A stretch of DNA of 64,000 bases from Bradyrhizobium lablabi (GTDB taxonomy: Bacteria; Pseudomonadota; Alphaproteobacteria; Rhizobiales; Xanthobacteraceae). The notes below the pieces were generated by a model. That model searched no databases and was not told the origin of the DNA. It worked only from the letters and a program-made list of their open reading frames with translations. A program made the translations under genes and the position numbers. Each line of letters begins with the position of its first letter. The stretch's first letter is position 1. Positions 1 through 64,000 of the stretch are shown here, one piece after another. The stretch spans positions 6,234,501 to 6,298,500 of the forward strand of contig NZ_LT670844.1 of the NCBI RefSeq assembly GCF_900141755.1. The letters are read 5' to 3'.

Positions 1-797
1 TCAGCAATCCGGCGGCCAAGATCAGAAACGGAGAGCTCCGCTTTTTCCGGCGCCGGAGGGACAGCTCGGTTGCGATCTTCAATCCGCCTGATGGGGACAT
101 GGTGCTGCCAGGCTACCAACGATCCAACGTTCTGGATCCGAGGATAGCACGCTTCCCGGCTTTGTCGTCCCCGCCCTGGAGGGACCCGCTGACCAGGAAC
201 GGCGTTAATGCCCGGCGGACCGTTCGGATTGGATCCTCAAGGGGGTCATCGCCGGGGCGGCTGAGCGTTGACGAACGTCAATCCAATCGACGGGCTGAAA
301 GGCCGGAGAGGGACCCGGTGGCGTCCTTGAGAGACAGCGCAGCCTGTTTCGGTCCGGGACACCGTGGTCCCACCGGAAGACTACGGCATCCGGCAGCCGG
401 CGCCGGAACTCAGTCTCTCCCGTAACCAGAGCAAATGTGACAAATCGCCCCAATACGGTCCAATAAGCGGACGGATTAAGCAAGTAATGGCCAAGAAAGC
501 TGGTTTTTCAGCATCGTTCCGGCCAGTTTTTGGGAAAGCGTAGCTCCGGCGGCGGGCAATTCTAAGCTTCACAGACGCGGCATCAGTACTTCCCCGGATG
601 TTGCGGCACGGTTACATCCAGGAGAATTCATATGATATTTTTGGGATGGAGGCTCCGTTAGCACAACTATTGCATTGCCTGATCGAGTCGGTCGCGTGTC
701 GAATGGATACATGTGCTGATGCTGATTCGCATTTCGGTGCGGCAGGGCTTCGGCGTCGTGGAACCTAAGCAGCGCGTCCAGCATTGCAGCTGACCTA
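1..797. other. Gene-poor left edge
   Basis: No recognisable gene was found in this stretch. A plus-strand frame is open from base 3 to 425 and enters from outside the window, but its arginine-rich product matches no family I know and a minus-strand frame overlaps it, so neither is called. The part from about 430 to 760 is AT-richer and holds no convincing coding sequence. The right end carries the probable promoter of the prkA operon. Confidence 0.5.
760..785 (+). promoter_or_regulatory. Possible EcfG-type promoter of prkA operon
   Basis: GGAAC at 760-764 is followed, after 17 bases, by CATT at 782-785. The alphaproteobacterial general-stress sigma factor EcfG recognises GGAAC, a 16-18 base spacer and CGTT, so the -10 element has one mismatch. 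A start near 792 would leave a short leader that still includes the AGGAG ribosome site at 801-805. The link to stress control is inference. Confidence 0.35.
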
Positions 798-812
798 ATG
801 AGGAGAGGGATC

Positions 813-2756
813 ATGTACAACGATGCTCTATTCAACGCTTTCGCTCGGTCCTTCGAGGCCCGAAGCGAAACCGATATGTCGATGGCGGAGTATCTGGAAT
901 CGTGTCGAGGTGACCCAATGCGATATGCCAATGCCGCCGAGCGGCTGTTGGCCGCGATCGGAGAACCTCAGATGATTGACACGGCCAAGGACCCCCGCCT
1001 TGGTCGCATTTTTTTAAACAGAACGATGCGTGCCTATCCGGCCTTCACTGGATTCTACGGCATGGAAGAAACCATCGAGCGCATCGTCGGGTTCTTCCGC
1101 CATGCGGCGCAGGGCCTCGAAGAGCGCAAGCAGATTCTCTATCTGCTCGGGCCGGTGGGCGGCGGCAAGTCCTCGCTCGCCGAGCGGCTGAAATCGTTGA
1201 TGGAAGTTAATCCCATCTACGTGCTGAAGGCCGGCGACGAACTCAGCCCCGTCTTCGAGAGTCCCCTTAGCCTGTTCGATCCGGAATCGCTCGGCCCGAT
1301 GATCGAGGAGAAGTACGGCATTCCGCGTCGGCGCTTGAATGGGTTGATGAGTCCGTGGTGCTACAAGCGGCTCGAAGCCTTCGGTGGCGACATTTCGCGA
1401 TTCCGCGTCGCCAAGATTCAGCCATCGCGGTTGCGACAGATCGCGGTTTCCAAAACCGAGCCTGGCGACGAGAACAACCAGGACATCTCGTCGCTAGTCG
1501 GCAAGGTCGACATTCGCAAGCTGGAAACTTTTGCCCAGAACGACCCGGATGCCTACAGCTATTCCGGCGGACTGAACCGAGCCAACCAGGGCATCCTCGA
1601 ATTCGTCGAAATGTTCAAGGCGCCGATCAAGATGCTGCACCCGCTGCTAACGGCGACCCAGGAAGGCAACTACATCGGCACCGAGAATATCGGCGCGATT
1701 CCCTTTACCGGCATCGTTCTGGCGCACTCGAACGAATCCGAATGGCAGAGCTTCAAGGCCAACAAGAACAACGAGGCATTCATCGATCGTATTTGCGTCA
1801 TCAAGGTGCCCTACTGCCTGCGGGTGACCGAGGAGCAGAAGATCTACGAGAAGCTCATTCAGGGATCCGAGCTCGCATCCGCGCCGTGCGCGCCCGCGAC
1901 CCTGGAGACGCTTGCCCGCTTCTCGGTGATGTCACGCTTGCGCAAGCACGAGAACTCGACGGTGTTTGCGAAAATGCGGGTCTATGACGGTGAAAGCCTC
2001 AAGGAATCCGATCCGAAGGCCCGCAGCGTTCAGGAATACAAGGACGCCGCCGGCGTCGACGAAGGCATGGATGGGGCCTCGACGCGTTTCGCTTTCAAGG
2101 TTCTGGCGGGAACCTACAATCACGACACCGCAGAGCTTGGCGCTGATCCCGTCCATCTGATGTATACGCTTGAGCATGCCATTCGCCGCGAGCAACTCCC
2201 CGATGAAGTCGAAAAGCGCTACCTCGAATTCATCAAGGCTGAACTGGTGCCGCGCTACGCGGAATTTATCGGCCACGAGATCCAGAAGGCCTATCTCGAA
2301 TCCTATTCGGATTACGGTCAAAACCTGTTCGATCGGTACGTCGATTATGCCGACGCCTGGATCGAAGATCAGGATTTCAAGGATCCCGACACCGGTCAGT
2401 TGCTCAATCGCGAGCTTCTCAACCAGGAATTGACCAAGATCGAGAAGCCTGCGGGCATCGCCAACCCGAAGGACTTCCGCAACGAGGTGGTCAAGTTCTC
2501 GCTGCGGTCGCGGGCTCAGAACGCGGGGAAGAACCCGACCTGGACCAGCTATGAAAAGATTCGCGAAGTGATTGAAAAGCGGATATTTTCACAGGTCGAA
2601 GACCTTCTTCCGGTAATCTCGTTCGGCACCAAGAAGGACGGCGATACCGAGAAGAAGCACGGCGAGTTCGTCGAGCGGATGGTCGGGCGCGGCTATACCG
2701 AGCGTCAGGTTCGCCGGCTCGTCGAATGGTATATGCGCGTGAAGCAAGCCGGCTGA
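813..2756 (+). CDS. prkA: PrkA family serine protein kinase
   Basis: The 647-residue product is a PrkA-type protein, an AAA+-fold ATPase with a C-terminal kinase-like domain, cytoplasmic and linked to stress or stationary-phase adaptation in other bacteria. A Walker A motif, GPVGGGKS, lies near residues 114-121, and length and overall sequence match the family. An ATG at 798 is in frame, but AGGAGAGGGA at 801-810 sits between it and the ATG at 813, with seven bases after AGGAG, so 813 is the likely start. It leads an operon with the DUF444 gene 12 bases downstream and spoVR, the conserved trio of proteobacteria. Substrates are unknown. The identification is firm. Confidence 0.93.
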   Translation: MYNDALFNAFARSFEARSETDMSMAEYLESCRGDPMRYANAAERLLAAIGEPQMIDTAKDPRLGRIFLNRTMRAYPAFTGFYGMEETIERIVGFFRHAAQGLEERKQILYLLGPVGGGKSSLAERLKSLMEVNPIYVLKAGDELSPVFESPLSLFDPESLGPMIEEKYGIPRRRLNGLMSPWCYKRLEAFGGDISRFRVAKIQPSRLRQIAVSKTEPGDENNQDISSLVGKVDIRKLETFAQNDPDAYSYSGGLNRANQGILEFVEMFKAPIKMLHPLLTATQEGNYIGTENIGAIPFTGIVLAHSNESEWQSFKANKNNEAFIDRICVIKVPYCLRVTEEQKIYEKLIQGSELASAPCAPATLETLARFSVMSRLRKHENSTVFAKMRVYDGESLKESDPKARSVQEYKDAAGVDEGMDGASTRFAFKVLAGTYNHDTAELGADPVHLMYTLEHAIRREQLPDEVEKRYLEFIKAELVPRYAEFIGHEIQKAYLESYSDYGQNLFDRYVDYADAWIEDQDFKDPDTGQLLNRELLNQELTKIEKPAGIANPKDFRNEVVKFSLRSRAQNAGKNPTWTSYEKIREVIEKRIFSQVEDLLPVISFGTKKDGDTEKKHGEFVERMVGRGYTERQVRRLVEWYMRVKQAG

Positions 2757-2768
2757 GGTGAAGCAAGA

Positions 2769-4049
2769 GTGGCCATGCACATCATTGACAGGCGCCTGAA
2801 TCCGGGCAGCAAAAGCCTCGAGAACCGCCAGCGCTTCTTGCGTCGCGCCAAGGCGCTGGTTCAGGGCGCCGTCAAGAAATCCTCCCAGGACCGCGATATC
2901 AAAGAGGTCCTGGAGGGCGGCGAGGTCTCCATTCCGATTGACGGGATGAATGAACCACGCTTTCGCCGCGAAGGAGGCACCCGCGATATGGTGCTTCCCG
3001 GAAACAAGAAATTCATCGAAGGCGATATACTTCCGCGTTCGGGCGAAGGCCGCGGCAGGGCGTCTGCTCCGGGTGAGGGCGACAGCGAAGACGCGTTCCG
3101 GTTCGTGCTGAGCCGCGATGAATTTGTCGATCTTTTCCTCGACGATCTCGAATTGCCCGATCTCGCCAAGCGGAAGCTCGCTGAAGCGGAGAGCGAGGGG
3201 CTTCGTCGGGCCGGCTACGCGACCACCGGCTCGCCTGCGAATATTTCGGTGAGCCGCACGGTGCGGCTCGCGTTGGCGCGGCGGGTTGCGTTGCGCCGGC
3301 CCCGGCCGGAGACGATCGAGCAACTGGAGGCCGAACTCGCAGAATGCGACGACGAGGCGCGCCGCAGCGAGTTGCTGGCGGAGATCGACGCGCTAAAGGC
3401 AAAGGTGCGCCGGATTCCGTTCATCGATCCGATCGACATCCGATTCCGTCGGTTCGAGACCACCCCGAAGCCGGTGGCCCAGGCCGTCATGTTTTGTCTG
3501 ATGGACGTGTCCGGCTCGATGTCCGAGCACATGAAGGATCTCGCCAAGCGCTTCTACATGCTGCTCTACGTGTTTCTGACGCGGCGCTATCGCCACGTCG
3601 AGATCGTCTTCATTCGCCATACCGACCGGGCCGAAGAGGTCGACGAAGATACGTTCTTCCACGGGCCGGCATCGGGCGGCACCCTGGTCTCGAGCGCGCT
3701 GCAGGCGATGCACGAGATCGTCAGGTCGCGGTTTCGGCCCGCGGACTGGAACATCTATGCCGCCCAGGCCTCCGACGGAGACAACTCCACCTCGGACAGC
3801 GATGCCGTGAGCCGGCTGCTTACCGAGAAAATATTGCCGGTCAGCCAATTTTTTGCCTACCTGGAAGTCGGCGAGTCCGGGGGCAGTACCTTCGACATGT
3901 CCGATTCATCGCTTTGGACGCTGTATCAGCGTTTGCGCGCCGAGGGAGTTCCGTTGTCGATGCGCAAGGTCAGCGACCGCAGCGAAATCTTTCCGGTGTT
4001 TCACGACCTGTTTAAGCGCCGCCGCAAGCAGGAGAAAGTCGCGTCATGA
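2769..4049 (+). CDS. YeaH/YhbH family protein (DUF444)
   Basis: This 426-residue protein is the DUF444 (YeaH/YhbH) partner found between prkA and spoVR genes. The N-terminal half is charged and probably partly disordered. The C-terminal half carries a von Willebrand factor A-like fold with a MIDAS-type DVSGS motif near residue 246, suggesting metal-dependent protein binding. Translation may start at GTG 2769 or ATG 2775; both fit and neither has a strong ribosome site. The stop overlaps the spoVR start by four bases (ATGA), implying translational coupling. The biochemical role is not established; a part in the PrkA stress complex is inferred from context. Confidence 0.9.
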   Translation: MAMHIIDRRLNPGSKSLENRQRFLRRAKALVQGAVKKSSQDRDIKEVLEGGEVSIPIDGMNEPRFRREGGTRDMVLPGNKKFIEGDILPRSGEGRGRASAPGEGDSEDAFRFVLSRDEFVDLFLDDLELPDLAKRKLAEAESEGLRRAGYATTGSPANISVSRTVRLALARRVALRRPRPETIEQLEAELAECDDEARRSELLAEIDALKAKVRRIPFIDPIDIRFRRFETTPKPVAQAVMFCLMDVSGSMSEHMKDLAKRFYMLLYVFLTRRYRHVEIVFIRHTDRAEEVDEDTFFHGPASGGTLVSSALQAMHEIVRSRFRPADWNIYAAQASDGDNSTSDSDAVSRLLTEKILPVSQFFAYLEVGESGGSTFDMSDSSLWTLYQRLRAEGVPLSMRKVSDRSEIFPVFHDLFKRRRKQEKVAS

Positions 4050-5590
4050 CTGCGAAAGGCGAACTGCTGTTCGAGGGAGCGGAGTGGGACTTCCAGAAGC
4101 TGCAGCGCATTCACGACGCCTGCGAGGAGATCGCAAAATCCGAACTGGGGCTCGACACCTACCCCAACCAGATCGAGGTCATCACCGCGGAGCAGATGCT
4201 GGATGCATATTCTTCCGTAGGCATGCCGCTGTTCTACAAGCATTGGTCGTTCGGCAAGCATTTTGCCCACCACGAGGCGTTCTACCGCAAGGGCCTCATG
4301 GGCCTCGCCTATGAGATCGTGATCAACAGCTCGCCGTGTATTTCCTATTTGATGGAGGAAAATACCGCGACCATGCAAACGCTGGTGATCGCTCACGCCG
4401 CGTTCGGCCACAACCATTTCTTCAAGAACAACTACCTTTTCAAGCAATGGACGGATGCCGAGGGAATTCTCGATTATCTCGACTTCGCCAAGAGCTATGT
4501 CGCGCAGTGCGAGGAGCGTCACGGCCGGCTCGCGGTCGAACAGACGCTCGACGCCGCGCATGCCCTGATGTCGCATGGGATCGATCGCTATCCCGGCAAG
4601 AAGAAGCTTGATCTTCGCGCCGAAGAAAAGCGCGCCGGGGAACGCCGCCTGCACGAAGAGAGCGCGTTCAACGATCTGTGGCGAACCGTTCCAACCGGCC
4701 CGGCCAAGAGCGCGGAATTGCTGAGCTCGGAACGACGGCGCAAGCTGCTTGGGATGCCGGACGAAAATTTGCTGTACTTCCTGGAGAAGACGGCGCCTCG
4801 CCTGCAGCCCTGGCAGCGCGAGTTGCTGCGGATCGTGCGGCACATCGCGCAATATTTCTATCCGCAGAGCCAGACCAAGGTGATGAACGAGGGCACCGCG
4901 ACCTACGTGCATTACCGCATCATGACCCGTTTGCACGAAAAGGGTCTGATTTCCGATGGCAATTTTCTCGAATTCCTGCAGTCGCACACCAATGTGGTGT
5001 TTCAGCCCGACTTCGACGACCAGCGCTTTTCGGGCTTCAATCCCTATGCGCTCGGCTTCGCGATGATGCAGGACATCGAGCGCATCGTCACCAATCCCGA
5101 GGACGAGGATCGTGAATGGTTTCCGGATATCGCCGGAACCGGTGACGCGATGGCGGTGTTGCGCGATGTCTGGGCCAATTATCGCGATGAAAGCTTTATC
5201 AGCCAGTTCCTCAGCCCGCGGCTGATGCGGCACTTGCGGATGTTTCATCTGCATGACGATCCGGCGGAGACCGCCGGCGTCAGGGTCGACGCGATCCATG
5301 ACGAACGCGGCTATCGTCGGGTCCGACGCGAATTGGCGCGGCAGTACGACGTCGGGTTCATCGATCCCAATATCGAAGTCGTCGATGTCGATCTCGCCGG
5401 CAATCGACGCCTGATGTTGCGCCATGCCGTCGTGAAAGGCGCCCAATTGAACGAGACGGACACCAAGCGGGTGCTTCAGCATCTCGCCGACCTCTGGAGC
5501 TATGACGTGTCGCTGGTCGAAGCCGATCCGGCGGGCACTGTGCTCAAAGAGTACGTGCTGAACCCGCGTGGGCTCGTCGCGGCGGCGTAA
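4046..5590 (+). CDS. spoVR: SpoVR family protein
   Basis: The 514-residue product is a full-length SpoVR-like protein, named after a Bacillus spore cortex protein but common in non-sporulating proteobacteria. Conserved blocks include the MPLFYKHWSFGK segment near residue 60, the NEGTATYVHY segment near residue 280 and the GFNPYALGF segment near residue 330. The ATG overlaps the stop of the DUF444 gene, so it is the last gene of the prkA operon. No signal peptide or membrane segment is visible. The molecular function is unknown; in other species the operon responds to starvation or envelope stress. Confidence 0.92.
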   Translation: MTAKGELLFEGAEWDFQKLQRIHDACEEIAKSELGLDTYPNQIEVITAEQMLDAYSSVGMPLFYKHWSFGKHFAHHEAFYRKGLMGLAYEIVINSSPCISYLMEENTATMQTLVIAHAAFGHNHFFKNNYLFKQWTDAEGILDYLDFAKSYVAQCEERHGRLAVEQTLDAAHALMSHGIDRYPGKKKLDLRAEEKRAGERRLHEESAFNDLWRTVPTGPAKSAELLSSERRRKLLGMPDENLLYFLEKTAPRLQPWQRELLRIVRHIAQYFYPQSQTKVMNEGTATYVHYRIMTRLHEKGLISDGNFLEFLQSHTNVVFQPDFDDQRFSGFNPYALGFAMMQDIERIVTNPEDEDREWFPDIAGTGDAMAVLRDVWANYRDESFISQFLSPRLMRHLRMFHLHDDPAETAGVRVDAIHDERGYRRVRRELARQYDVGFIDPNIEVVDVDLAGNRRLMLRHAVVKGAQLNETDTKRVLQHLADLWSYDVSLVEADPAGTVLKEYVLNPRGLVAAA

Positions 5591-5653
5591 AGCGCCGCCT
5601 GCGAATAGACGTGAACATTCGCCGGTTCGCGCTCGGCTTAGAGCGGTGTCCTG

Positions 5654-5740
5654 CGCGTCATCAAGCTGAAGGCTATCAGGGCGCTGGGCCTCGAGCTGCC
5701 ATTGACGCTGATCGCGCGAGCGGATGAGGTGATCGAGTAA
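5654..5740 (+). pseudogene. C-terminal remnant of ABC substrate-binding protein
   Basis: The last 28 codons of a plus-strand frame read as the conserved tail of TrpX-like ABC substrate-binding proteins (PF04392 type): a K-A-x-R-A-L-G-L-E-L-P core followed by L-I-A-R-A-D-E-V-I-E and a stop. Nothing upstream continues the protein; the DNA before it is the end of spoVR. It is a relic of a gene lost by rearrangement. Such tails are common between genes in Bradyrhizobium-type genomes, from memory rather than from a search. Confidence 0.6.
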
Positions 5741-5759
5741 GCGGCGATCGCTGCAGCCA

Positions 5760-5820
5760 CGATTGTTTCCCCTGTTGGCCCAAAAAACGCGTCAAGCCCT
5801 GACGTTTTTGGCCACAATCG
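5760..5820. repeat. Inverted repeat with nested hairpin
   Basis: Outer arms CGATTGT (5760-5766) and ACAATCG (5814-5820) enclose GGCC (5777-5780) and GGCC (5810-5813), and an inner imperfect stem pairs CAAAAAACGCGTCA with TGACGTTTTTG. It directly follows the ABC-protein remnant. It may be a degenerate terminator or the end of a decayed mobile or repeated unit. Confidence 0.5.
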
Positions 5821-5999
5821 AAATCGACCCTCACGGCATGAAGGCACCGGCGTCATTTCGATTCGCGCTGCTTGCGATTTCCGGGCCGGCCTGCACCGAC
5901 CAGCTTCCAGCAAGCGATCAGCTGACTGCGCACAGGATGGATTGAGTTCGCAGCTGTGTCTTGGCGCGGGGCTTTGAAGCTACTTTGGGGGGACGTGAG

Positions 6000-6128
6000 A
6001 TGCTTTCAGTAGACCAATTCTTAAGACTGATAAGCCTGCCGGCTGTCGTCGTGGCATTCTTAATCGCATCGCAGATTTCAGGCGGGGTGACCTCTCACCC
6101 GGCGCAGGTCGAATTGGCGAGCGAGTAG
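6000..6128 (+). CDS. Possible 42-residue membrane peptide
   Basis: An ATG at 6000 opens a frame of 43 codons ending in TAG at 6128. A purine-rich GGGGGGA at 5987-5993 gives a well-placed ribosome site about six bases upstream. The product has a hydrophobic stretch, LPAVVVAFLIASQI, near residues 13-26, fitting one membrane helix, and a short polar tail. No family is recognised and the surrounding 900 bases look decayed, so it may be chance. Confidence 0.3.
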   Translation: MLSVDQFLRLISLPAVVVAFLIASQISGGVTSHPAQVELASE

Positions 6129-6532
6129 CCGCTTGCCTTTCGGTCGCTCTGAATGGCCGCCTCGCCCCGTCGACCGGCCTGTTCTCGCCCAGCGGCAATG
6201 CGTCGATGTTGTCGGCCCGCTCACAAGGCGGTGAAGATAGCGGTCGTCGGGTTCTCGCCCGGTTCCCAACGATGACCGGGCACGCCGGCCTTTTGCTGAC
6301 GATGCTTTCGGCCCGGCTTTCGCGGGGCGTGGTCAAACCGAAACATTGTCGTCATCCAGATAGGCCTTTATCATCGGCTTCTCGTTCAGAACATATTCAT
6401 GCGCTCTCGGTCAGATTGACCGGCAGGGATCGTGATACGCCGACGGGCTGCGCTAGCACCCGGTGTGGATGGCAGAGCCGGCGGTGACGAATTCAGATTC
6501 CAGTCTGCATCTTTGCAAGATTGGCGATATCG
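6129..6532. other. Intergenic, no clear feature
   Basis: This stretch before the DUF1800 gene holds only short frames on both strands with no family resemblance. No clear promoter or terminator was found. The neighbouring ABC-protein remnant suggests the whole interval is eroding. Confidence 0.4.
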
Positions 6533-8095
6533 ATGGATGAACAAGGGACTCCTAAGAAATCTCACCGCCGCCGGTCGGCTAACTGGCTGGCCTGTGCGGC
6601 ACTCGTCCTGATCGCCGAAATCCCGAATGCGGTCGCCTCGGATGCGGCCGAGCTGAACCCCCGCGACATGGTGCTGCTGGACCGGCTCACCTGGGGGATC
6701 AATGCCTCGAGTGCCGCGCATTTGCAGGCGCTCGGCAACGAACGCTGGCTGCAGGAGCAATTGCATCCTGCCGGCAGCGCACTGCCCGAGGCGGTCCGCA
6801 CGCAAATTGAGGCAATGCCTGATGTCCACAAGTTTCCGTTCGACATCGCGGTTTCCTTCGACCAGCAGGCCAAGTCCGCCAACCAGGTCGCCGATCCCGA
6901 TCAGCGACGAGCCGCCCAGCAGGTTTTCCAGCAGGCCATGAACGACCGGGGGAAGCAGGCGGCGGCGCGCAGCATCCTGCGCGCGCTCTATGCATCGGAT
7001 CAGCTGCGCGAGCGCATGACCTGGTTCTGGTTCAACCATTTCAACGTGCATCAATACAAGGCCAACATCCGCGTCCTGGTCGGCGACTATGAAGACCGGG
7101 CGATCAGGCCCCATGCGCTCGGCAAGTTCCGCGATCTGCTCGTCGCCACCCTGCATCATCCGGCGATGCTGCGTTACCTCGATAATGCCGACAATGCCGT
7201 TGGCCACCTCAACGAGAACTACGCCCGCGAGATCATGGAATTGCACACCATGGGCGTCGGCTCCGGCTACGCGCAAGCGGATGTGGAGGCGTTGGCGCGC
7301 ATTCTGACCGGTGTTGGAATTGATCTGAGGCCGGAGGATCCGCAACTAAAACCGGAGTTGCGACCGCAGCTCGTGCGCGAGGGTGCCTTTGAATTCAATC
7401 CCGCCCGGCACGACTATGGCGACAAGACGTTCCTTGGCCATTTGATCAAGGGCCGGGGGCTCGCCGAAGTGGACGAAGCCATCGATATCCTCGTTCACCA
7501 TCCGGCGACCGCTACCCATCTCTCCAAGCAGATTGCGACTTACTTTGTATCGGACAATCCGCCGGATTCCCTGGTGCAGCAGATGGCGCAAACCTTCAAG
7601 ACGACCGGCGGCGATATCGCCGCGGTGCTTTCGACGATGGTCCATGCACCGGAATTTACCGCTTCCCTCAAGCCCGGCATGAAGTTCAAGGACCCCGTGC
7701 AATACGTGCTGTCAGCGGTTCGCCTCGCCTATGACGACAAGGTGATCCTGAATACGGTGCCGATCCAGAGCTGGTTGAACCGCCTCAGCGAAGGCCTGTT
7801 CAATCACGATACGCCGGATGGCTACTCCATGACCTCGGCGTCGTGGAACGGGCCGGGACAGATGATGCTGCGCTTCGAGATCGCGCGGCAGATCGGTTCG
7901 GGTTCTTCAGGCCTGTTCAAGCCGGATATGCCGAACGCGGTCGATCAGCCGGCCTTCCCGCTGATTGCCAACTCGCTCTACTTCAACGGATTGCGGCAGA
8001 CATTGGGCCCGCCGACGCTTGCAGCGCTGGATCAGGCGGTCTCGCCGCAGGACTGGAATACGCTGTTTCTGTCGTCGCCCGAGTTCATGCGCTAA
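6533..8095 (+). CDS. DUF1800 domain-containing protein, exported
   Basis: The product, 520 residues from ATG 6533, is a DUF1800 family protein. A leader with KKSHRRR followed by a hydrophobic run ending near A-V-A-S-D suggests export. The body has family landmarks: LLDRLTWG, a WFWFNHFNV block and NENYAREIMELHTMGV. An in-frame TTG at 6521 is a less likely start. The DUF1501 gene follows after 22 bases; the two families are nearly always paired and are thought to act together outside the cytoplasm. The function of the pair is unknown. Confidence 0.87.
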   Translation: MDEQGTPKKSHRRRSANWLACAALVLIAEIPNAVASDAAELNPRDMVLLDRLTWGINASSAAHLQALGNERWLQEQLHPAGSALPEAVRTQIEAMPDVHKFPFDIAVSFDQQAKSANQVADPDQRRAAQQVFQQAMNDRGKQAAARSILRALYASDQLRERMTWFWFNHFNVHQYKANIRVLVGDYEDRAIRPHALGKFRDLLVATLHHPAMLRYLDNADNAVGHLNENYAREIMELHTMGVGSGYAQADVEALARILTGVGIDLRPEDPQLKPELRPQLVREGAFEFNPARHDYGDKTFLGHLIKGRGLAEVDEAIDILVHHPATATHLSKQIATYFVSDNPPDSLVQQMAQTFKTTGGDIAAVLSTMVHAPEFTASLKPGMKFKDPVQYVLSAVRLAYDDKVILNTVPIQSWLNRLSEGLFNHDTPDGYSMTSASWNGPGQMMLRFEIARQIGSGSSGLFKPDMPNAVDQPAFPLIANSLYFNGLRQTLGPPTLAALDQAVSPQDWNTLFLSSPEFMR

Positions 8096-8117
8096 CAACT
8101 TTTCCAAGGATCGCACC

Positions 8118-9311
8118 ATGAATCGCCGTGACCTGATCAAAGCTTTCGCTGCAATGGCGCCCCTCACCGTGGCTGGCCGGGTCTGGGCCGCGCCTGCCAC
8201 CGATGCGCGGTTACTGGTGGTCTTTCTGCGCGGCGCCTACGATGCGGCCAATGTCGTGGTGCCCATATCGAGCGACTTCTACCGCACCTCACGGCCGACC
8301 CTCGGCATTGCCAAGCCGGACGTCGGCAATCCCAATTCCGCCCTGTCACTTACCGCGGATTGGGGACTGCACCCGGCCTTGCGGGACAGCATCTATCCGC
8401 TTTGGGGAAAGCGGGAAGTCGCGTTTATTCCCTTCGCCGGTACGAGCGATGACCTGACCCGAAGCCACTTCGAAACCCAGGACACCATTGAGCTCGGCCA
8501 GGCCGTCAGCGGCTCGCGCGACTATCGCTCCGGCTTCATGAGCCGGCTCGCCACCGAACTCACGCGGGTCAAGCCGATCTCCTTTACCGAGCAGCTCCCG
8601 CTGATCTTCCGCGGCAAGTCGCAGATCCCGAATATCGGGATCAACAGCGTGGGCAAACCGGGCGTCGACGATCGCCAGGCCGGGCTGATCCAAAAAATGT
8701 ATGCGCAAAGCGAGCTTGCTTCCTCGGTTTCGGAAGGGTTTCGGGTTCGCGACGATGTCTACAAATCGATATCGGAGGAAATGAACGCGGCCAATCGCGG
8801 CGCGGTCTCGCCGCGCGGCTTCGAGCTTTCGGCGCGGCGCATCGGCCGGCTGATGCGCGAGCAGTTCAACCTGGGCTTTGTCGATGTCGGCGGCTGGGAC
8901 ACCCATGTCAATCAAGGCGCGGCCACCGGTTATCTCGCCGACCGCCTCGGCGAACTCGGCCGCGCGCTCGCAGGTTTTTCGGAGGAGATCGGACCGGCCG
9001 GATGGCGAGATACGGTGGTTGTCGTAATCTCAGAGTTTGGCCGCACCTTCCGCGAGAATGGCGACCGCGGCACCGATCACGGCCACGGCAGCGTCTATTG
9101 GGTGATGGGAGGCGGCATCAATGGCGGCCGCATCCTGGGCGAACAGGTCAAGGTCGAGCAGGCAAACCTTTTTCAAAACCGCGACTATCCCGTTCTGACC
9201 GACTATCGGTCGATGTTCGCGGGCCTATTCCAGCGCATGTTCGGGCTGGAAACCGCAAGCGTGCAGCGGATTTTTGCCGGCGTCCATCCGGCGGAATTGG
9301 GATTGGTCTAG
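8118..9311 (+). CDS. DUF1501 domain-containing protein, Tat-like leader
   Basis: The 397-residue protein from ATG 8118 starts with N-R-R-D-L-I-K and a hydrophobic stretch ending in A-W-A-A-P, a plausible twin-arginine leader. DUF1501 belongs to the alkaline phosphatase/sulfatase-like fold. Visible blocks are LVVFLRGAYDAAN, GGWDTHVNQG near residue 257 and VVVISEFGRT plus GTDHGHG near residue 310, rich in possible metal ligands. It follows the DUF1800 gene closely and is probably co-transcribed with it. Substrate unknown. Confidence 0.87.
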   Translation: MNRRDLIKAFAAMAPLTVAGRVWAAPATDARLLVVFLRGAYDAANVVVPISSDFYRTSRPTLGIAKPDVGNPNSALSLTADWGLHPALRDSIYPLWGKREVAFIPFAGTSDDLTRSHFETQDTIELGQAVSGSRDYRSGFMSRLATELTRVKPISFTEQLPLIFRGKSQIPNIGINSVGKPGVDDRQAGLIQKMYAQSELASSVSEGFRVRDDVYKSISEEMNAANRGAVSPRGFELSARRIGRLMREQFNLGFVDVGGWDTHVNQGAATGYLADRLGELGRALAGFSEEIGPAGWRDTVVVVISEFGRTFRENGDRGTDHGHGSVYWVMGGGINGGRILGEQVKVEQANLFQNRDYPVLTDYRSMFAGLFQRMFGLETASVQRIFAGVHPAELGLV

Positions 9312-9405
9312 GCTTCGATACACAAAGGCGCGTTCAAAACTATCAAATTGCTCTTTGGGCCGGTACGATGCTTCATTGCCGTTCCCAGAGGACAGATTGC
9401 CAGTA

Positions 9406-10779
9406 ATGACGAATGACCGCGCCGCAGCTACAGCAGCGGCTGTCCCCATCGCTCCCGCCGACCTGTCGCCGTCCGTGCGGCGGACCATTTTTCTCTACCT
9501 GGGTATCTTGATTGTCCTCTTGGCCTTCGGCGGCCCATCAGGAGGTCTGTTCGATATTCCCATCAGTTTTTTTCTCAAGAACAGATTGCATTTGCAGGCG
9601 CATGAGGTCGCCGACTTCCGGCTCGTGGCCGCGATCCCGCTTTATCTGTCCTTTGTGTTCGGATTTATCCGCGATATCTGGAGCCCGTTTGGAAGGAAGG
9701 ACCGCGGATTCATGCTGCTGTTTGGCAGTATCACCGCCTTTCTCTACGTCGTCTTTGCCTTCACGCCGATGAGCTACGTGACGCTTGTCGTCGCGGTCGT
9801 TCTGTTGACGACTTCGTTTCTTTTCGTCGCAAGCGCGCAGAACGGACTGACTTCGGTGATCGGCCAGCAACACGCGATGACCGGTCAGATCAGCGCGGTG
9901 TGGAACGTCTTCCTGTCCATTCCCACGGTCGGCGCCCTACTGATCGGCGGTGTGCTCAGCGGCATACTGGAACAAGAAACTCCCGATCAGGCGGTCCGCA
10001 TCCTGTTTCTTGTCGGCGCTGCGATCATGACCGCAGTTGCCCTTTATGGATTGTGGAAGCCCAAAGCGGTGTACGACAACATCAGCGTTGAAAACGGAAG
10101 CGCCGCTCACCCGATAAAGGATCTCAAGCGGCTGGGGCGGCACTGGCCGATTTATCCGGCCATGCTGATCTGGCTGTTATGGAATTTCGCGCCCGGATCA
10201 ACCACGCCGCTGCAGTATTACCTTCAGAACACCCTTCATGCGACGGATGCCCAATGGGGTCAGTGGAATGCCATCTTCGCTGCCTCCTTCATTCCGACGT
10301 TCATCGTGTTTGGAATTCTCTGCCGCAAATATCACCTGAAAACACTGCTGTTGTGGGGAACAGTCGCCGCCGTTCCGCAGATGGTGCCGTTGCTCTTGAT
10401 CCATTCAATGACTGGAGCCTTGATCGCCGCGGTACCTATCGGCCTGATGGGCGGCGTTGCCACCGGCGCCTATCTCGATCTGATCATTCGCTCTTCCCCC
10501 CACGGCCTGCAGGGGACGATGTTCATGATGTCCGGCAGTCTTTATTTCGCCGTCTCGCGGTTTGGCGACGTTCTCGGCACCCATCTCTATGATCATTACG
10601 GCGGCTTTACTGTCTGTGTGATCGCGATCACGATCGTCTACGCGTTGATCCTTCCAACCCTGCTGCTGGTGCCGAAGCGGCTGACTGCCACGGCTGATGG
10701 GCAAATGACGGATTTCGGGTTGGGAGCGGATGAGAGCCCCGGTCGTTTGGATGTCGCAATGCAAGCCGATAATTCCTAG
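9406..10779 (+). CDS. MFS family transporter
   Basis: The 457-residue product is strongly hydrophobic with about 12 predicted membrane segments and MFS-like organisation: a conserved FGFIRDIWSPFGRKDRG loop between helices 2 and 3 and a long cytoplasmic middle loop near residue 225. The ATG at 9406 is preceded by AGAGGA at 9387-9392, rather far upstream; longer frames reading back into the DUF1501 gene are unlikely. It resembles permeases of the BT1/AmpG-like type more than sugar symporters, but the substrate cannot be read. It stands between the DUF1501 gene and kup. Confidence 0.75.
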   Translation: MTNDRAAATAAAVPIAPADLSPSVRRTIFLYLGILIVLLAFGGPSGGLFDIPISFFLKNRLHLQAHEVADFRLVAAIPLYLSFVFGFIRDIWSPFGRKDRGFMLLFGSITAFLYVVFAFTPMSYVTLVVAVVLLTTSFLFVASAQNGLTSVIGQQHAMTGQISAVWNVFLSIPTVGALLIGGVLSGILEQETPDQAVRILFLVGAAIMTAVALYGLWKPKAVYDNISVENGSAAHPIKDLKRLGRHWPIYPAMLIWLLWNFAPGSTTPLQYYLQNTLHATDAQWGQWNAIFAASFIPTFIVFGILCRKYHLKTLLLWGTVAAVPQMVPLLLIHSMTGALIAAVPIGLMGGVATGAYLDLIIRSSPHGLQGTMFMMSGSLYFAVSRFGDVLGTHLYDHYGGFTVCVIAITIVYALILPTLLLVPKRLTATADGQMTDFGLGADESPGRLDVAMQADNS

Positions 10780-10867
10780 GAAAACCGATGACCCTTGTCA
10801 TTGGCCGATTTACCTCTGATGGAAATCGTACGATGGTCCTAAAAGCCTGCTGACTGATGATCTGTTT

Positions 10868-12790
10868 TTGGATTCTGCATTGGACGGTACGTTGAGCGAA
10901 ACTCCGACACCCGATACCGACGAAGCCGGACGCCAAGGGCCGCAGGGCAAGCTGCCGATCCTGGCCCTGACGGCCTTGGGCATCGTGTTCGGGGATATCG
11001 GCACGAGCCCGCTCTACACCTACAAGACCATCCTCGGCGTTACCGAAGGATCGCCGAACGGGGGCGTGGTCCTGGGTACGCTTTCGCTTGTGCTCTGGAC
11101 TCTCTTCATCGTCACCACCGTAAAATACGTCTCGTTCGCCATGCGCGTCGATAATGACGGCGAGGGCGGCATTCTGGCCCTGATGGCTTTGCTGGGAGTG
11201 AAGAGGCAGCAGCGGCCGACCATCGTGGCGGTCGGCCTGTTCGGCGCGGCGCTGATCTATGGCGACGGTGCCATCACGCCTTCGATCTCGGTGTTGTCGG
11301 CGCTGGAAGGCCTGAATATGGCGACCCCCGCATTGCAGCCCTATGTCGTCCCCGCGGCAGTTGCGATCCTCGTCGCGCTGTTTGCCATCCAGTCTCGGGG
11401 GACACAAGCCATCGGTCACTTGTTCGGCCCGGTGATGCTGGTCTGGTTCGTCACTATCGCATTGTTGGGCGTTTCGGGCATTGTGAAACATCCAAGCGTG
11501 TTTGCCGCGGTCAACCCCGTCTATGGCCTGTCGTATCTTTTCTCACACGGGGCTAACGGCTTTTGGGTGCTGGGCGCGGTGTTTCTTTGCGTCACCGGCG
11601 CTGAGGCGCTCTATGCTGATATGGGACATTTCGGCAGGAGGCCGATCAAGCTCGCCTGGTATGCGATCGTGTTTCCAAGCCTGATCCTGAACTACGCAGG
11701 CCAAGCGGCGCTCGTGCTCGAAGGCGCGCCGACCGAAGGCAATATCTTCTTTCGGCTCTGTCCCGACCCTTTGTTGATCCCGCTGATCGTGCTGGCGACG
11801 ATAGCAACCATCATTGCCAGCCAGTCGATCATCACCGGGGCTTTCTCGATGACGCGGCAGGCGATCCAGCTTGGTTGGTTGCCGAGGATGACGATCAAGC
11901 AGACGTCGTCGGAAGGCTACGGGCAGATCTACGTGGGCGTCGTCAACTGGCTATTGATGATCGTCACCGTCGGGCTCACGATCGGGTTTAGAAAATCGGA
12001 CAATCTAGCCTCCGCCTACGGCATCGCTGTTTCGCTGACGATGCTGATGACATCCACGCTGCTTTTTATTGCGATGCGCGAGATCTGGGGCTGGAGCCGG
12101 TGGGCCGCCGGCGCCGTCGCGGGTTTCTTTCTCATCGTTGATTCCGCCTTCTTCCTCGCCAATCTCACCAAGATCGGGGAGGGCGGCTATGTCCCGGTGA
12201 TCCTGGCGATTTGCGTCTATGGCATCATGTGGATCTGGCACCGCGGCTCCGAAGCAGTCGCTGCGCGAATGCATGAAGCGCTGATTCCGGTGCCGGAATT
12301 CATGGCACATATCGAAGCCAAGAAAATCCCGCGCGTTCCCGGCACGGCCGTGTTCCCGACCCGGACCGAGCGGGATACGCCGCCGGTCATGGTCTGGCAT
12401 GTCAAGCATAACCGCGCATTGCATGAACATCTGTTCGTGCTGCGCGTAGACGTATTGTCGGTGCCATGGGTATCACCCCGCGACCGGCTCACGGTTCAGA
12501 CGGTAGCGCCGAATTACTGGCGCGCGGCGGCGCGTTTCGGCTTCATGGAGCGTCCCCACATTCCCGAACTGCTCGCCGCCAGCAAATCGCTGGGGTGCAC
12601 GATCGACCTCGACGACGTGACCTATTATGTGGGCCGCGAAACGGTCGTTCCCCGCGAGGATGGCAAGGGCCTGCCGGCCTGGCAGGAGCGGATTTTCGCC
12701 GTGATGGAGCGCAACGCCGTTCATGTCAGCGACTTTTTCCACCTGCCCCCCGACCAGGTCGTTGAGATCGGGCGGCAGGTTGCGATTTAG
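10868..12790 (+). CDS. kup: Kup family potassium transporter
   Basis: The product, about 640 residues, is a Kup/HAK/KUP low-affinity potassium-proton symporter of the inner membrane. The signature VFGDIGTSPLYT lies near residues 38-49, followed by about 12 helices and a soluble C-terminal domain with VWHVKHNRALHE. No ATG is near the N terminus. TTG at 10868, 10880 or 10892 are the possible starts, none with a strong ribosome site, so the exact start is open. No obvious regulatory element was seen upstream. Confidence 0.92.
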   Translation: MDSALDGTLSETPTPDTDEAGRQGPQGKLPILALTALGIVFGDIGTSPLYTYKTILGVTEGSPNGGVVLGTLSLVLWTLFIVTTVKYVSFAMRVDNDGEGGILALMALLGVKRQQRPTIVAVGLFGAALIYGDGAITPSISVLSALEGLNMATPALQPYVVPAAVAILVALFAIQSRGTQAIGHLFGPVMLVWFVTIALLGVSGIVKHPSVFAAVNPVYGLSYLFSHGANGFWVLGAVFLCVTGAEALYADMGHFGRRPIKLAWYAIVFPSLILNYAGQAALVLEGAPTEGNIFFRLCPDPLLIPLIVLATIATIIASQSIITGAFSMTRQAIQLGWLPRMTIKQTSSEGYGQIYVGVVNWLLMIVTVGLTIGFRKSDNLASAYGIAVSLTMLMTSTLLFIAMREIWGWSRWAAGAVAGFFLIVDSAFFLANLTKIGEGGYVPVILAICVYGIMWIWHRGSEAVAARMHEALIPVPEFMAHIEAKKIPRVPGTAVFPTRTERDTPPVMVWHVKHNRALHEHLFVLRVDVLSVPWVSPRDRLTVQTVAPNYWRAAARFGFMERPHIPELLAASKSLGCTIDLDDVTYYVGRETVVPREDGKGLPAWQERIFAVMERNAVHVSDFFHLPPDQVVEIGRQVAI

Positions 12791-12947
12791 GCTTGTAGCT
12801 GCCCTTGCCTTGGGAGCGTCCGACGAACCGCCTCCATCGGCAGGCGGTCGATTCAGCGCCTGATTCCGAGGAATCCTGAATATCGACAGGCCCTTGCCAT
12901 TTCGGTTAGTGTCTGCCAACCAGAAGGGGCTTTCGGGAGAAGCGCTT

Positions 12948-13421
12948 TTGAACGGTCGTCTTAAGCTGAAACGCGATTATTATGCCGGCGGTCTGATGCT
13001 CCTGCTCGGGGTGGGAGCAGCTGTCACCGGCGCTGGCTATAAGTTCGGCAGCCTCGCCAGAATGGGCCCCGGCTTCATGCCGGTCATGCTGGGTGTCGTG
13101 CTGGCGTTTCTCGGCATCCTGATCGCCGGCACCGCGCTGGCATCCTCCGAACCCGATGATAGCAAGTTTCTGCCGGACAACCCGCAATGGTTCGGCTGGC
13201 TCTGCATACTCGGCGGGCCGATCCTGTTCATCATCCTCGGCCAATATGGCGGCATGATCCCGGCGATCTTCGCCTGCGTCTTCGTCTGCGCGCTGGGGGA
13301 CAATACGGCGACCTACAAATCCTCCGCCATCCTGGCGGCCGGCGTCACAATGTTCGGCGTGCTGCTGTTTCATTACCTGCTGAGCATTCCGTTCCCGCTC
13401 GTGCGCGGGGTCAACCTGTGA
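12948..13421 (+). CDS. tctB: Tripartite tricarboxylate transporter TctB family protein
   Basis: This small membrane protein of 157 residues has four hydrophobic segments and an RMGPGFMPVMLG motif typical of TctB, the small integral subunit of tripartite tricarboxylate transporters. GGGAGA at 12935-12940 lies seven bases before TTG 12948, so that TTG is preferred to the in-frame ATG at 12894, which would add 18 unlikely residues. The stop overlaps the GTG of tctA by four bases (GTGA). No binding protein gene is adjacent. Confidence 0.85.
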   Translation: MNGRLKLKRDYYAGGLMLLLGVGAAVTGAGYKFGSLARMGPGFMPVMLGVVLAFLGILIAGTALASSEPDDSKFLPDNPQWFGWLCILGGPILFIILGQYGGMIPAIFACVFVCALGDNTATYKSSAILAAGVTMFGVLLFHYLLSIPFPLVRGVNL

Positions 13422-14977
13422 TCTCAACGGCGATTACCGATCTCTGGTACGGTTTTGGCGTAGCACTAGAGCCCCACAACCTGATGTACTGCTTTCTCGG
13501 CGTGCTGGTCGGCAACCTCGTCGGCGTGCTGCCGGGCATGGGACCTGTCGCGACGATCTCGATCCTGCTGCCGCTGACCTTCGGCATGCAGCCGGTGCCG
13601 GCGATCCTGATGCTGTCAGGGGTCTATTATGGCGCCCAGTATGGCGGGGCAATCTGTTCGATCTTGCTCAACCTGCCGTGTCATCCGCCGCACGCCGTGA
13701 CGTGTCTCGACGGATTTCCACTGACAAAACAGGGCAAAGGCGGCACCGCGCTCGGCATTACCATCATCGCCGCCTTCGTTGGCGCTTCCTTCGGCATCAC
13801 CGAGATGATTTTCCTGGCGCCGTTCCTGGTCAAGATGGCGCTCGAATTCGGGCCCGCGGAAGTGTGTTCGCTGATGCTGGTCGGACTGCTCGCGGGCTCG
13901 ACACTGGCAAAAGGATCGCCGCTCAAGGGCATCGCGATGACGGTGCTCGGCCTCTTGGTCGGTATCGTCGGATCGGATATCGAAACCGGGCAGCCGCGCT
14001 TCACTTTTGGCATTACTGAATTGTTCGACGGCGTCGAAATCATCGCGCTCGCGCTCGGCATGTTCGGCGTCGCCGAGTTCATGAACAGCATCAACAATAC
14101 CGAAACCGTCGACATGCGATACGCCAAAGTCGGCATCTCCGACATGTTTCCGTCGAAGGCCGATCTGAAACTGTCGTTTTGGCCGATGATCCGCGGCACG
14201 CTGCTCGGCAGCCTGTGCGCGCTGATTCCGGGGACCGGACCGACCATCGCTTCCTTTGTATCCTACGCCACCGAGAAGAAGATATCGAAGACGCCGGAGC
14301 GGTTCGGCCACGGTGCGATCGAAGGCGTCGCATGCCCGGAAGCTTCGACGCATTCCTCGGTGCAGGGCGACTTCATCCCGACCATGAGCTTGGGTATTCC
14401 CGGCGATACCGTGATGGCGCTGCTGTTGGGCGCGCTGATCATTCACGGCATCGTTCCCGGCCCCCAACTCATCAGCCAACACGCCGATATCTTCTGGGGC
14501 CTGATCGCAAGCTTCTGGATCGGCAACATCCTGCTTGTGATCCTGAACGTGCCGATGATCGGCCTGTGGGTGAAGCTCCTGAGCATTCCCTATCGCTACC
14601 TCTATCCGAGCGCGATGTTCTTTGTCTGCATCGGCGTCTATGCCGCCAACAACGACATGTTCCAGGTTGGTGAGACCATGTTCATAGGTGTGGTCGGCTA
14701 CATCTTGCTGCGTCTCGACTTCCATCCAGCGCCGATCCTGCTCGGCTTCGTGCTCGGACCGCGTTTCGAGGAGAATTTCCGGCGCAGCCTGTTGATCTCC
14801 CGTGGCGATCTTTTGACATTTATCGAGCGTCCGATCAGCGCATTCTTCCTCCTGATATGCGTCGTGCTGATCGCAGCCCAGATCTATGTCTGGCTGCGCA
14901 AGCCGAAGATCCTGGCCGAAGAAAAGGCGATCGAGGCCGAGGTGCCGGCTACGCGGTATTCGGAATTGGCGGGCTAG
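13418..14977 (+). CDS. tctA: Tripartite tricarboxylate transporter TctA family permease
   Basis: The 519-residue permease has about 12 membrane helices and the TctA signature GVLPGMGPVATISILLPLTF near residues 34-53, plus a related GALCALIPGTGPT-like repeat in the second half. With TctB and a periplasmic TctC protein it would import a di- or tricarboxylate by ion symport. GTG at 13418 overlaps the tctB stop, showing coupling. The usual tctC is missing here; the TctC-type gene at 19837 could serve it. A terminator lies 70 bases downstream. Confidence 0.9.
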   Translation: MISTAITDLWYGFGVALEPHNLMYCFLGVLVGNLVGVLPGMGPVATISILLPLTFGMQPVPAILMLSGVYYGAQYGGAICSILLNLPCHPPHAVTCLDGFPLTKQGKGGTALGITIIAAFVGASFGITEMIFLAPFLVKMALEFGPAEVCSLMLVGLLAGSTLAKGSPLKGIAMTVLGLLVGIVGSDIETGQPRFTFGITELFDGVEIIALALGMFGVAEFMNSINNTETVDMRYAKVGISDMFPSKADLKLSFWPMIRGTLLGSLCALIPGTGPTIASFVSYATEKKISKTPERFGHGAIEGVACPEASTHSSVQGDFIPTMSLGIPGDTVMALLLGALIIHGIVPGPQLISQHADIFWGLIASFWIGNILLVILNVPMIGLWVKLLSIPYRYLYPSAMFFVCIGVYAANNDMFQVGETMFIGVVGYILLRLDFHPAPILLGFVLGPRFEENFRRSLLISRGDLLTFIERPISAFFLLICVVLIAAQIYVWLRKPKILAEEKAIEAEVPATRYSELAG

Positions 14978-15003
14978 CGGCAGTTTCCAGCGTTCCGAAA
15001 AGG

Positions 15004-15045
15004 TTTGACACGTCGGGCAAATCACCGGCATATCTTCATCATCGC
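15004..15045. repeat. Dispersed repeat copy 1
   Basis: A block starting TTTGACACGTCGGGCAAATC recurs nearly unchanged at 15652-15693. Each copy is followed by the same kind of terminator. The spacing of about 650 bases and the gene between them suggest a duplicated intergenic module. Confidence 0.75.
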
Positions 15046-15047
15046 AC

Positions 15048-15085
15048 AAAAAAGCCCGCGCCGGGAAGCTGGCCGCGGGCTTTTT
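15048..15085 (+). terminator. Rho-independent terminator after tctA
   Basis: AAAAAGCCCGCG (15049-15060) pairs with CGCGGGCTTTTT (15074-15085) around a GC-rich loop and ends in five T. It can stop transcription from tctB-tctA; the A run on the left also makes it partly bidirectional. Confidence 0.85.
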
Positions 15086-15268
15086 GAATCGGAGCCTTTC
15101 CGATCAAGACCGGTAGCCGAATTTCATGGCGCCCCATCCCTCCATGCAGCGCATTGTCGACCGCTTTTCATCGGGCGCGCATTTCGCGCCACCCGCCGGC
15201 GTCATTACCTTCGTGCCGCCGCAATTTCGGAGTCCCGTGGGTTTGGGGGCGCACGCAAGGGAACCGCG

Positions 15269-15619
15269 ATGAAGAAACTGCTCGTTGCCGCGCTGGTCGC
15301 AGCATCATTCATTTCGTTCGAAGCAAGGGCGCAAAATCGCGGCGGAGATGCTGCCCTGGGGGCGGTGTCGGGAGCTGTCGTGCTGGGACCGGTGGGCGCG
15401 GTGGCGGGTGCGCTGATCGGATATACCGCAGGCCCGGCGATCGCGCATTCCTGGGGAGTTGGACGATCCACATCGCGATCGCGAGCGCGGCGTGCGGCAC
15501 AAGCGAGCTCCGCAACGCGGCAACAAGCGGCCACTGAGGTGAGCGCGCCGGCGCCGCAAAAAATTCCGGAAGCAGTTGCGAGCACAACGACCGTGCCGCC
15601 GGTTCAGGGGCTCGAATAG
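15269..15619 (+). CDS. Small exported glycine/alanine-rich protein
   Basis: The 116-residue product has a clear Sec signal peptide: a KK start, a hydrophobic core and cleavage near A-R-A-Q at residues 19-22. After it comes a glycine-zipper-like hydrophobic segment, about residues 28-60 with repeated GAV and GAL units, then an arginine- and alanine-rich tail ending in proline-rich sequence. The ATG at 15269 has AAGGGA at 15257-15262. Glycine-zipper proteins often sit in the outer membrane; no specific function is recognised. Nearly identical terminators flank it on both sides. Confidence 0.65.
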   Translation: MKKLLVAALVAASFISFEARAQNRGGDAALGAVSGAVVLGPVGAVAGALIGYTAGPAIAHSWGVGRSTSRSRARRAAQASSATRQQAATEVSAPAPQKIPEAVASTTTVPPVQGLE

Positions 15620-15651
15620 CCGCGCTGACGTAAATCGGCGGTCACAAGAGA

Positions 15652-15693
15652 TTTGACACGTCGGGCAAATCAGGCGCATATCTTCATCGTCGC
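15652..15693. repeat. Dispersed repeat copy 2
   Basis: This is the second copy of the block at 15004-15045, beginning with the same 21 bases and then differing at a few positions. The terminator and some sequence beyond it are also similar between the two places. Confidence 0.75.
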
Positions 15694-15703
15694 AAGAATT
15701 TTG

Positions 15704-15737
15704 GAGCCCGCGCCGGGAAACCGGCCGCGGGCTTTTT
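15704..15737 (+). terminator. Rho-independent terminator after small exported protein
   Basis: GAGCCCGCG (15704-15712) pairs with CGCGGGCTTT (15726-15735), followed by a T run. The stem is nearly identical to the one at 15048-15085, supporting duplication of the unit. Confidence 0.85.
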
Positions 15738-16153
15738 CAATTGGATTTTTTCGAATCGGACGGCAACCACATTGCTTGACGCCACATCCTCCCATGCACC
15801 GCTGCTCAGCGTCGCAAACGAGTTGCCGTCCGAACCAACTAAGCATTAGCCGGCACGCGCGAACGTGCCGGCTCGCGGCGTGGCAAGGTCCACGTCCGCG
15901 GGCGGCCCCGCCGCGGCGATCGGCCATGCCGATCGCGCGGGAAGGGATAGGGTTCGCGCCTGAAATGATCGCAAAGGCGATCTGCCGCATATTTGATCCT
16001 GACCGAGCAGACTCAATTTTCGTCACGCCCGGACGCCTGTCCCCGACTTGATCGGGGATGATCCTGGCATCCATCAATCTTTGCAAAATGCATTTTTCTG
16101 ATGGATTGCCGGATCAGGCCCGGCAATGACGTATCTTTTTCAGCGAGGCAAAC
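15738..16153. repeat. Intergenic region with palindromic repeats
   Basis: No gene is called here. AGCCGGCACG (15848-15857) and CGTGCCGGCT (15864-15873) form a perfect ten-base stem with a six-base loop and no T run. TCCCCGA (16040-16046) pairs with TCGGGGA (16052-16058), and ATTGCCGG (16105-16112) pairs with CCGGCAAT (16120-16127). The last two look like members of the dispersed GC-rich palindromes common in Bradyrhizobium-type genomes. Confidence 0.6.
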
Positions 16154-16225
16154 ATGACCGCATATTTGATATCGCTCGCATTGGTCGGACTGGTCGCCAT
16201 CGCGGTGTGGGAGGGATTTTCGTGA
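16154..16225 (+). CDS. Possible 23-residue single-helix membrane peptide
   Basis: The ATG at 16154, with a weak GCGAGG site upstream, opens a frame of 23 residues that is almost entirely hydrophobic, with an LISLALVGLVAIAVW core, so one membrane helix. Its TGA overlaps the GTG of the next small gene (GTGA), the same linkage used along the chain to 16938. The coupling and the composition argue for a real gene despite its size. No family is recognised. Confidence 0.45.
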   Translation: MTAYLISLALVGLVAIAVWEGFS

Positions 16226-16404
16226 GCGCAGAAATCATTCAATTCATTCGCAGCCCGAAGCACAATCGCGGGCAGACCGATTTTCCGACCATTGCATTTC
16301 GATCGGCGGCACAGCGCGACGATCTGACCATGAACCATGTCGATACCGCGCCTTGCGAATATGTCCGGCCGGAGTCGAGCGAAGCGCAAGTGACAGATGT
16401 CTAA
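16222..16404 (+). CDS. Hypothetical 60-residue protein
   Basis: A GTG at 16222, preceded by a strong GGGAGGG at 16209-16215, starts a 60-residue soluble protein rich in polar residues. A longer in-frame start at 16126 would overlap the upstream membrane peptide in another frame and has no ribosome site. The end overlaps the next gene by eight bases. No domain is recognised. It is probably expressed with its neighbours as a coupled unit. Confidence 0.5.
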   Translation: MSAEIIQFIRSPKHNRGQTDFPTIAFRSAAQRDDLTMNHVDTAPCEYVRPESSEAQVTDV

Positions 16405-16762
16405 GTCCAAAACGCTCATCGAAATCCGCTCGCTGGCGCGCAGCCATACCAGGACCGCGCTCAACGTCTTGGTCGGCATCATGCGGTCGAAGGATGCGAC
16501 GGCGGCGGCGCGAGTATCCGCGGCCAACGCCATCCTGGACCGCGGCTGGGGCAAAGCCACTCAGACAATCGAGACCGGCGATGATGGCCCTCTCGAACTG
16601 ATCCATAGAATCGAGCTGCGGGCTGACTTTCAGCATTTGAGACGCTGGCGCAAGAGCGTCGAGCAGGCGCAGAGCTATACGTTCAAGGCGGTGATCACAA
16701 TCATCGTCACCGGGTTCGTCGGGGCCGTGTGGCTCGGCATCAAGGTCATGCTCGGCAAATGA
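16397..16762 (+). CDS. Small protein: phage-like N-terminal module plus C-terminal membrane helix
   Basis: The 121-residue product has two parts. Residues 8-55 carry an ARSHTRTALNVLVGIM block followed by ARVSAANAILDRGWGKA, which resembles short proteins encoded near phage terminase genes. Residues 98-120 form one hydrophobic helix ending in basic residues, FKAVITIIVTGFVGAVWLGI, resembling phage-associated membrane proteins. It overlaps the preceding gene by eight bases and the next by four (ATGA). The family statements are from memory and the fusion is an inference. Confidence 0.55.
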   Translation: MSKSKTLIEIRSLARSHTRTALNVLVGIMRSKDATAAARVSAANAILDRGWGKATQTIETGDDGPLELIHRIELRADFQHLRRWRKSVEQAQSYTFKAVITIIVTGFVGAVWLGIKVMLGK

Positions 16763-16938
16763 TCCGAGCCTGTGTCGTGGTTGCAGCATTGCTGGTTTCG
16801 TATCCCGCTAATGCCGTTCCCTGTTGGGTGGTCAGGAAGGCCGTCTCCCAATATGGCGAGGCGGCGGTCGAATCCTGGGCGCGGTCCAAAGGCTTTTCGG
16901 AAAGGGAAATCGAGAAAGCACGGCGGTGTCTCAGGTAA
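16759..16938 (+). CDS. Small secreted protein, 59 residues
   Basis: An ATG at 16759 overlaps the stop of the preceding gene. The product has a short signal peptide with likely cleavage after A-N-A near residue 18. The mature part of about 40 residues has two cysteines (near residues 22 and 57), which could form a disulfide, and a helical basic segment. No family is recognised. Confidence 0.55.
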   Translation: MIRACVVVAALLVSYPANAVPCWVVRKAVSQYGEAAVESWARSKGFSEREIEKARRCLR

Positions 16939-17172
16939 TGCCCATGATTTGAATAATTCTGGCGTCTTGTTGCCCAGCCATCGTTCCAGCCGGGTCATTG
17001 TGGTGATCGGCGACGCACAGTTCCGCGATTGACCGGCGCACGACTTCCCAGGCGGCTGTGGCATCCTCGGGAACAGCATCGCGAATTCGCATTCCAATAT
17101 CATTCACCAAGCCTGATCAGCCGGCAATAGAGATATCGCCGGCGGATGGGAGAGGCCTTGAAGGTCTGGCCG

Positions 17173-17601
17173 ATGTACAGGATTCGCGAGGTCGACGGGC
17201 ACGACGACGAAATCGCCGATACGCTTGCCGACCTTCACCGCCTGACCTTCTTCGATGGCGCGCCCATTCCGGAATTCGACCATGGGCATTGGTGGCTCGC
17301 TTTTTGCGACACTATCCCGGTCGGCTTCGCCGGTGTCGTTGTCTCGACGCGCGAGGTCAACGCCGGATACTTCTGCCGTGTCGGCGTGTTAAACAGACAT
17401 TGTGGCAATGCCCTTCAATTGCGTCTGATGCGGGCGCTGGAATCTCGCGCGCGACGTAACGGATGGGGCTCCATTGTATCGGACACGACCGACAATCTCG
17501 CCTCCGCCAACAACTTCATCCGGGCCGGCTATCGGCTTTTCCAACCGCAGTTCCCCTGGGCCTGGCCGAGCACGCTATACTGGCGCAAGTCAATCAGCTG
17601 A
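17173..17601 (+). CDS. GNAT family N-acetyltransferase
   Basis: The product, 142 residues from ATG 17173 or 151 from ATG 17146, has a GNAT fold pattern: an N-terminal YRIREVDGHDDEIADTLADLH segment, a central beta region GFAGVVVSTREVNAGYFCRVGV, then a NALQLRLMRALESRARRNGW helix that should bind acetyl-CoA, and NNFIRAGYRLFQP near the end. GAAGG at 17159-17163 favours 17173. It follows the tiny-gene chain by about 230 bases and may belong with it; similar GNAT genes occur in prophage regions. The acceptor is unknown. Confidence 0.8.
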   Translation: MYRIREVDGHDDEIADTLADLHRLTFFDGAPIPEFDHGHWWLAFCDTIPVGFAGVVVSTREVNAGYFCRVGVLNRHCGNALQLRLMRALESRARRNGWGSIVSDTTDNLASANNFIRAGYRLFQPQFPWAWPSTLYWRKSIS

Positions 17602-17728
17602 GACAGCCACAGGCCGCAATTCGCGCATGCTGCCAAGCTATTGCCGACGTTGCCCTTCTGGAAATACACCTTAAAGTCGGTTCGCGCCGTCTTTGGCGTC
17701 GAATGATTAAAAAGGGAAGAAACGGGCC

Positions 17729-19000
17729 ATGACCGCCAGACCGCAATTGCCGGACCGCGCGCCACGAACAAAGGGCGCGCCGACCGCGCTCGACGGCCTG
17801 CTGGTTGTGGACTTCACCCGGGTCGTAGCAGGCCCAGCCTGCACGCAAACGCTCGGTGATTTTGGCGCGGAAGTCATCAAGATCGAAAACCCTGACGGCG
17901 GCGATGATACGCGGAGCTATGAGCACGCCGACCTCGCCGGGGAAAGTGCTGCCTTCATCAATCTTAATCGCAACAAGCGCGGTATCGCGCTCGATCTGAC
18001 CAAACCCGAGGCGCGTGATGTCGCGCGCGAATTGATCGCGCGGGCGGACGTCGTGGTAGAAAATTTCTCCGCCGGCGTGATGAAGAAGTATGGCCTCGAC
18101 TATGCGTCAGTCGCGCCGAGCAATCCGCGCCTGGTCTATTGTTCGATCTCTGCGTATGGCCGCCAGGGACCGTTTGCGTCCCGTCCCGGCTTCGATCCGA
18201 TCACCCAGGCCGAGAGCGGGTTCATGTCGCTCAACGGCTTTCCGGATGGGCCGCCGGTGCGGACCGGACCGCCCGCGGTAGACATGATGACGGGTATGTC
18301 AGCCTGCAACGCGATTCTGCTGGCACTGTTTGCCCGCGAGCGGCTCGGCCGCGGCCAACATGTTGAGGTGGCGCTATTCGATGTCGCTCTGGCAATGACC
18401 CAATTTTACGGCATGGCCTATTTGATGACCGGTGCGAATCCGAGCCGTCAGGGCAATTCGCCAAACGGGTCCCCTTCCGTAGGCGTCTACCACGCTTCCG
18501 ACGCGCCGTTTTATATCGCCTGCGCCAACGATCGGCTGTATCGCCGGCTCGTCATCGAAGTGCTTGGCCGGCCCGACCTCGCCAGCGGTGAATTTGGCGA
18601 CCGACGGTCAAGAACAGCCAACAAGGAGAAGCTGCGCGCGATCCTGGCCGGAATTTTTGCGCACGACCTTCGCGAAAACTGGGTGGTGAAGATGAAGACA
18701 ACTAACATCCCCGTCGGCTTTCTTCGTACCGTTGAGGAGGCCTTCAATTCGCCGGAAGTGCGCGCGCGCCATCGCCTCAGCCAGATTCCGCACCCGGCCG
18801 CGGGCTTCGTCCCGAACATCGAGACGCCGCTCCACCTCGGCCTGACGTCGGTCGTCGATCCCGTGGCCGCGCCCTTGCTGGGCGAGCACACCAGGGAAGT
18901 TCTACGCAAGACGCTTGGTTACGACGACGCTCGTATCGTGGTGCTTGCTGAGGCGGGCGTGTTTGGTAAGACCCTGAGCAACACAGCTGACGTCGCTTAG
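17729..19000 (+). CDS. CaiB/BaiF (family III) CoA transferase
   Basis: The 423-residue enzyme belongs to the family III CoA transferases, which move CoA between carboxylic acids. Landmarks are GLLVVDFTRVVAGP near residue 23, EVIKIENPDGGDDTR near residue 48, RNKRGIALDLTKPE near residue 75 and the AVDMMTGMSA block near residue 184, whose aspartate corresponds to the catalytic residue of the family. GGGAAG lies upstream of the ATG. It is monocistronic, ended by a strong terminator at 19128. The acid substrate cannot be told. Confidence 0.9.
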   Translation: MTARPQLPDRAPRTKGAPTALDGLLVVDFTRVVAGPACTQTLGDFGAEVIKIENPDGGDDTRSYEHADLAGESAAFINLNRNKRGIALDLTKPEARDVARELIARADVVVENFSAGVMKKYGLDYASVAPSNPRLVYCSISAYGRQGPFASRPGFDPITQAESGFMSLNGFPDGPPVRTGPPAVDMMTGMSACNAILLALFARERLGRGQHVEVALFDVALAMTQFYGMAYLMTGANPSRQGNSPNGSPSVGVYHASDAPFYIACANDRLYRRLVIEVLGRPDLASGEFGDRRSRTANKEKLRAILAGIFAHDLRENWVVKMKTTNIPVGFLRTVEEAFNSPEVRARHRLSQIPHPAAGFVPNIETPLHLGLTSVVDPVAAPLLGEHTREVLRKTLGYDDARIVVLAEAGVFGKTLSNTADVA

Positions 19001-19127
19001 GATGGGGCGCCGAAGCTGAGCTAGGTCAATCCAAGATAGCTAGGAGATGGCCTGTAATGAGCTGCGCGCTTAGGCCCTGTTCCTGAACGGGCATCGGCGT
19101 ATCTATCAATTCTGAGATTGCACACCC

Positions 19128-19160
19128 GCCCGGTGGCCTGTTGGCCACCGGGCTTTTTTT
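19128..19160 (+). terminator. Strong Rho-independent terminator
   Basis: GCCCGGTGGCC (19128-19138) and GGCCACCGGGC (19143-19153) form a perfect eleven-base stem with a TGTT loop, followed by seven T. It ends the CoA transferase transcript and lies before the convergent DUF805 gene. Confidence 0.93.
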
Positions 19161-19176
19161 GTTTTTTGGGAGGCCG

Positions 19177-19641
19177 TCAGCCACGCCGCTTGGCTTGTGC
19201 GAGCGATAGCGGATCGGGTCCGTATGTGTTTGAGCCGGCGGTGCCGCGGAGGCAACCGATCTCGACAAAACCCCAGACCGTGAGCGCAAAAGCCGCCAAT
19301 GCAAGAATGGAATGCAACGCTGTGCCCGCGATCCCAGCCAACCATGCAGCCTCCGCGAGTCGCCCGAGCGCGGCCGGCATCAGGTAAAATACCATGAGCC
19401 ACCACGCGCTTTTGCCACGGTCGTGCAGCCGTTTGGTTGTGAAGGAGGCGCCCCAAAGCAACCACGGGATCAGAACCACGACGACCATGACGAGGAAGAC
19501 CGGCGCGGCGATGCCGGCGGCGGTGAACAGGATCACGGCGGTCATCAACCCGGCGACCACAAAGATGAAAACCGATCGCCAGTATTTGGCTCGGTTGATG
19601 CGCCCGCTGGCGCCGAACATCAATTCCAACAGGCCTTCCAT
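19177..19641 (-). CDS. DUF805 family membrane protein
   Basis: The 154-residue product has the DUF805 pattern: a GASGRINRAKYW start, then four hydrophobic segments with a TKRLHDRGKSAWW loop near residue 70. These are small inner-membrane proteins of unknown function. The ATG at 19641 has GAGGA just upstream on the minus strand and is preferred to the ATG at 19701. It is divergent from the TctC-type gene and convergent with the CoA transferase. Confidence 0.82.
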   Translation of the reverse strand: MEGLLELMFGASGRINRAKYWRSVFIFVVAGLMTAVILFTAAGIAAPVFLVMVVVVLIPWLLWGASFTTKRLHDRGKSAWWLMVFYLMPAALGRLAEAAWLAGIAGTALHSILALAAFALTVWGFVEIGCLRGTAGSNTYGPDPLSLAQAKRRG

Positions 19642-19836
19642 GGGTATCCTCAGCATGCCAACGCACCGGCTGACCCGGCACAGAAAATCTGTCGCCGTCA
19701 AGCAAATAAGGGTTCAAAGCAGTCTGGGTGTACCAAGGCGCCGAAACCGAGGATAATGATGACGGCGACTTCGGTACGGTTTCAATTGGTGCCTCACTCT
19801 GGTGTAGTAAGCCAACCATCTGACTGGGAGGGAGCT

Positions 19837-20805
19837 GTGGATCGCCGAAGTTTCGTGTCCGGATGCCTAGGTCTGTCATTGTCTGCAGTAGCAGGAGACG
19901 CGTTCGGCGAGTCTGGCCCGCTGACCAAGATGATCTTCCCATTCTCAGCCGGCGGCGGCGGCGACACGCTCTGCCGGTTAGTCGCGCAACATGCGGGTCA
20001 GTTGCTCAATCGTACTTTTATCGTCGAAAACCGTACCGGCGGAGACGGCCTGATTGGAATCAAATGGGTCAAAAATGCCGGTCCCGACGGGGCCACCATC
20101 CTGGTGACCACCGGCCCGACCATGTATCTGCTGCCGATCGTGGAGAGTGAACCGAGCTTTGACCTGAGTAAGGATTTCGTACCGGTCTCGCTGCTGGCGC
20201 GTTTCGAGTTCGGCGTGGTCATTGGGCCCGGGGTAGACGCGCAGGACTTCAAGCAATTCGTGGCCTGGCTCAAGGCCAATCCGAGCAAGGCGACATTTGG
20301 CGTGCCGAGCAACGGCACCATTCCGCATTTTACGGGCTCGAGACTCGAGCAAGTGCTGGGTATTCCGATGACACGGGTAGCTTATCGCGGCAGTGCACCC
20401 ATCATCAACGATCTCATCGGCGGCCACCTGCCGTTCGGCATCGTCACCATCGCGGACGCGATCCCGCAGCAGCGTGCCGGCGGCGTCAAGATCCTGGCGG
20501 TGAGCAGCGCCGAACGGTCGCCGTTCCTGCCGGATGTGCCAACCCTGAAGGAGAGCGGCGTCGATCTGGTCGCCGATGGCTGGTACGGCATGTGGCTGCC
20601 GGCCGGGAGCTCGCAGGATTTTGCTTATCAACTCAGCGCGGCGGTCGTCACCTCGCTCGCCAAGCCGGAAGTGCGCGAGAAGCTGTCGGCGATCGGGCTG
20701 ATTCCGGTTGGGACAACGCCGGAAGGACTCACTCAGGAACTGACGGCTGATACCGCGCTCTGGCAGCCGATCGTGAAGGCCACCGGCTACAAGATCACGT
20801 ATTGA
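19837..20805 (+). CDS. TctC/Bug family tripartite tricarboxylate transporter substrate-binding protein
   Basis: The 322-residue product is a periplasmic Bug-type binding protein. GTG 19837 is preceded by GGGAGGGAG at 19826-19834; upstream in-frame ATGs lack such a site. The leader starts D-R-R-S-F and ends around A-F-G, Tat-like. Family blocks are IFPFSAGGGGDTLCRLVA near residue 35, NRTGGDGLIG, FGVPSNGTIPHF and VPTLKESGVD. No TctA or TctB gene is adjacent; the pair at 12948-14977 is the nearest. It overlaps the sulfatase tail to tail by 11 bases. Confidence 0.88.
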   Translation: MDRRSFVSGCLGLSLSAVAGDAFGESGPLTKMIFPFSAGGGGDTLCRLVAQHAGQLLNRTFIVENRTGGDGLIGIKWVKNAGPDGATILVTTGPTMYLLPIVESEPSFDLSKDFVPVSLLARFEFGVVIGPGVDAQDFKQFVAWLKANPSKATFGVPSNGTIPHFTGSRLEQVLGIPMTRVAYRGSAPIINDLIGGHLPFGIVTIADAIPQQRAGGVKILAVSSAERSPFLPDVPTLKESGVDLVADGWYGMWLPAGSSQDFAYQLSAAVVTSLAKPEVREKLSAIGLIPVGTTPEGLTQELTADTALWQPIVKATGYKITY

Positions 20806-22432
20806 GTTCCTTCGCATCGATCCTCTTCCGGATCGCGGCAAGCTCAGTCTCGTCCCAGATCCCGATCAGGATTCCGCCTTTAACCTGGAGCTGCTGGTTC
20901 GCATAGGCGGCGATCTTCTCGGTGCTGGTAGTGATATGTCCCTTCGGATGCAGCGCCCAGTCGAACAGGGCTGACTGCAGCCGGGCGATGACGTCGGCGC
21001 AGGAGGAATCCTCGCCGCGATCGGTCAGTTCATGCGGGTCGTCGACAAGATCGTAAAGCATCGGTCGGAAGCCGGAGGCGTGGATGCATTTCCAGCGTCC
21101 ATCGAACACCATAAACAGCCGGCATTGCTCGATCGGCTGGTTTAGCTTTAGGCGAACATCCTGCATGCAATAATCGTATTCGGAGAATACGACCTTCCGC
21201 CAGCCGGCCGGCGCCTCGCCTCGCAGATGTGATATCAGCGAGCGCCCCTCAAGAATGTGATCCGGCGGCGTGCCGCCGAAATATTCGATAAACGTCGGCG
21301 CCAGATCGATGGCTTCGACCAAGGTATCGCAGACGCTGCCTCTTGTGCCATCGGCAGCCGCCGATGGATCGACCACGATCAGTGGAATCTTGGCGGATTG
21401 ATCGTGGAACAAATCCTTTTCGCCCATCCAGTGATCGCCGAGATAATCACCGTGATCGGACGTGAAGACGATCATGGTGGTCTCGATCAGGCCGCGCGCT
21501 TCCAGGAACTGCATCAGCAGGCCCATCTGGTCGTCGATCTGTTTTATGAGGCTCATGTAGGTCGGAATGACTTTTTCGCGTGCCTCGTCACGCGACATGT
21601 TTCTGGAGTAACGCATGTCCATATAGGCGGCGAAAACCGGATGCGCGTTCTGCTTTTCCTGCTCCGACCGGATCGCGGGGAGCACGTCGTCGGGGCCATA
21701 CATGCTGGCGTACGGCTCGGGCGCGATATAGGGCCAATGCGGCTTGATATAGGACAGATGCAGGCACCACGGGCGCCCGTCCTGCTCCGCCCCTGCGATA
21801 AAATCCATAGCCCGGCGCGTCATGTATGGGGTTTCGGAGTCCTCCTCCGCGACACGGGCGGCCTTGTCGGAATGGACCAGCAGCCAGCCGTTCTGGAGAG
21901 TGCCATCGGCCGCAGCGCCGGAATTGGCCCAATGCTCCCAGGGGTTCGGGGCGTCGTATCCGTTTTCCCGTAAGTAAGCGTCGTACTTCGGGCGGGGCCT
22001 GCCGGTCGGATGCAGGCCGTCGTCGCGCTCATAGGGTTCGAAGCCGCATTCCGCCACATGCACGCCGATGATCGAGGCCGGCGCGATCCCGAGCATTTTC
22101 AAGCCCTCAAGGTCTGGCGTCATATGGGTCTTGCCGACCAGCACGTTACGGACGCCGATTTTCTTGAGATGATCCCCGAGCGTCGGTTCGCCGACCCGCA
22201 GCGGCCAGCCGTTCCAGTGCGAGCCGTGCGAACGCATGTAGCGGCCGGTGTAAAACGACATGCGCGAGGGGCCGCAGATCGGCGATTGCACGTAGGCGTT
22301 CGAAAAACGCACCCCGCGCTTTGCCAGGGCGTCGATATTGGGTGTCTTCAGGGTCGGATGCCCGGTACAACCCAGATAATCGTAGCGAAGCTGGTCGCAC
22401 ATGATCCAGAGAACATTCTTGGGTCGGGACAT
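20795..22432 (-). CDS. Sulfatase-family hydrolase
   Basis: The 545-residue protein is a type I sulfatase/phosphonate monoester hydrolase of the alkaline phosphatase superfamily. The CGPSR motif near residue 53 fits the C-x-P-x-R site where cysteine becomes formylglycine. Metal ligands are suggested by CDQLR near residue 12 and FTSDHGDYLGDH near residue 325. The start MSRPKNVLWIMCDQ at 22432 aligns with the family, and upstream in-frame ATG 22519 would add an atypical segment. No signal peptide is seen, so it is probably cytoplasmic, as are phosphonate monoester hydrolases. Substrate unknown; an anaerobic or FGE-type modifying enzyme would be needed from elsewhere. Confidence 0.87.
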   Translation of the reverse strand: MSRPKNVLWIMCDQLRYDYLGCTGHPTLKTPNIDALAKRGVRFSNAYVQSPICGPSRMSFYTGRYMRSHGSHWNGWPLRVGEPTLGDHLKKIGVRNVLVGKTHMTPDLEGLKMLGIAPASIIGVHVAECGFEPYERDDGLHPTGRPRPKYDAYLRENGYDAPNPWEHWANSGAAADGTLQNGWLLVHSDKAARVAEEDSETPYMTRRAMDFIAGAEQDGRPWCLHLSYIKPHWPYIAPEPYASMYGPDDVLPAIRSEQEKQNAHPVFAAYMDMRYSRNMSRDEAREKVIPTYMSLIKQIDDQMGLLMQFLEARGLIETTMIVFTSDHGDYLGDHWMGEKDLFHDQSAKIPLIVVDPSAAADGTRGSVCDTLVEAIDLAPTFIEYFGGTPPDHILEGRSLISHLRGEAPAGWRKVVFSEYDYCMQDVRLKLNQPIEQCRLFMVFDGRWKCIHASGFRPMLYDLVDDPHELTDRGEDSSCADVIARLQSALFDWALHPKGHITTSTEKIAAYANQQLQVKGGILIGIWDETELAAIRKRIDAKELNT

Positions 22433-22466
22433 GTCTCGTACTTTTGCGATTTCGGACGCTTGATGG

Positions 22467-22483
22467 TGCGATATTGCATCGCA
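22467..22483. promoter_or_regulatory. Palindrome between sulfatase and leuC genes
   Basis: TGCGAT (22467-22472) and ATCGCA (22478-22483) are perfect arms around five bases, located between divergent genes 35 bases upstream of the sulfatase start. It could be an operator for a dimeric repressor or LysR-type protein. No regulator gene is adjacent. Confidence 0.35.
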
Positions 22484-22653
22484 AATGACAATCGTCGTGG
22501 CGGCCCGTTTGGCTGCCATTCAGCCTAGGCTCTGGTCGGATGGCAGCTTGCCATGCTTTGATGCCGGGGAGGCAGAGGCCTGAATATAAGCCGTGCAAAA
22601 CACGGGTAGCGGTTAACGCCGCCGGCCTGAGAAGCCAAACGGAGGATAGGCCA

Positions 22654-24063
22654 TTGCAAAAGCCCGGCCGTACGCTGCTGGCCAAGATCTGGGACCAGCA
22701 CGTCATCGCGCGAATTAGCGACGATACTGATTTGCTCCATGTCGACCGTCATTTGCTGCACGATCTCGGCGGGTCGCGCGGCCTGCTCGATCTCAAAAGC
22801 CGCAATCTTTCGGTGCACAATCCGGAACTGACATTCGCGACGCCCGACCACGCCATCTCCACGGCGCGCGGGCGGGCCGGTACCAGCAAGGTCGGGCAGG
22901 AATTGCTGGCGGGTCTGCGAGTCGAAACAGCAGCGAGCGGTATCGAGATGTTCGATATCGACGAGCCCGGTCAAGGCATCGTCCATGTTATCGGGCCCGA
23001 ACTCGGCCTCAGCCTTCCTGGTTGCCTGATTGTCTGCGGCGACAGCCATACCTGCACGCATGGCGGGCTGGGTGCTCTAGCGTTCGGTATCGGATCGAGC
23101 GAGCTGACGCATGTGCTGGCCACGCAGGCCATCATCCAGCGCCGGCCGAAAACCATGCGCGTCAAGTTCGAGGGCCGGTTGTCGTTGGGCGTGACCGCCA
23201 AGGACCTCATCCTGGCGCTGATCGGGCAAATCGGCGCCGCCGGAGGTACCGGCTATGCCGTCGAATATGCCGGCAGCGCGGTCCGCGATATGCCGGTCGA
23301 AGGGCGGCTTACCATCTGCAATCTTTCAATCGAGCTCGGTGCCAAGATGGGCCTGATCGCGCCGGATGACGAGACGTATGATTATATTCGTGGTCGCGCC
23401 TACGCGCCCCAAGGCGAAATGTGGGAGCGGGCAGTTGCGGCGTGGCGTGAGCTTCCGAGTGATCCCGACGCGGTGTTCGACCGGGAAGTCGTCATCGATG
23501 TCGAGAAGATCATTCCGCAGGTGACCTGGGGTATCAGCCCCGAACATGTCATCGGCGTCGACGGTCGTGTCCCCGATCCCAAGGACATCGCTGATCCGGC
23601 GCGCCGCGCCGCGATCGAGACCGCGCTGGACTATATGGGCCTAATCGGTGGAGCGCCGATTGCGGGCACGCCCGTCGATTGGGTCTTCATCGGATCATGC
23701 ACCAACAGCCGCTTGAGCGATCTGCGGGCTGCGGCTGCGGTCGCGCGGGGCCGCAAGGTTGCGCCCGGCGTGCGCGCCTGGGTCGTGCCGGGCTCGGAGA
23801 CAGTCAAGCGGGAGGCGGTTGCCGAAGGGCTCGACAGGCTCTTCACCGACGCAGGTTTCGAATGGCGCGAGCCCGGGTGCTCGATGTGCTTGGCGGCCAA
23901 CGGCGAAACCGTGGCCCCCGGCCGGCGCTCGGTTTCGACCTCCAATCGCAATTTCATCGGCCGCCAGGGGCCCCGCGCGCGCACCCATTTGGCGAGCCCC
24001 GCCACGGCAGCGGCAGCGGCGATATCGGGCGCCATTGCCGACGTGCGGACCATGGAGCGCTAG
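22654..24063 (+). CDS. leuC: 3-isopropylmalate dehydratase large subunit family protein
   Basis: This 469-residue protein has the length and organisation of LeuC, the large aconitase-family subunit that isomerises 2- to 3-isopropylmalate. The iron-sulfur cysteines lie in GSCTNSR near residue 349 and in PGCSMCLAAN near residue 409. The likely start is TTG 22654, with GGAGG at 22641-22645; the upstream ATG at 22540 would add 38 residues. leuD follows after one base. In most bacteria leucine genes are not beside a NitT-type importer, so it may be a paralogue for a related hydroxy acid. Confidence 0.88.
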   Translation: MQKPGRTLLAKIWDQHVIARISDDTDLLHVDRHLLHDLGGSRGLLDLKSRNLSVHNPELTFATPDHAISTARGRAGTSKVGQELLAGLRVETAASGIEMFDIDEPGQGIVHVIGPELGLSLPGCLIVCGDSHTCTHGGLGALAFGIGSSELTHVLATQAIIQRRPKTMRVKFEGRLSLGVTAKDLILALIGQIGAAGGTGYAVEYAGSAVRDMPVEGRLTICNLSIELGAKMGLIAPDDETYDYIRGRAYAPQGEMWERAVAAWRELPSDPDAVFDREVVIDVEKIIPQVTWGISPEHVIGVDGRVPDPKDIADPARRAAIETALDYMGLIGGAPIAGTPVDWVFIGSCTNSRLSDLRAAAAVARGRKVAPGVRAWVVPGSETVKREAVAEGLDRLFTDAGFEWREPGCSMCLAANGETVAPGRRSVSTSNRNFIGRQGPRARTHLASPATAAAAAISGAIADVRTMER

Positions 24064-24064
24064 C

Positions 24065-24700
24065 ATGCCGAAACCCTTCGCCAAACTGACGGCAATTGCC
24101 GCGCCGATCATGCGGAGCAATATCGATACCGATGTCGTCATTCGCATCGAGCGCCTGGTCGGAAATTCCGTTCGCGGCACCCTCGGCAAATGGGCATTCG
24201 GTTCGCTGCGCTACCTGCCTGATGGCTCGGAAAACCCCGAGTTCATTTTGAACCGCGAGCCTTACCGGCAGGCGGAAATCCTCATTACCGGTCCCAATTT
24301 CGGTTGCGGCTCCTCCCGTGAAGGGGCGGTGTGGTCGCTGCAGGAATTAGGTATCCGCGCCATCATCGGCTCAGGCTTCGGCGATATTTTCTTCGCCAAC
24401 TGCTTTCAGAACGGCATCCTTCCGATCGTCGTCGACAAGGAGATTGTCGACGGCCTTGCTGCGGAGGTTGAGCACACCCAGGGTGCGGGACGTATCGGTG
24501 TCGATCTCGAGGAGCAGACGATAACTTCGCCAACGGGTCGGCGGCACCGCTTCGAGATCGATCCGCGCCGGCGCGCGGGGCTGCTCGAAGGTCTCGACGA
24601 AGTTGCCCTGACATTGCAGCGTGACGAGGAAATCCGCGCCTTTCAGGCAGCCGACCGCGCGGAGCGCCCGTGGATCCATTTCGCAAGGAAATCGGCATGA
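24065..24700 (+). CDS. leuD: 3-isopropylmalate dehydratase small subunit family protein
   Basis: The 211-residue product matches LeuD, the swivel-domain small subunit. N-terminal SNIDTDVVI, GPNFGCGSSREGAVWSL near residue 79 and NCFQNGILPI near residue 117 are typical. It begins one base after the leuC stop and ends overlapping the leuB-like ATG (ATGA at 24697), so the three are coupled. The large-small pair should form a functional enzyme. Confidence 0.9.
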   Translation: MPKPFAKLTAIAAPIMRSNIDTDVVIRIERLVGNSVRGTLGKWAFGSLRYLPDGSENPEFILNREPYRQAEILITGPNFGCGSSREGAVWSLQELGIRAIIGSGFGDIFFANCFQNGILPIVVDKEIVDGLAAEVEHTQGAGRIGVDLEEQTITSPTGRRHRFEIDPRRRAGLLEGLDEVALTLQRDEEIRAFQAADRAERPWIHFARKSA

Positions 24701-25841
24701 ACAATCTGTCCAACATGATCAAGGTGGCGGTGGTCGGCGGCGAGGGAATCGGGCCGGAAGTGACGGCGCAGTCGCATCGAGTCCTCAATTGGTTTGCCGC
24801 AAAGCGCGGCGTTCCGATGATCCTGCGTGAGGCGCAATATGGCCTCATTCCCTATCTCGCAACCGGCAAGGTATTGCCGCAGGACACCGTCGAAGCAATG
24901 GACGAAGCCGATGCGATCCTTTGGGGCGCGACCGGCGGCCCCGAAACGAAGGAGGTTCCGGCCGCGGCGCGCAAGGCCGGAAGCCTGCTGTCGATGCGCA
25001 GCAAATACGACCTCTATGCCAACCTCAGGCCCATCGTTGCCAATCCGGCGTTAGCGGAGTCGGCCCCGCTCAAGTCCCGAGTCCTTAAGGATGTCGATTT
25101 TGTCATAATCCGCGAGCTCACCAGCGGCATCTATTTCGGCGAACCGCGCGGCACGGCATCGAAACGCTTGGCGACGGGCAGCGCCGCGGTTTCAACACCG
25201 AGCAATACACCACCAACCAAGTCCGCCGCGTGGCGCGGTCTGCCTTCGAACTGGCACGAGCGCGAAAGGGGAAGGTCTGCTCGGTGGACAAGGCAAATGT
25301 GCTGGAGACCAGCGTGCTATGGCGCGAGGAGGTCATTGCGTTGCATGCCACCGAGTTTTCCGATGTCGAACTCAGCCATCTCTATGTCGACAACGCGGCC
25401 ATGCAGATCGTCCGAGAACCGTCGCAGTTCGATGTGATGGTAACCGGCAATATCTTCGGCGATATCCTCTCCGACTGCGCGGCGATGGCCTCGGGTTCGC
25501 TCGGCATGTTGCCGTCGGCCTCGCTGGGGCCGGTCGATCGCTTCGGCCGCCGTAAGGCGCTTTACGAGCCGGTCCATGGTAGCGCGCCCGACATCGCGGG
25601 CAAAGGCATCGCCAATCCACTCGGCTCGATTCTCAGCGTCGCCATGATGTTGCGCCTGACGCTGAACCGGCCAGACGATGCGGTCCTGCTTGAAAGAGCC
25701 GTCGATGTTGCGTTGACGGCGGGCGCGCGCACCGCCGATATCGCCGAACCGGGCGCAACAAAGCTTTCGACCGAGCAAATGGGCGATGCGGTGCTAAACG
25801 CCCTGGAACAGGTTGCAAGCAAGGAGAAGGAGCACGCGTGA
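24697..25841 (+). pseudogene. leuB: 3-isopropylmalate dehydrogenase-like gene with frameshift
   Basis: Two overlapping frames together give a complete isopropylmalate-dehydrogenase-like protein of about 380 residues. The first frame runs from ATG 24697 through GGEGIGPEVT, LRPIVANP and GIYFGEPRG. After base 25150-25158 the homologous sequence continues in another frame as [47 protein letters not shown] and [14 protein letters not shown]. Five extra bases (ACGGC-like) or one missing base at about 25153 explain the shift. The first frame alone would stop at 25437, past the first third. It is either a broken gene or a sequencing error; both halves are otherwise well conserved. Confidence 0.8.
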
Positions 25842-26890
25842 TGGCAAAACACGTCACGAGACGCTCGGCGCTGACAATCATCGCTTGCAGCGGAGCTTCT
25901 GTCATGTCCGGCCGGGCATGGGCCGAAGATAAGACCGGTCGCGTGATCTACCCGGTCGCGGTGCCCGTTTATCAGACACAGTTCGTCGCTGACCGAATTG
26001 GCTACTTCAAGGACGCCGGTCTCGACTGCAGACTCATTCAAGGTGGCAGCGGCGTCAAGACGCGCGAGATCATCGCCTCCTCGCAAGGTGACATTGGCAT
26101 CGGCGACATCACTCACCCGATGCAACTCAGCAATCATGGCCGTGCCGGGCGCGTGCTGATGCCGGTCGATACCCGCAGCAGTTCGGTGATTTTCATCATC
26201 CGCAAAGATCTCAAAGACCAGGGCATCACGTCGCTTGAGGCGCTAGCGGCCTGGAAAAGGCCGGACGGACGCAAGCCGATCGTCTCGGTGTCGTCGCTAG
26301 GCGGCACCAATCATGTCTGGGCTTCCTACTATATGGAGACCATGGGTCTCGACGATAAGGTGACTTGGATCGGTACCGGCAATGTCGATACCATGTTGGG
26401 TTCGCTGAAGACCAGACAGGTCGATGTGCTCGTGAGCTCACTCTCGTTGCTGAATGATTCGGTTGAGCAGGGTTGGGGAGCCCTGCTGTTCGATGGCACG
26501 GACGAAGCGATCTGGAACAAATATATCGGCGGCAAGGTCCCGGTGACGGCCCATTTCACGCTGCAGGCGACGATCGACAAGGACCCGCCGAAGATGCAGG
26601 CATTCGTCAACGCTCTGTGGCGGGCTACCCGGTGGATCAAGATGCATTCGCCTGAAGAAATATACGGTACGATAGAGCCCTATGTCGGCAGCACGTCACG
26701 TGCCGCCAACATCCTCGAGATCACGGCACTGCAAAAGGTCGTCGACTATGAAGCGAGCGTCGATGCGGCAGGTTGGGCACGGGGCGAAAAAGTGTGGTTT
26801 CGGGAAATGACTGGTATCAAACCGCTCACGATTGCCGAAGTGATCAGCCCCGCCTTTATCGAAGCGGCCCGAAAAGCCTATCCGACTTGA
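25841..26890 (+). CDS. NitT/TauT-type ABC transporter substrate-binding protein
   Basis: The 349-residue periplasmic protein has a Tat-like leader (T-R-R-S-A-L, cleaved near A-W-A-E) and a nitrate/sulfonate-binding fold: YQTQFVADRIGYFKDAGLDC near residue 48, GGSGVKTREIIASSQGDIGIG near residue 70 and SLGGTNHVWASYYM near residue 152. AAGGAGAAGGAG lies at 25821-25832. ATG 25841 overlaps the leuB-like stop (TGATG); GTG 25838 is also possible. It is followed by ATPase and permease genes of the same importer. The ligand is unknown. Confidence 0.87.
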   Translation: MAKHVTRRSALTIIACSGASVMSGRAWAEDKTGRVIYPVAVPVYQTQFVADRIGYFKDAGLDCRLIQGGSGVKTREIIASSQGDIGIGDITHPMQLSNHGRAGRVLMPVDTRSSSVIFIIRKDLKDQGITSLEALAAWKRPDGRKPIVSVSSLGGTNHVWASYYMETMGLDDKVTWIGTGNVDTMLGSLKTRQVDVLVSSLSLLNDSVEQGWGALLFDGTDEAIWNKYIGGKVPVTAHFTLQATIDKDPPKMQAFVNALWRATRWIKMHSPEEIYGTIEPYVGSTSRAANILEITALQKVVDYEASVDAAGWARGEKVWFREMTGIKPLTIAEVISPAFIEAARKAYPT

Positions 26891-26916
26891 GGGTCCAGGG
26901 TCTGAAGGGGCAAGGC

Positions 26917-27735
26917 ATGTCCGCGACGCCGTTGCCGCGACCACCCGATGTGCAGCGGATCGATGTAAGGCGACTGAGCAAATCGTTCCAGCTCGCGGGC
27001 ACGGCCATCGAGGCGGTGAACGACGTCTCCTTCAGCGTCAGGCGCGGCGAATTCGTCGCTTTGTTGGGTCCCTCGGGCTCCGGCAAAAGCACGATCCTTA
27101 ACATGATTGCGACATTGATTAAGCCTACAGGCGGCCAAATACTGATCGACGGTCGGCCGGTGGTCGCCGGTAGGGCAACGCCTGACGTCGGCTACGTCTT
27201 CCAGCGCGACACTCTTTTTCCGTGGCGTACGGTGGCCGACAACATCGGATACGGCCTGCAACTGGCCCGTGTTCCCGATGCGGAACGCAAGCAGCGCATT
27301 GCGGCGTGCATGGTGCAGGCGGGTCTTCAGGGATTCGAACAGGCTTACCCATCGGCGCTGTCGGGCGGAATGCGTCAGCGCGCGGCGCTAATGCGGACGC
27401 TCGTCGTCGAACCGCAGATCTTGCTGATGGACGAGCCGTTCGGCGCGCTCGATACCCACACCAAGATCGATATGCATGACGTCCTGCTGCGGATTTGGGA
27501 ACGCGAGCAACAAACGGTTTTGTTCGTCACACATGACCTCGGCGAGGCCCTGACGCTGGCCGACCGGATCATTCTTTTTTCCGCGCGCCCCGGCCGGATC
27601 AAGGATATGTTCGAGGTTGACTTTGCGCGGCCGCGCGATGCGGTGAAGGTGCGCGAGACGCCGCGCTATGCTGAGCTGTTCCAGCATATCTGGCACTCGC
27701 TCGGTGAAGAATTCGTCAAGGGCCGCAGCCCATGA
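26917..27735 (+). CDS. NitT/TauT-type ABC transporter ATP-binding protein
   Basis: The 272-residue ATPase has Walker A GPSGSGKS near residue 51, signature LSGGMRQRAAL near residue 148, Walker B LLMDEPFGALD near residue 168 and the switch VTHDLGEAL. The DEPFGALD form is typical of the nitrate/taurine family. ATG 26917 follows an AAGGGGCAAGG ribosome site; a longer frame from 26773 overlaps the binding protein gene. The stop overlaps the permease start by four bases. Confidence 0.92.
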   Translation: MSATPLPRPPDVQRIDVRRLSKSFQLAGTAIEAVNDVSFSVRRGEFVALLGPSGSGKSTILNMIATLIKPTGGQILIDGRPVVAGRATPDVGYVFQRDTLFPWRTVADNIGYGLQLARVPDAERKQRIAACMVQAGLQGFEQAYPSALSGGMRQRAALMRTLVVEPQILLMDEPFGALDTHTKIDMHDVLLRIWEREQQTVLFVTHDLGEALTLADRIILFSARPGRIKDMFEVDFARPRDAVKVRETPRYAELFQHIWHSLGEEFVKGRSP

Positions 27736-28604
27736 GGACGCGTCGGCCGGTTAGCACATTGGTTTGGCAGGCGTTGATCTGTGTCGCTGTGCTTTCGATC
27801 TGGCAATGGGGATATGATCTGCACGCCAGCATTCCGTGGCTGGTGCCCGACTTGCTCGATCCCTATTTCGTTTCAAAACCCTCCGAGATATTCGAGCATT
27901 TCCTGATCCTGAGCTGCCTCAAGACCAAGTTGGGCGTGTTCAACGGCTGGTTCAACGGCGACTTTGCCAAGTGCATGGCGCGCAACGAGAACAATTTGTG
28001 GATTGCGACCGCCGTCACGCTGAAAAACACCTTCTTCGGTTTCGCGACCGGTGTCTCGAGCGGCTTCGTTGCCGGTTTGTTCCTGGGCCGTTCCAACCGC
28101 CTCAGCTCGATTTTTCAACCCTTCATCACCGCGGTGAATTCCATTCCCCGTATAGCGCTGGCACCGATCATCGTGCTGGCGTTCGGGATCGGGGACATGT
28201 CGAAGGTCGTCACATCGTGGATCGTGGTCGTGTTCCTGGTATTCTTCAACACGTTCGAGGGGGCGCGCTCGATCGACGAAGGTTTTATCAATGTCGCGCG
28301 GCTGCTGGGCGCCAGCGAATGGCAGATCACGCGCACGGTCGTGATCCCCTCGACCATGGCCTGGGTCTTCGCCTCGCTCTCGCCGGCGATCTCCTTTGCA
28401 CTGATCGGCGTCATCGTCGGCGAATTCATCGGCGCGGAGCGGGGCATCGGCCGTCTGATCATCGAATCGGAGGCACGGGCAGAAGCATCGGGAATGATGG
28501 TCGCGGTGATCGTGTTGATGCTGGTGGGGGTCGCGCTCTCGGCCGTGATCTGGCGTTTGCAGGCCTATCTACTGCGCTGGCAGCAGCATAATATGGTGGA
28601 GTAA
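27732..28604 (+). CDS. NitT/TauT-type ABC transporter permease
   Basis: The 290-residue permease has about six membrane helices and the family coupling motif, GASEWQITRTVVIPSTMAW, near residue 197. Between the first two helices there is an unusually long insert of about 60 residues with KTKLGVFNGWFNGDFAKC, likely periplasmic. It overlaps the ATPase gene (ATGA) and completes the importer begun at 25841. Confidence 0.9.
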   Translation: MRTRRPVSTLVWQALICVAVLSIWQWGYDLHASIPWLVPDLLDPYFVSKPSEIFEHFLILSCLKTKLGVFNGWFNGDFAKCMARNENNLWIATAVTLKNTFFGFATGVSSGFVAGLFLGRSNRLSSIFQPFITAVNSIPRIALAPIIVLAFGIGDMSKVVTSWIVVVFLVFFNTFEGARSIDEGFINVARLLGASEWQITRTVVIPSTMAWVFASLSPAISFALIGVIVGEFIGAERGIGRLIIESEARAEASGMMVAVIVLMLVGVALSAVIWRLQAYLLRWQQHNMVE

Positions 28605-28625
28605 CGGAGCCCCCCGGCGAGCGGG

Positions 28626-29366
28626 ATGCCCGCGGTTTCGCCAGACGTCAGAGACGAGGTCAACGGCATGATTCTAGTTGAGGAGCAGTCTGATGTGGTT
28701 GTTATCAGCCTGGCGCGCCCGCCGGTAAATGCCCTCGACCTCCCCATGATTGAGCAACTGGAATCGACGTTCGAGCGTCTGGCCAAGGCTGTACCGCCAA
28801 CCGGGGTCGTTCTAACCGGTGCCGGTAGCGCCTTTAGTGGCGGCGTCGACACCAAGGCCTTCGTCTCATATGGCCGAGAGGAGCGTCATCGCATGGTCCT
28901 TGCGATCACCCGCATGACGGCGGCGATCCTCTCTTTGTCTTGTCCGCTGGTTGCCGCGGTTAACGGCCATGCGCTGGGAGGCGGCTTTGTCTTGATGTTG
29001 TGTTGTGATTATCGACTGGTTGCGGACGATGGTGCGCTGCGCCTTGGACTGACCGAAGCGCGCGCGGGAGTGCCGTTTCCGGCTGGACCGGTGGCAATCA
29101 TGAAACATGAAATTTCGATGGGCTTGCTGAGGCAGATGACGCTGTCGAGCCGCGTCGTGAGCCCGCAAGATCTGGCCCAGCATGGGTTGGTCGACGCGTT
29201 GGCGAGCAAGGAACACATCGTCGAGAAGGCGGTCGCCGCCGCGCGGGAGCTTGCCTCCCAGCCCGCGTTTGCGGTGGTGAAGAAGCAGGTGCGTGGAAGT
29301 CTTGCCGCCGAGGTGCAGGCCCTTGCCGTCGCAGCAACCGATCCTTTCCTGGGTTCCTTCGGGTAA
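28626..29366 (+). CDS. Enoyl-CoA hydratase/isomerase family protein
   Basis: The 246-residue protein has a crotonase fold: LARPPVNALDLPMI near residue 30, GAGSAFSGGVDTKAFV near residue 65 and NGHALGGGFVLMLCCDYRL near residue 116, forming the CoA oxyanion hole. The usual second catalytic glutamate position reads GLTEARAGVPFP near residue 140. Start 28626 or ATG 28668 are both possible; the latter has GAGG nine bases upstream. It follows the importer by 21 bases and may be in the same operon. Substrate chain length cannot be told. Confidence 0.85.
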   Translation: MPAVSPDVRDEVNGMILVEEQSDVVVISLARPPVNALDLPMIEQLESTFERLAKAVPPTGVVLTGAGSAFSGGVDTKAFVSYGREERHRMVLAITRMTAAILSLSCPLVAAVNGHALGGGFVLMLCCDYRLVADDGALRLGLTEARAGVPFPAGPVAIMKHEISMGLLRQMTLSSRVVSPQDLAQHGLVDALASKEHIVEKAVAAARELASQPAFAVVKKQVRGSLAAEVQALAVAATDPFLGSFG

Positions 29367-29407
29367 GGTCCGAGATTGGATATGGAACGCGAACAGAGGG
29401 TCTTCCG

Positions 29408-30064
29408 ATGGGCATAAAAATCTATGGATTTTGGCGGTCGATTGCATCGTTTCGTGTGCGGGTTGCGCTGCGGCTCAAAGGCTTGCCATTTGAGGAAACT
29501 CCGGTCGACATCCTCTCCGGCGAACAATTCGAGCCGGGCTATGAAGCCGTCAACGCCGAACGCGTGGTGCCGACATTCATTCACGATGGCCATTCCATAT
29601 TCCAGTCGATGGCGATCATGGAATATCTTGACGATATCCAGCCCGAGCCGCGGCTGTTACCTGAGGACGTCAAAGAGCGGGCCTATGCGCGCTCGCTTGC
29701 GCTGATGACGATCGCCGATGCTCATCCTCTGGTCACGCCTCGCATCCGCAACCATCTCGCCAAGACCTTCGGCGCCGATGTCAAGGCCATCGAGGAATGG
29801 GGCAAGCATTGGACCACTGAGGGCCTCGCGACTTATGAGCGGCTGCTCGCACGCCGACTGCCCGCTCCATTTGCCTTGGGCGAGGAGCCCGGTCTCGCGG
29901 ATATCTGCATCGCCGGCCAGGTCGTGACCGCGCAATATCTCAAACTTGAACTGAACACGTTTCCGACGGTTGCCCGTCTTGCCGGGCGCTGTTTTGAGAT
30001 CCCGGCTTTTGCCACGTCTCATCCGTTCGAACAGCCGGGCTTCAAGACGGCGAGCGCGCACTGA
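29408..30064 (+). CDS. Glutathione S-transferase, zeta/maleylacetoacetate isomerase type
   Basis: The 218-residue protein has a thioredoxin-fold N-terminal domain with RSIASFRVRVALRLKGLPFE near residue 10, close to the SSCSxRVR motif of maleylacetoacetate isomerases, and QSMAIMEYLDD near residue 66. The helical domain contains FALGEEPGLADICIAGQ near residue 156. This family isomerises cis double bonds using glutathione in aromatic ring-fission pathways. It lies 41 bases after the hydratase gene and converges on the amidohydrolase gene with a six-base gap. Confidence 0.82.
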   Translation: MGIKIYGFWRSIASFRVRVALRLKGLPFEETPVDILSGEQFEPGYEAVNAERVVPTFIHDGHSIFQSMAIMEYLDDIQPEPRLLPEDVKERAYARSLALMTIADAHPLVTPRIRNHLAKTFGADVKAIEEWGKHWTTEGLATYERLLARRLPAPFALGEEPGLADICIAGQVVTAQYLKLELNTFPTVARLAGRCFEIPAFATSHPFEQPGFKTASAH

Positions 30065-30070
30065 TTGACG

Positions 30071-31144
30071 CTAGACATCAAGGCCGAGCGCCCTCGCAGC
30101 ATTTCCGCCGGCAATCTGGGCGAGCGTCGCCTCGTCCATGCCCTGCACCCCCGCGACATGTCCGATTGGATTATATTCGGCCATGTCGAACGGGTAATCG
30201 GTGCCCATTACGATACGATCGGGGCCGAAGACGTCAATCAGATAGGCGAGCTGGTGATAACTGAACACCACCGTGTCGAGATAGACCTGCCGCAGATAGG
30301 TCGTCGGCGGCAGCGGCAACTCGCCGTGGCAATCCTGCCGCGCGCCCCAGGCGTGATCGATCCGCCCTGAATAGCCGGGCAGATAGCCCCCGCCGTGCAC
30401 GGCCATCAGCTTCAGGTCGGGAAAGCGCGCCAGCGTCCCCGAAAAGATCAGGTTGTGAAGCGCAAGCGTGGTGTCGAGGGGATTGCCGAGCACATTGTTG
30501 AAGTAGAAATGGGTCAGGCGTTCACCATGGGTGAACCCGTTCGGATGCATCATGATGAACGCTCCGAGCTGTTCGGCCCTCGCAAAGAACGGGCGGAATT
30601 TCGGATCGGACAATTCCTGGCCGTTGACATTGGTCAGGATCTCGACGCCCTTCAATTTCAGGTCCTTCATGATGTAGTCGAGTTCGCGGACGGCAATCTC
30701 CGGTTCCTGCAAGGTGACGACGCCAAGTCCGACGAAGCGATCGGGTTTGCGCGAGCAATATTCCACCACGCCATCGTTGGCGAGGCGATGGGCGGATTCC
30801 GCTATTTTCGGATCGATGGAATAGTAACACTGACCCGGCGCCGGCGCGACGACCTGGATGTCGATGCCCATCTTGTCGAGATCAAACAGCCGGCGGTCGA
30901 TGGTGGTCATCACCTCGCTGACATCCTTCTCCTGCTGCGCATTGATTTCCCTCGTTGCGGCGTCCGCAAAATGCGCCAGAGGGATCCGGCTGATATCGAT
31001 ATGGGGTTGCGCCAGCTTGGCGGCCTGGGGAACCACGATATGAGCGTGAATGTCGATCGTGGCGGAAGACGGTCGCCGGGCGAGGCCGTCGGCGTCGTGG
31101 ATACGTGCGGCGGTGCGGCCGTAGCGATTCTTGCGATCGATCAT
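30071..31144 (-). CDS. Amidohydrolase family protein, ACMSD-like
   Basis: The 357-residue protein belongs to the PF04909 metal-dependent hydrolases/decarboxylases that include aminocarboxymuconate-semialdehyde decarboxylase. Metal site features are DIHAHIV near residue 31, FIMMHPNG near residue 195, VHGGGYLPGYSGR near residue 249 and GTDYPFD near residue 314. The order and spacing fit decarboxylases acting on aromatic ring-cleavage products. It is the last gene of a minus-strand operon begun by the Liv-type importer. Substrate not known. Confidence 0.86.
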   Translation of the reverse strand: MIDRKNRYGRTAARIHDADGLARRPSSATIDIHAHIVVPQAAKLAQPHIDISRIPLAHFADAATREINAQQEKDVSEVMTTIDRRLFDLDKMGIDIQVVAPAPGQCYYSIDPKIAESAHRLANDGVVEYCSRKPDRFVGLGVVTLQEPEIAVRELDYIMKDLKLKGVEILTNVNGQELSDPKFRPFFARAEQLGAFIMMHPNGFTHGERLTHFYFNNVLGNPLDTTLALHNLIFSGTLARFPDLKLMAVHGGGYLPGYSGRIDHAWGARQDCHGELPLPPTTYLRQVYLDTVVFSYHQLAYLIDVFGPDRIVMGTDYPFDMAEYNPIGHVAGVQGMDEATLAQIAGGNAARALGLDV

Positions 31145-31201
31145 TTGAACTAACCCTACGTTGGCGTTGATTGTTCCGGACGTGAAGACGAGCAGAGGTG
31201 A

Positions 31202-32092
31202 TCACGATTTGCTTTTGCGTTGGAGCCATCGGGTCGAAACCGCGGTTGCGTCGGCGTCGGCGAGGCCGGCGGCTTCGGCGTCCTCATAGCAGGCGAGCGC
31301 GCTCGCGGTGACCGGAAGTTCGGCATGAATGGACGCGCCGAATTGAACCGCGGTGGCCAGATCCTTTTTCGCCGCGTTGAGACCGAACGCGGTTTCGCCC
31401 AGCGGCGCTCCGCCCAACACCTTGGCGATCGCCGGGCCGCGGCCTTTCATGGCGGTCGGCGCACCCGAGGTGTCGGACAGAATGTCGATCAGCCGTCCGG
31501 CTGGAAGATTGAGCGGCTTGCAGATCGCCAAGGCTTCGCCCAGCGCCTGCCAGTACACCAAGAGCGGCAGATTGACCGCAAGTTTCATCATCGAACCCGC
31601 GCCGAGCTCGCCGACATGCTCGGTGCGTCGGCACAATTGTTCAAGGATCGGCATCGCTCTGCCGACATCCGCCTTGGCGCCGCCGACAAGGCCGAGCAAT
31701 TTTCCCTCTTTTGCCGGACCGGTACTTCCGCCTACCGGAGCTTCGACAAAGGCGGCGCCCTGCCGCAACACCGAGGCGCCGTTCGATTTCATCGTGTCCG
31801 GGCTTATCGTGCTCATATCGATCACGAGCTTGCTGGCAAGCTTGGATTTCAGGATGCCGTTTGGCCCGCGATAAATGGCTTCGGTTGCGGCGTCATTCAA
31901 CAACATCACGATGGTCACTTCGCAGCCCTCCACGAGCTCCGCAGGGGAAGCGAACAGCACGGCACCGGTATCGGTCAGAGGTTTTGTCTTTGCCAAATTG
32001 CGATTCCAGACGCCGACTTCGTGCCCGACCGACATCAATCGCTGCGCGATCGCCGATCCCATTCGTCCCGTTCCGCATATGCCGATTTTCAT
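31202..32092 (-). CDS. 3-hydroxyisobutyrate dehydrogenase-type NAD(P) oxidoreductase
   Basis: The 296-residue protein has a Rossmann start, GICGTGRMGSAIAQRL, the substrate-binding GGSTGPAKEGKLLGLVGG segment near residue 120 and catalytic lysine in GAGSMMKLAVNL near residue 168. It belongs to the beta-hydroxyacid dehydrogenase family (hydroxyisobutyrate, tartronate semialdehyde and similar). It lies 32 bases after the LivF-type gene on the same strand and is probably transcribed with it. Three genes of this family occur in the window; this is the first. Confidence 0.87.
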   Translation of the reverse strand: MKIGICGTGRMGSAIAQRLMSVGHEVGVWNRNLAKTKPLTDTGAVLFASPAELVEGCEVTIVMLLNDAATEAIYRGPNGILKSKLASKLVIDMSTISPDTMKSNGASVLRQGAAFVEAPVGGSTGPAKEGKLLGLVGGAKADVGRAMPILEQLCRRTEHVGELGAGSMMKLAVNLPLLVYWQALGEALAICKPLNLPAGRLIDILSDTSGAPTAMKGRGPAIAKVLGGAPLGETAFGLNAAKKDLATAVQFGASIHAELPVTASALACYEDAEAAGLADADATAVSTRWLQRKSKS

Positions 32093-32124
32093 TGTTGCCT
32101 CAATCGATGGAGTGGATGGTTGGT

Positions 32125-32850
32125 CTAGTGAGCATGAAAGACGCCGAGATTCTGGGCGATCAATTCTTCGTTGTTCAGAATGTCGCCGGCGCTACCGGCG
32201 AACACAGTGCGTCCGGTGTTGAGGATCACGGCGTGATCGGCAACATCGAGGGCCAGCTGGAGATTCTGTTCGACCAGAACGATGGATTGACCTTCCTGCT
32301 TCAGGCGGCGGATGGTGCGGCCTACCTCCGTCACGATCAGGGGCGCCAAACCTTCCGACGGCTCGTCGAGCAGAAGGACCCGCGGATTGCCCATCAGCGC
32401 ACGCCCGATCGCGAGCATCTGCAGCTCGCCGCCAGACAGCGTACCGGCAATCTGCGCTTGGCGCTCGCGCAGTCGCGGAAACATGTCGAAGATTCGTTCG
32501 ATGTTCCATGGCTTGCCGGTCGTGTTCTCGCGTTGTCGCGCGACCATCAAATTTTCCCTAACCGTGAGGGACGGAAAGATGCGTCGTCCTTGCGGTACCA
32601 GGCCGATGCCGAGGTGCGAGATGCGTTCGGGGGTCAGGCCCGCGATTTGTTCTCCAAATAGCCGGATTTCGCCGTCCTGCGGTTTCAGGAAACCGATGAT
32701 GGTCGAGATGCAGGTGGTCTTTCCCGCGCCATTGCGTCCCAGTAGCGCCAGCACGGCGCCCGCCTGCAACGAAAAGCTCACGCCATGCAAAATATGACTA
32801 TCGCCATAAAATGCATGCACGTTTGCCAGGCTAAGTGCATCAGGCGCCAA
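32125..32850 (-). CDS. Branched-chain amino acid-type ABC transporter ATP-binding protein (LivF-like)
   Basis: This 241-residue ATPase has LLGRNGAGKTT near residue 35, signature LSGGELQMLAIGRAL and Walker B LLLDEPSEGLAP, the LivF form. TTG at 32850 with GAGG seven bases upstream is the preferred start; a GTG at 32862 is also in frame. The start lies inside the end of the LivG-type gene. It completes a hydrophobic-ligand importer of five genes. Confidence 0.9.
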   Translation of the reverse strand: MAPDALSLANVHAFYGDSHILHGVSFSLQAGAVLALLGRNGAGKTTCISTIIGFLKPQDGEIRLFGEQIAGLTPERISHLGIGLVPQGRRIFPSLTVRENLMVARQRENTTGKPWNIERIFDMFPRLRERQAQIAGTLSGGELQMLAIGRALMGNPRVLLLDEPSEGLAPLIVTEVGRTIRRLKQEGQSIVLVEQNLQLALDVADHAVILNTGRTVFAGSAGDILNNEELIAQNLGVFHAH

Positions 32851-33595
32851 GATACACCTCACGCGTTCGTTCGTCCGCGATCACAGTATCCCGATCGCCA
32901 TCCACAATCACGCGACCATAATTGAGCAGCGTTACGGTTTCGGCAAGGTCGAGCGCGGTATCCATGTCATGTTCGATCATGATCACGGTGGTTTCCCGCG
33001 GGATTGACGCGATCAGCGCCTTCACCTGGGCCCGCTCCGTGTTTGACAGGCCGGCCAAAGGTTCGTCCAGCAACAGCAGGCGCGGCTTTTGCGCAAGGGC
33101 CATTGCGAGTTCAACCCGGCGTTTCTCACCATAGGCGATGTCGGATACCGGATGTTCAGCCAGATGCAAAAGCCCGACCGCATCGAGGGTACGGCGGGCC
33201 TCGGTGGCGAGATCGCCATAGAATGACATTGGCCGCCACATCTGCCAGCGCGATGGCCGCAGACCGAGCAGGCCAAGGGTGACGTTGTGCTCGAGCGTAT
33301 CGCCTGAAAACAGCGTAATGATCTGGTAGGTTCGCGACAGTCCGAAATGCGCGCGTTTGTAGGGTGCCAATTGCGTCACGTCGGTGCCGAACAGCTTGAT
33401 CTGCCCCGAATTCGGCCGCATGTCGCCGCTGATCTGATTGAACAGTGTGGTCTTGCCGGCGCCATTCGGACCAATAATAAGGCGACGTTCACCGTGTCGT
33501 ATCGCCAGCGATACGCTCTGCGTTACCACCAGGCCACCGAACGCCTTTTTCAAGTCGATGACCTCAAGCGCATGCTCGGACGTCTGCGGGGTCAT
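32840..33595 (-). CDS. Branched-chain amino acid-type ABC transporter ATP-binding protein (LivG-like)
   Basis: The 251-residue ATPase has IIGPNGAGKTTLFNQISG near residue 36, the LivG signature YGEKRRVELAMALA near residue 152 and Walker B LLLDEPLAGLSNTER, followed by IMIEHDMDTAL. The MTPQTSE start at 33595 overlaps the permease stop by four bases (ATGA); a longer frame from 33703 overlaps the permease. Confidence 0.9.
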   Translation of the reverse strand: MTPQTSEHALEVIDLKKAFGGLVVTQSVSLAIRHGERRLIIGPNGAGKTTLFNQISGDMRPNSGQIKLFGTDVTQLAPYKRAHFGLSRTYQIITLFSGDTLEHNVTLGLLGLRPSRWQMWRPMSFYGDLATEARRTLDAVGLLHLAEHPVSDIAYGEKRRVELAMALAQKPRLLLLDEPLAGLSNTERAQVKALIASIPRETTVIMIEHDMDTALDLAETVTLLNYGRVIVDGDRDTVIADERTREVYLGA

Positions 33596-34527
33596 CGCGA
33601 TCCCCTGCGCAATGCGCTCGACAACTTGGTTATGCCCGGAACGATTCCGGTCGGCATAACCAGAACGATGAACACGAACACCAGGCCGAGCAGCATATTC
33701 CATCGTTCGATATAGGCCGATGCATAATTCTTCAATAACAGAACCAGTGCGGCACCGACGACCGGACCGCCAAGCGTTCCCGAGCCGCCGGCAATGACGC
33801 CGAGCAAGGCTTCAGCCGAGCTCGTGGTGGAGATCGACGTCGGGTGGATGTATTTATGATAATAGACGTAGAGCAATCCGGAGACGCCACCCCAGAAGCC
33901 GGCATAGGTGAAAGTGATCCATCGGATCATCCAGGGATTGAAGCCCAGCGCGGCCATCCGGCGCGACTGGTCGCGGACGCCTTTCAATGACGATCCGAAT
34001 GCCGAGGATACGAAGATCGTCATCATCAGGAAGGCAAACGTCGCCACAACCAGCGCGAACCAATAGAACGATACGGCGCTGTCGATCGAAATGCCGAACG
34101 GCATTGGCCGGGTCAGGCCGGCTATCCCATTGTCGCCATTGGTCACATTGGACATGCGATAGGCGAGCCCCCACAACACCTGCGACAGAGCCAGCGTGAT
34201 CATGAGAAAGCCCAGGCCCGTGGCGCGGAGTGCGATGACGCCGAAGCAGGCCGCCATCGCGGTAGTGCCGGTGATCGAGATGATCGCAGCCGCGCCATGA
34301 CTGAAACCGTATCGGCTTGTCAGCAGCGCTGAAATATAGGCTGCAACCCCGAGATAGGAGGCGTGTCCGAGCGACGTCATTCCGCCGAAACCGACCAGCA
34401 GGTTGAGGCTGAGGGCGAAAATCGAGGCGATCAAGATTTGGCTGGCGAGGTTGATGTAAAAATCGCCCGCAAAGAAGGGCGGGAGAAGAAACGATCCGGC
34501 AATCAGGAGCACGCCGATCCACTTCAT
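33592..34527 (-). CDS. Branched-chain amino acid-type ABC transporter permease (LivM-like)
   Basis: The 311-residue permease has eight or nine helices, the LivM-like start IFALSLNLLVGFGGMTSLGHASYLG split by TM segments, and the GVIAGGSGTLGGPVVGAALV block near residue 246. It overlaps the LivH-type gene by four bases. It pairs with that protein as the membrane channel. Confidence 0.9.
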   Translation of the reverse strand: MKWIGVLLIAGSFLLPPFFAGDFYINLASQILIASIFALSLNLLVGFGGMTSLGHASYLGVAAYISALLTSRYGFSHGAAAIISITGTTAMAACFGVIALRATGLGFLMITLALSQVLWGLAYRMSNVTNGDNGIAGLTRPMPFGISIDSAVSFYWFALVVATFAFLMMTIFVSSAFGSSLKGVRDQSRRMAALGFNPWMIRWITFTYAGFWGGVSGLLYVYYHKYIHPTSISTTSSAEALLGVIAGGSGTLGGPVVGAALVLLLKNYASAYIERWNMLLGLVFVFIVLVMPTGIVPGITKLSSALRRGSR

Positions 34528-35390
34528 GCGCCGACGCGCCCAAACAAGCCCTGAGGCCGAAATGCGATGACGAAGATCATCGGCAGGAAAAGGATGATGT
34601 AGGCCAGCTCCGGAAACAGCGCAGTTCCGAACGTATAGATGAAGCCGATGATGAAGCTGCCGATGAACGCGCCGAGCAGGCTCCCGATGCCTCCCAGAAT
34701 GACCACGATCAGCGCCAGCGGCAGCATGTCGGCATCAAGCCCGGGATAGGCGGAGAGAACGGGTCCCCCCAGCACGCCGCCGGCGCCGGCTATTCCCGCG
34801 CCCAGGCAAAACACGATCGTAAACAAATTCGAGACGGGGATGCCTACCGCGCGCGCCATCTGCCGGTCGTCGACGCCGGCGCGGATCATGGCGCCAAGCC
34901 GTGTCCGCTCCAGCAGGAAATACAGCACGATCGCAGCACCGATGGCTATTCCCACCAGAACCAGCCGATAGGTCGGAAAAACCAGACCGAACACCCGCGT
35001 CGGCGACTGCAGGTTTTGCGGTGTCGGGACAGGAATCGAGTCGCCGCCCCACAACATCAGGCACGCATCGGAGATGATGAAGGACATGCCGAGCGTAACC
35101 AGCACCTGACCGAGCGGATTGGCCTTCAGTCGGGTCAGCACCAGCCGCTCGAATAGACCGCCGATCGCCGCGACCGCAATTCCGGCGCCGAGCGCGGTCA
35201 CCCAGATGTTGAGGCCGTCCCAGGAACGCAGCGCGATCGCCCCGAAATAGGTCCCAAGCATGAAGAAGGCGCCGTGCGTCAGATTGGCGAGCCTCATCAG
35301 GCCGAAGATCAGTGAAAAGCCCGACGAGAGCAGAAACAACAGACCGCCGAGCGACAGGCTGTTGAGACCCTGGATGATCCAAAACTGCAT
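34524..35390 (-). CDS. Branched-chain amino acid-type ABC transporter permease (LivH-like)
   Basis: The 288-residue permease has about eight helices, GLMRLANLTHGAFFMLGTY near residue 30, RAGVDDRQMARAVGI near residue 170 and VVILGGIGSLLGAFIGS near residue 225, all typical of LivH. It starts 56 bases after the binding protein gene on the same strand. Confidence 0.9.
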   Translation of the reverse strand: MQFWIIQGLNSLSLGGLLFLLSSGFSLIFGLMRLANLTHGAFFMLGTYFGAIALRSWDGLNIWVTALGAGIAVAAIGGLFERLVLTRLKANPLGQVLVTLGMSFIISDACLMLWGGDSIPVPTPQNLQSPTRVFGLVFPTYRLVLVGIAIGAAIVLYFLLERTRLGAMIRAGVDDRQMARAVGIPVSNLFTIVFCLGAGIAGAGGVLGGPVLSAYPGLDADMLPLALIVVILGGIGSLLGAFIGSFIIGFIYTFGTALFPELAYIILFLPMIFVIAFRPQGLFGRVGA

Positions 35391-35446
35391 CGTTGGCCGA
35401 TCTGTTCGGAAAGTTGCACGACGCTTCCCCGCAACGGGAGCAGGAT

Positions 35447-36694
35447 TTACGGCTCCAGGTTTTTCGCCGGCGGATAGTCGCGCGAATAGACCGGATTCTT
35501 CAGGAATGCGGTCTCGTCATAAGTCCAGAACTGGCTGACGTCCGGATAGGTCTTGATGACCGAGTTAACCAGCCGCCCGTCGCTTCTTGTCACCTTGCGG
35601 ATATAGACATCGCCGATCGCATTTCCGAATTCATCGATTTTAATAAGACCGCGGATCGTTTCCACATTGCTGCCGCGGATCGCCGTCATCAGCGCCTTCT
35701 TGTCTTCCACATTTCCCTTCGTGGCCTTTATCGCAGCTTCCAGAACTTCGGCCGTGACGTAGGTCCCGCCGGCGTAATAGCCCGGATCGTATTTGAATTG
35801 TTTGCGAAATGCCGGCGCGAAGACCTTGTTGAGCGGATTGTCCAGTTCCGCCGAATACCAGCTCGTGGTCAAAATCCCCAACGCCTCGTCGCCCATGTTG
35901 CGAAGCACGGATTCATCGAGCGCCGTCATGCCGCCGATGACGGCCATCTTGTCCTTCAGGCCGTATTCGATGAATTGTCGAAGAAACCGGAATCCGTTCG
36001 AGCCGGCGGTCCCGAGGAAGATTGCATCGGCGCTCTTCACCTGGGCGACGTAGCTGCCGTAGTCCGGCGTCGCCAGCGGCGTGAAGATTTTTTGAATGAT
36101 CTTGCCGCCATTGTCCTCGAAGACGCGCTGAAAGCCGGCGCACATTTCGTGTCCATAAGCGAAATCGTCGGCAATAGTGACGATCTTCCTGTACTTCAAT
36201 TCCTTGGCGGCATAATCGGCAAGCGGGTAGGCGCATTGTGCCGATGTCGACGTCAGGCGCACGAACCATGGGCTTGGGTGCCGCTGGGTCATGTCCTCCG
36301 CCGCCGCGACGCCCAAGGTAGGAACTTCCTTTTCAGTGAAATAGTCCGCGATGGCCAGCGCCTCGAAGGCGGCAAGCGGGCCGATGACGCAGTGGACATT
36401 GTTCTTCTCGACCAGTTCCTGAGCCTTGGTGCGTGCTGTAGCGGGAACGCCGGCCGTGTCTGCAACAATCAATTCGACCTTGCGGCCCGCAAGCGTATTG
36501 TCGCGTTCCTTTAGAAACATCGTCATGGCAAGTTCCATGTCGATGCCGCCGGAAGCAAGTGGTCCGGTTTTGGCCGCCATCAAACCGACACGGATCGGCC
36601 CGCCTTCCTGCGCAAAGACGAGATTGGGGACCGCCATGCTGGCGATACCTGCGCCGGCAACGCTGCCGACAAATTGCCGTCGCGATAACGTCAT
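35447..36694 (-). CDS. Branched-chain amino acid-type ABC transporter substrate-binding protein
   Basis: The 415-residue protein starts with a Tat-like leader (S-R-R-Q-F-V-G, cleavage near V-F-A-Q) and has the type I periplasmic binding fold of LivJ-like proteins: RVGLMAAKTGPLASGG near residue 36 and FAYGHEMCAGFQRVF near residue 170. Such proteins in rhizobia often bind aromatic or short acids rather than amino acids. It heads the minus-strand operon ending with the amidohydrolase gene. A copy of the recurrent promoter sequence lies upstream at 36775. Confidence 0.88.
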   Translation of the reverse strand: MTLSRRQFVGSVAGAGIASMAVPNLVFAQEGGPIRVGLMAAKTGPLASGGIDMELAMTMFLKERDNTLAGRKVELIVADTAGVPATARTKAQELVEKNNVHCVIGPLAAFEALAIADYFTEKEVPTLGVAAAEDMTQRHPSPWFVRLTSTSAQCAYPLADYAAKELKYRKIVTIADDFAYGHEMCAGFQRVFEDNGGKIIQKIFTPLATPDYGSYVAQVKSADAIFLGTAGSNGFRFLRQFIEYGLKDKMAVIGGMTALDESVLRNMGDEALGILTTSWYSAELDNPLNKVFAPAFRKQFKYDPGYYAGGTYVTAEVLEAAIKATKGNVEDKKALMTAIRGSNVETIRGLIKIDEFGNAIGDVYIRKVTRSDGRLVNSVIKTYPDVSQFWTYDETAFLKNPVYSRDYPPAKNLEP

Positions 36695-36752
36695 TGAATC
36701 CTCCCCGGGACACTAAAACTGAATGTCCGCCGCGATTTTTGTTGCTTGAGGG

Positions 36753-36792
36753 ATTTATCGGACGGAAGTCATAAATGATCAAGTGATAACCA
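36753..36792 (-). promoter_or_regulatory. Recurrent promoter sequence, site C
   Basis: TGATCAAGTGATAACCA at 36776-36792 matches 15 of the first 18 bases of site A (37901). A related CGATAAAT element lies on the opposite strand at 36753-36760. Both sit upstream of the Liv-type binding protein gene. Operator function is inferred from recurrence. Confidence 0.4.
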
Positions 36793-36935
36793 TGCCATGG
36801 ACTTGGCGTGCCGGATATTTTGGCAGCGTCGCAAAGCGGGACAGCACGAAATCCCCGTGCGGCTTTGATGCACTGCGGTATTGCGCAGCGCGCGCCGATG
36901 ATCGCCCAACATCGAAGATCTTGCGGCGCGAACGC

Positions 36936-37838
36936 CTATTTCCGATTGCGACCGTCCGATTTGGGACCCGTCACAATCGTCTTCTTCAAAACCTCGAACA
37001 CCGCGGCCGTGTCCTGGTTGCCCAGTCCCATCGCCATCGCTTGCGCGTAGACGGGCTGGGTCAGGGTGAACAGCGGCGTCACACATCCGACGTCATCGGC
37101 AAATTCGGCGATGATCGCCATATCCTTCTTCCAGGTCGATACTTTCATCGTTGCAGGCTCATAAACGCCGTCGACCATCATCGGCGCGCGCATCTGAAAC
37201 ATCCGGGAGCCGCCGGCGCCCGGGCCGACCATCTCAACGACCATTTTCGGATCGAGCCCGGCGCGCTCCGCCAGGATCATCGCCTCGGCGGTCGCGACGT
37301 TGTGTATGGCCACCAGATGATTGGCGACGAATTTCATCCGGCTGCCATTGCCGTATTTACCAAGATCGGCGCTCTGCTTGGCGAAGTCGGCGAACAGGCT
37401 TTTGCATTGGGCAATGGCATTGCTGTCACCGCTGGCATAGATGACGAGATCACGATTCTTGGCCTGCGCGCCGGTTCCGCTAAGGGGACAATCCAGCGCG
37501 ATATGACCGGCTTTGGTCAGGATGTTTTCGAAGTTGAGCTTGTCGGCAAGAGTAAGCGTCGAGAGCTCGACCACAATCCGCGAAGGCTCACCGGTATTGG
37601 CGATCGCCCGCGCGACGTCCTCGACGGCTGCGGGCGTGGGAAGACTGGTCATGATGATCGGCGCGTCGCGCGCGACCTGACCGATGTCGGCGGCGATAGT
37701 CACGTTGGCAAGCCCAAGCTCGGCCCGTCGCGCCGCATCGATGTCGAAGCCGATGACCCGCCATCCGCGCTCGACGAGATTGCGGGCAATGGCACCTCCC
37801 ATGATCCCAAGCCCGATGATTCCAACGATCTTGTCCAT
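36936..37838 (-). CDS. 3-hydroxyisobutyrate dehydrogenase-type NAD(P) oxidoreductase
   Basis: The 300-residue enzyme has the dinucleotide motif GIIGLGIMGGAIARNL, the substrate motif CPLSGTGAQAKNRDL near residue 115 where the usual GG is altered, and a catalytic lysine in GNGSRMKFVANHLVA near residue 164. It is the second of three family members. It is transcribed from the divergent region with the GH3 gene and lies 241 bases upstream of the Liv-type operon, with site A in its upstream region. Confidence 0.86.
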   Translation of the reverse strand: MDKIVGIIGLGIMGGAIARNLVERGWRVIGFDIDAARRAELGLANVTIAADIGQVARDAPIIMTSLPTPAAVEDVARAIANTGEPSRIVVELSTLTLADKLNFENILTKAGHIALDCPLSGTGAQAKNRDLVIYASGDSNAIAQCKSLFADFAKQSADLGKYGNGSRMKFVANHLVAIHNVATAEAMILAERAGLDPKMVVEMVGPGAGGSRMFQMRAPMMVDGVYEPATMKVSTWKKDMAIIAEFADDVGCVTPLFTLTQPVYAQAMAMGLGNQDTAAVFEVLKKTIVTGPKSDGRNRK

Positions 37839-37900
37839 GAGAAATCACCTCTAAACTTAGCCGCGTCACGCGCCGCTCTAGGCCGTGTCCTGAATAACCG

Positions 37901-37927
37901 TTGATCAAGCGATAAACAATCATCAAG
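37901..37927. promoter_or_regulatory. Recurrent promoter sequence, site A
   Basis: This 27-base sequence begins TTGATCAAGCGATAAAC and ends ATCATCAAG. Bases 37902-37927 match site B (39441) at 22 of 26 positions. It lies between the divergent dehydrogenase and GH3 genes, about 65 bases before the dehydrogenase start. Outer TTGAT and ATCAA form a loose dyad. Confidence 0.5.
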
Positions 37928-38078
37928 TCGCCCCCGTTGGGGAGGGTTTCGACGATTTCAGGATTCTCATGCAGAAATTGTGCAGACGCACCCTCTGGGC
38001 TCGCATTTAACAGACAGGTTTGATACCGCCGATTGATCCGCGAATTCCTCGCGTCGACGCACACGATCGTCCAGTCAG

Positions 38079-39377
38079 ATGACAAAACTCTTTGGCACCA
38101 TTGCGCTCGGTATTCTCGGATTGGTGTTTCTTTCGGTAGGCATCAAAATCAATGAGCCCTATCTGATTTCGCTGCGCGGTTCGGGCGCCGTTGCGCTCTC
38201 TATCGCGAGCAATATTGTTTTCATGTTCCTGATCAGGCGGGGCTACTGGAACGGACGAGGTGCCCCGGGAAGACTGCTGATTTTGTTGTGGTGCTTGCCA
38301 TCATTGTCGATGCTGTACGCCTATGTTTCGTTTGAGGCCGGCAAACGAGGCGTCCTGCGAACTGACGTCGTGCGGGCGCATATTCTGGGGCGACATTTCG
38401 TCGTGGGTTATTCATCGTTCGATGAAGTCGCGCCGTTGGCGGAAAAAGGCCTGATATCGGGCGTCTACGTTTCCCGGCACAATGTCGCAGGGCGGACAAC
38501 CGAGGCGCTAAAGTCGGAGATTGCCGCATTGCAAGACAGGCGGCGCATCGCTGGTCTGCCGCCTTTGATTGTCGCCGCCGACCAAGAAGGGGGCATCGTG
38601 TCACATCTGTCGCCGCCATTGACGGCACTGCCCCCGCTATCCACCTTGGCGGGCTTGCCTGCGGACATTCGGGCAAAGAGAGCCGAAGAGTTCGGGCGCA
38701 TTCACGGGCAGGAATTGGCGGCGCTCGGCGTGAATCAAGATTTTGCACCGGTTTTGGACTTGCGGCCGGAGGCAAGCCACAACCGGTTTGATTTCAACAC
38801 ACTGATCAATCAGCGCGCGATTTCCGGCGACCCGGCCGCGGTAACCGATGTTGCGCTGGCCTATATACGCGGGCTCGAAGCGTCCGGTGTTGCGGCGACC
38901 GTGAAGCACTTCCCTGGATTGGGGCGTGTGCGCGCCGATACGCATCATTTCAACGCTGATTTGGACACTCCTTTAACGGTGCTTGAGGCATCCGACTGGC
39001 GCCCTTTCAGGGAGGTCCTGGCGGGTTCGCGGGCGCAACTCATGATCGGACATGTCACGCTGACCGCGGTCGACCCGGATCGCCCTGCATCGCACTCCAA
39101 ACGTATCGTCGACGAAATCATTCGCCAGAAATGGAATTACCAGGGCGTGATCATTACCGACGATCTGGTGATGGGTGCGATCTACCGCCACAACATCTGC
39201 ACGGCTGTCGTTGAGGCGCTCAACGCGGGCGTGGATTTGCTGCTTGTCGCTTTCGACGGCTCGCAATTCTATCGCATCTTTGCGTGTGCGTCGGACGCAT
39301 TTGGCCAGGGAAAGCTTGATACTGTGATGCTGCGCGAGAGCGAGGCGCGGCTGGAGCGGACGCTCCCGTCAGATTGA
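38079..39377 (+). CDS. Glycoside hydrolase family 3 protein, membrane-anchored NagZ-like
   Basis: The 432-residue protein has three predicted membrane helices near residues 5-22, 34-52 and 66-84, with a basic loop between the second and third, which puts the catalytic part outside the cytoplasm. The GH3 domain shows AADQEGGIV near residue 168, KHFPGLG near residue 275 with ADTHH after it, as in the Asp-His dyad of beta-N-acetylglucosaminidases, and the nucleophile in IITDDLVMG near residue 361. NagZ itself is cytosolic and shorter. A role in cell-wall or chitin-fragment hydrolysis is likely. Confidence 0.83.
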   Translation: MTKLFGTIALGILGLVFLSVGIKINEPYLISLRGSGAVALSIASNIVFMFLIRRGYWNGRGAPGRLLILLWCLPSLSMLYAYVSFEAGKRGVLRTDVVRAHILGRHFVVGYSSFDEVAPLAEKGLISGVYVSRHNVAGRTTEALKSEIAALQDRRRIAGLPPLIVAADQEGGIVSHLSPPLTALPPLSTLAGLPADIRAKRAEEFGRIHGQELAALGVNQDFAPVLDLRPEASHNRFDFNTLINQRAISGDPAAVTDVALAYIRGLEASGVAATVKHFPGLGRVRADTHHFNADLDTPLTVLEASDWRPFREVLAGSRAQLMIGHVTLTAVDPDRPASHSKRIVDEIIRQKWNYQGVIITDDLVMGAIYRHNICTAVVEALNAGVDLLLVAFDGSQFYRIFACASDAFGQGKLDTVMLRESEARLERTLPSD

Positions 39378-39409
39378 AGGGGAGATTTATTGATATGGTC
39401 GATGGGCCC

Positions 39410-39438
39410 TTGACGGGCATCTTCGGCCGCGCCTTAAT
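39410..39438 (+). promoter_or_regulatory. Possible sigma-70 promoter of monooxygenase operon
   Basis: TTGACG (39410-39415) and CTTAAT (39433-39438) are 17 bases apart, matching the housekeeping consensus at five and four of six positions. Transcription would start near 39445, inside site B. Confidence 0.45.
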
Positions 39439-39440
39439 TA

Positions 39441-39467
39441 GTGATCAGGCGATAAACGATCGTCGAG
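39441..39467 (+). promoter_or_regulatory. Recurrent promoter sequence, site B
   Basis: This sequence begins GTGATCAGGCGATAAAC and is the closest relative of site A. All internal differences are A-to-G changes. It covers the predicted transcription start of the operon that includes the TetR gene, the place expected for an autoregulated repressor site. Confidence 0.5.
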
Positions 39468-39591
39468 CGGCTTCGGCCGGTCAAGCACGTTCGTCGCGAT
39501 GCGGAAAAGCCAAGTGGCCGACTGTCCCCAGGCATCCAGGTCGGCCGCATCTCGAGAGCGCAAGACCGGCGAGATAGCGAGGAACGCTAAA

Positions 39592-40824
39592 ATGGCAGGC
39601 CTTGGTCGGAAGCCAAACACGAGCCCGTTTCCGCAGCCCGATGCGGACGACCCCGCCTATGCTGCCATGATTGCGCGCGCCAAGGCGCTGATTCCGCGCT
39701 TTCGCGATCGCGCCTCTCGAACTGAAGAGTTGCGGCACTTGCCATCGGAGACCGAGCGCGATTTGCATGAAGCGGGCTTGTTCAGGATCGTGCAGCCGAA
39801 GCGCGTGGGAGGCTCGGAATTCGATTATGTCGCGCTGGTCGATTGTGCCGATGCCATCGGTCAGGCCGACGCGTCGGTGGCCTGGAATCTCGCCAATCTC
39901 GCGAGCCACCACTGGATGCTGGCGATGTTCGACAGCCGCGCGCAGGATCTGGTCTGGAGCAAGGACGCCAACGTCCTGATTGCGTCCTCCTTCATTTTCC
40001 CGGCTGGACGCGCGAGGAAAGTCGACGGCGGATATGTCCTGCGCGGCAGCTGGCCGTTCTCGTCGGGAGTGGACTCCAGCGAATGGAATATGCTCGCCAG
40101 CGTCGTTTCATCCGACGACGAAGCCGACGGCATCGAGTATCGTATCTTTCTGCTCAACAGAAGCGACTACAGAATCAAGGACACATGGAATTCGGCCGGA
40201 TTGGGGGGAACGGGATCGAACGATGTTGAGGTCAATGATGCCTTTGTTGCCGAGCCGATGACGGTGGCCGTGAACGACCTCGGCGGCGGCCCGACGCCTG
40301 GAAGCGCCGTCAATCCGAATGCGCTTTATGCGCTGCCGGTGTTCTCATTGTTTCCTTACGTACTATCCGGTGTCGCCTTGGGAAACGCACAGGCCTGTCT
40401 GGACGACTACGTCGAGGTCGCGCGACATCGCGCCTCGACCTACAACCGTGCGAAACTCGGCGATATGCAGAGCACACAAATCAAGATCGCGGAGGCTTCC
40501 GCCAAGATCGATGCGGCTCGTCTGATCATGCGCTCGACATGCATCGAGGCTTTGGCCGAGGCCAGGCGCGGTCGCCTTCCGGACATCGCCGCCAAGACCA
40601 AGACCCGCCGCGACGGGGCATATGCCGTCAATCTTTGTACCGAAGCGGTGTCGCTGTTGTTTGCGGCAAGCGGTGCGCGGGGATTGTTCACGTCGGCTGC
40701 GTTGCAGCGTCAGTTCCGAGACGCCCACGCAATCAATTCGCACCTTGCATTCAATTTCGATGCGGCTGGCACGAATTATGGGCGCGTTGCACTCGGCCTG
40801 CCGTCAGAAAATCTGACGCTTTGA
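39592..40824 (+). CDS. Acyl-CoA dehydrogenase-fold flavin monooxygenase (HsaA/HpaH-like)
   Basis: The 410-residue protein has the acyl-CoA dehydrogenase fold of two-component flavin hydroxylases: DLHEAGLFRIVQPKRVGGSE near residue 54, SVAWNLANLASHHWMLAM near residue 93, a GTGSNDVEV block near residue 205 and FTSAALQRQFRDAHAINSHLAF near residue 375. Family members such as HsaA hydroxylate aromatic rings with reduced flavin supplied by a partner. The partner reductase gene follows after nine bases. ATG 39592 is preceded by GAGG. The substrate is unknown. Confidence 0.85.
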   Translation: MAGLGRKPNTSPFPQPDADDPAYAAMIARAKALIPRFRDRASRTEELRHLPSETERDLHEAGLFRIVQPKRVGGSEFDYVALVDCADAIGQADASVAWNLANLASHHWMLAMFDSRAQDLVWSKDANVLIASSFIFPAGRARKVDGGYVLRGSWPFSSGVDSSEWNMLASVVSSDDEADGIEYRIFLLNRSDYRIKDTWNSAGLGGTGSNDVEVNDAFVAEPMTVAVNDLGGGPTPGSAVNPNALYALPVFSLFPYVLSGVALGNAQACLDDYVEVARHRASTYNRAKLGDMQSTQIKIAEASAKIDAARLIMRSTCIEALAEARRGRLPDIAAKTKTRRDGAYAVNLCTEAVSLLFAASGARGLFTSAALQRQFRDAHAINSHLAFNFDAAGTNYGRVALGLPSENLTL

Positions 40825-40833
40825 GGCCGGCGG

Positions 40834-41403
40834 ATGACCGACGCGCCAAAGCATCCGACTAGTCTGGATCCGGCTAAGGAGCTGGCCAGCGACAGCTCGA
40901 CAATCGATCCCAGGGATTTCCGCAACGCGCTCGGCACTTACGCGACTGGTGTCACCATCATCACGGCTGCCGGCGCCGACGGCAAACCTTATGGGCTGAC
41001 CTGTAATTCGTTTGCCTCGGTCTCGCTGAACCCGCCGCTCGTGCTCTGGAGCTTGGGGACGTTTTCGCAGGCGCTGACGGCCTTCCAGAACGCCAGCCAC
41101 TTCGCGGTAAACGTGCTGGGCGCCTCGCAGCAAGCGCTCGCGACCAAATTCTCAAAATCCTCGGAAGACAAATTCGCCGGGGTCGAGTGGACGCCGGGTC
41201 TTGGCAATGCCCCCCTTCTTGCGGACAGCGTCGCAAATTTTCAATGTCGGGCCGCCAATCGGTACTATGGCGGCGACCACGTCATCTTCCTTGGCGCGGT
41301 CGAGGCGTATTGCTACAACCGGAAAGAGCCGCTGTTGTTTGCGCGGGGCGGTTACGGACAATTTCTCGCGGGTGACGGCATGTCATCGGCCGTCAAGCCA
41401 TGA
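40834..41403 (+). CDS. Flavin reductase family protein (HpaC/RutF-like)
   Basis: The 189-residue protein has the FMN-binding split-barrel fold: DFRNALGTYATGVTIIT near residue 28, GLTCNSFASVSLNPPLVLWSL near residue 53 and ASHFAVNVL near residue 89, ending in a GGDHVIFLGAVEAY strand near residue 146. It should reduce FMN or FAD with NAD(P)H for the monooxygenase just upstream. It overlaps the TetR gene by four bases (ATGA). Confidence 0.9.
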   Translation: MTDAPKHPTSLDPAKELASDSSTIDPRDFRNALGTYATGVTIITAAGADGKPYGLTCNSFASVSLNPPLVLWSLGTFSQALTAFQNASHFAVNVLGASQQALATKFSKSSEDKFAGVEWTPGLGNAPLLADSVANFQCRAANRYYGGDHVIFLGAVEAYCYNRKEPLLFARGGYGQFLAGDGMSSAVKP

Positions 41404-42107
41404 GAAGGAAAGCACCGCCCAAGCGTGCTCGCGCAAAACAAAAGCGATTGTCGCCGGACGATCGCCGCAAGGACTTCGTTGCCAAGGCGACAGAGTTTTT
41501 CTCGGAACAAGGATTTGACGGCGGGACGCGCGATTTGGCGCGCCGGCTCGGCGTCACCCAGCCGCTGCTGTACCGCTACTTTCCAAGCAAGGATGATTTG
41601 ATCAAGGAAGTCTATCGCACGGTCTATCTCGAGCCGTTCGATCCGGGCTGGGAGAAGCTCCTCGCCGATCGCTCCCGGCCGATCCGCGATCGGCTGCAGG
41701 AATTCTATAACGCCTACACCGACGTCATCTTCACCCGCAAATGGCTCCGCATTTATCTGTATTCCGGCCTGAAGGGGCTCGACATCAACCGCTGGTATGT
41801 TGGCGTGGTGCGGGACAAGATTCTTTCGCGTATCATCCGGGAATGCCGGCATGAAGCGGGACTTCCGGTGCAAAGCAAGCCCACCCCGCCGGAGCTCGAA
41901 ATGGCATGGGTGTTTCACAGCGGAATTTTTTATTACGGGGTTCGCAAATACATCTACGAATCCCCTGTGCTCGAAGACAAGGAGCAGATGATCGGCGATG
42001 CGCTGGACGCTTTCCTGGCCGGTTTCGAGCGGGTCTTTGCTGCGCCGGCCGCGCCAAGGCGCGCGCCGGCCGCGCCAAGGCGCGCGCCGATGAAGGCTGT
42101 GGGGTAG
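41400..42107 (+). CDS. TetR family transcriptional regulator
   Basis: The 235-residue protein has an N-terminal TetR helix-turn-helix: FFSEQGFDGGTRDLARRLGV and TQPLLYRYFPSKDDLIKEVY near residues 37-76. The basic leader (RRKAPPKRARAKQKR) may add DNA contacts. The long C-terminal domain would bind a ligand. The tail ends with two copies of a seven-residue APAAPRR unit, encoded by a 21-base tandem repeat. It is coupled to the flavin reductase gene, so it probably regulates its own operon and likely the neighbours. Confidence 0.9.
   Translation: MRRKAPPKRARAKQKRLSPDDRRKDFVAKATEFFSEQGFDGGTRDLARRLGVTQPLLYRYFPSKDDLIKEVYRTVYLEPFDPGWEKLLADRSRPIRDRLQEFYNAYTDVIFTRKWLRIYLYSGLKGLDINRWYVGVVRDKILSRIIRECRHEAGLPVQSKPTPPELEMAWVFHSGIFYYGVRKYIYESPVLEDKEQMIGDALDAFLAGFERVFAAPAAPRRAPAAPRRAPMKAVG
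42042..42081 (+). repeat. 21-base tandem repeat in TetR gene
   Basis: Two copies of a unit starting GCGCCGGCCGCGCCAAGGC, with period 21, encode the APAAPRR repeats at the C terminus. Slippage at this site would lengthen or shorten the tail without a frameshift. Confidence 0.8.
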
Positions 42108-42136
42108 CCGGCTTATCGCGCGGCTTCCGCCTACGA

Positions 42137-43015
42137 TTATTGCGGTTTCGACAATTCGGCCCGGTACCAATCGCCGATCTCGCTCGCCGTCATCAGGGCA
42201 ACGCCTTCGTGGCCGATGACATAGTCGAGCAACGCTTCCAGATATTTGATTCGGTGCGGGACGCCGGTGATGTAGGGGTGAATCGAGATCGCCATGATCC
42301 GGGCATTACTGGCGCCCTCAAGGTACAAGCGGTCGAACTGATCGGTGCAGCGCTTCAAGAACTGCTCGGACGGCAGATGCTGTAGCGCATGGATGACGAT
42401 GTCATTGGTCTCGACCGAGTACGGAATCGTGGTGATGGTGCCGTAAGGCGTCGAGATATCCTGCGGAAGATCGTCGATCACCCAGTCCGCCACATATTCG
42501 ATGCCGTTGCGACGCAACAGGTCGAGGGTCTCATTGGTTTCCGTCAGTCCCGGACTTTCCCACGATCGCGGCGGCTTGCCGGTGAAGTTTGCAATGGTGT
42601 CGACCGCCCGTTTGATCGCGTCGGCCTGATTGTCCAATTTATGCATCGGTCCCTGGACGAATCCATGACCCATGAACTCAAAGCCGGCCTCGCGCGCGAC
42701 CGATGCGACGCGAGGATAAGAGCTGCACACATTTGCGTTCAGCGCCAGCGTCACCGGCATGTTGCGGTCGGTCAGCGCCTTGAACTGCCGCCAGAAACCG
42801 GCGCGCATTCCATATTCATGCCACGACCAGTTTGGCACATCAGGCAATAGGGGCTGCCCCATTGGCGGGCTCAGTACGGTTCGCGGCATCGCATTTTCGA
42901 TCCGCCACTCCTCGACGTTGAGGATGACCCATACCGCGAGCTTTTTGCCGCCGGGCAGCCTGAGTTTCGGGCGGTCGATTTGCGCCTGGTAGGGAATGCG
43001 ATCGGTCAGAGCCAA
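42137..43015 (-). CDS. Polysaccharide deacetylase family protein, PuuE-like
   Basis: The 292-residue protein has the NodB/PuuE-type fold: LAVWVILNVEEWRIEN near residue 25, WSWHEYGMRAGFWRQFKAL near residue 63, a NANVCSSYPRVAS block near residue 93 and FEFMGHGFVQG near residue 112 replacing the usual His triad of chitin deacetylases. The group includes PuuE-type allantoinases acting on cyclic amides. It is 12 bases after the LLM gene on the same strand, so both are likely one operon. Confidence 0.8.
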   Translation of the reverse strand: MALTDRIPYQAQIDRPKLRLPGGKKLAVWVILNVEEWRIENAMPRTVLSPPMGQPLLPDVPNWSWHEYGMRAGFWRQFKALTDRNMPVTLALNANVCSSYPRVASVAREAGFEFMGHGFVQGPMHKLDNQADAIKRAVDTIANFTGKPPRSWESPGLTETNETLDLLRRNGIEYVADWVIDDLPQDISTPYGTITTIPYSVETNDIVIHALQHLPSEQFLKRCTDQFDRLYLEGASNARIMAISIHPYITGVPHRIKYLEALLDYVIGHEGVALMTASEIGDWYRAELSKPQ

Positions 43016-43027
43016 GGGACACCTTAC

Positions 43028-44152
43028 TCAAAGTGGATTTGCGGACTGTTCCACAACGTTGAACCGTTTTGGGGTGCCGGCGTTGACGCGCGGCATGACT
43101 TTTTCGGCCATCAGGATCATGGACTGCCGCCCAAGCTCGCGGTCCATCCAGTCCTTGCCGGCGTATAAGAGCGTGCCGAACTCGCCGACCTCGTCCTGAA
43201 AGGCCAGCAACTGATCCGCGACGCTGTCAGGCGTCCCATGAATGATCAGCCTGTCGCAGATCATTTCCAGCGTTACCTCGTCGTCAGGCTGGTCGCGGCG
43301 GGTTTTGAACAACTCGATGCGGCCGTTGTTTTTCAGCTTGGTGAACAGCGAGCGATAGTAATAGACATAAGGCCCTTCCGGGTCGGTCGCGTAGGCTTTT
43401 GCTGTCGCTGCGTCCTTGGCGACAAAGACGCTCTTGGCGACCCGCCAATTTGCGGGGTCGGCGGGGCGGCCGCCGCGCTCGCAGCCTTCGACATATTTCG
43501 GCCAGTGGCTTTTTACCCAGGCCGGCATCAGGAAGTTTGCCGAAATTGGTTCCCAGCCGCGCGCGGCAGCCTCGGTGACGCCCTTCGAGAACGGCGCCAC
43601 GGCGGTCACGACGACCGGCGGATGCGGCCGCTGCAGGGGCTTTGCGATAAATCCCTGGCCGATATCCTTGATCAGCGTCTTTTGCGTCGAGATGTTCCAG
43701 TATTTTCCCTGGAAGTTATAGGGCGGCTCGCCGGCCCAGATATCGAGAACCTGATTGATCGATTCAAGAAACATCTCGTTGCGATTGGCATCCAGATTGC
43801 CGAACAACTCGGCATCCGACAGAAGCCCACCAGGGCTTATTCCGAAAATCAAGCGCCCGTCGAGCATGTGATCGAGCATCGCCATGGAGGCCGCGACGGT
43901 GGCAGGATGAGTGTTCGGCATATTGATGGTGCCGGTTCCGAGCTTGATCTGCCTGGTCGCGGCTGCAATCCACGCAAGGAATGCGATGCAAGAGGTGATG
44001 TTCTCGGCCTTGTCGGTGACATGTTCGCCAACGTAGGCCTCGGTAAACCCCAGTTCGTCGGCGAGCAGGAAGGCTTCACGGTCTTCATTGAGCGACCGCA
44101 GCCAATCCTTGTCGAGAGGGTGGATTGGCATCGTAAAGAAACCCAGATTCAT
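43028..44152 (-). CDS. LLM class flavin-dependent oxidoreductase
   Basis: The 374-residue protein is a bacterial luciferase-like FMN oxidoreductase: GFFTMPIHPLD near residue 4, LADELGFTEAYVGEHV near residue 29, TGTINMPNTHPATVAASMAMLDH near residue 75 and GRLIFGISPGG near residue 102. GGGAGGAG lies just upstream of ATG 44152; an in-frame start at 44281 would add an unlikely leader. It resembles monooxygenases of the limonene monooxygenase type. It precedes the deacetylase gene and is divergent from the molybdenum hydroxylase operon. Confidence 0.87.
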   Translation of the reverse strand: MNLGFFTMPIHPLDKDWLRSLNEDREAFLLADELGFTEAYVGEHVTDKAENITSCIAFLAWIAAATRQIKLGTGTINMPNTHPATVAASMAMLDHMLDGRLIFGISPGGLLSDAELFGNLDANRNEMFLESINQVLDIWAGEPPYNFQGKYWNISTQKTLIKDIGQGFIAKPLQRPHPPVVVTAVAPFSKGVTEAAARGWEPISANFLMPAWVKSHWPKYVEGCERGGRPADPANWRVAKSVFVAKDAATAKAYATDPEGPYVYYYRSLFTKLKNNGRIELFKTRRDQPDDEVTLEMICDRLIIHGTPDSVADQLLAFQDEVGEFGTLLYAGKDWMDRELGRQSMILMAEKVMPRVNAGTPKRFNVVEQSANPL

Positions 44153-44242
44153 CGCCTGCTCCTCCCTGGGGCCGATTTGATGCAAGCCAAACCGTGCGTC
44201 GTTCACGACGATATCACAAGTCCAAAAGTCGAATCTCGCGAA

Positions 44243-44269
44243 ATAATCGGTCGATAAACAAACTTGACC
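44243..44269 (+). promoter_or_regulatory. Recurrent promoter sequence, site D
   Basis: This stretch matches site A at about 17 of 27 bases, with an exact CGATAAACAA core at 44252-44261. It lies between divergent LLM and molybdenum hydroxylase genes. It is the least similar of the four copies. Confidence 0.4.
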
Positions 44270-44280
44270 TTTGGTGGTCA
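44265..44280. promoter_or_regulatory. Inverted repeat in divergent promoter region
   Basis: TGACC (44265-44269) and GGTCA (44276-44280) are perfect arms around six bases, partly overlapping site D. It lies 57 bases before the hydroxylase FAD subunit gene and could be a repressor site. Confidence 0.35.
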
Positions 44281-44336
44281 CCGCCGTCTAATCCTCGCAA
44301 AATGCGCCTAAATCGGGCCGGGGAAGGTCACGCCAA

Positions 44337-45218
44337 ATGAAGGCCTCGGCTTTCAATTATGCACGGGCAACCAGTGTTTTGAACGCGTTGGAGTTGCTGG
44401 TCGCGCACGGAGAGAAGGCCAAGGTGCTGTCAGGCGGGCAGAGCCTGATGCCCGCCCTGAATTTGCGCTTGATCTATCCCGAACTTGTTGTCGATATCGG
44501 GGGGCTCGCCGAACTGCGGGGCATCGCAGTTGCGGATAATGTCCTTACCATCGGCGCGCTGACGCGCCATGTTGATCTCGCAAGGTCTCCCGAAATCGCC
44601 GCGCACGCCCCGTTGCTGACGGAAGCCATTGCCCATGTCGCGCATCCGGCGATCCGCAACCGGGGCACAATCGGCGGCAGCCTTGCGCACGCCGATCCTG
44701 CCTCCGAGCTGCCGGCCTGCATGCTCGCACTGGATGCGACGATTGTCGTTCGCGGTCAGGCCGGCGAGCGACGGATTCCTGCCGGGGATTTCTTTACCGG
44801 AATCTATGAGACCGCTTTGTCGGCGCAAGAAATTCTGATCGCCGTTGAACTGCCAATCGCACAGAGAAATTCCGTGCACTTCTTTTACGAATTCGCGCGC
44901 CGGCACGGCGACTACGCTCTTACGGGACTGGCCGCACAGGCGACCGTGGCGGGCGGCGCCTTCACCGGGCTTCGCATGGCCTATTTTGCCGTCGGCGACC
45001 GGCCGCTACTGGCCAGGGCGGCAGAGCCGCTGCTCAACGCCATCGTGACGCCTGCGCTGTTGTCGGAAGCATCGAAAGCGCTAGCCGAAGAGCTCGATCC
45101 CCAGGACGATCAACAGGCGTCCGCTTCGATGCGCCGGCATCTCGCGAAGGTGTTGATGGTGCGTTGCGTGTCGGCACTGCTCGGCCGCCCCGATCTCAAT
45201 GCCGGGGGAGCTGTTTGA
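44337..45218 (+). CDS. Molybdenum hydroxylase FAD-binding subunit (CoxM/xanthine dehydrogenase-type)
   Basis: The 293-residue protein has the FAD-binding motifs of the medium subunit: AKVLSGGQSLMPALNLRL near residue 29, LTIGALTRHVDLARS near residue 70 and HPAIRNRGTIGGSLAHADPASE near residue 101. It passes electrons between the iron-sulfur subunit and an acceptor. It is followed by the iron-sulfur and molybdenum subunits in the order M-S-L. Confidence 0.9.
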   Translation: MKASAFNYARATSVLNALELLVAHGEKAKVLSGGQSLMPALNLRLIYPELVVDIGGLAELRGIAVADNVLTIGALTRHVDLARSPEIAAHAPLLTEAIAHVAHPAIRNRGTIGGSLAHADPASELPACMLALDATIVVRGQAGERRIPAGDFFTGIYETALSAQEILIAVELPIAQRNSVHFFYEFARRHGDYALTGLAAQATVAGGAFTGLRMAYFAVGDRPLLARAAEPLLNAIVTPALLSEASKALAEELDPQDDQQASASMRRHLAKVLMVRCVSALLGRPDLNAGGAV

Positions 45219-45226
45219 CGGCCCTA

Positions 45227-45700
45227 ATGCCAATCTCCCTCGAGGTGAACGGCGAGCGCATCGAAGCGCAGGTTCTGCCACGTCTTAACCTTGCAGACTT
45301 CTTGCGCGAGCACCTGCAACTGACGGGAACGCATGTCGGCTGTGAGCACGGGGTTTGCGGCGCGTGTACGGTACGGGTCGATGGCGAAATCGTTCGGTCC
45401 TGCCTGACGCTCGCGGTACAGATGCATGGCGCATCCGTCGAAACCATCGAGGGATTGTCCGACAGCGGCGAAATTGCAGATCTGCAGGCCGCCTTTCGCG
45501 ATCGCAATGCCTTGCAATGCGGCTATTGCACGCCGGGCATGCTGATGGCCGCGCAGGACCTGCTGAAGCAGAATGCCGAACCGGACCGGGAGCGGATACG
45601 CGAGCATCTTTCCGGCAATTACTGCCGCTGCACCGGTTACCAGGCCATTATCGATGCGGTCGAGAACACGGCGCGGGCGCGCGCGGGGCGCAGGTCATGA
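45227..45700 (+). CDS. Molybdenum hydroxylase [2Fe-2S] subunit (CoxS-like)
   Basis: The 157-residue protein carries two [2Fe-2S] sites: plant-type cysteines at residues 39, 44, 47 and 59, and the second cluster in CGYCTPG near residue 97 and CRCTGY near residue 134. TTG 45215 overlaps the preceding stop with GGGGGAG four bases upstream and is an alternative to ATG 45227. The stop overlaps the large subunit start (ATGA). Confidence 0.9.
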   Translation: MPISLEVNGERIEAQVLPRLNLADFLREHLQLTGTHVGCEHGVCGACTVRVDGEIVRSCLTLAVQMHGASVETIEGLSDSGEIADLQAAFRDRNALQCGYCTPGMLMAAQDLLKQNAEPDRERIREHLSGNYCRCTGYQAIIDAVENTARARAGRRS

Positions 45701-48090
45701 CCGCTGCATCGACCAATCCGGAAGGCCTCTCGGAGCTCGATCGGCCGAACTCGTATATCGGCAAAATCGTTCCACGGCCGAACCTCGAGCGGCTGATGCA
45801 GGGACGCGGGCTCTACGTCAGCGACATCGAGCTTCCGCGGATGGGTCATGTGGTGTTCCTGCGCTCACCCCATGCGCATGCGAAAATCATCGGCATTGAC
45901 GCGGCCGAAGCGCGGCGCACGCCCGGCGTCATCGCCATCGTGACCGGCCCAGAGCTTAGCGCTGTGATCACGTCGTGGGTTGGCGTGTTGTCGCACCTGA
46001 AAGGCCTTAAATCCGCGCCGCAACATGCCATCGCAATCGATCGCGTCTGCTGGCAAGGGGAGGCTGTCGCCGCCATCGTGGCGACCAGCCGAGCCGTAGC
46101 CGAGGACGCAGCGGAGATCGTCAGGGTCGAGTACGAAGAATTGGAAGCCGTGACGGACATGCGCACCGCGCTCGATCCGGGAACGCCTGTGATTCATCCC
46201 GCGCTCGGCGACAATCTGGCCTTTGAGCGAAACCTTGACGCTGGCGCAGTCGATGCGGCGTTTGCCAGCTCCGACGCGGTGGTCGAGGCGGATTTTGTCT
46301 TCGGCCGGCACACCGGCGTGACGCTGGAGCCGCGCGCGGTGGTGGCGGACTGGAACGCGGCCGAGGCAAGGTTGACGATCTACCAGGGCACGCAGGCGCC
46401 CCACATGGTGCAGAATATCGCAGCGCTCCATCTCGGGCTTGAAGAGGCGCAGGTTCGCGTGGTCTGCAAGGACGTCGGCGGCTCCTTCGGCATCAAGGTT
46501 CACATATATGCCGATGAAATGGCGACTTATGCGCTGTCAAAACTGTTGCGGCGGCCGATTAAATTCGTCGCCGACCGGGTCGAAAGCTTCAACACCGATA
46601 TTCACGCCCGCGATCATCGCTGCAAGGGAAAGATCGGCGTCAAGCGCGACGGGACAATTACGGCGTTCGAGATCGACGATCTCACCGGCATCGGTCCCTA
46701 TTCAATGTATCCGCGCACCAGCGCGATTGAAGCCAATCAGGTCGTCAATCTTGTCGGCGGGCCCTATGTGACGAAAAACTATCGCGCGCGGGCGCGCGTC
46801 GTGTTCCAGAATAAAAATGTGATGTGCCAGTATCGCGCCGTCGGCCACCCGATCGCGTGCTCGGTGACGGAAGGCCTGGTCGATCTTGCAGCGTCGAAAA
46901 TCGGGATGGATCCGGTGGAAATCCGCCGCCGCAATCTCATCGCCGACGAGGCCTATCCCTGCGTTTCGCCCTCCGGCCTCCGATTTGAGCAGTTGTCGCA
47001 TCACGCGGCGATGACCAAGTTGCTGGCGATGATGGATTACGACAGGCTACGCGCCGAGCAGGCGGCCTTGCGCAAGAATAACATTCATCGCGGCATCGGC
47101 ATTGCGAGCTTCATCGAGGTCACCAACCCAAGCGCGGCGTTTTATGGCGTCGGCGGCGCGCGTATTTCGTCGCAGGATGGCGTTGCCGTGCGACTCGACG
47201 CGCAAGGCTCCGTGATCTGCCAGACCAGCATCACCGAGCAGGGGCAGGGCTCGGAATCGCTGACCGCGCAAATCGTGGGCAGTGTGCTCGGGGTCTCGAT
47301 GGAGCGCGTCCGTGTCATTCTCGGCGATACCGACAACACGCCCTATGGCGGCGGCACCTGGGCCTCGCGCGGTGCCGGAATTGGTGGCGAAGCCGCGTTG
47401 CAAGCCGCGAAGATCCTGCGCAAGAACATCCTCGATGTCGCAGCCGCCATTCTGCAAGCCTCACCCGCCGAACTCGACATCGCCAACAATGCGGTTGTGA
47501 ACGCAAGCGACGGATCGCCGCGCATTGAGCTTCGCGAGCTCGCCAGGATCGTTTATTTCCGTCCCGATACGCTTCCGCCGGGCATTCAGCCGGAGCTGAT
47601 GGCGACGCGCCATTTCGTGCCCCGCGAATATCCGTTCGCCTTCACCAATGGCGTCCAGGCTTCCTGGCTCGAGGTCGACACCGACACCGGCTTCGTAAAG
47701 CTGCTCCGGCATTGGGTAGTCGAGGATTGCGGCACCATCATCAACCCGCAGCTGGTCGACGAGCAAATCCGGGGCGGCGTCGTGCAGGGCCTGGGTGCGG
47801 CGTTGTTCGAGAAATGCATCTACGATGAGCGGGGGCAACTGACCAACGCTAACATGGCCGATTATCTGGTTCCGATGTCCGGCGAAATGCCCGATATTGA
47901 CGTCGGGCACGTGGTGTCGCCGACATCCGAGACGGAATTGGGGGCGAAGGGCGCAGGCGAAGCCGGGACGGCGGCGGCCGCGGCGGCGGTGGCCAACGCG
48001 GTTAACGATGCACTCAGGCCGTTTGGTGCAATAATTACCGAGATTCCGTTGACGCCGCAGGTTATCCTGACGGCCTTGGGGCGAATCTGA
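45697..48090 (+). CDS. Molybdenum hydroxylase large subunit (CoxL/xanthine dehydrogenase-type)
   Basis: The 797-residue protein binds the molybdopterin cofactor. Family blocks are GRGLYVSDIELP near residue 36, KDVGGSFGIKVHIYADE near residue 258 and WASRGAGIGGEA near residue 552, and the catalytic glutamate lies in GAKGAGEAGT near residue 755. The active-site loop reads QYRAVGHPIA at residues 378-387, rather than the AYRGAGRPEA of many form II members or the CSFR of carbon monoxide dehydrogenases, so it is not a CO oxidiser. The substrate is probably an N-heterocycle or aldehyde. Confidence 0.9.
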   Translation: MTAASTNPEGLSELDRPNSYIGKIVPRPNLERLMQGRGLYVSDIELPRMGHVVFLRSPHAHAKIIGIDAAEARRTPGVIAIVTGPELSAVITSWVGVLSHLKGLKSAPQHAIAIDRVCWQGEAVAAIVATSRAVAEDAAEIVRVEYEELEAVTDMRTALDPGTPVIHPALGDNLAFERNLDAGAVDAAFASSDAVVEADFVFGRHTGVTLEPRAVVADWNAAEARLTIYQGTQAPHMVQNIAALHLGLEEAQVRVVCKDVGGSFGIKVHIYADEMATYALSKLLRRPIKFVADRVESFNTDIHARDHRCKGKIGVKRDGTITAFEIDDLTGIGPYSMYPRTSAIEANQVVNLVGGPYVTKNYRARARVVFQNKNVMCQYRAVGHPIACSVTEGLVDLAASKIGMDPVEIRRRNLIADEAYPCVSPSGLRFEQLSHHAAMTKLLAMMDYDRLRAEQAALRKNNIHRGIGIASFIEVTNPSAAFYGVGGARISSQDGVAVRLDAQGSVICQTSITEQGQGSESLTAQIVGSVLGVSMERVRVILGDTDNTPYGGGTWASRGAGIGGEAALQAAKILRKNILDVAAAILQASPAELDIANNAVVNASDGSPRIELRELARIVYFRPDTLPPGIQPELMATRHFVPREYPFAFTNGVQASWLEVDTDTGFVKLLRHWVVEDCGTIINPQLVDEQIRGGVVQGLGAALFEKCIYDERGQLTNANMADYLVPMSGEMPDIDVGHVVSPTSETELGAKGAGEAGTAAAAAAVANAVNDALRPFGAIITEIPLTPQVILTALGRI

Positions 48091-48139
48091 GCGAAGACGC
48101 CGCCGGCACAACCAAATAGAATTTTAAAGGGGAGGAACC

Positions 48140-49393
48140 ATGACCAGGAAGGCTACCAAATCCGGATCGATTTCCCGGCGCCGTTTGCTGACGACGGTAA
48201 GCGCGGGCGCAGCACTTGCCGTCTCGCCGTTTCGTATCAATTTGTTGCAAGCACAGGAAGCCAACATCAAGATCGGCTTTCCAGTGCCATTGACCGGGCC
48301 TTACGGCACCGAAGCCCAGGATCAGGTGCGCGCCGGCCAACTCGCGGTCGCCCAGTTCAACGATTCCGGCGGGCTCAACGGGCGCAAGGCTGAGCTGGTG
48401 GTGCGGGATGACAAGCTTAACCCCGGCGAAGCGGCGACACGGACGCTGGAACTGGTCGAAAAGGAAAAGGTGAATTTTGTCGTCGGCAGTCTTTCCGCCG
48501 CGGTTCAGCTCGCGATCAACAACGTTACCAAGGAGCGCGGCATCATCTTCAACTCGATCAGCCAGTCCGACACCATCAACGAAGCTTCCGATTTCAGCAA
48601 ATTTACCTTCCACGAAGCGTTGAACCCGCATCTTACCTCGGGCGCGGTGGGCCGTTATGCCTTCTCGAAATTCGGCAAGAGGGTCGCGTTCCTCACCGCC
48701 GACTATGCCTACGGCCACGAAATGGTCCGCGGCTTCCTCGAAGTCGGCAAGGCCTTCAACATCGAAAATCTCGGCGATATCCGTCACCCCCTCGGCACCT
48801 CCGACTTCTCGACGCTGCTGCCGCGCATCCAGGCGCTCAAGCCCGACATCCTCTGCATCAGCAATTTCGGACGCGACCAGCAGATCGTGCTGAAGCAGGC
48901 CACCGATTTCGGCATCAAGCAGACGACGCAAATCATCGCGCCCCTGCTGTCGCATGCAAGCCGGGTCGCGGCCGGACCGCAGGCGTTCGAGGGCGTGATC
49001 GGCGGATGTTCGTTCTATTGGGGCATCGAGGACAAGTACGCCTCCACCAAGGCGTTCAACGACGCTTTCAAGAAGATGTATGACGGGAAGCTGCCGTCCG
49101 ACTACGGCGCGCTCGGCTATGGCGGCGTCCGCACGGTGCTTGCCGCCGTCAAGAATGCCGGCAGCGTCGACGCCGACAAGGTGATCGCGGCATTGGAGGC
49201 GCTGAAATACGACTTCTACAAGGGACCGCAATATTATCGCACATGCGACCATCAGTCGGTGCAATCGGTGTTGGTCATCAAGTCGAAATCGAAGGATATG
49301 CGCAACGAGTCTGATGTCTTCGAAGTCATCAGTACCGATGAACCCAATGAGGCAAACTTGCGCAGTTGTGCGGAGCTCGGTCATAAAGCCTGA
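48140..49393 (+). CDS. Branched-chain amino acid-type ABC transporter substrate-binding protein
   Basis: The 417-residue protein has a Tat-like leader (S-R-R-R-L-L-T-T, cleavage near L-Q-A-Q) and a LivJ-type fold: IKIGFPVPLTGPYGTEA near residue 44, FLTADYAYGHEMVRGFLEVG near residue 182. AAAGGGGAGGAA immediately precedes ATG 48140. It lies 49 bases after the molybdenum hydroxylase large subunit gene, so hydroxylase and importer look like one transcript. A hairpin follows the gene. Confidence 0.88.
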   Translation: MTRKATKSGSISRRRLLTTVSAGAALAVSPFRINLLQAQEANIKIGFPVPLTGPYGTEAQDQVRAGQLAVAQFNDSGGLNGRKAELVVRDDKLNPGEAATRTLELVEKEKVNFVVGSLSAAVQLAINNVTKERGIIFNSISQSDTINEASDFSKFTFHEALNPHLTSGAVGRYAFSKFGKRVAFLTADYAYGHEMVRGFLEVGKAFNIENLGDIRHPLGTSDFSTLLPRIQALKPDILCISNFGRDQQIVLKQATDFGIKQTTQIIAPLLSHASRVAAGPQAFEGVIGGCSFYWGIEDKYASTKAFNDAFKKMYDGKLPSDYGALGYGGVRTVLAAVKNAGSVDADKVIAALEALKYDFYKGPQYYRTCDHQSVQSVLVIKSKSKDMRNESDVFEVISTDEPNEANLRSCAELGHKA

Positions 49394-49403
49394 CGTCGCG
49401 AAC

Positions 49404-49430
49404 GATGTGTGCCCGCCTCGGGCACACATC
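49404..49430 (+). promoter_or_regulatory. Hairpin between binding protein and permease genes
   Basis: GATGTGTGCCCG (49404-49415) and CGGGCACACATC (49419-49430) form a perfect twelve-base stem with a CCT loop. It could protect the upstream message or partly stop transcription, giving more binding protein than permease, a usual pattern in ABC operons. Confidence 0.6.
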
Positions 49431-49447
49431 GACTTTTGGGGGAACGC

Positions 49448-50332
49448 ATGGCTGGTCTCAGCCTCAATCTGATTGCACTGCAATTGTTTGCGGGTCTTGC
49501 GCTCGGCGCGATCTATGTGCTGTTTGCGATCGGCCTTTCGCTGATCTTCGGCATGCTGACGGTGGTGAATTTTGCCCACGGCGCGTTTTATATGGTCGGC
49601 GCCTATGCCGGCCTCTACATTCTCTCGCTCGGCGGAAATTTCTGGGTCTGCCTGATCGCCGTGCCGCTCGCCGTCGGTCTGTTCGGCCTCGCGGTCGAGC
49701 GGGTTTTGATCCGGCCGCTCTACGGCAGGGGTATCGATTATCCACTCTTGCTGACTTTCGGCTTGAGCTACGTCATGGTCGAAGCCGTTCGCATCATCTT
49801 CGGCAAGACCGGATACCCCTTTGATACGCCGGAGATCCTGCAAGGCGCGGTGAATATCGGCGTCGGCTATTTTCCGCTCTATCGGCTGTTTGTGATCGGC
49901 GCGACCGCCGCCGTGCTGCTGGCGCTCTGGCTGTTTCTCGAAAAGACGAGCTTTGGCCTGATCATTCGCGCCGGCGCACGCGATCCGCAGATCGTTCGCG
50001 TGCTCGGGGTCGACGTGACGCGGGTCTGGCTGATCGTCTTCGGAATAGGAACCGCGATCGCTGGATTTGCGGGGCTGTTGGCAGCCCCCCTTCAAGGCGT
50101 CATTCCGGAGATGGGCGGCACGATTCTCGCCGAGGCCTTTGTCGTGACAGTTGTCGGCGGCATGGGGTCGATCGGGGGTGCTGTGCTGGCCGGGCTGCTG
50201 GTCGGCGTTGTCGTCAGCATGACATCGTTGTTTGCGCCGGAAATGGGCAAGGTATCGATCTTTGCGTTGATGGCGGTGGTCCTGATCGTCCGGCCGCAAG
50301 GCTTCTTCGGCCGCGCCGGATTGATGAGCTGA
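49448..50332 (+). CDS. Branched-chain amino acid-type ABC transporter permease (LivH-like)
   Basis: The 294-residue permease has eight helices with FGMLTVVNFAHGAFYMVGAY near residue 35, RAGARDPQIVRVLGVDV near residue 177 and VVGGMGSIGGAVLAGLLVG near residue 236. GGGGGA lies before ATG 49448. It is part of the second Liv-type importer. Confidence 0.9.
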   Translation: MAGLSLNLIALQLFAGLALGAIYVLFAIGLSLIFGMLTVVNFAHGAFYMVGAYAGLYILSLGGNFWVCLIAVPLAVGLFGLAVERVLIRPLYGRGIDYPLLLTFGLSYVMVEAVRIIFGKTGYPFDTPEILQGAVNIGVGYFPLYRLFVIGATAAVLLALWLFLEKTSFGLIIRAGARDPQIVRVLGVDVTRVWLIVFGIGTAIAGFAGLLAAPLQGVIPEMGGTILAEAFVVTVVGGMGSIGGAVLAGLLVGVVVSMTSLFAPEMGKVSIFALMAVVLIVRPQGFFGRAGLMS

Positions 50333-50349
50333 AGGTGAAATCAAGGGGC

Positions 50350-51342
50350 ATGAATGAAATCACCCAGCCATATCAGAGCGCGCCGGCGGCGCCGGTGAGT
50401 TGGTTTCAGTTCGCGACCAGGCACCGCGCCGGTCTCGCCAGCCTTGTCGTTCTGGTATTTCCGCTTGTCATGCCGTTCACCGCGCTCGCGGTCAACATCC
50501 TGATCTACGGCCTCTATGCGCTGGGCTTCAACCTCGTCTTCGGTTATCTCGGCCTCTTATCGTTCGGCCATGCCGCCCTGTTCGGCACCGGCGCTTATCT
50601 CTGCGGCATCGCCATCGTGCATTTCGCGCTGCCCTGGTACCTCTCGATCGCGATCGGCATTCTCGGTGGGCTCTCGATGGCGCTGCTCATCGGTGTGCTG
50701 GCGATCCGGACCCGCGGCATCTATTTCGCGATGGTCACGATGGCGCTGTCGCAATGCGTCTATTACCTGTTTTATCAGGCCGTCGACTGGACCGGCGGCG
50801 AAAACGGCCTGCGCGGCATCAATGTCCGCGTGATCGATATCTTTGGCTTGAAGCTGGATTTCATCAACCCGCTGACCCGCTATTACGTGATTGCCGCTTT
50901 CGTGATCGCGGCGTTCTTCGTGCTGTCGCGGATTCTCGCTTCGCCCTTCGGCGCCGTGATCGAAGCGGTGCGCGAGAATGAAACCCGCGCCAAGGCCTCC
51001 GGTTACGACGTGACGTTGACGCGCTTGATCACATTCGTGCTGTCCGGCGGGTTTTGCGGACTGGCTGGCGCGCTGCAGGCGCTACATCTGTCGATCGTGC
51101 CGATCGAAATCCTGCACTATGACACCTCCGGCATTGTCGTGATGATCGCGCTGCTCGGCGGAATGGGCACGTTCTTCGGGCCGATGGTCGGCGCGGCGGC
51201 GTTTCTGCTCCTGGAAAATCTCGTCTCGCTCTGGACCGTGCATTGGCAGCTCATCGTCGGCGCCATCTTCATGATCTGCGTGCTGTTCTTCCCGGCCGGA
51301 ATCTGGGGAACGCTGATCTCGCGGGGCAAGCCATGGCGGTAA
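50350..51342 (+). CDS. Branched-chain amino acid-type ABC transporter permease (LivM-like)
   Basis: The 330-residue permease has LYALGFNLVFGYLGLLSFGH near residue 55 and ALLGGMGTFFGPMVGAAAFL near residue 260, both typical of LivM. ATG 50350 or GTG 50335 are possible starts. The end overlaps the next ATPase gene by ten bases. Confidence 0.9.
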   Translation: MNEITQPYQSAPAAPVSWFQFATRHRAGLASLVVLVFPLVMPFTALAVNILIYGLYALGFNLVFGYLGLLSFGHAALFGTGAYLCGIAIVHFALPWYLSIAIGILGGLSMALLIGVLAIRTRGIYFAMVTMALSQCVYYLFYQAVDWTGGENGLRGINVRVIDIFGLKLDFINPLTRYYVIAAFVIAAFFVLSRILASPFGAVIEAVRENETRAKASGYDVTLTRLITFVLSGGFCGLAGALQALHLSIVPIEILHYDTSGIVVMIALLGGMGTFFGPMVGAAAFLLLENLVSLWTVHWQLIVGAIFMICVLFFPAGIWGTLISRGKPWR

Positions 51343-52094
51343 GCACAGAGCGGCCCATCTTGCGGACCAAGGGCGTAGGCCGTACCTTCGGCAAATTCGT
51401 CGCGTTGAACAATATCTCGGCAGAATTCTCCAAGGGTGCCATCACTTCGATCATCGGGCCCAACGGCGCCGGCAAGAGCACCTATTTCAACCTGCTGTCC
51501 GGCGCCTTGCGGCCATCGAGTGGCAGTGTTGAATTCGAGGGCAGGGATGTCACCGGACTTCCGCAGCATCGCTTTGCCCATATGGGCATCGCAAAATCCT
51601 TTCAGATCACCAATGTCTTCCCGCAGCTTTCGACCCGCGAAAATATCCGGATCGGATTGCAGGCGCTGGTGTCGCGTTACGATATGTGGCGTCCGCGCGC
51701 CAGGCACACCGAACTGATCGAGCAGGCCGATGAATTGCTGGCGCTGGTCGGATTGTGGGAAGCGCGCGAGCGGACGGCAAAGACGCTGGCCCATGGCGAG
51801 CAGCGCGCGCTGGAAATCGGAATGGCGCTGGCGAGCCGGCCGCGGCTGTTGTTGCTCGACGAGCCGACCGCCGGCATGAGTCCCGAAGAAACCCGCATCA
51901 TGATGGATCTGATCGTCAAGCTCGCCCGCGAGCGCACCGTCATTCTGGTCGAGCACAAGATGAAACTGGTGCTCGGGATCAGCGACCGCATCCTGGTGCT
52001 GCATCACGGCGAGTTGCTGGCGGAAGGAACGCCGTCGGAAGTTCGCCAGAACGAGGCGGTGAAGCGGGTTTATCTCGGCCAGCGGGAGCATTGA
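51333..52094 (+). CDS. Branched-chain amino acid-type ABC transporter ATP-binding protein (LivG-like)
   Basis: The 253-residue ATPase has IIGPNGAGKSTYFNLLSG near residue 38, signature AHGEQRALEIGMALA near residue 152, a Walker B LLLDEPTAGMSPEET and VILVEHKMKLVLG. ATG 51333 sits inside the end of the permease gene. A four-base gap separates it from the LivF-type gene. Confidence 0.9.
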   Translation: MAVSTERPILRTKGVGRTFGKFVALNNISAEFSKGAITSIIGPNGAGKSTYFNLLSGALRPSSGSVEFEGRDVTGLPQHRFAHMGIAKSFQITNVFPQLSTRENIRIGLQALVSRYDMWRPRARHTELIEQADELLALVGLWEARERTAKTLAHGEQRALEIGMALASRPRLLLLDEPTAGMSPEETRIMMDLIVKLARERTVILVEHKMKLVLGISDRILVLHHGELLAEGTPSEVRQNEAVKRVYLGQREH

Positions 52095-52098
52095 ACGG

Positions 52099-52803
52099 AT
52101 GCTGCGGATCAGCAATCTAAACGCCTGGTATGGCTCCAGCCATGTGCTGCAGGACATCTCCATCGAGGTCGCCAAAGGCGAGATCGTTTGCCTGATCGGG
52201 CGGAACGGCGCTGGCAAGACCACGACGTTGAAATCCATCATGGGCCTGATGGACAGAACGCGCGGATCGGTCATTTTCAAGGACAAGGAACTGCTGGGCC
52301 AGCCCGCGCATATGCGCTTTGCGCTTGGGCTGGCTTACGTGCCGGAGGAACGGCGCATCGTGCAGGGACTTTCCGTGCGAGAAAATCTCAGGTTGGGCCT
52401 GGTGGCGTCTCCCGAAAAGAAGCGAGAGGCCGAACTGATCGAAGGTATCGCCAAGATCTTTCCGCGGCTCGCCGAGCGGCTGGATCAGGAGGCGCTGACC
52501 ATGTCCGGCGGCGAACAGCAAATGCTGGCGATTGCGCGAGCGATGATCGCCAAGCCTGATCTCATCATGCTCGACGAGCCCTCGGAAGGCATCATGCCGG
52601 TCTTGGTCGACGAAATGTTCGAACTGTTTCGTGACATGAAGGCGCAGGGGACCACAGTCTTGCTGGTCGAACAGAATGTGGAGCTGGCGCTCGATATCGC
52701 CGACCGCGCCTACGTGCTCGATCAGGGCGCGGTGGTCCACCACGCCGCCGCGCGCGAGCTATTGGCCGACAACGATATCAAGGAGCGTTACTGCTCCGTG
52801 TGA
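52099..52803 (+). CDS. Branched-chain amino acid-type ABC transporter ATP-binding protein (LivF-like)
   Basis: The 234-residue ATPase has LIGRNGAGKTTTLKSIMG near residue 33, MSGGEQQMLAIARAM near residue 135 and LIMLDEPSEGIMPV near residue 155. It is the last gene of the hydroxylase-importer run and meets the convergent zinc dehydrogenase gene with four bases between. Confidence 0.9.
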   Translation: MLRISNLNAWYGSSHVLQDISIEVAKGEIVCLIGRNGAGKTTTLKSIMGLMDRTRGSVIFKDKELLGQPAHMRFALGLAYVPEERRIVQGLSVRENLRLGLVASPEKKREAELIEGIAKIFPRLAERLDQEALTMSGGEQQMLAIARAMIAKPDLIMLDEPSEGIMPVLVDEMFELFRDMKAQGTTVLLVEQNVELALDIADRAYVLDQGAVVHHAAARELLADNDIKERYCSV

Positions 52804-52807
52804 GGAG

Positions 52808-53962
52808 CTATTCCGCCGCCACGCTCGCAACCATGTTAGCTTCCCGGGTCGTCACGACCACCTTGATGGCGTCCTCGACCCGCTCGCGGGCGTATCGCAG
52901 CGCGGTGGGCAGGTCGGCAAGCGCAAAGGTATGAGTGTGGATATTGGTCGCGTCGAATCTCTTTTCCGCCATTAGCGCCATCGCACGGCGGGTGGCGCTG
53001 CGGCCCTCGCCTCGAATGCCGTAAACATAGATATTGTTCTTCACGAGATGGGCGATATCTGTCATCACCTTGTCGTGGGGGAATGCCGCCAGGCAGATTT
53101 TTCCACCACGGTTGGTCATGTGAATGGCCTGATCGATGGTGGCCTCGGTGCCGGCGCACTCGACCACATAATCCGCTCCAATGCCGCCGGTGAGCTCTTT
53201 GACGACATCGACCGCGTTCTCCTCGGCGATGTTGATGACGCGATCGGCGCCCAACCCTTTGCCGATCGCAAGGCGCTTGTCGCGGGTTCCCGTGAGAATG
53301 ACCGGGCTTGCGCCGAGTGCCTTTGCAACGGCGACAGCGAGCAGCCCAATAGGGCCGGGGCCGATCACCACAACGCTTTCACCGGCCACCAGTCCGCCCA
53401 GTTCGGTCAAGCCGTACATGGAAGTCCCCGCGGTGACGACCAGCGTTGCTTCAGCATCGCCCATCGTGTCGGGCACCCGCGCCAGCGTGTTGATATGATT
53501 GACCGCGTATTCGGCAAAACCGCCGTCGGTGGTGAAACCGTTGGCGCGGTGGCCTTTGTCCGGCCTGCCATAGTTGATACAGGAGGTGTACATCCCCTGA
53601 CGGCACCGCTTGCACTGGCCGCAACCGGCATGGATTTCCACGCTGATGCGTTCGCCGATCTCGAACTCGTCGACATCGGGTCCGAGTGCGGCGATGGTGC
53701 CCATATATTCATGGCCGGGCGTAAAGTTCTTGTTGAAGGGCAGGCCGCCCCCGATGCTCGCCGGCGCACCGCCGTGAATGACCTGAAGGTCGGTCGCACA
53801 GATCGCGACCGCGTCGATGCGGACCAGGACTTCTGCGCGCCCGGGAACGGGCGTGGGCTTGTCGCGCAGAAAAAGTTCGTCCGGGCCGCCGAGAACCCAG
53901 GCCTTCATCTGTTCGGGGACAGGAAATTGGAGCGATGTTTTGACGCCGTTGGAGCCGTACAT
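52808..53962 (-). CDS. Zinc-dependent alcohol dehydrogenase-like protein (MDR family)
   Basis: The 384-residue enzyme has a catalytic-zinc cysteine in AICATDLQ near residue 54, TPGHEYMGTI near residue 81, four structural-zinc cysteines in GCGQCKRCRQGMYTSC near residue 113 and a Rossmann VVIGPGPIGLLAVAVAKALGA near residue 197. It oxidises or reduces an alcohol-aldehyde pair with NAD(P). The operon partner is probably the dehydrogenase upstream on the same strand. Substrate unknown. Confidence 0.88.
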   Translation of the reverse strand: MYGSNGVKTSLQFPVPEQMKAWVLGGPDELFLRDKPTPVPGRAEVLVRIDAVAICATDLQVIHGGAPASIGGGLPFNKNFTPGHEYMGTIAALGPDVDEFEIGERISVEIHAGCGQCKRCRQGMYTSCINYGRPDKGHRANGFTTDGGFAEYAVNHINTLARVPDTMGDAEATLVVTAGTSMYGLTELGGLVAGESVVVIGPGPIGLLAVAVAKALGASPVILTGTRDKRLAIGKGLGADRVINIAEENAVDVVKELTGGIGADYVVECAGTEATIDQAIHMTNRGGKICLAAFPHDKVMTDIAHLVKNNIYVYGIRGEGRSATRRAMALMAEKRFDATNIHTHTFALADLPTALRYARERVEDAIKVVVTTREANMVASVAAE

Positions 53963-54037
53963 TGAACCTATCCTTGTGCAGCCGGGAGCTTAACCGAAAT
54001 TTCTGAACCGCGAAATTCATTTATCGGCCCAAGCACC

Positions 54038-54949
54038 TCAATCGACTTTTGACTCTGACAATTTATAAATTTCGAGCGCGTCGGCATCGGCACCGCGCGC
54101 CGCTTTGGCCAGCCTGAACAATTGCACGGCCAGCGCCGACATCGGCACCGGGCTCGATGTGTTGCGGGCGACATCGATCACCGTATCCAGATCCTTCAGC
54201 ATGGTTGCGATGTGGCCGAGCGGCGGCGAATGAATGCCCTGCACCATGCGCGGCACGAACAATTGCAACGGTATAGAATCGGCAAAACCGCCGGCGAGCG
54301 CCTCCGGCAGCCGCTTTGCGTCGATCCCGGCGTTGACGGCAAGCCGTGTCGCCTCGGCAAGCACGGCCATGGCGCAGCCGACAATGACCTGGTTGCAGAG
54401 TTTCGCGGTCTGGCCCGCGCCGGTCGGGCCCATATGGGTGAGCCGTCGCGCCATCGCCAGAACATAGGGCCGCACCCTTTCGATATCGGCGGCTTCGCCA
54501 CCGGCCATCACCGCGAGCGTGCCTTGCTCGGCGCCCGGCGTTCCGCCGGAGACCGGCGCATCGATCCATCCCATGCCGTTCGCCGCCTTCAGCCGCGCCG
54601 CGATCGCGCGTGCCGCGTCCGGGTGGATCGACGAGAAGTCGACGACGAGTTTTCCGGAGCCGGCCGCGGTCGCCAGGCCGTCGGGGCCGAACGCGACCTC
54701 TTCCACGGCAGCGGCATCGGTCAGGCACATGAAGATGATGCTGGCACTATCGGCCACATCGCGCGGATGGGCCTTGAGCTTCGCGCCCGCTTCCACCAGC
54801 GCGGCGGCTTTGCCCGGGGACCGGTTCCAGATGGAGACGTCGTAGCCGGCGCTCACCAGGCGCTGCGTCATCGGAAGTCCCATCATTCCGAGCCCGAGAT
54901 AGCCGAGTTTTTCCCGGCCTTGTCCGTTCACCCCGTCAACCGCTGCCAT
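54038..54949 (-). CDS. 3-hydroxyisobutyrate dehydrogenase-type NAD(P) oxidoreductase
   Basis: The 303-residue enzyme has a cofactor motif, LGYLGLGMMGLPMTQRL, near residue 16, substrate block DAPVSGGTPGAEQGTLAVMAGG near residue 136 and lysine in GAGQTAKLCNQVIVG near residue 186. It is the third family member. Its stop lies 75 bases before the zinc dehydrogenase start on the same strand; a weak CGATAAAT element (minus strand, 54016-54035) lies between them. Confidence 0.88.
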   Translation of the reverse strand: MAAVDGVNGQGREKLGYLGLGMMGLPMTQRLVSAGYDVSIWNRSPGKAAALVEAGAKLKAHPRDVADSASIIFMCLTDAAAVEEVAFGPDGLATAAGSGKLVVDFSSIHPDAARAIAARLKAANGMGWIDAPVSGGTPGAEQGTLAVMAGGEAADIERVRPYVLAMARRLTHMGPTGAGQTAKLCNQVIVGCAMAVLAEATRLAVNAGIDAKRLPEALAGGFADSIPLQLFVPRMVQGIHSPPLGHIATMLKDLDTVIDVARNTSSPVPMSALAVQLFRLAKAARGADADALEIYKLSESKVD

Positions 54950-55128
54950 GTCACTGCTCCAAGCTTCGCCGCCGGTAAAACCCTGTCCGACACACGCCCC
55001 TTAGCACATATCCCGGTCTTGCCGGGCCTTGGCAAGCTCCGGTGGCTTGCCTGATTGTTTGAACCATGAAAGGTTTAGCGCAAGTGGTTTTACGCTGACG
55101 CCTTTGGCGTCGAAAAATTGGAGCGGGG

Positions 55129-56115
55129 ATGATGCGGATACCTTCGAAGTGGATTTTGGCCGCCGGGGCCATGGCCGCCATATTTGCGGGCGCGAGTTCA
55201 TCTTACGCGCAACAGACGATCCGGGTCGGCTGGACCATTCCGGCCGAGGAATCGAAATACTGGATGATGCGCAGGCCTAGCGAATTTCCCGACATCGGCA
55301 AGACCTACAATATCGAATGGACGCAATTCCAGGGCACCGCGCCGATGACGCAGGCGCTGGCCGCCGGCGCGCTCGACTGCGCGACGCAGGCGCCATTGTC
55401 GCTCGCGAACGGTGTGGTCGGCGGCAATCTGAAAGCCTATATTGTGGCCCAGCATGTTTACGAAAAGCCCGGCGGGTTCTCGGTCTATTGGGCGGTCATG
55501 GATGACTCGCCGATCAAGACGATCGCCGACCTCAAGGGCAAGACCGTCGGCATCTCCGTGATCGGCGGCGGGACCCAGGGGCCGTTCAACATCCTGTTGA
55601 AGCAGAGCGGGGTCGACCCAGCCAAAGACATCAAGCTCGTCGAAGTCGGCTTCGCGGTTTCCGAAGATGCGCTGCGCCAGGGTCGCGTTGATGCCGTCAA
55701 CATGAACCAGCCCTTCGCGGCGCGGGCCGAAGCCAAGGGCGGCACCCGCAAACTCTTTTCACTTTCCCAGGCCATGCTGAACATCGTCCACATCCTGGAA
55801 GCCTGCCGCGCCGACTTTGTCGACAAGAATCCGGAGCTGGTAAAGGCTTACGTGCGCGATATCACTTCCGGCATGAAGAAGGCGCTGGCCAATCGCGAAG
55901 AGACGCTCAAGGTTGTCAACGAAGTGCTGAAGGCGCCGATCCCGGTGCTCGATACCTATCTGCTCAAGGACAATGATTTCGGCCGCGATCCCGGTGCTGC
56001 GCCGAATTTTCCGGCGATTCAGAAAATGCTCGACATCTATGCCGAGACGGGAATGTTGCCCAAGCTGGATGTCGCGCAGTTCAAGCACCCGACTATCGTT
56101 GCGCCGCTGCAGTAA
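55129..56115 (+). CDS. NitT/TauT-type ABC transporter substrate-binding protein, orphan
   Basis: The 328-residue periplasmic protein has a Sec signal peptide ending near S-Y-A-Q at residue 25 and a nitrate/sulfonate-binding fold: [16 protein letters not shown] near residue 28, [22 protein letters not shown] near residue 75 and [14 protein letters not shown] near residue 142. No ATPase or permease gene is adjacent; the ones at 60856-63268 lack a binding protein and may be its partners. A dehydratase gene follows after 64 bases. Confidence 0.85.
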
Positions 56116-56138
56116 GGCGGGGTTAGTCGACGAGTCGT

Positions 56139-56154
56139 CCCGGCGTTCGCCGGG
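56139..56154. repeat. GC-rich palindrome before ilvD
   Basis: CCCGGCG (56139-56145) and CGCCGGG (56148-56154) pair perfectly around TT. It is like the dispersed palindromes common between genes in Bradyrhizobium-type genomes. It has no T run. Confidence 0.55.
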
Positions 56155-56179
56155 GCGGGCTGGAGAGAGATTTGCATCC

Positions 56180-57874
56180 ATGAAGAAGTGGCGATCCCGG
56201 GTGACGACCGACGGCCTCGATCGGGCGCCCCACCGCGCCTTCATGCGGGCGATGGGGCTCGACGACGAGGCATTGGCAAAACCGATGGTCGGCGTTGTCA
56301 GCATGAAGGGCGAGCAGACGCCCTGCAACATGACCCACGATTTTCAGGTCGAAGCAGCGAAAACCGGGATCGCGGAGGCCGGTGGCACGCCGCGCGAATT
56401 TTCGACCATTTCGGTCTCCGACGGCATCAGCATGAACCATGAGGGCATGAAGTTCTCGTTGCTCTCGCGCGAGCTGATTGCCGATTCGATCGAGGCCGTG
56501 GTTCATGGCCTGGCTTACGACGCGCTGATCGGTTTCGGCGGCTGCGACAAGACGCTGCCCGGCGTCATGATGGGCATGATCCGCTGCAACGTGCCGTCGA
56601 TTTTCATCTATGGCGGCAGTGCGCTGCCCGGCCGCTTCGAGGGAAAAGCCCTCACCGTGCTGGATTCCTATGAGGCCGTCGGCGGCTTCATGACCGGCGA
56701 AATCGACGAGGCGACGCTCGAAGGCATCGAGCGGAACTGCCTGCCGACGATCGGCGCCTGCGCGGGCCAATTCACCGCCAACACCATGGGCATGGTGTCC
56801 GAAGCGATGGGGCTGACGATGCCCAATGTGTCGATGATCCCCGGCGTCTATGCCGAGCGCGCCCGCGTGGCTCGCCAGGCGGGGCGGTTGGTGATGCAGA
56901 TGCTGCAGCGAGGCGGACCGCTGCCGCGCGAGATCGTGACGCCAAAAGCGCTGGAAAACGGTGCGGCGATCGTCGCCGCCACCGGCGGCTCGACCAACGC
57001 TGCGCTGCATCTGCCGGCACTTGCCAATGAAGCCGGCATTTCCTTCACCATCGACGACGTCGGCAAGGTTTTTGCGCGCACGCCCTTGATCGGCAATTTG
57101 CGGCCGGGCGGAAAGTACACGGCGAAAGACGTTTACGACATCGGCGGCACCGCCGTCGTGATCCGCGCGCTGGTCGAGAGCGGCCACATCGACGGCGGTT
57201 GCCTGACGATTACGGGCAGGACGATTGCGGAAGAGTACGGCAGCGCGAATGCGCCCGATGGCGAGATCATTTTCTCCACCAAGACGCCGATGATGCCGGA
57301 CGGAGGCGTCGCGGTTTTGAAGGGCAATCTTTGTCCCGATGGCGCCGTGATCAAAGTCGCGGGCCTCAAGAAGCTGGTGTTTGAAGGCACCGCGCGAGTG
57401 TTCGAGGACGAAGAAGAATGCGTCGATGCCGTACGCAATCGCAAATACTCAGCCGGTGATGTTCTCGTCATCCGCAATGAAGGCCCGGTCGGCGGCCCCG
57501 GCATGCGTGAGATGCTGGGTGTCACCGCGCTGATCTACGGCCAGGGCATGGGCGAGAAAGTCGCGCTGATCACCGACGGGCGTTTTTCCGGCGCGACGCG
57601 TGGCATGTGCATCGGCTATGTCTCGCCGGAATCCTTCATCGGCGGCCCGCTGGCGCTGGTGCACGACGGCGATCGCATCCGGATCGACGCCGCGGAGCGC
57701 CGCATGGATCTTCTGATTGACGACAAGGAATTCGCGCAGCGCAGGCAAGCCTGGAAGCCGCGCCCGCCGCGGCATCGCGCCGGCGCGCTCGCCAAATACG
57801 CGCGCCTGGTCGGCCAAGCCCCTGGCGGCGCCGTCACGCATGACGGCGCCGCGGACTGGCCGTGGTTCGATTAG
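56180..57874 (+). CDS. ilvD: Dihydroxy-acid dehydratase (IlvD/Edd family)
   Basis: The 564-residue protein has the family cysteines in GEQTPCNM near residue 51, GGCDKTLPG near residue 119 and [13 protein letters not shown] near residue 192, which ligate the iron-sulfur cluster, plus [21 protein letters not shown] near residue 467. The length is in the range of the shorter bacterial IlvD type; such proteins also include sugar-acid dehydratases. GGAGAGAG precedes ATG 56180. The gene follows the orphan binding protein gene, so a hydroxy-acid catabolic role is possible. Confidence 0.87.
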
Positions 57875-57891
57875 CATGTCTTCTGATGGCC

Positions 57892-59172
57892 TCAGGTTAC
57901 TTCGAGCTTCCGGTTATAGCGCGGATCGCGCCACACCTCTGCCTTGATGCAGTCGGCGAGTATTTCGGCGGCATCCCAAACATCTTCGAAACGAACATAG
58001 AGCGGCGCGAAGCCAAACCGCATCAGGTCAGGCGCCCGGAAATCGCCGATCACGCCGCGCTCGATCATCGCCTGGACCACCGCAAAACCCTTGTCGAATT
58101 CTATCCCGACCTGGCTGCCGCGTAGCGATGTCTCGCGCGGCGTCACGATATCCAGGCCCGGCAACAGTGCGCTGACGCGGCTCATGAAAAGTTCGGTAAG
58201 AGCGAGGCTCTTCTGTCTCAGGGCCGTCACCTCGACGCGCCCCATGGCGTCGAGAGCCGCTTCCACGGCGCGCATCGAAATGATCGGCTGCGTTCCGCAT
58301 AGAAACCGCTTGATGCCGCTGTCGGGCCGAAAGTCGCGATCAAAGGCAAAGGGGGCGGCATGACCCCACCAGCCCGATAATGGATGTTGAGCAGTGCCCT
58401 GATGGGCCTTTGCGACGGAAATGAATGCCGGAGCTCCCGGCCCACTGTTGAGATATTTGTAGGTGCAGCCGACTGCGAAGTCGACGGCATGACGGTCGAA
58501 GTCGATTTCCACCACGCCGACGGAATGACAGAGGTCCCACACCACCAGCGCGCCGGCGTCGTGCAGGCGTTTGGTGATGGCGGCCATGTCGAGCAGCTCG
58601 CCGGTGCGGTAATTGACATGCGAGAGCACCGCGACCGCGACGTTCCGATCGATCAAGGCTTCGATCGATGGGCCGTCGCTGCCGATCAATCGCCGCTGCA
58701 TCGGACGGCCCGCGGACTTCATGGCACCTTCGATGATGTAGAGGTCCGTCGGGAACGACTCGTCCTCGGCGATGACCACGTCGCGATCGGGTCGCAATCC
58801 GATGGCGGCGTGGATCGCCTTGTAGAGATTGATCGACGTGGTGTCGCATACCAGCGTTTGACCTGGCGCCGCGCCAATCAGCGCTCCGACGCGGTCGCCG
58901 AGCCGGGCCGGCATGTCGAACCATCCCGCGCTATTCCAGCTCCTGATGAGATCCTGGCCCCACTCTTTTTCGATCGTATGGTTCAGGATGCTTGCCGCGG
59001 CTCGCGGCATCGGACCGAGCGAATTGCCATCGAGATAGATCACGCCCTCGGGAATGACAAAACGGTCGCGGAAGGCGCGGAGCGGATCGACCAAATCGCG
59101 CGCGACGCACGCCTCGCGAGAAGTCATCTCGCCAGAAGTCATCTCGCCAGAAGTCATGGAGGCTGACGACAT
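57892..59172 (-). CDS. kynU: Kynureninase
   Basis: The 426-residue PLP enzyme cleaves kynurenine to anthranilate and alanine. Landmarks are YLDGNSLGPMP near residue 45, VVWDLCHSVGVVEIDF near residue 215 and CTYKYLNSGPG near residue 243, whose lysine should bind PLP. The preferred start at 59172 begins MSSASMTSGEMTSGE, where a 15-base unit is repeated. It is divergent from kynA. Together with kynA and kynB it forms the anthranilate branch of tryptophan degradation. Confidence 0.92.
   Translation of the reverse strand: MSSASMTSGEMTSGEMTSREACVARDLVDPLRAFRDRFVIPEGVIYLDGNSLGPMPRAAASILNHTIEKEWGQDLIRSWNSAGWFDMPARLGDRVGALIGAAPGQTLVCDTTSINLYKAIHAAIGLRPDRDVVIAEDESFPTDLYIIEGAMKSAGRPMQRRLIGSDGPSIEALIDRNVAVAVLSHVNYRTGELLDMAAITKRLHDAGALVVWDLCHSVGVVEIDFDRHAVDFAVGCTYKYLNSGPGAPAFISVAKAHQGTAQHPLSGWWGHAAPFAFDRDFRPDSGIKRFLCGTQPIISMRAVEAALDAMGRVEVTALRQKSLALTELFMSRVSALLPGLDIVTPRETSLRGSQVGIEFDKGFAVVQAMIERGVIGDFRAPDLMRFGFAPLYVRFEDVWDAAEILADCIKAEVWRDPRYNRKLEVT
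59119..59157 (-). repeat. 15-base tandem repeat at kynU 5' end
   Basis: The unit AGAAGTCATCTCGCC occurs at 59119-59133 and 59134-59148, and nine bases of a third copy follow. On the coding strand it gives repeated M-T-S-G-E, with an ATG in each copy, so several starts are possible. Confidence 0.85.
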
Positions 59173-59229
59173 CAACAGAGCCTTGCGATCAAGAACCACG
59201 GAATGCCGGAAGCATAACGGAAATCCGGA

Positions 59230-59264
59230 TTGACAGCAAAACACTATCATTTTAAGTTTAAAAT
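59230..59264. promoter_or_regulatory. Palindrome and possible promoter between kynU and kynA
   Basis: ATTTTAA (59249-59255) and TTAAAAT (59258-59264) are perfect arms around GT, in an AT-rich patch of a GC-rich region. A TTGACA (59230-59235) lies upstream in the kynA direction. The palindrome could be the site of a regulator of kyn genes; no regulator gene is adjacent. Confidence 0.5.
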
Positions 59265-59333
59265 ATCGTCCGTGGCGTGCTGGATAAGGCATGCTGCGAA
59301 AGCATCATCGACTCGTCAAAGGGCGTGAACGCG

Positions 59334-60131
59334 ATGAGTCAGCGCAAGGACATATCCTATTCAGGCTATCTCCAGCTCGACAAGATTTTGCAGGCACAGC
59401 AGCCGCTTTCCACCGCCCATGACGAGATGCTGTTCGTTATCCAGCACCAGACGTCGGAGCTCTGGATGAAGCTCGCGATCCACGAACTGACCGCCACCTG
59501 CCGGTTGATCGCCGCGGACGACCTGCAACCGGCCTTCAAGACGTTGGCGCGGGTATCGCGCATCCTCGAGCAGCTCAATTCAGCCTGGGATGTGCTTCGC
59601 ACGATGACGCCAAGCGAATATACGGAATTTCGCGGTTTGCTTGGGCAATCGTCCGGCTTCCAGTCCTGGCAGTACCGGGTAATCGAGTTTCTTGTCGGCA
59701 ACAAGAATGCGGCGATGATCCATGCGCACCAGGACGACAAAGCCGTTGTCGAACGTCTCGAAGCGGTGCGCCTTGCACCGAGTATCTACGATCTCACCAT
59801 CCAGCTTTTGCACCGCCGCGGCCTCGGCATCGACAAGGCCACACTCGAACGCGATATTTCGGTACCGCACTTGCCAAACGACAGCGTTCTGAACGCCTGG
59901 TCATCGGTCTATCGGGACCCGACTCGTTACTGGGAATTGTATGAGCTTGCCGAGAAGCTCGTGGATTTCGAGGATTATTTCCGCCGCTGGCGTTTCAACC
60001 ACGTCACGACAGTGGAGCGGATCATCGGATTCAAGCGGGGCACCGGCGGCTCTTCCGGTGTTTCTTATTTGCGGAAGATGCTGGACGTCGTGTTGTTCCC
60101 CGAGTTGTGGCAGGTCAGGACACAATTGTGA
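59334..60131 (+). CDS. kynA: Tryptophan 2,3-dioxygenase
   Basis: The 265-residue heme enzyme opens the indole ring of tryptophan to N-formylkynurenine. Visible family blocks are [24 protein letters not shown] near residue 39, [20 protein letters not shown] near residue 102 and the C-terminal [13 protein letters not shown]. The ATG at 59334 fits the family; an in-frame ATG at 59277 adds 19 residues. GTGA at 60128 couples it to kynB. Confidence 0.93.
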
Positions 60132-60763
60132 AAGCCCTGATCGACATATCGCCTGCGCTGCGGGTCGGCATGGGGGTGTTTCCCGGCGATGCCGAGTTTG
60201 CGGTGAGCCAGACATTTGCGATCGGGCCCGACTGTCCCGTCAACGTCGCCAGCATCGCGATGTCGACGCATTGCGGCGCGCACGCCGATGCGCCGCTGCA
60301 CTACGATCCCGCCGGCGCCAGCATCGACATGCTCGATCTCGACGATTTCATCGGCCCCGCCCGGGTCATTGACGCGCGCGGAAGTGGCCCGCTCTGCGGC
60401 TTTGAGGAGATCGCGGCCGCGCTCGACGGCGCGCCGCCGCGGCTGCTTTTCAAATTGATGGACCGGGGCGATGAATTGGCCTGGCCGACCGGTTTCCGCG
60501 CGCTGGCGCCGGAGACCGTGGAGCGCCTCGCCCTTCGCGGGACGCGGCTGATCGGCGTGGACGTCCCCTCCGTCGACCCGGAGACCTCGAAGAGCCTGCC
60601 GTCGCATATGGTCTGCAAGAAGTACGATCTTCGCATTGTCGAGAATCTCGTGCTGGCCGATGTAGAACCCGGCGATTACGAGTTGATTGCGTTGCCGTTG
60701 AAACTCAGGGGTCTCGACGCAGCGCCGCTGCGCGCGGTGCTCAGGCGATCCGGTCCCGTTTGA
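60128..60763 (+). CDS. kynB: Kynurenine formamidase (KynB/cyclase family)
   Basis: The 211-residue metal-dependent hydrolase has the family metal motif [14 protein letters not shown] near residue 50 and GVDVPSVDP near residue 148. It converts N-formylkynurenine to kynurenine and formate. The GTG at 60128 overlaps the kynA stop and has AGGA upstream. Confidence 0.92.
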
Positions 60764-60855
60764 GATGGAGATGCCAAATCGAAATCGCCAACGCTTGCAG
60801 ATTTCCGCTATGCTTGGCCTGTTAATCGGAAAATCCCTGAGAGCCTGAAGGAACT

Positions 60856-61722
60856 ATGCCGGGAAGCAAAGCGGGAATGAAGGTATTGCCATCGCGACCG
60901 GATGCTCGGCTTGAATCGGCGCCTGTGCGCGGGACGGCGGCCGCCATGATCGAGATCGATCGCGTCTCACAGGTTTTTCGTACCTCCGGCCGTCAGGACC
61001 ATCTGGCGTTGTCGGAGATCTCGCTGACCGTCGAGGACGGCGCCTTCGTCTCCATCCTCGGCCCCTCGGGCTGCGGAAAATCGACGCTGCTCTATATCGT
61101 CGGCGGCTTTGTCAGTCCGACCCTGGGCTCAGCCAGGATGAGGGGCAAGGCGATTACCGGGCCCGGACCCGATCGCGGGCCGGTGTTTCAGGAGTTCGCG
61201 CTGTTTCCTTGGAAAAGCGTGCTCGGCAACGTGATGTATGGGCCGCGCCAGCAGGGCGTGAAGCCGGCGGAAGCCGAGGCGCAGAGCCGCGCGCTGATCG
61301 AGATGGTCGGTCTGAAGGGTTTTGAGCATTTTTACCCGAAGGAGTTGTCCGGCGGCATGAAGCAGCGCGTCGCGCTGGCGCGCACGCTGGCCTATCACCC
61401 CGCCGTGCTGTTGATGGACGAGCCGTTCGGCGCGCTCGATGCGCACACCCGCACCCGGCTGCAGAACGATCTGCTCAACATCTGGGAGCGCGACCGCAAG
61501 ACGGTGCTGTTCGTCACCCATTCGGTCGAGGAGGCCGTCTTCCTGTCCGACAAGGTCGTGGTGATGACGCGTTCGCCCGGCCGCATCAAGGAGGTCGTCG
61601 ATATCGACCTGCCGCGCCCGCGCCGCCGCGCCGAGCTTCTGCTCGATCCCCACTACCAGAAATACGTCGTCGATATCGAGCGCATGATCGACGACACCGG
61701 CGAAGACGAGGTGCACCCATGA
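60856..61722 (+). CDS. NitT/TauT-type ABC transporter ATP-binding protein
   Basis: The 288-residue ATPase has GPSGCGKSTLLYIVGG near residue 73, ELSGGMKQRVALARTL near residue 163 and LLMDEPFGALDAHTRT near residue 191. ATG 60856 has AAGGA just upstream; the extra N-terminal 32 residues are unusual and could be trimmed to an ATG near MIEID. It is coupled to two permease genes but has no binding protein gene next to it. Confidence 0.9.
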   Translation: MPGSKAGMKVLPSRPDARLESAPVRGTAAAMIEIDRVSQVFRTSGRQDHLALSEISLTVEDGAFVSILGPSGCGKSTLLYIVGGFVSPTLGSARMRGKAITGPGPDRGPVFQEFALFPWKSVLGNVMYGPRQQGVKPAEAEAQSRALIEMVGLKGFEHFYPKELSGGMKQRVALARTLAYHPAVLLMDEPFGALDAHTRTRLQNDLLNIWERDRKTVLFVTHSVEEAVFLSDKVVVMTRSPGRIKEVVDIDLPRPRRRAELLLDPHYQKYVVDIERMIDDTGEDEVHP

Positions 61723-62504
61723 TCTCGGGCCGCGCTCTTCTCGCCCGCTCGGCGCCGTTGCTCGCCTGTCTCGGCCTGCTCGGCATCTGGCAGGTTGCGG
61801 CGCTGATCATCAACACCGATAGCTTTCCGACCGCGCTGGACGCGATCCGCGCGGTTCCTTCCATCCTCGGCGACAAGGAATCCCTGATTAACATCCTTGC
61901 CTCGCTGCGACGCATGGCCATCGGCTTCGGCGTGGCGGTTGTCGTGTCTATACCGCTGGGATTGATGATGGGCCGCAGCCGAGCCGTGGCGGCATTCTTC
62001 AATCCGCTGCTGATGGTGACCTATCCGGTGCCGAAGGCGGCGCTGATGCCGATCATCATGCTCTGGCTCGGCGTCGGCGACCTTGCGAAGATGCTGGTGA
62101 TCTTCCTCGGCGTCAGTCTGCCGGTGATTTATCACAGCTTTCAGGGCGCCAAAGCGGTTGAGGAAAAGATGCTGTGGTCGGGCGCCGCGATGGGGCTTTC
62201 GGCAATACAGCGCATGATCCGGATCGTGCTGCCGGCCGCGTTGCCGGAAATCCTCACGGGATGCCGTACTGGGCTCGTGCTCGCCCTGATCACCATGGTC
62301 ACGAGCGAAATGATCGCGCGGCAGTCCGGCGCCGGAAACATCCTGTTCAACGCGCTCGACATGGGACAGTACGATACGGTGTACGCGATGATCATCATCA
62401 TCGGCGCCATGGGTATCGGCCTCGACGCCGCGTTCGAAAACATGCGCGGCCGATTGGTAAAATGGTCCGAGCCGGGCTTCGACATTCCCCTGAGCTTTGC
62501 ATGA
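61719..62504 (+). CDS. NitT/TauT-type ABC transporter permease
   Basis: The 261-residue permease has about six helices and the coupling motif GAAMGLSAIQRMIRIVLPAALPEIL near residue 151. It overlaps the ATPase gene by four bases and the next permease by four bases, which suggests a heterodimeric channel. Confidence 0.9.
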   Translation: MISGRALLARSAPLLACLGLLGIWQVAALIINTDSFPTALDAIRAVPSILGDKESLINILASLRRMAIGFGVAVVVSIPLGLMMGRSRAVAAFFNPLLMVTYPVPKAALMPIIMLWLGVGDLAKMLVIFLGVSLPVIYHSFQGAKAVEEKMLWSGAAMGLSAIQRMIRIVLPAALPEILTGCRTGLVLALITMVTSEMIARQSGAGNILFNALDMGQYDTVYAMIIIIGAMGIGLDAAFENMRGRLVKWSEPGFDIPLSFA

Positions 62505-63268
62505 ACGCGCGCGCTGTCACATCAGATGTTCTGCTCGGCATGGTGCCGATCGCGCTGCTGATCGCGATATGGCAGGCGGTCGGCTCGCTCGGTTATGCCC
62601 CGGCGACGCTGTTGCCGCCGCCCGGCATGGTGTTCGCGCGTCTTGCGCAACAGCTCTTGACCAGTACGTTTCAGCAGGAGATCGCCGCCACGCTGTTTCG
62701 GCTGTTCGCGGGATTCTTGATTGCGGTGGTCGTCGGCGTCACCATCGGCCTCTTCGCCGCGACGAACCCGGCCATCAACGCCGTGGTGCGTCCCATCGTG
62801 CGGGTACTGGCGCCATTGCCCAAGGTCGCCCTGTATCCGGCATTGCTGTTGTTGCTCGGATTCGGCCATGAATCCAAGATCACGCTGGTTGTCGCCGACG
62901 CATTGTTTCCGATCCTGCTTTCGACCTATTACGGCGCCTCGATGGTGGAGCAGAAGCTGATCTGGTCGGCAATGGCGGCGGGCACGCCGCGCCGGCAGAT
63001 CCTGTTCAAGGTGGTGCTGCCGGCGGCGGTGCCGTCGATCCTCACCGGCTGCCGGATCGGTCTCGTGATCTCCTGCATCGTGGTGTTCCTCGCCGAGATG
63101 ATCACCTCGACCGACGGCCTCGGCCATGTGCTGGTGACGGCGGCCCGGACCTTCCAGGCGGTCGACATGTTCGTGCCGCTGATCACGATCTCGCTGCTCG
63201 GCCTTATTCTCAACGGCCTGCTGCAGGGATTGCGGTCCTATCTGCTGCGCGGGTTTCCGGAAGTCTGA
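62501..63268 (+). CDS. NitT/TauT-type ABC transporter permease
   Basis: The 255-residue permease has about six helices and the coupling motif AAGTPRRQILFKVVLPAAVPSIL near residue 159. It overlaps the preceding permease gene. The two are only distantly similar, as expected for partners rather than duplicates. Confidence 0.9.
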   Translation: MNARAVTSDVLLGMVPIALLIAIWQAVGSLGYAPATLLPPPGMVFARLAQQLLTSTFQQEIAATLFRLFAGFLIAVVVGVTIGLFAATNPAINAVVRPIVRVLAPLPKVALYPALLLLLGFGHESKITLVVADALFPILLSTYYGASMVEQKLIWSAMAAGTPRRQILFKVVLPAAVPSILTGCRIGLVISCIVVFLAEMITSTDGLGHVLVTAARTFQAVDMFVPLITISLLGLILNGLLQGLRSYLLRGFPEV

Positions 63269-63295
63269 TGCCATTTTTGAAGCGGAGATAGAAAC

Positions 63296-64000
63296 ATGCT
63301 GGCCGATCGCATCGAGGCGAAATGGATCGACGCATTCTGCGAGATTTTCGAGCGCTGCGCGGTCAAATCAGGTGATACCGCCGCGATCCTGTCGGAGACG
63401 CAGTCGCGCGCGCTCAATGTTCATTTGGCCGAACTCGCGCTGCTTCGGATGGGCGCAAAGCCGTTCCACATCGTCGTGCCGACCCCGCGCAACCGGCAAA
63501 TCGTGCCGATCCGCTCCACCGGCGCCAGCGAGGCGATCCAGCGGCTCGCCCCGGTCGTCACCGCGCTGCGGCAGGCGGGTTTCGTGGTCGACTGCACCAT
63601 TGAAGGACTGATGCACGCGGTCGAGACGCCGGAAATCCTCAAAGCCGGCGCGCGGATTCTGGTGATTTCCAACGAACATCCCGAAGCGCTGGAGCGCATG
63701 GTGCCCGATACGGCTTTGGAAAAGCGCGTGCGGGCCGCAGCAAAAATGCTGCGAGGGACAAAGCGGATGCGCGTGACTTCCAGAGCGGGGACTGAACTCG
63801 ACATCGATATGGTCGGCGCCTCGACTGTTGGCGTGTGGGGCTGGACCGACAAGCCCGGCACGCTGGCGCATTGGCCCGGCGGCATTGTCGTCAGCTTTCC
63901 CAAAAGCAGTACCGTCAACGGCACACTGGTGATGGCGGCGGGCGACATCAATCTCACCTTCAAGCGCTATCTGACGTCGCCGGTCAGGATGACGCTGAAG
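63296..64000 (+). CDS. 2,5-dihydroxypyridine 5,6-dioxygenase-like (M29-type fold) protein, partial
   Basis: The gene is cut by the right edge after 235 codons. The visible part resembles NicX-type 2,5-dihydroxypyridine dioxygenases, which share a fold with M29 aminopeptidases: a PEILKAGARILVISNEHPEALERM block near residue 104, RVTSRAGTELDIDM near residue 156 and GTLAHWPGGIVVSFP near residue 187, similar in order to the P. putida nicotinate enzyme. GGAG sits eight bases before ATG 63296. It is the fourth gene of the importer run. It is a resemblance from memory. Confidence 0.65.
   Translation, partial: MLADRIEAKWIDAFCEIFERCAVKSGDTAAILSETQSRALNVHLAELALLRMGAKPFHIVVPTPRNRQIVPIRSTGASEAIQRLAPVVTALRQAGFVVDCTIEGLMHAVETPEILKAGARILVISNEHPEALERMVPDTALEKRVRAAAKMLRGTKRMRVTSRAGTELDIDMVGASTVGVWGWTDKPGTLAHWPGGIVVSFPKSSTVNGTLVMAAGDINLTFKRYLTSPVRMTLK

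Follow-up and report, generated by a model that had tools for sequence, protein, structure and literature searches.

A probable TetR regulon of four near-palindromic sites in an uptake and breakdown gene cluster of Bradyrhizobium lablabi

The window, by which we mean the whole stretch of 64,000 nucleotides of Bradyrhizobium lablabi DNA that was analysed, contains a TetR-type regulatory gene among genes for uptake and breakdown (coordinates are positions in the window):

30071–36694, minus strand: putative target operon encoding a Liv-type importer (parts at 35447–36694 and 32125–35390, minus strand), a second dehydrogenase (31202–32092, minus strand) and an ACMSD-like decarboxylase
36936–37838, minus strand: 3-hydroxyisobutyrate-dehydrogenase-like oxidoreductase
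38079–39377, plus strand: glycosyl hydrolase family 3 (GH3) gene, between putative operators 2 and 3
39592–40824, plus strand: two-component flavin monooxygenase, HsaA/HPAH C2-like oxygenase (start chosen by us)
40834–41403, plus strand: flavin reductase partner
41400–42107, plus strand: TetR regulator, 235 aa (Pfam TetR_N)
42137–44152, minus strand: putative target operon encoding an LLM monooxygenase and a PuuE-like protein (polysaccharide deacetylase fold)
44337–48090, plus strand: putative target operon encoding a CoxM/S/L-type molybdenum hydroxylase
48140–52803, plus strand: second Liv-type importer, downstream of the hydroxylase operon and in the same direction

A scan of 28 ORFs from 27732 to 53962 found no regulator other than the TetR protein, and the cluster is present in many Bradyrhizobium and Afipia genomes. 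The GH3 gene, absent from the preliminary description of this region, occurs in few relatives (L061 among 66 loci, L156 among 40 loci).

The preliminary description had reported a repeat of about 27 bases in four copies between 36775 and 44269. All four were found at these places, and the identities claimed for them hold by eye (22 of 26 bases between 37902–37927 and 39442–39467, 15 of 18 bases, and an exact CGATAAACAA); the repeat stands and its length does not, the conserved unit being a near-palindrome of 16–18 bp, TNATC-RNNY-GATAAMC, with starts at 36776, 37902, 39442 and 44244. TATC and GATA are separated by four bases in all four copies, which we treat as putative operators:

36776–36791, plus strand: operator 1, TGATCAAGTGATAACC, about 80 bp ahead of the gene for the importer's binding protein; 24.7 bits
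37902–37917, plus strand: operator 2, TGATCAAGCGATAAAC, upstream of the minus-strand dehydrogenase gene; 32.0 bits
39442–39457, plus strand: operator 3, TGATCAGGCGATAAAC, upstream of the monooxygenase-reductase-tetR operon; 26.2 bits
44244–44259, plus strand: operator 4, TAATCGGTCGATAAAC, between the LLM operon and the molybdenum hydroxylase operon, which diverge here; 34.6 bits

When the window was scanned with TGATCAAGCGATAAAC, allowing up to three mismatches, three matches were obtained (36776, 37902 and 39442), and at least three such matches were reached in one of 100 dinucleotide shuffles of the window; the core of these sites is common to the fourth copy at 44244. The claim that all four copies are intergenic holds provided that the LLM gene starts at ATG 44152, a start picked by eye with GGGAGGAG just before it; an alternative, longer GTG ORF runs to 44281. 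Operator 2 possibly serves the GH3 gene as well. In relatives that lack GH3 there is a single divergent operator, which the flanks of operator 2 resemble by eye.

One probable promoter was seen in the consensus of 56 loci:

44264–44292, plus strand: probable promoter of the hydroxylase operon, TTGACC and TCTAAT with 17 bp between them

Operator 4 lies just upstream of the −35 element of this promoter, with its centre at about −48. This is outside the classical repressor position. On the minus strand, operator 1 offers TTGATC as a possible −35 element, and a possible −10 element (TTAATT, 39434–39439, by eye) directly precedes operator 3. A consensus promoter scan of 36500–44500 gave two promoter-like sites against a shuffle mean of 3.0, none of them at the operators; the −35 and −10 assignments therefore rest on reading by eye and, for the hydroxylase promoter only, on conservation.

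The N-terminal helix-turn-helix of the regulator matches PF00440 (TetR_N) with 53 bits against a cut-off of 24. Its predicted model is all-helical, with a C-terminal domain, ten helices and a mean pLDDT of 83; helices are placed at 43–50 and 54–60, the recognition helix being Q54-PLLYR-Y60 with T53 before it, and the best PDB matches of the model are TetR-family chains (TM-scores about 0.5–0.6). A palindromic putative operator near its own operon (operator 3) is a further trait of the family. None of the eight listed NCBIfam equivalogs, RutR, FasR and AcuR among them, reaches its cut-off with the protein: the best, FasR, scores 33.8 bits against 330, and RutR scores 20.8 against 368. Among the titles and abstracts listed in searches of open-access literature, none describes the regulator, the operator or the cluster.

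Within its own genome (7.9 Mb), TNATCNNNNGATAAMY has eight exact matches, four of which are the cluster sites, and 147 matches with up to one mismatch versus 44 for a reversed control; the 16-mer of the preliminary description has 51 with up to three mismatches versus 18 for its reversed control. These counts are not independent, because the TNATCNNNNGATAAMY pattern was derived from the four sites, and our case rests on comparative evidence, not on them. Equally good copies inside unrelated coding regions, named in the preliminary description as counter-evidence, were not found in number: of 52 loci scored with a matrix (30 from the 16-mer search and 22 from the TNATCNNNNGATAAMY search, matches without a locus being left out), four are the cluster's and one of the other 48 exceeds 20 bits. 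That site, the best outside the cluster among the 52 (26.5 bits, 4480394, L007), precedes a gene for an ABC transporter ATPase; lower-scoring sites lie before a glycosyltransferase-like gene (L015, 19.5 bits), within a long ORF (L021, 17.9 bits) and before an unidentified ORF (L009, 17.8 bits), these gene names having been assigned by reading alone.

We compared 251 genomes of the genus that carry the flavin monooxygenase, 67 with an orthologous tetR and 184 without. The strict motif is present in 66 of the 67 genomes with a tetR orthologue versus 11 of the 184 with the monooxygenase alone, although the genomes in these counts are related to one another. The exception among the 67 is G114, which has the orthologue and lacks the strict motif. 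Among the 11 motif-bearing genomes without the orthologue, three (G117, G173 and G223) keep the sites beside the cluster.

Relatives, too, bear the sites at these promoters. Operator 4 scores at least 30 bits in all 56 scored relatives with tetR and at most 20.3 bits in 13 of 16 loci without it, and the −35 element is kept, TTGACCTTT beside the operator being unchanged in all 13 loci with the decayed operator. Upstream of the monooxygenase (operator 3), 52 of the 61 tetR-bearing relatives have a site of at least 20 bits and nine do not. A first comparison of this site was not significant (14 loci with tetR versus nine without, P = 0.16), a filter on the start of the protein match having removed most loci; when both strands were searched and no start filter was applied, 61 loci with tetR and 20 without differed (P = 8e-8). 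The core of operator 1 is identical in all seven relatives that have the adjacent Liv gene.

Relatives of the TetR protein provide a further line of evidence. In 34 of 41 relatives with the recognition helix of the window protein (class 1; 34–69% identical), many of which sit in other gene neighbourhoods, TTTATC-N4-GATAAA, perfect or one base off, is found near the relative's own genes; 18 of these 34 also match TTGATC-N4-GATCAA, the palindrome of another class, within one mismatch. Relatives with other recognition helices carry different palindromes. One of four palindromes lies near 66 of 88 distinct relatives and none of them near the other 22, and the best palindrome is that of the relative's own helix class in all 66 (63 outright, three as ties), with the caveat that the palindromes of classes other than class 1 were picked after the data had been seen. 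In an unbiased survey of inverted repeats upstream of tetR genes, TGAAAGC-N4-GCTTTCA emerged for the [TA]HS class. For the TQPLLYRYF class, the repeats found within 450 bp upstream (14 of 49) are not the operator, which the survey missed because tetR is third in its operon in the orthologues of the window protein.

In an out-of-sample test with rules set beforehand, in which all 21 loci of a class-level draw were scored, the predicted palindrome (up to one mismatch) was found in six of 11 loci with class-1 helices and in none of ten with other helices; the 11 represent ten distinct proteins, two loci sharing one gene, and one of the six successes (L247) ties with TTGATC-N4-GATCAA. No locus was expected from 20 shuffles per locus with the class-1 palindrome. 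The Q[SA]L rule did not hold (none of eight at up to one mismatch, two of eight at two), and no [TA]HS member was among the 21 loci; thus the class-1 rule alone was confirmed there. A phylogenetic pair test was run on two traits; each yielded three independent pairs that lay on supported branches, too few for significance, and the tree took in the helix columns.

The comparison shows, at the level of sequence, conservation of the sites, their dependence on tetR and a match between helix and operator. Presence, decay and same-helix relatives together tie the sites to the window TetR rather than to the genes alone, which agrees with the preliminary proposal that the protein encoded at 41400 binds them. 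Very probably, then, a TetR dimer binds the four near-palindromes and governs its own operon together with the adjacent operons for uptake and breakdown, in a single local regulon; we infer the binding, the dimer, the sign of control, the inducer and the pathway substrate.

Among other explanations, the least improbable is that TetR binds operators 3 and 4 only, with operators 1 and 2 left as remnants of rearrangement such as a GH3 insertion. Operator 1 is indeed the weakest site and has C for the usual A, and operator 2 may be a duplicate, but the core of operator 1 is invariant wherever the adjacent gene was found and operator 2 reaches 32 bits; we consider this unlikely. Slightly less likely still is that a regulator from elsewhere binds the sites and tetR is a passenger of the cluster. 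The three genomes that keep cluster sites without the orthologue would fit such an arrangement; however, the motif follows tetR and not the monooxygenase, the palindrome also accompanies the genes of TetR relatives in other neighbourhoods, and the sites of G223 could be served by a TetR relative in that genome (L171, 53%) whose helix belongs to this class. That the repeats are conserved promoter elements, sites of a sigma factor or general activator, is suggested by their closeness to possible −35 and −10 elements, yet the hydroxylase −35 element stays while the palindrome decays where tetR is missing, the sites have dyad symmetry and genome-wide copies are few, which makes this very improbable.

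Operators 1–3 overlap or abut a possible −35 element, spacer or start point, positions that, under the local TetR regulon that we favour, fit simple repression, which a pathway compound may lift. For TetR at operator 4, just upstream of the hydroxylase −35 element, repression of the divergent LLM gene, obstruction of polymerase and activation are the possible roles. The regulon is new and of an ordinary kind, unusually well evidenced, and comes with a natural specificity series. Its regulator and operator form a pair, strongly backed by comparison, for a cluster of uptake and breakdown genes that is uncharacterised, and the pair could thus be made into a reporter to trace the compound consumed by the cluster.

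From the relatives, one can also propose which residues of the protein select which bases: R44 appears to pair with G(+2) and H44 with A(+2), Q54 with A(+3) and H54 with C(+3), and, among Q54 proteins, P55 with A(+5) and S/A55 with C(+5). We regard as evenly balanced the wider proposal that the two base-reading residues changed singly within the subfamily and the operator followed at the bases they touch; in addition, the window TetR may repress three promoters while activating that of the hydroxylase. If true, the first part would give a readable recognition code for a TetR group with the window protein as reference member. With this series of relatives, two or three point changes suffice to test how TetR proteins choose their operators.

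Residues 44 and 54 of the window protein correspond to TetR positions 28 and 38. Where operators differ between classes, they do so at the bases that the equivalent TetR and AmtR residues contact. In the extract of PMC7102968, TetR Arg28 and Gln38 are the only side chains that hydrogen-bond bases, and R44 and Q54 occupy their places; tetO (TCTATCATTGATAGG, as excerpted in PMC9736018) has a GATA-core half-site, as do the window operators. In contrast, TATC and GATA are three bases apart in tetO and four in the window sites, TetR controls a drug pump whereas the putative targets here are catabolic and uptake genes, and the NCBIfam TetR model covers the window protein at residues 23–75 only. AmtR of Corynebacterium glutamicum is likewise TetR-type, although its similarity to the window protein is weak (24.5 bits) and its consensus, tttCTATN6AtAGat/aA, and role in nitrogen control are unlike the window system. 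Its Gln53, equivalent to TetR Gln38, reads an A, and His43 stands in the place of Arg28, the G there not being conserved in AmtR sites (both from the extract of PMC2723105), a case that parallels the H44 relatives. NicR2 of Pseudomonas putida, whose operator sequence and nicotine pathway differ from those of the window, is a TetR-type repressor of a catabolic cluster with operators that overlap the −35 and −10 elements at two promoters, according to the extract of PMC6550519.

All four copies of the promoter repeat reported in the preliminary description were confirmed at their positions in the window; the four-copy repeat stands, and its unit, as shown by the fourth copy TAATCGGTCGATAAAC, is a near-palindrome, TNATC-RNNY-GATAAMC, rather than a sequence of about 27 bases. 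These operators precede a Liv-type importer operon, a dehydrogenase gene, an operon for an HsaA-like flavin monooxygenase, a flavin reductase and the TetR protein, and divergent LLM/PuuE-like and CoxMSL-like operons. The cluster looks catabolic and, from its enzyme types, our guess at its substrate is an N-heterocycle or cyclic amide. The features referred to below are:

36776, 37902, 39442 and 44244: operators 1 to 4
38079-39377: gene of glycosyl hydrolase family 3, located between operators 2 and 3
41400-42107: gene encoding the TetR protein
44264-44269: TTGACC, -35 element of the probable hydroxylase promoter
44287-44292: TCTAAT, of the same probable promoter

In place of operators 2 and 3 with the glycosyl hydrolase gene between them, several relatives have a single operator between divergent dehydrogenase and monooxygenase genes.

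Within the window, TGATCAAGCGATAAAC has three matches at up to three mismatches, a number reached by one of 100 shuffles. The pattern TNATCNNNNGATAAMY has eight exact matches in the source genome (one contig, 7.9 Mb, with the window at 6,234,501), four of them in the cluster, and 147 matches at up to one mismatch, versus 44 for a reversed control; because this pattern was derived from the four sites themselves, these counts represent the same data and the case rests on comparison. One operator copy outside the cluster (L007, 4480394-4480409 of the source genome, 26.5 bits) lies upstream of an ABC transporter ATPase gene.

The monooxygenase was found in 251 of 265 genomes of the genus (E up to 1e-120), and orthologous tetR in 67 of the 265 (65 at 72% identity or above, and two partial matches). 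Seventy-seven genomes contain the strict motif TRATCRNNYGATAAAC, and four contain a reversed control pattern. The strict motif is present in 66 of the 67 genomes with tetR versus 11 of the 184 that have the monooxygenase but not tetR, although the genomes are mutually related and these counts are thus not independent. Among the 11, the motif adjoins the monooxygenase cluster in three (G117, G173 and G223); in seven it lies, by coordinates, far from the monooxygenase or on another contig, and for G216 the place of the monooxygenase was not among the matches listed. Genome G223 (L151 and L171) keeps both operators and lacks the orthologous tetR; a relative with 53% identity and the same helix class is encoded elsewhere and might serve that genome's operators.

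A scan of GTDB genomes with the TetR protein yielded 66 loci, and the closest ones with a name come from Bradyrhizobium. We kept 64 loci (L061-L124) and excluded L125 and L126, short low-identity matches where the cluster is absent. The palindrome recurs in the Liv/dehydrogenase, dehydrogenase/monooxygenase and LLM/hydroxylase gaps of these loci. By a matrix built from 71 distinct sites outside mapped genes of the 64 loci, whose bit scores describe conservation and are no independent test of it, having been trained on the same loci, sites of at least 30 bits lie upstream of the hydroxylase genes in all 56 scored loci with tetR (eight were dropped: five without that gene and three, L116-L118, below the identity limit), of at least 20 bits within 760 bp upstream of the monooxygenase in 52 of 61 (three dropped, with gene or upstream sequence missing), and of at least 25.7 bits upstream of the importer in 7 of 7. 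From the 184 monooxygenase loci without tetR we also drew a non-random sample of 20, made up of the three exceptions and of others that for the most part rank highest by identity. Here the hydroxylase operator, scorable in 16 of 20, reaches at least 26 bits in three and at most 20.3 in 13, and TTGACCTTT, which adjoins it, is unaltered in all 13; upstream of the monooxygenase, at least 20 bits are reached in 3 of 20. In 15 of these 20 loci the reductase and PuuE-like genes are separated by roughly 50-210 bp, leaving no space for tetR. Loci L149-L154, L157-L161, L164 and L166-L168 have no tetR between these two genes and largely retain the remaining cluster.

TetR relatives that share 34-69% identity with the window's protein were collected together with the DNA around them. 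Near proteins with TQPLLYRYF or near-variant helices (class 1, or QPL), TTTATC-N4-GATAAA is often found, in one group as two copies some 50 bp from each other upstream of tetR; TQ[SA]L helices go with TTGATC-N4-GATCAA, TQPAIYRHF helices with AGTTAT-N6-ATAACT, and [TA]HS helices with TGAAAGC-N4-GCTTTCA, which lies near the relatives whose recognition helix is [TA]HS[AV]I (L188-L193, L197, L198, L201-L205, L234). At least one of the latter, L188, is also next to another CoxMSL-type hydroxylase and a binding-protein gene. Once the window's close orthologues (L061-L115 and L119-L124) are excluded, 88 distinct proteins remain, and for 66 of them one of the four palindromes lies within 1500 bp at up to one mismatch. 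The palindrome of the protein's own class is present for 34/41 QPL (three loci with two palindromes tied being counted for the class palindrome), 16/25 Q[SA]L, 14/18 HS and 2/2 QPA proteins; within the same limits, two HAL proteins have none of the four. Half of the matches (33/66) are perfect, 20 of them QPL. At one mismatch, 18 of the 34 QPL loci also match TTGATC-N4-GATCAA, and one the TGAAAGC palindrome; no second type was found among the Q[SA]L, HS and QPA loci. Operator type changes four times on the tree of relatives. Block shuffles of a second region set gave class palindromes in at most 0.1 loci per class. In that set, close orthologues included, TTTATC-N4-GATAAA accompanies 28 of 88 class-1 proteins (one mismatch, within 1500 bp), a figure explained by the orthologues' use of a T(G/A)ATC form, in most cases at a greater distance from tetR; TTGATC-N4-GATCAA accompanies 17 of the same 88 (the hybrid TTTATC-N4-GATCAA in five of six shown) and the TGAAAGC palindrome three, two of which look to us like the coding start of the hydroxylase gene. 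In a second TetR group (L169, L174-L177, L179-L187; 43-46% identity), tetR is preceded by two palindromes in tandem, spaced about 50 bp.

The earlier proposal that this TetR protein binds all four copies appears right as far as comparison can show. The model of this protein has the standard TetR fold (pLDDT 83), with TetR-family chains as best PDB matches. Each of operators 1-3 overlaps or directly adjoins a possible core promoter element, where a repressor would be expected to bind. Operator 4 stops 4 bp upstream of the hydroxylase -35 element, its centre at about -48 from the assumed start, an arrangement that recurs in relatives; from there the regulator could repress the divergent gene, hinder transcription or activate it.

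By alignment to the TetR sequence, R44, Q54, P55 and L56 of the window's protein correspond to Arg28, Gln38, Pro39 and Thr40; the ten-residue distance from R44 to Q54 agrees with that from Arg28 to Gln38. Half-sites were chosen by class-palindrome match, so uniformity within classes is partly by construction and the difference between classes is what counts: R44 goes with G at +2.5 (63/68, 32/32 and 28/28 half-sites, by class) and H44, a class of two proteins from one genome, with A (3/4); Q54 goes with A at +3.5 (65/68, 31/32 and 4/4) and H54 with C (28/28); P55 goes with A at +5.5 (65/68 and 4/4), and S or A at 55 with C in the Q[SA]L class (32/32) but with T in the HS class (28/28). According to PMC7102968, only the side chains of Arg28 and Gln38 of TetR hydrogen-bond bases, G +2 and A +3 of tetO (in a sentence that leaves the residue-to-base pairing not plainly stated), and specificity is governed by Gln38, Pro39 and Thr40. 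For AmtR, PMC2723105 describes a model with mutants in which the Gln38 equivalent contacts A and the Arg28 equivalent G; AmtR has His at the Arg28 position, and its sites do not conserve the corresponding G. Agreement of our pairs with these contacts was spotted post hoc. This is very probably a new regulon of a kind already known; the natural experiment of absent tetR and the helix-operator series lift the case above routine.
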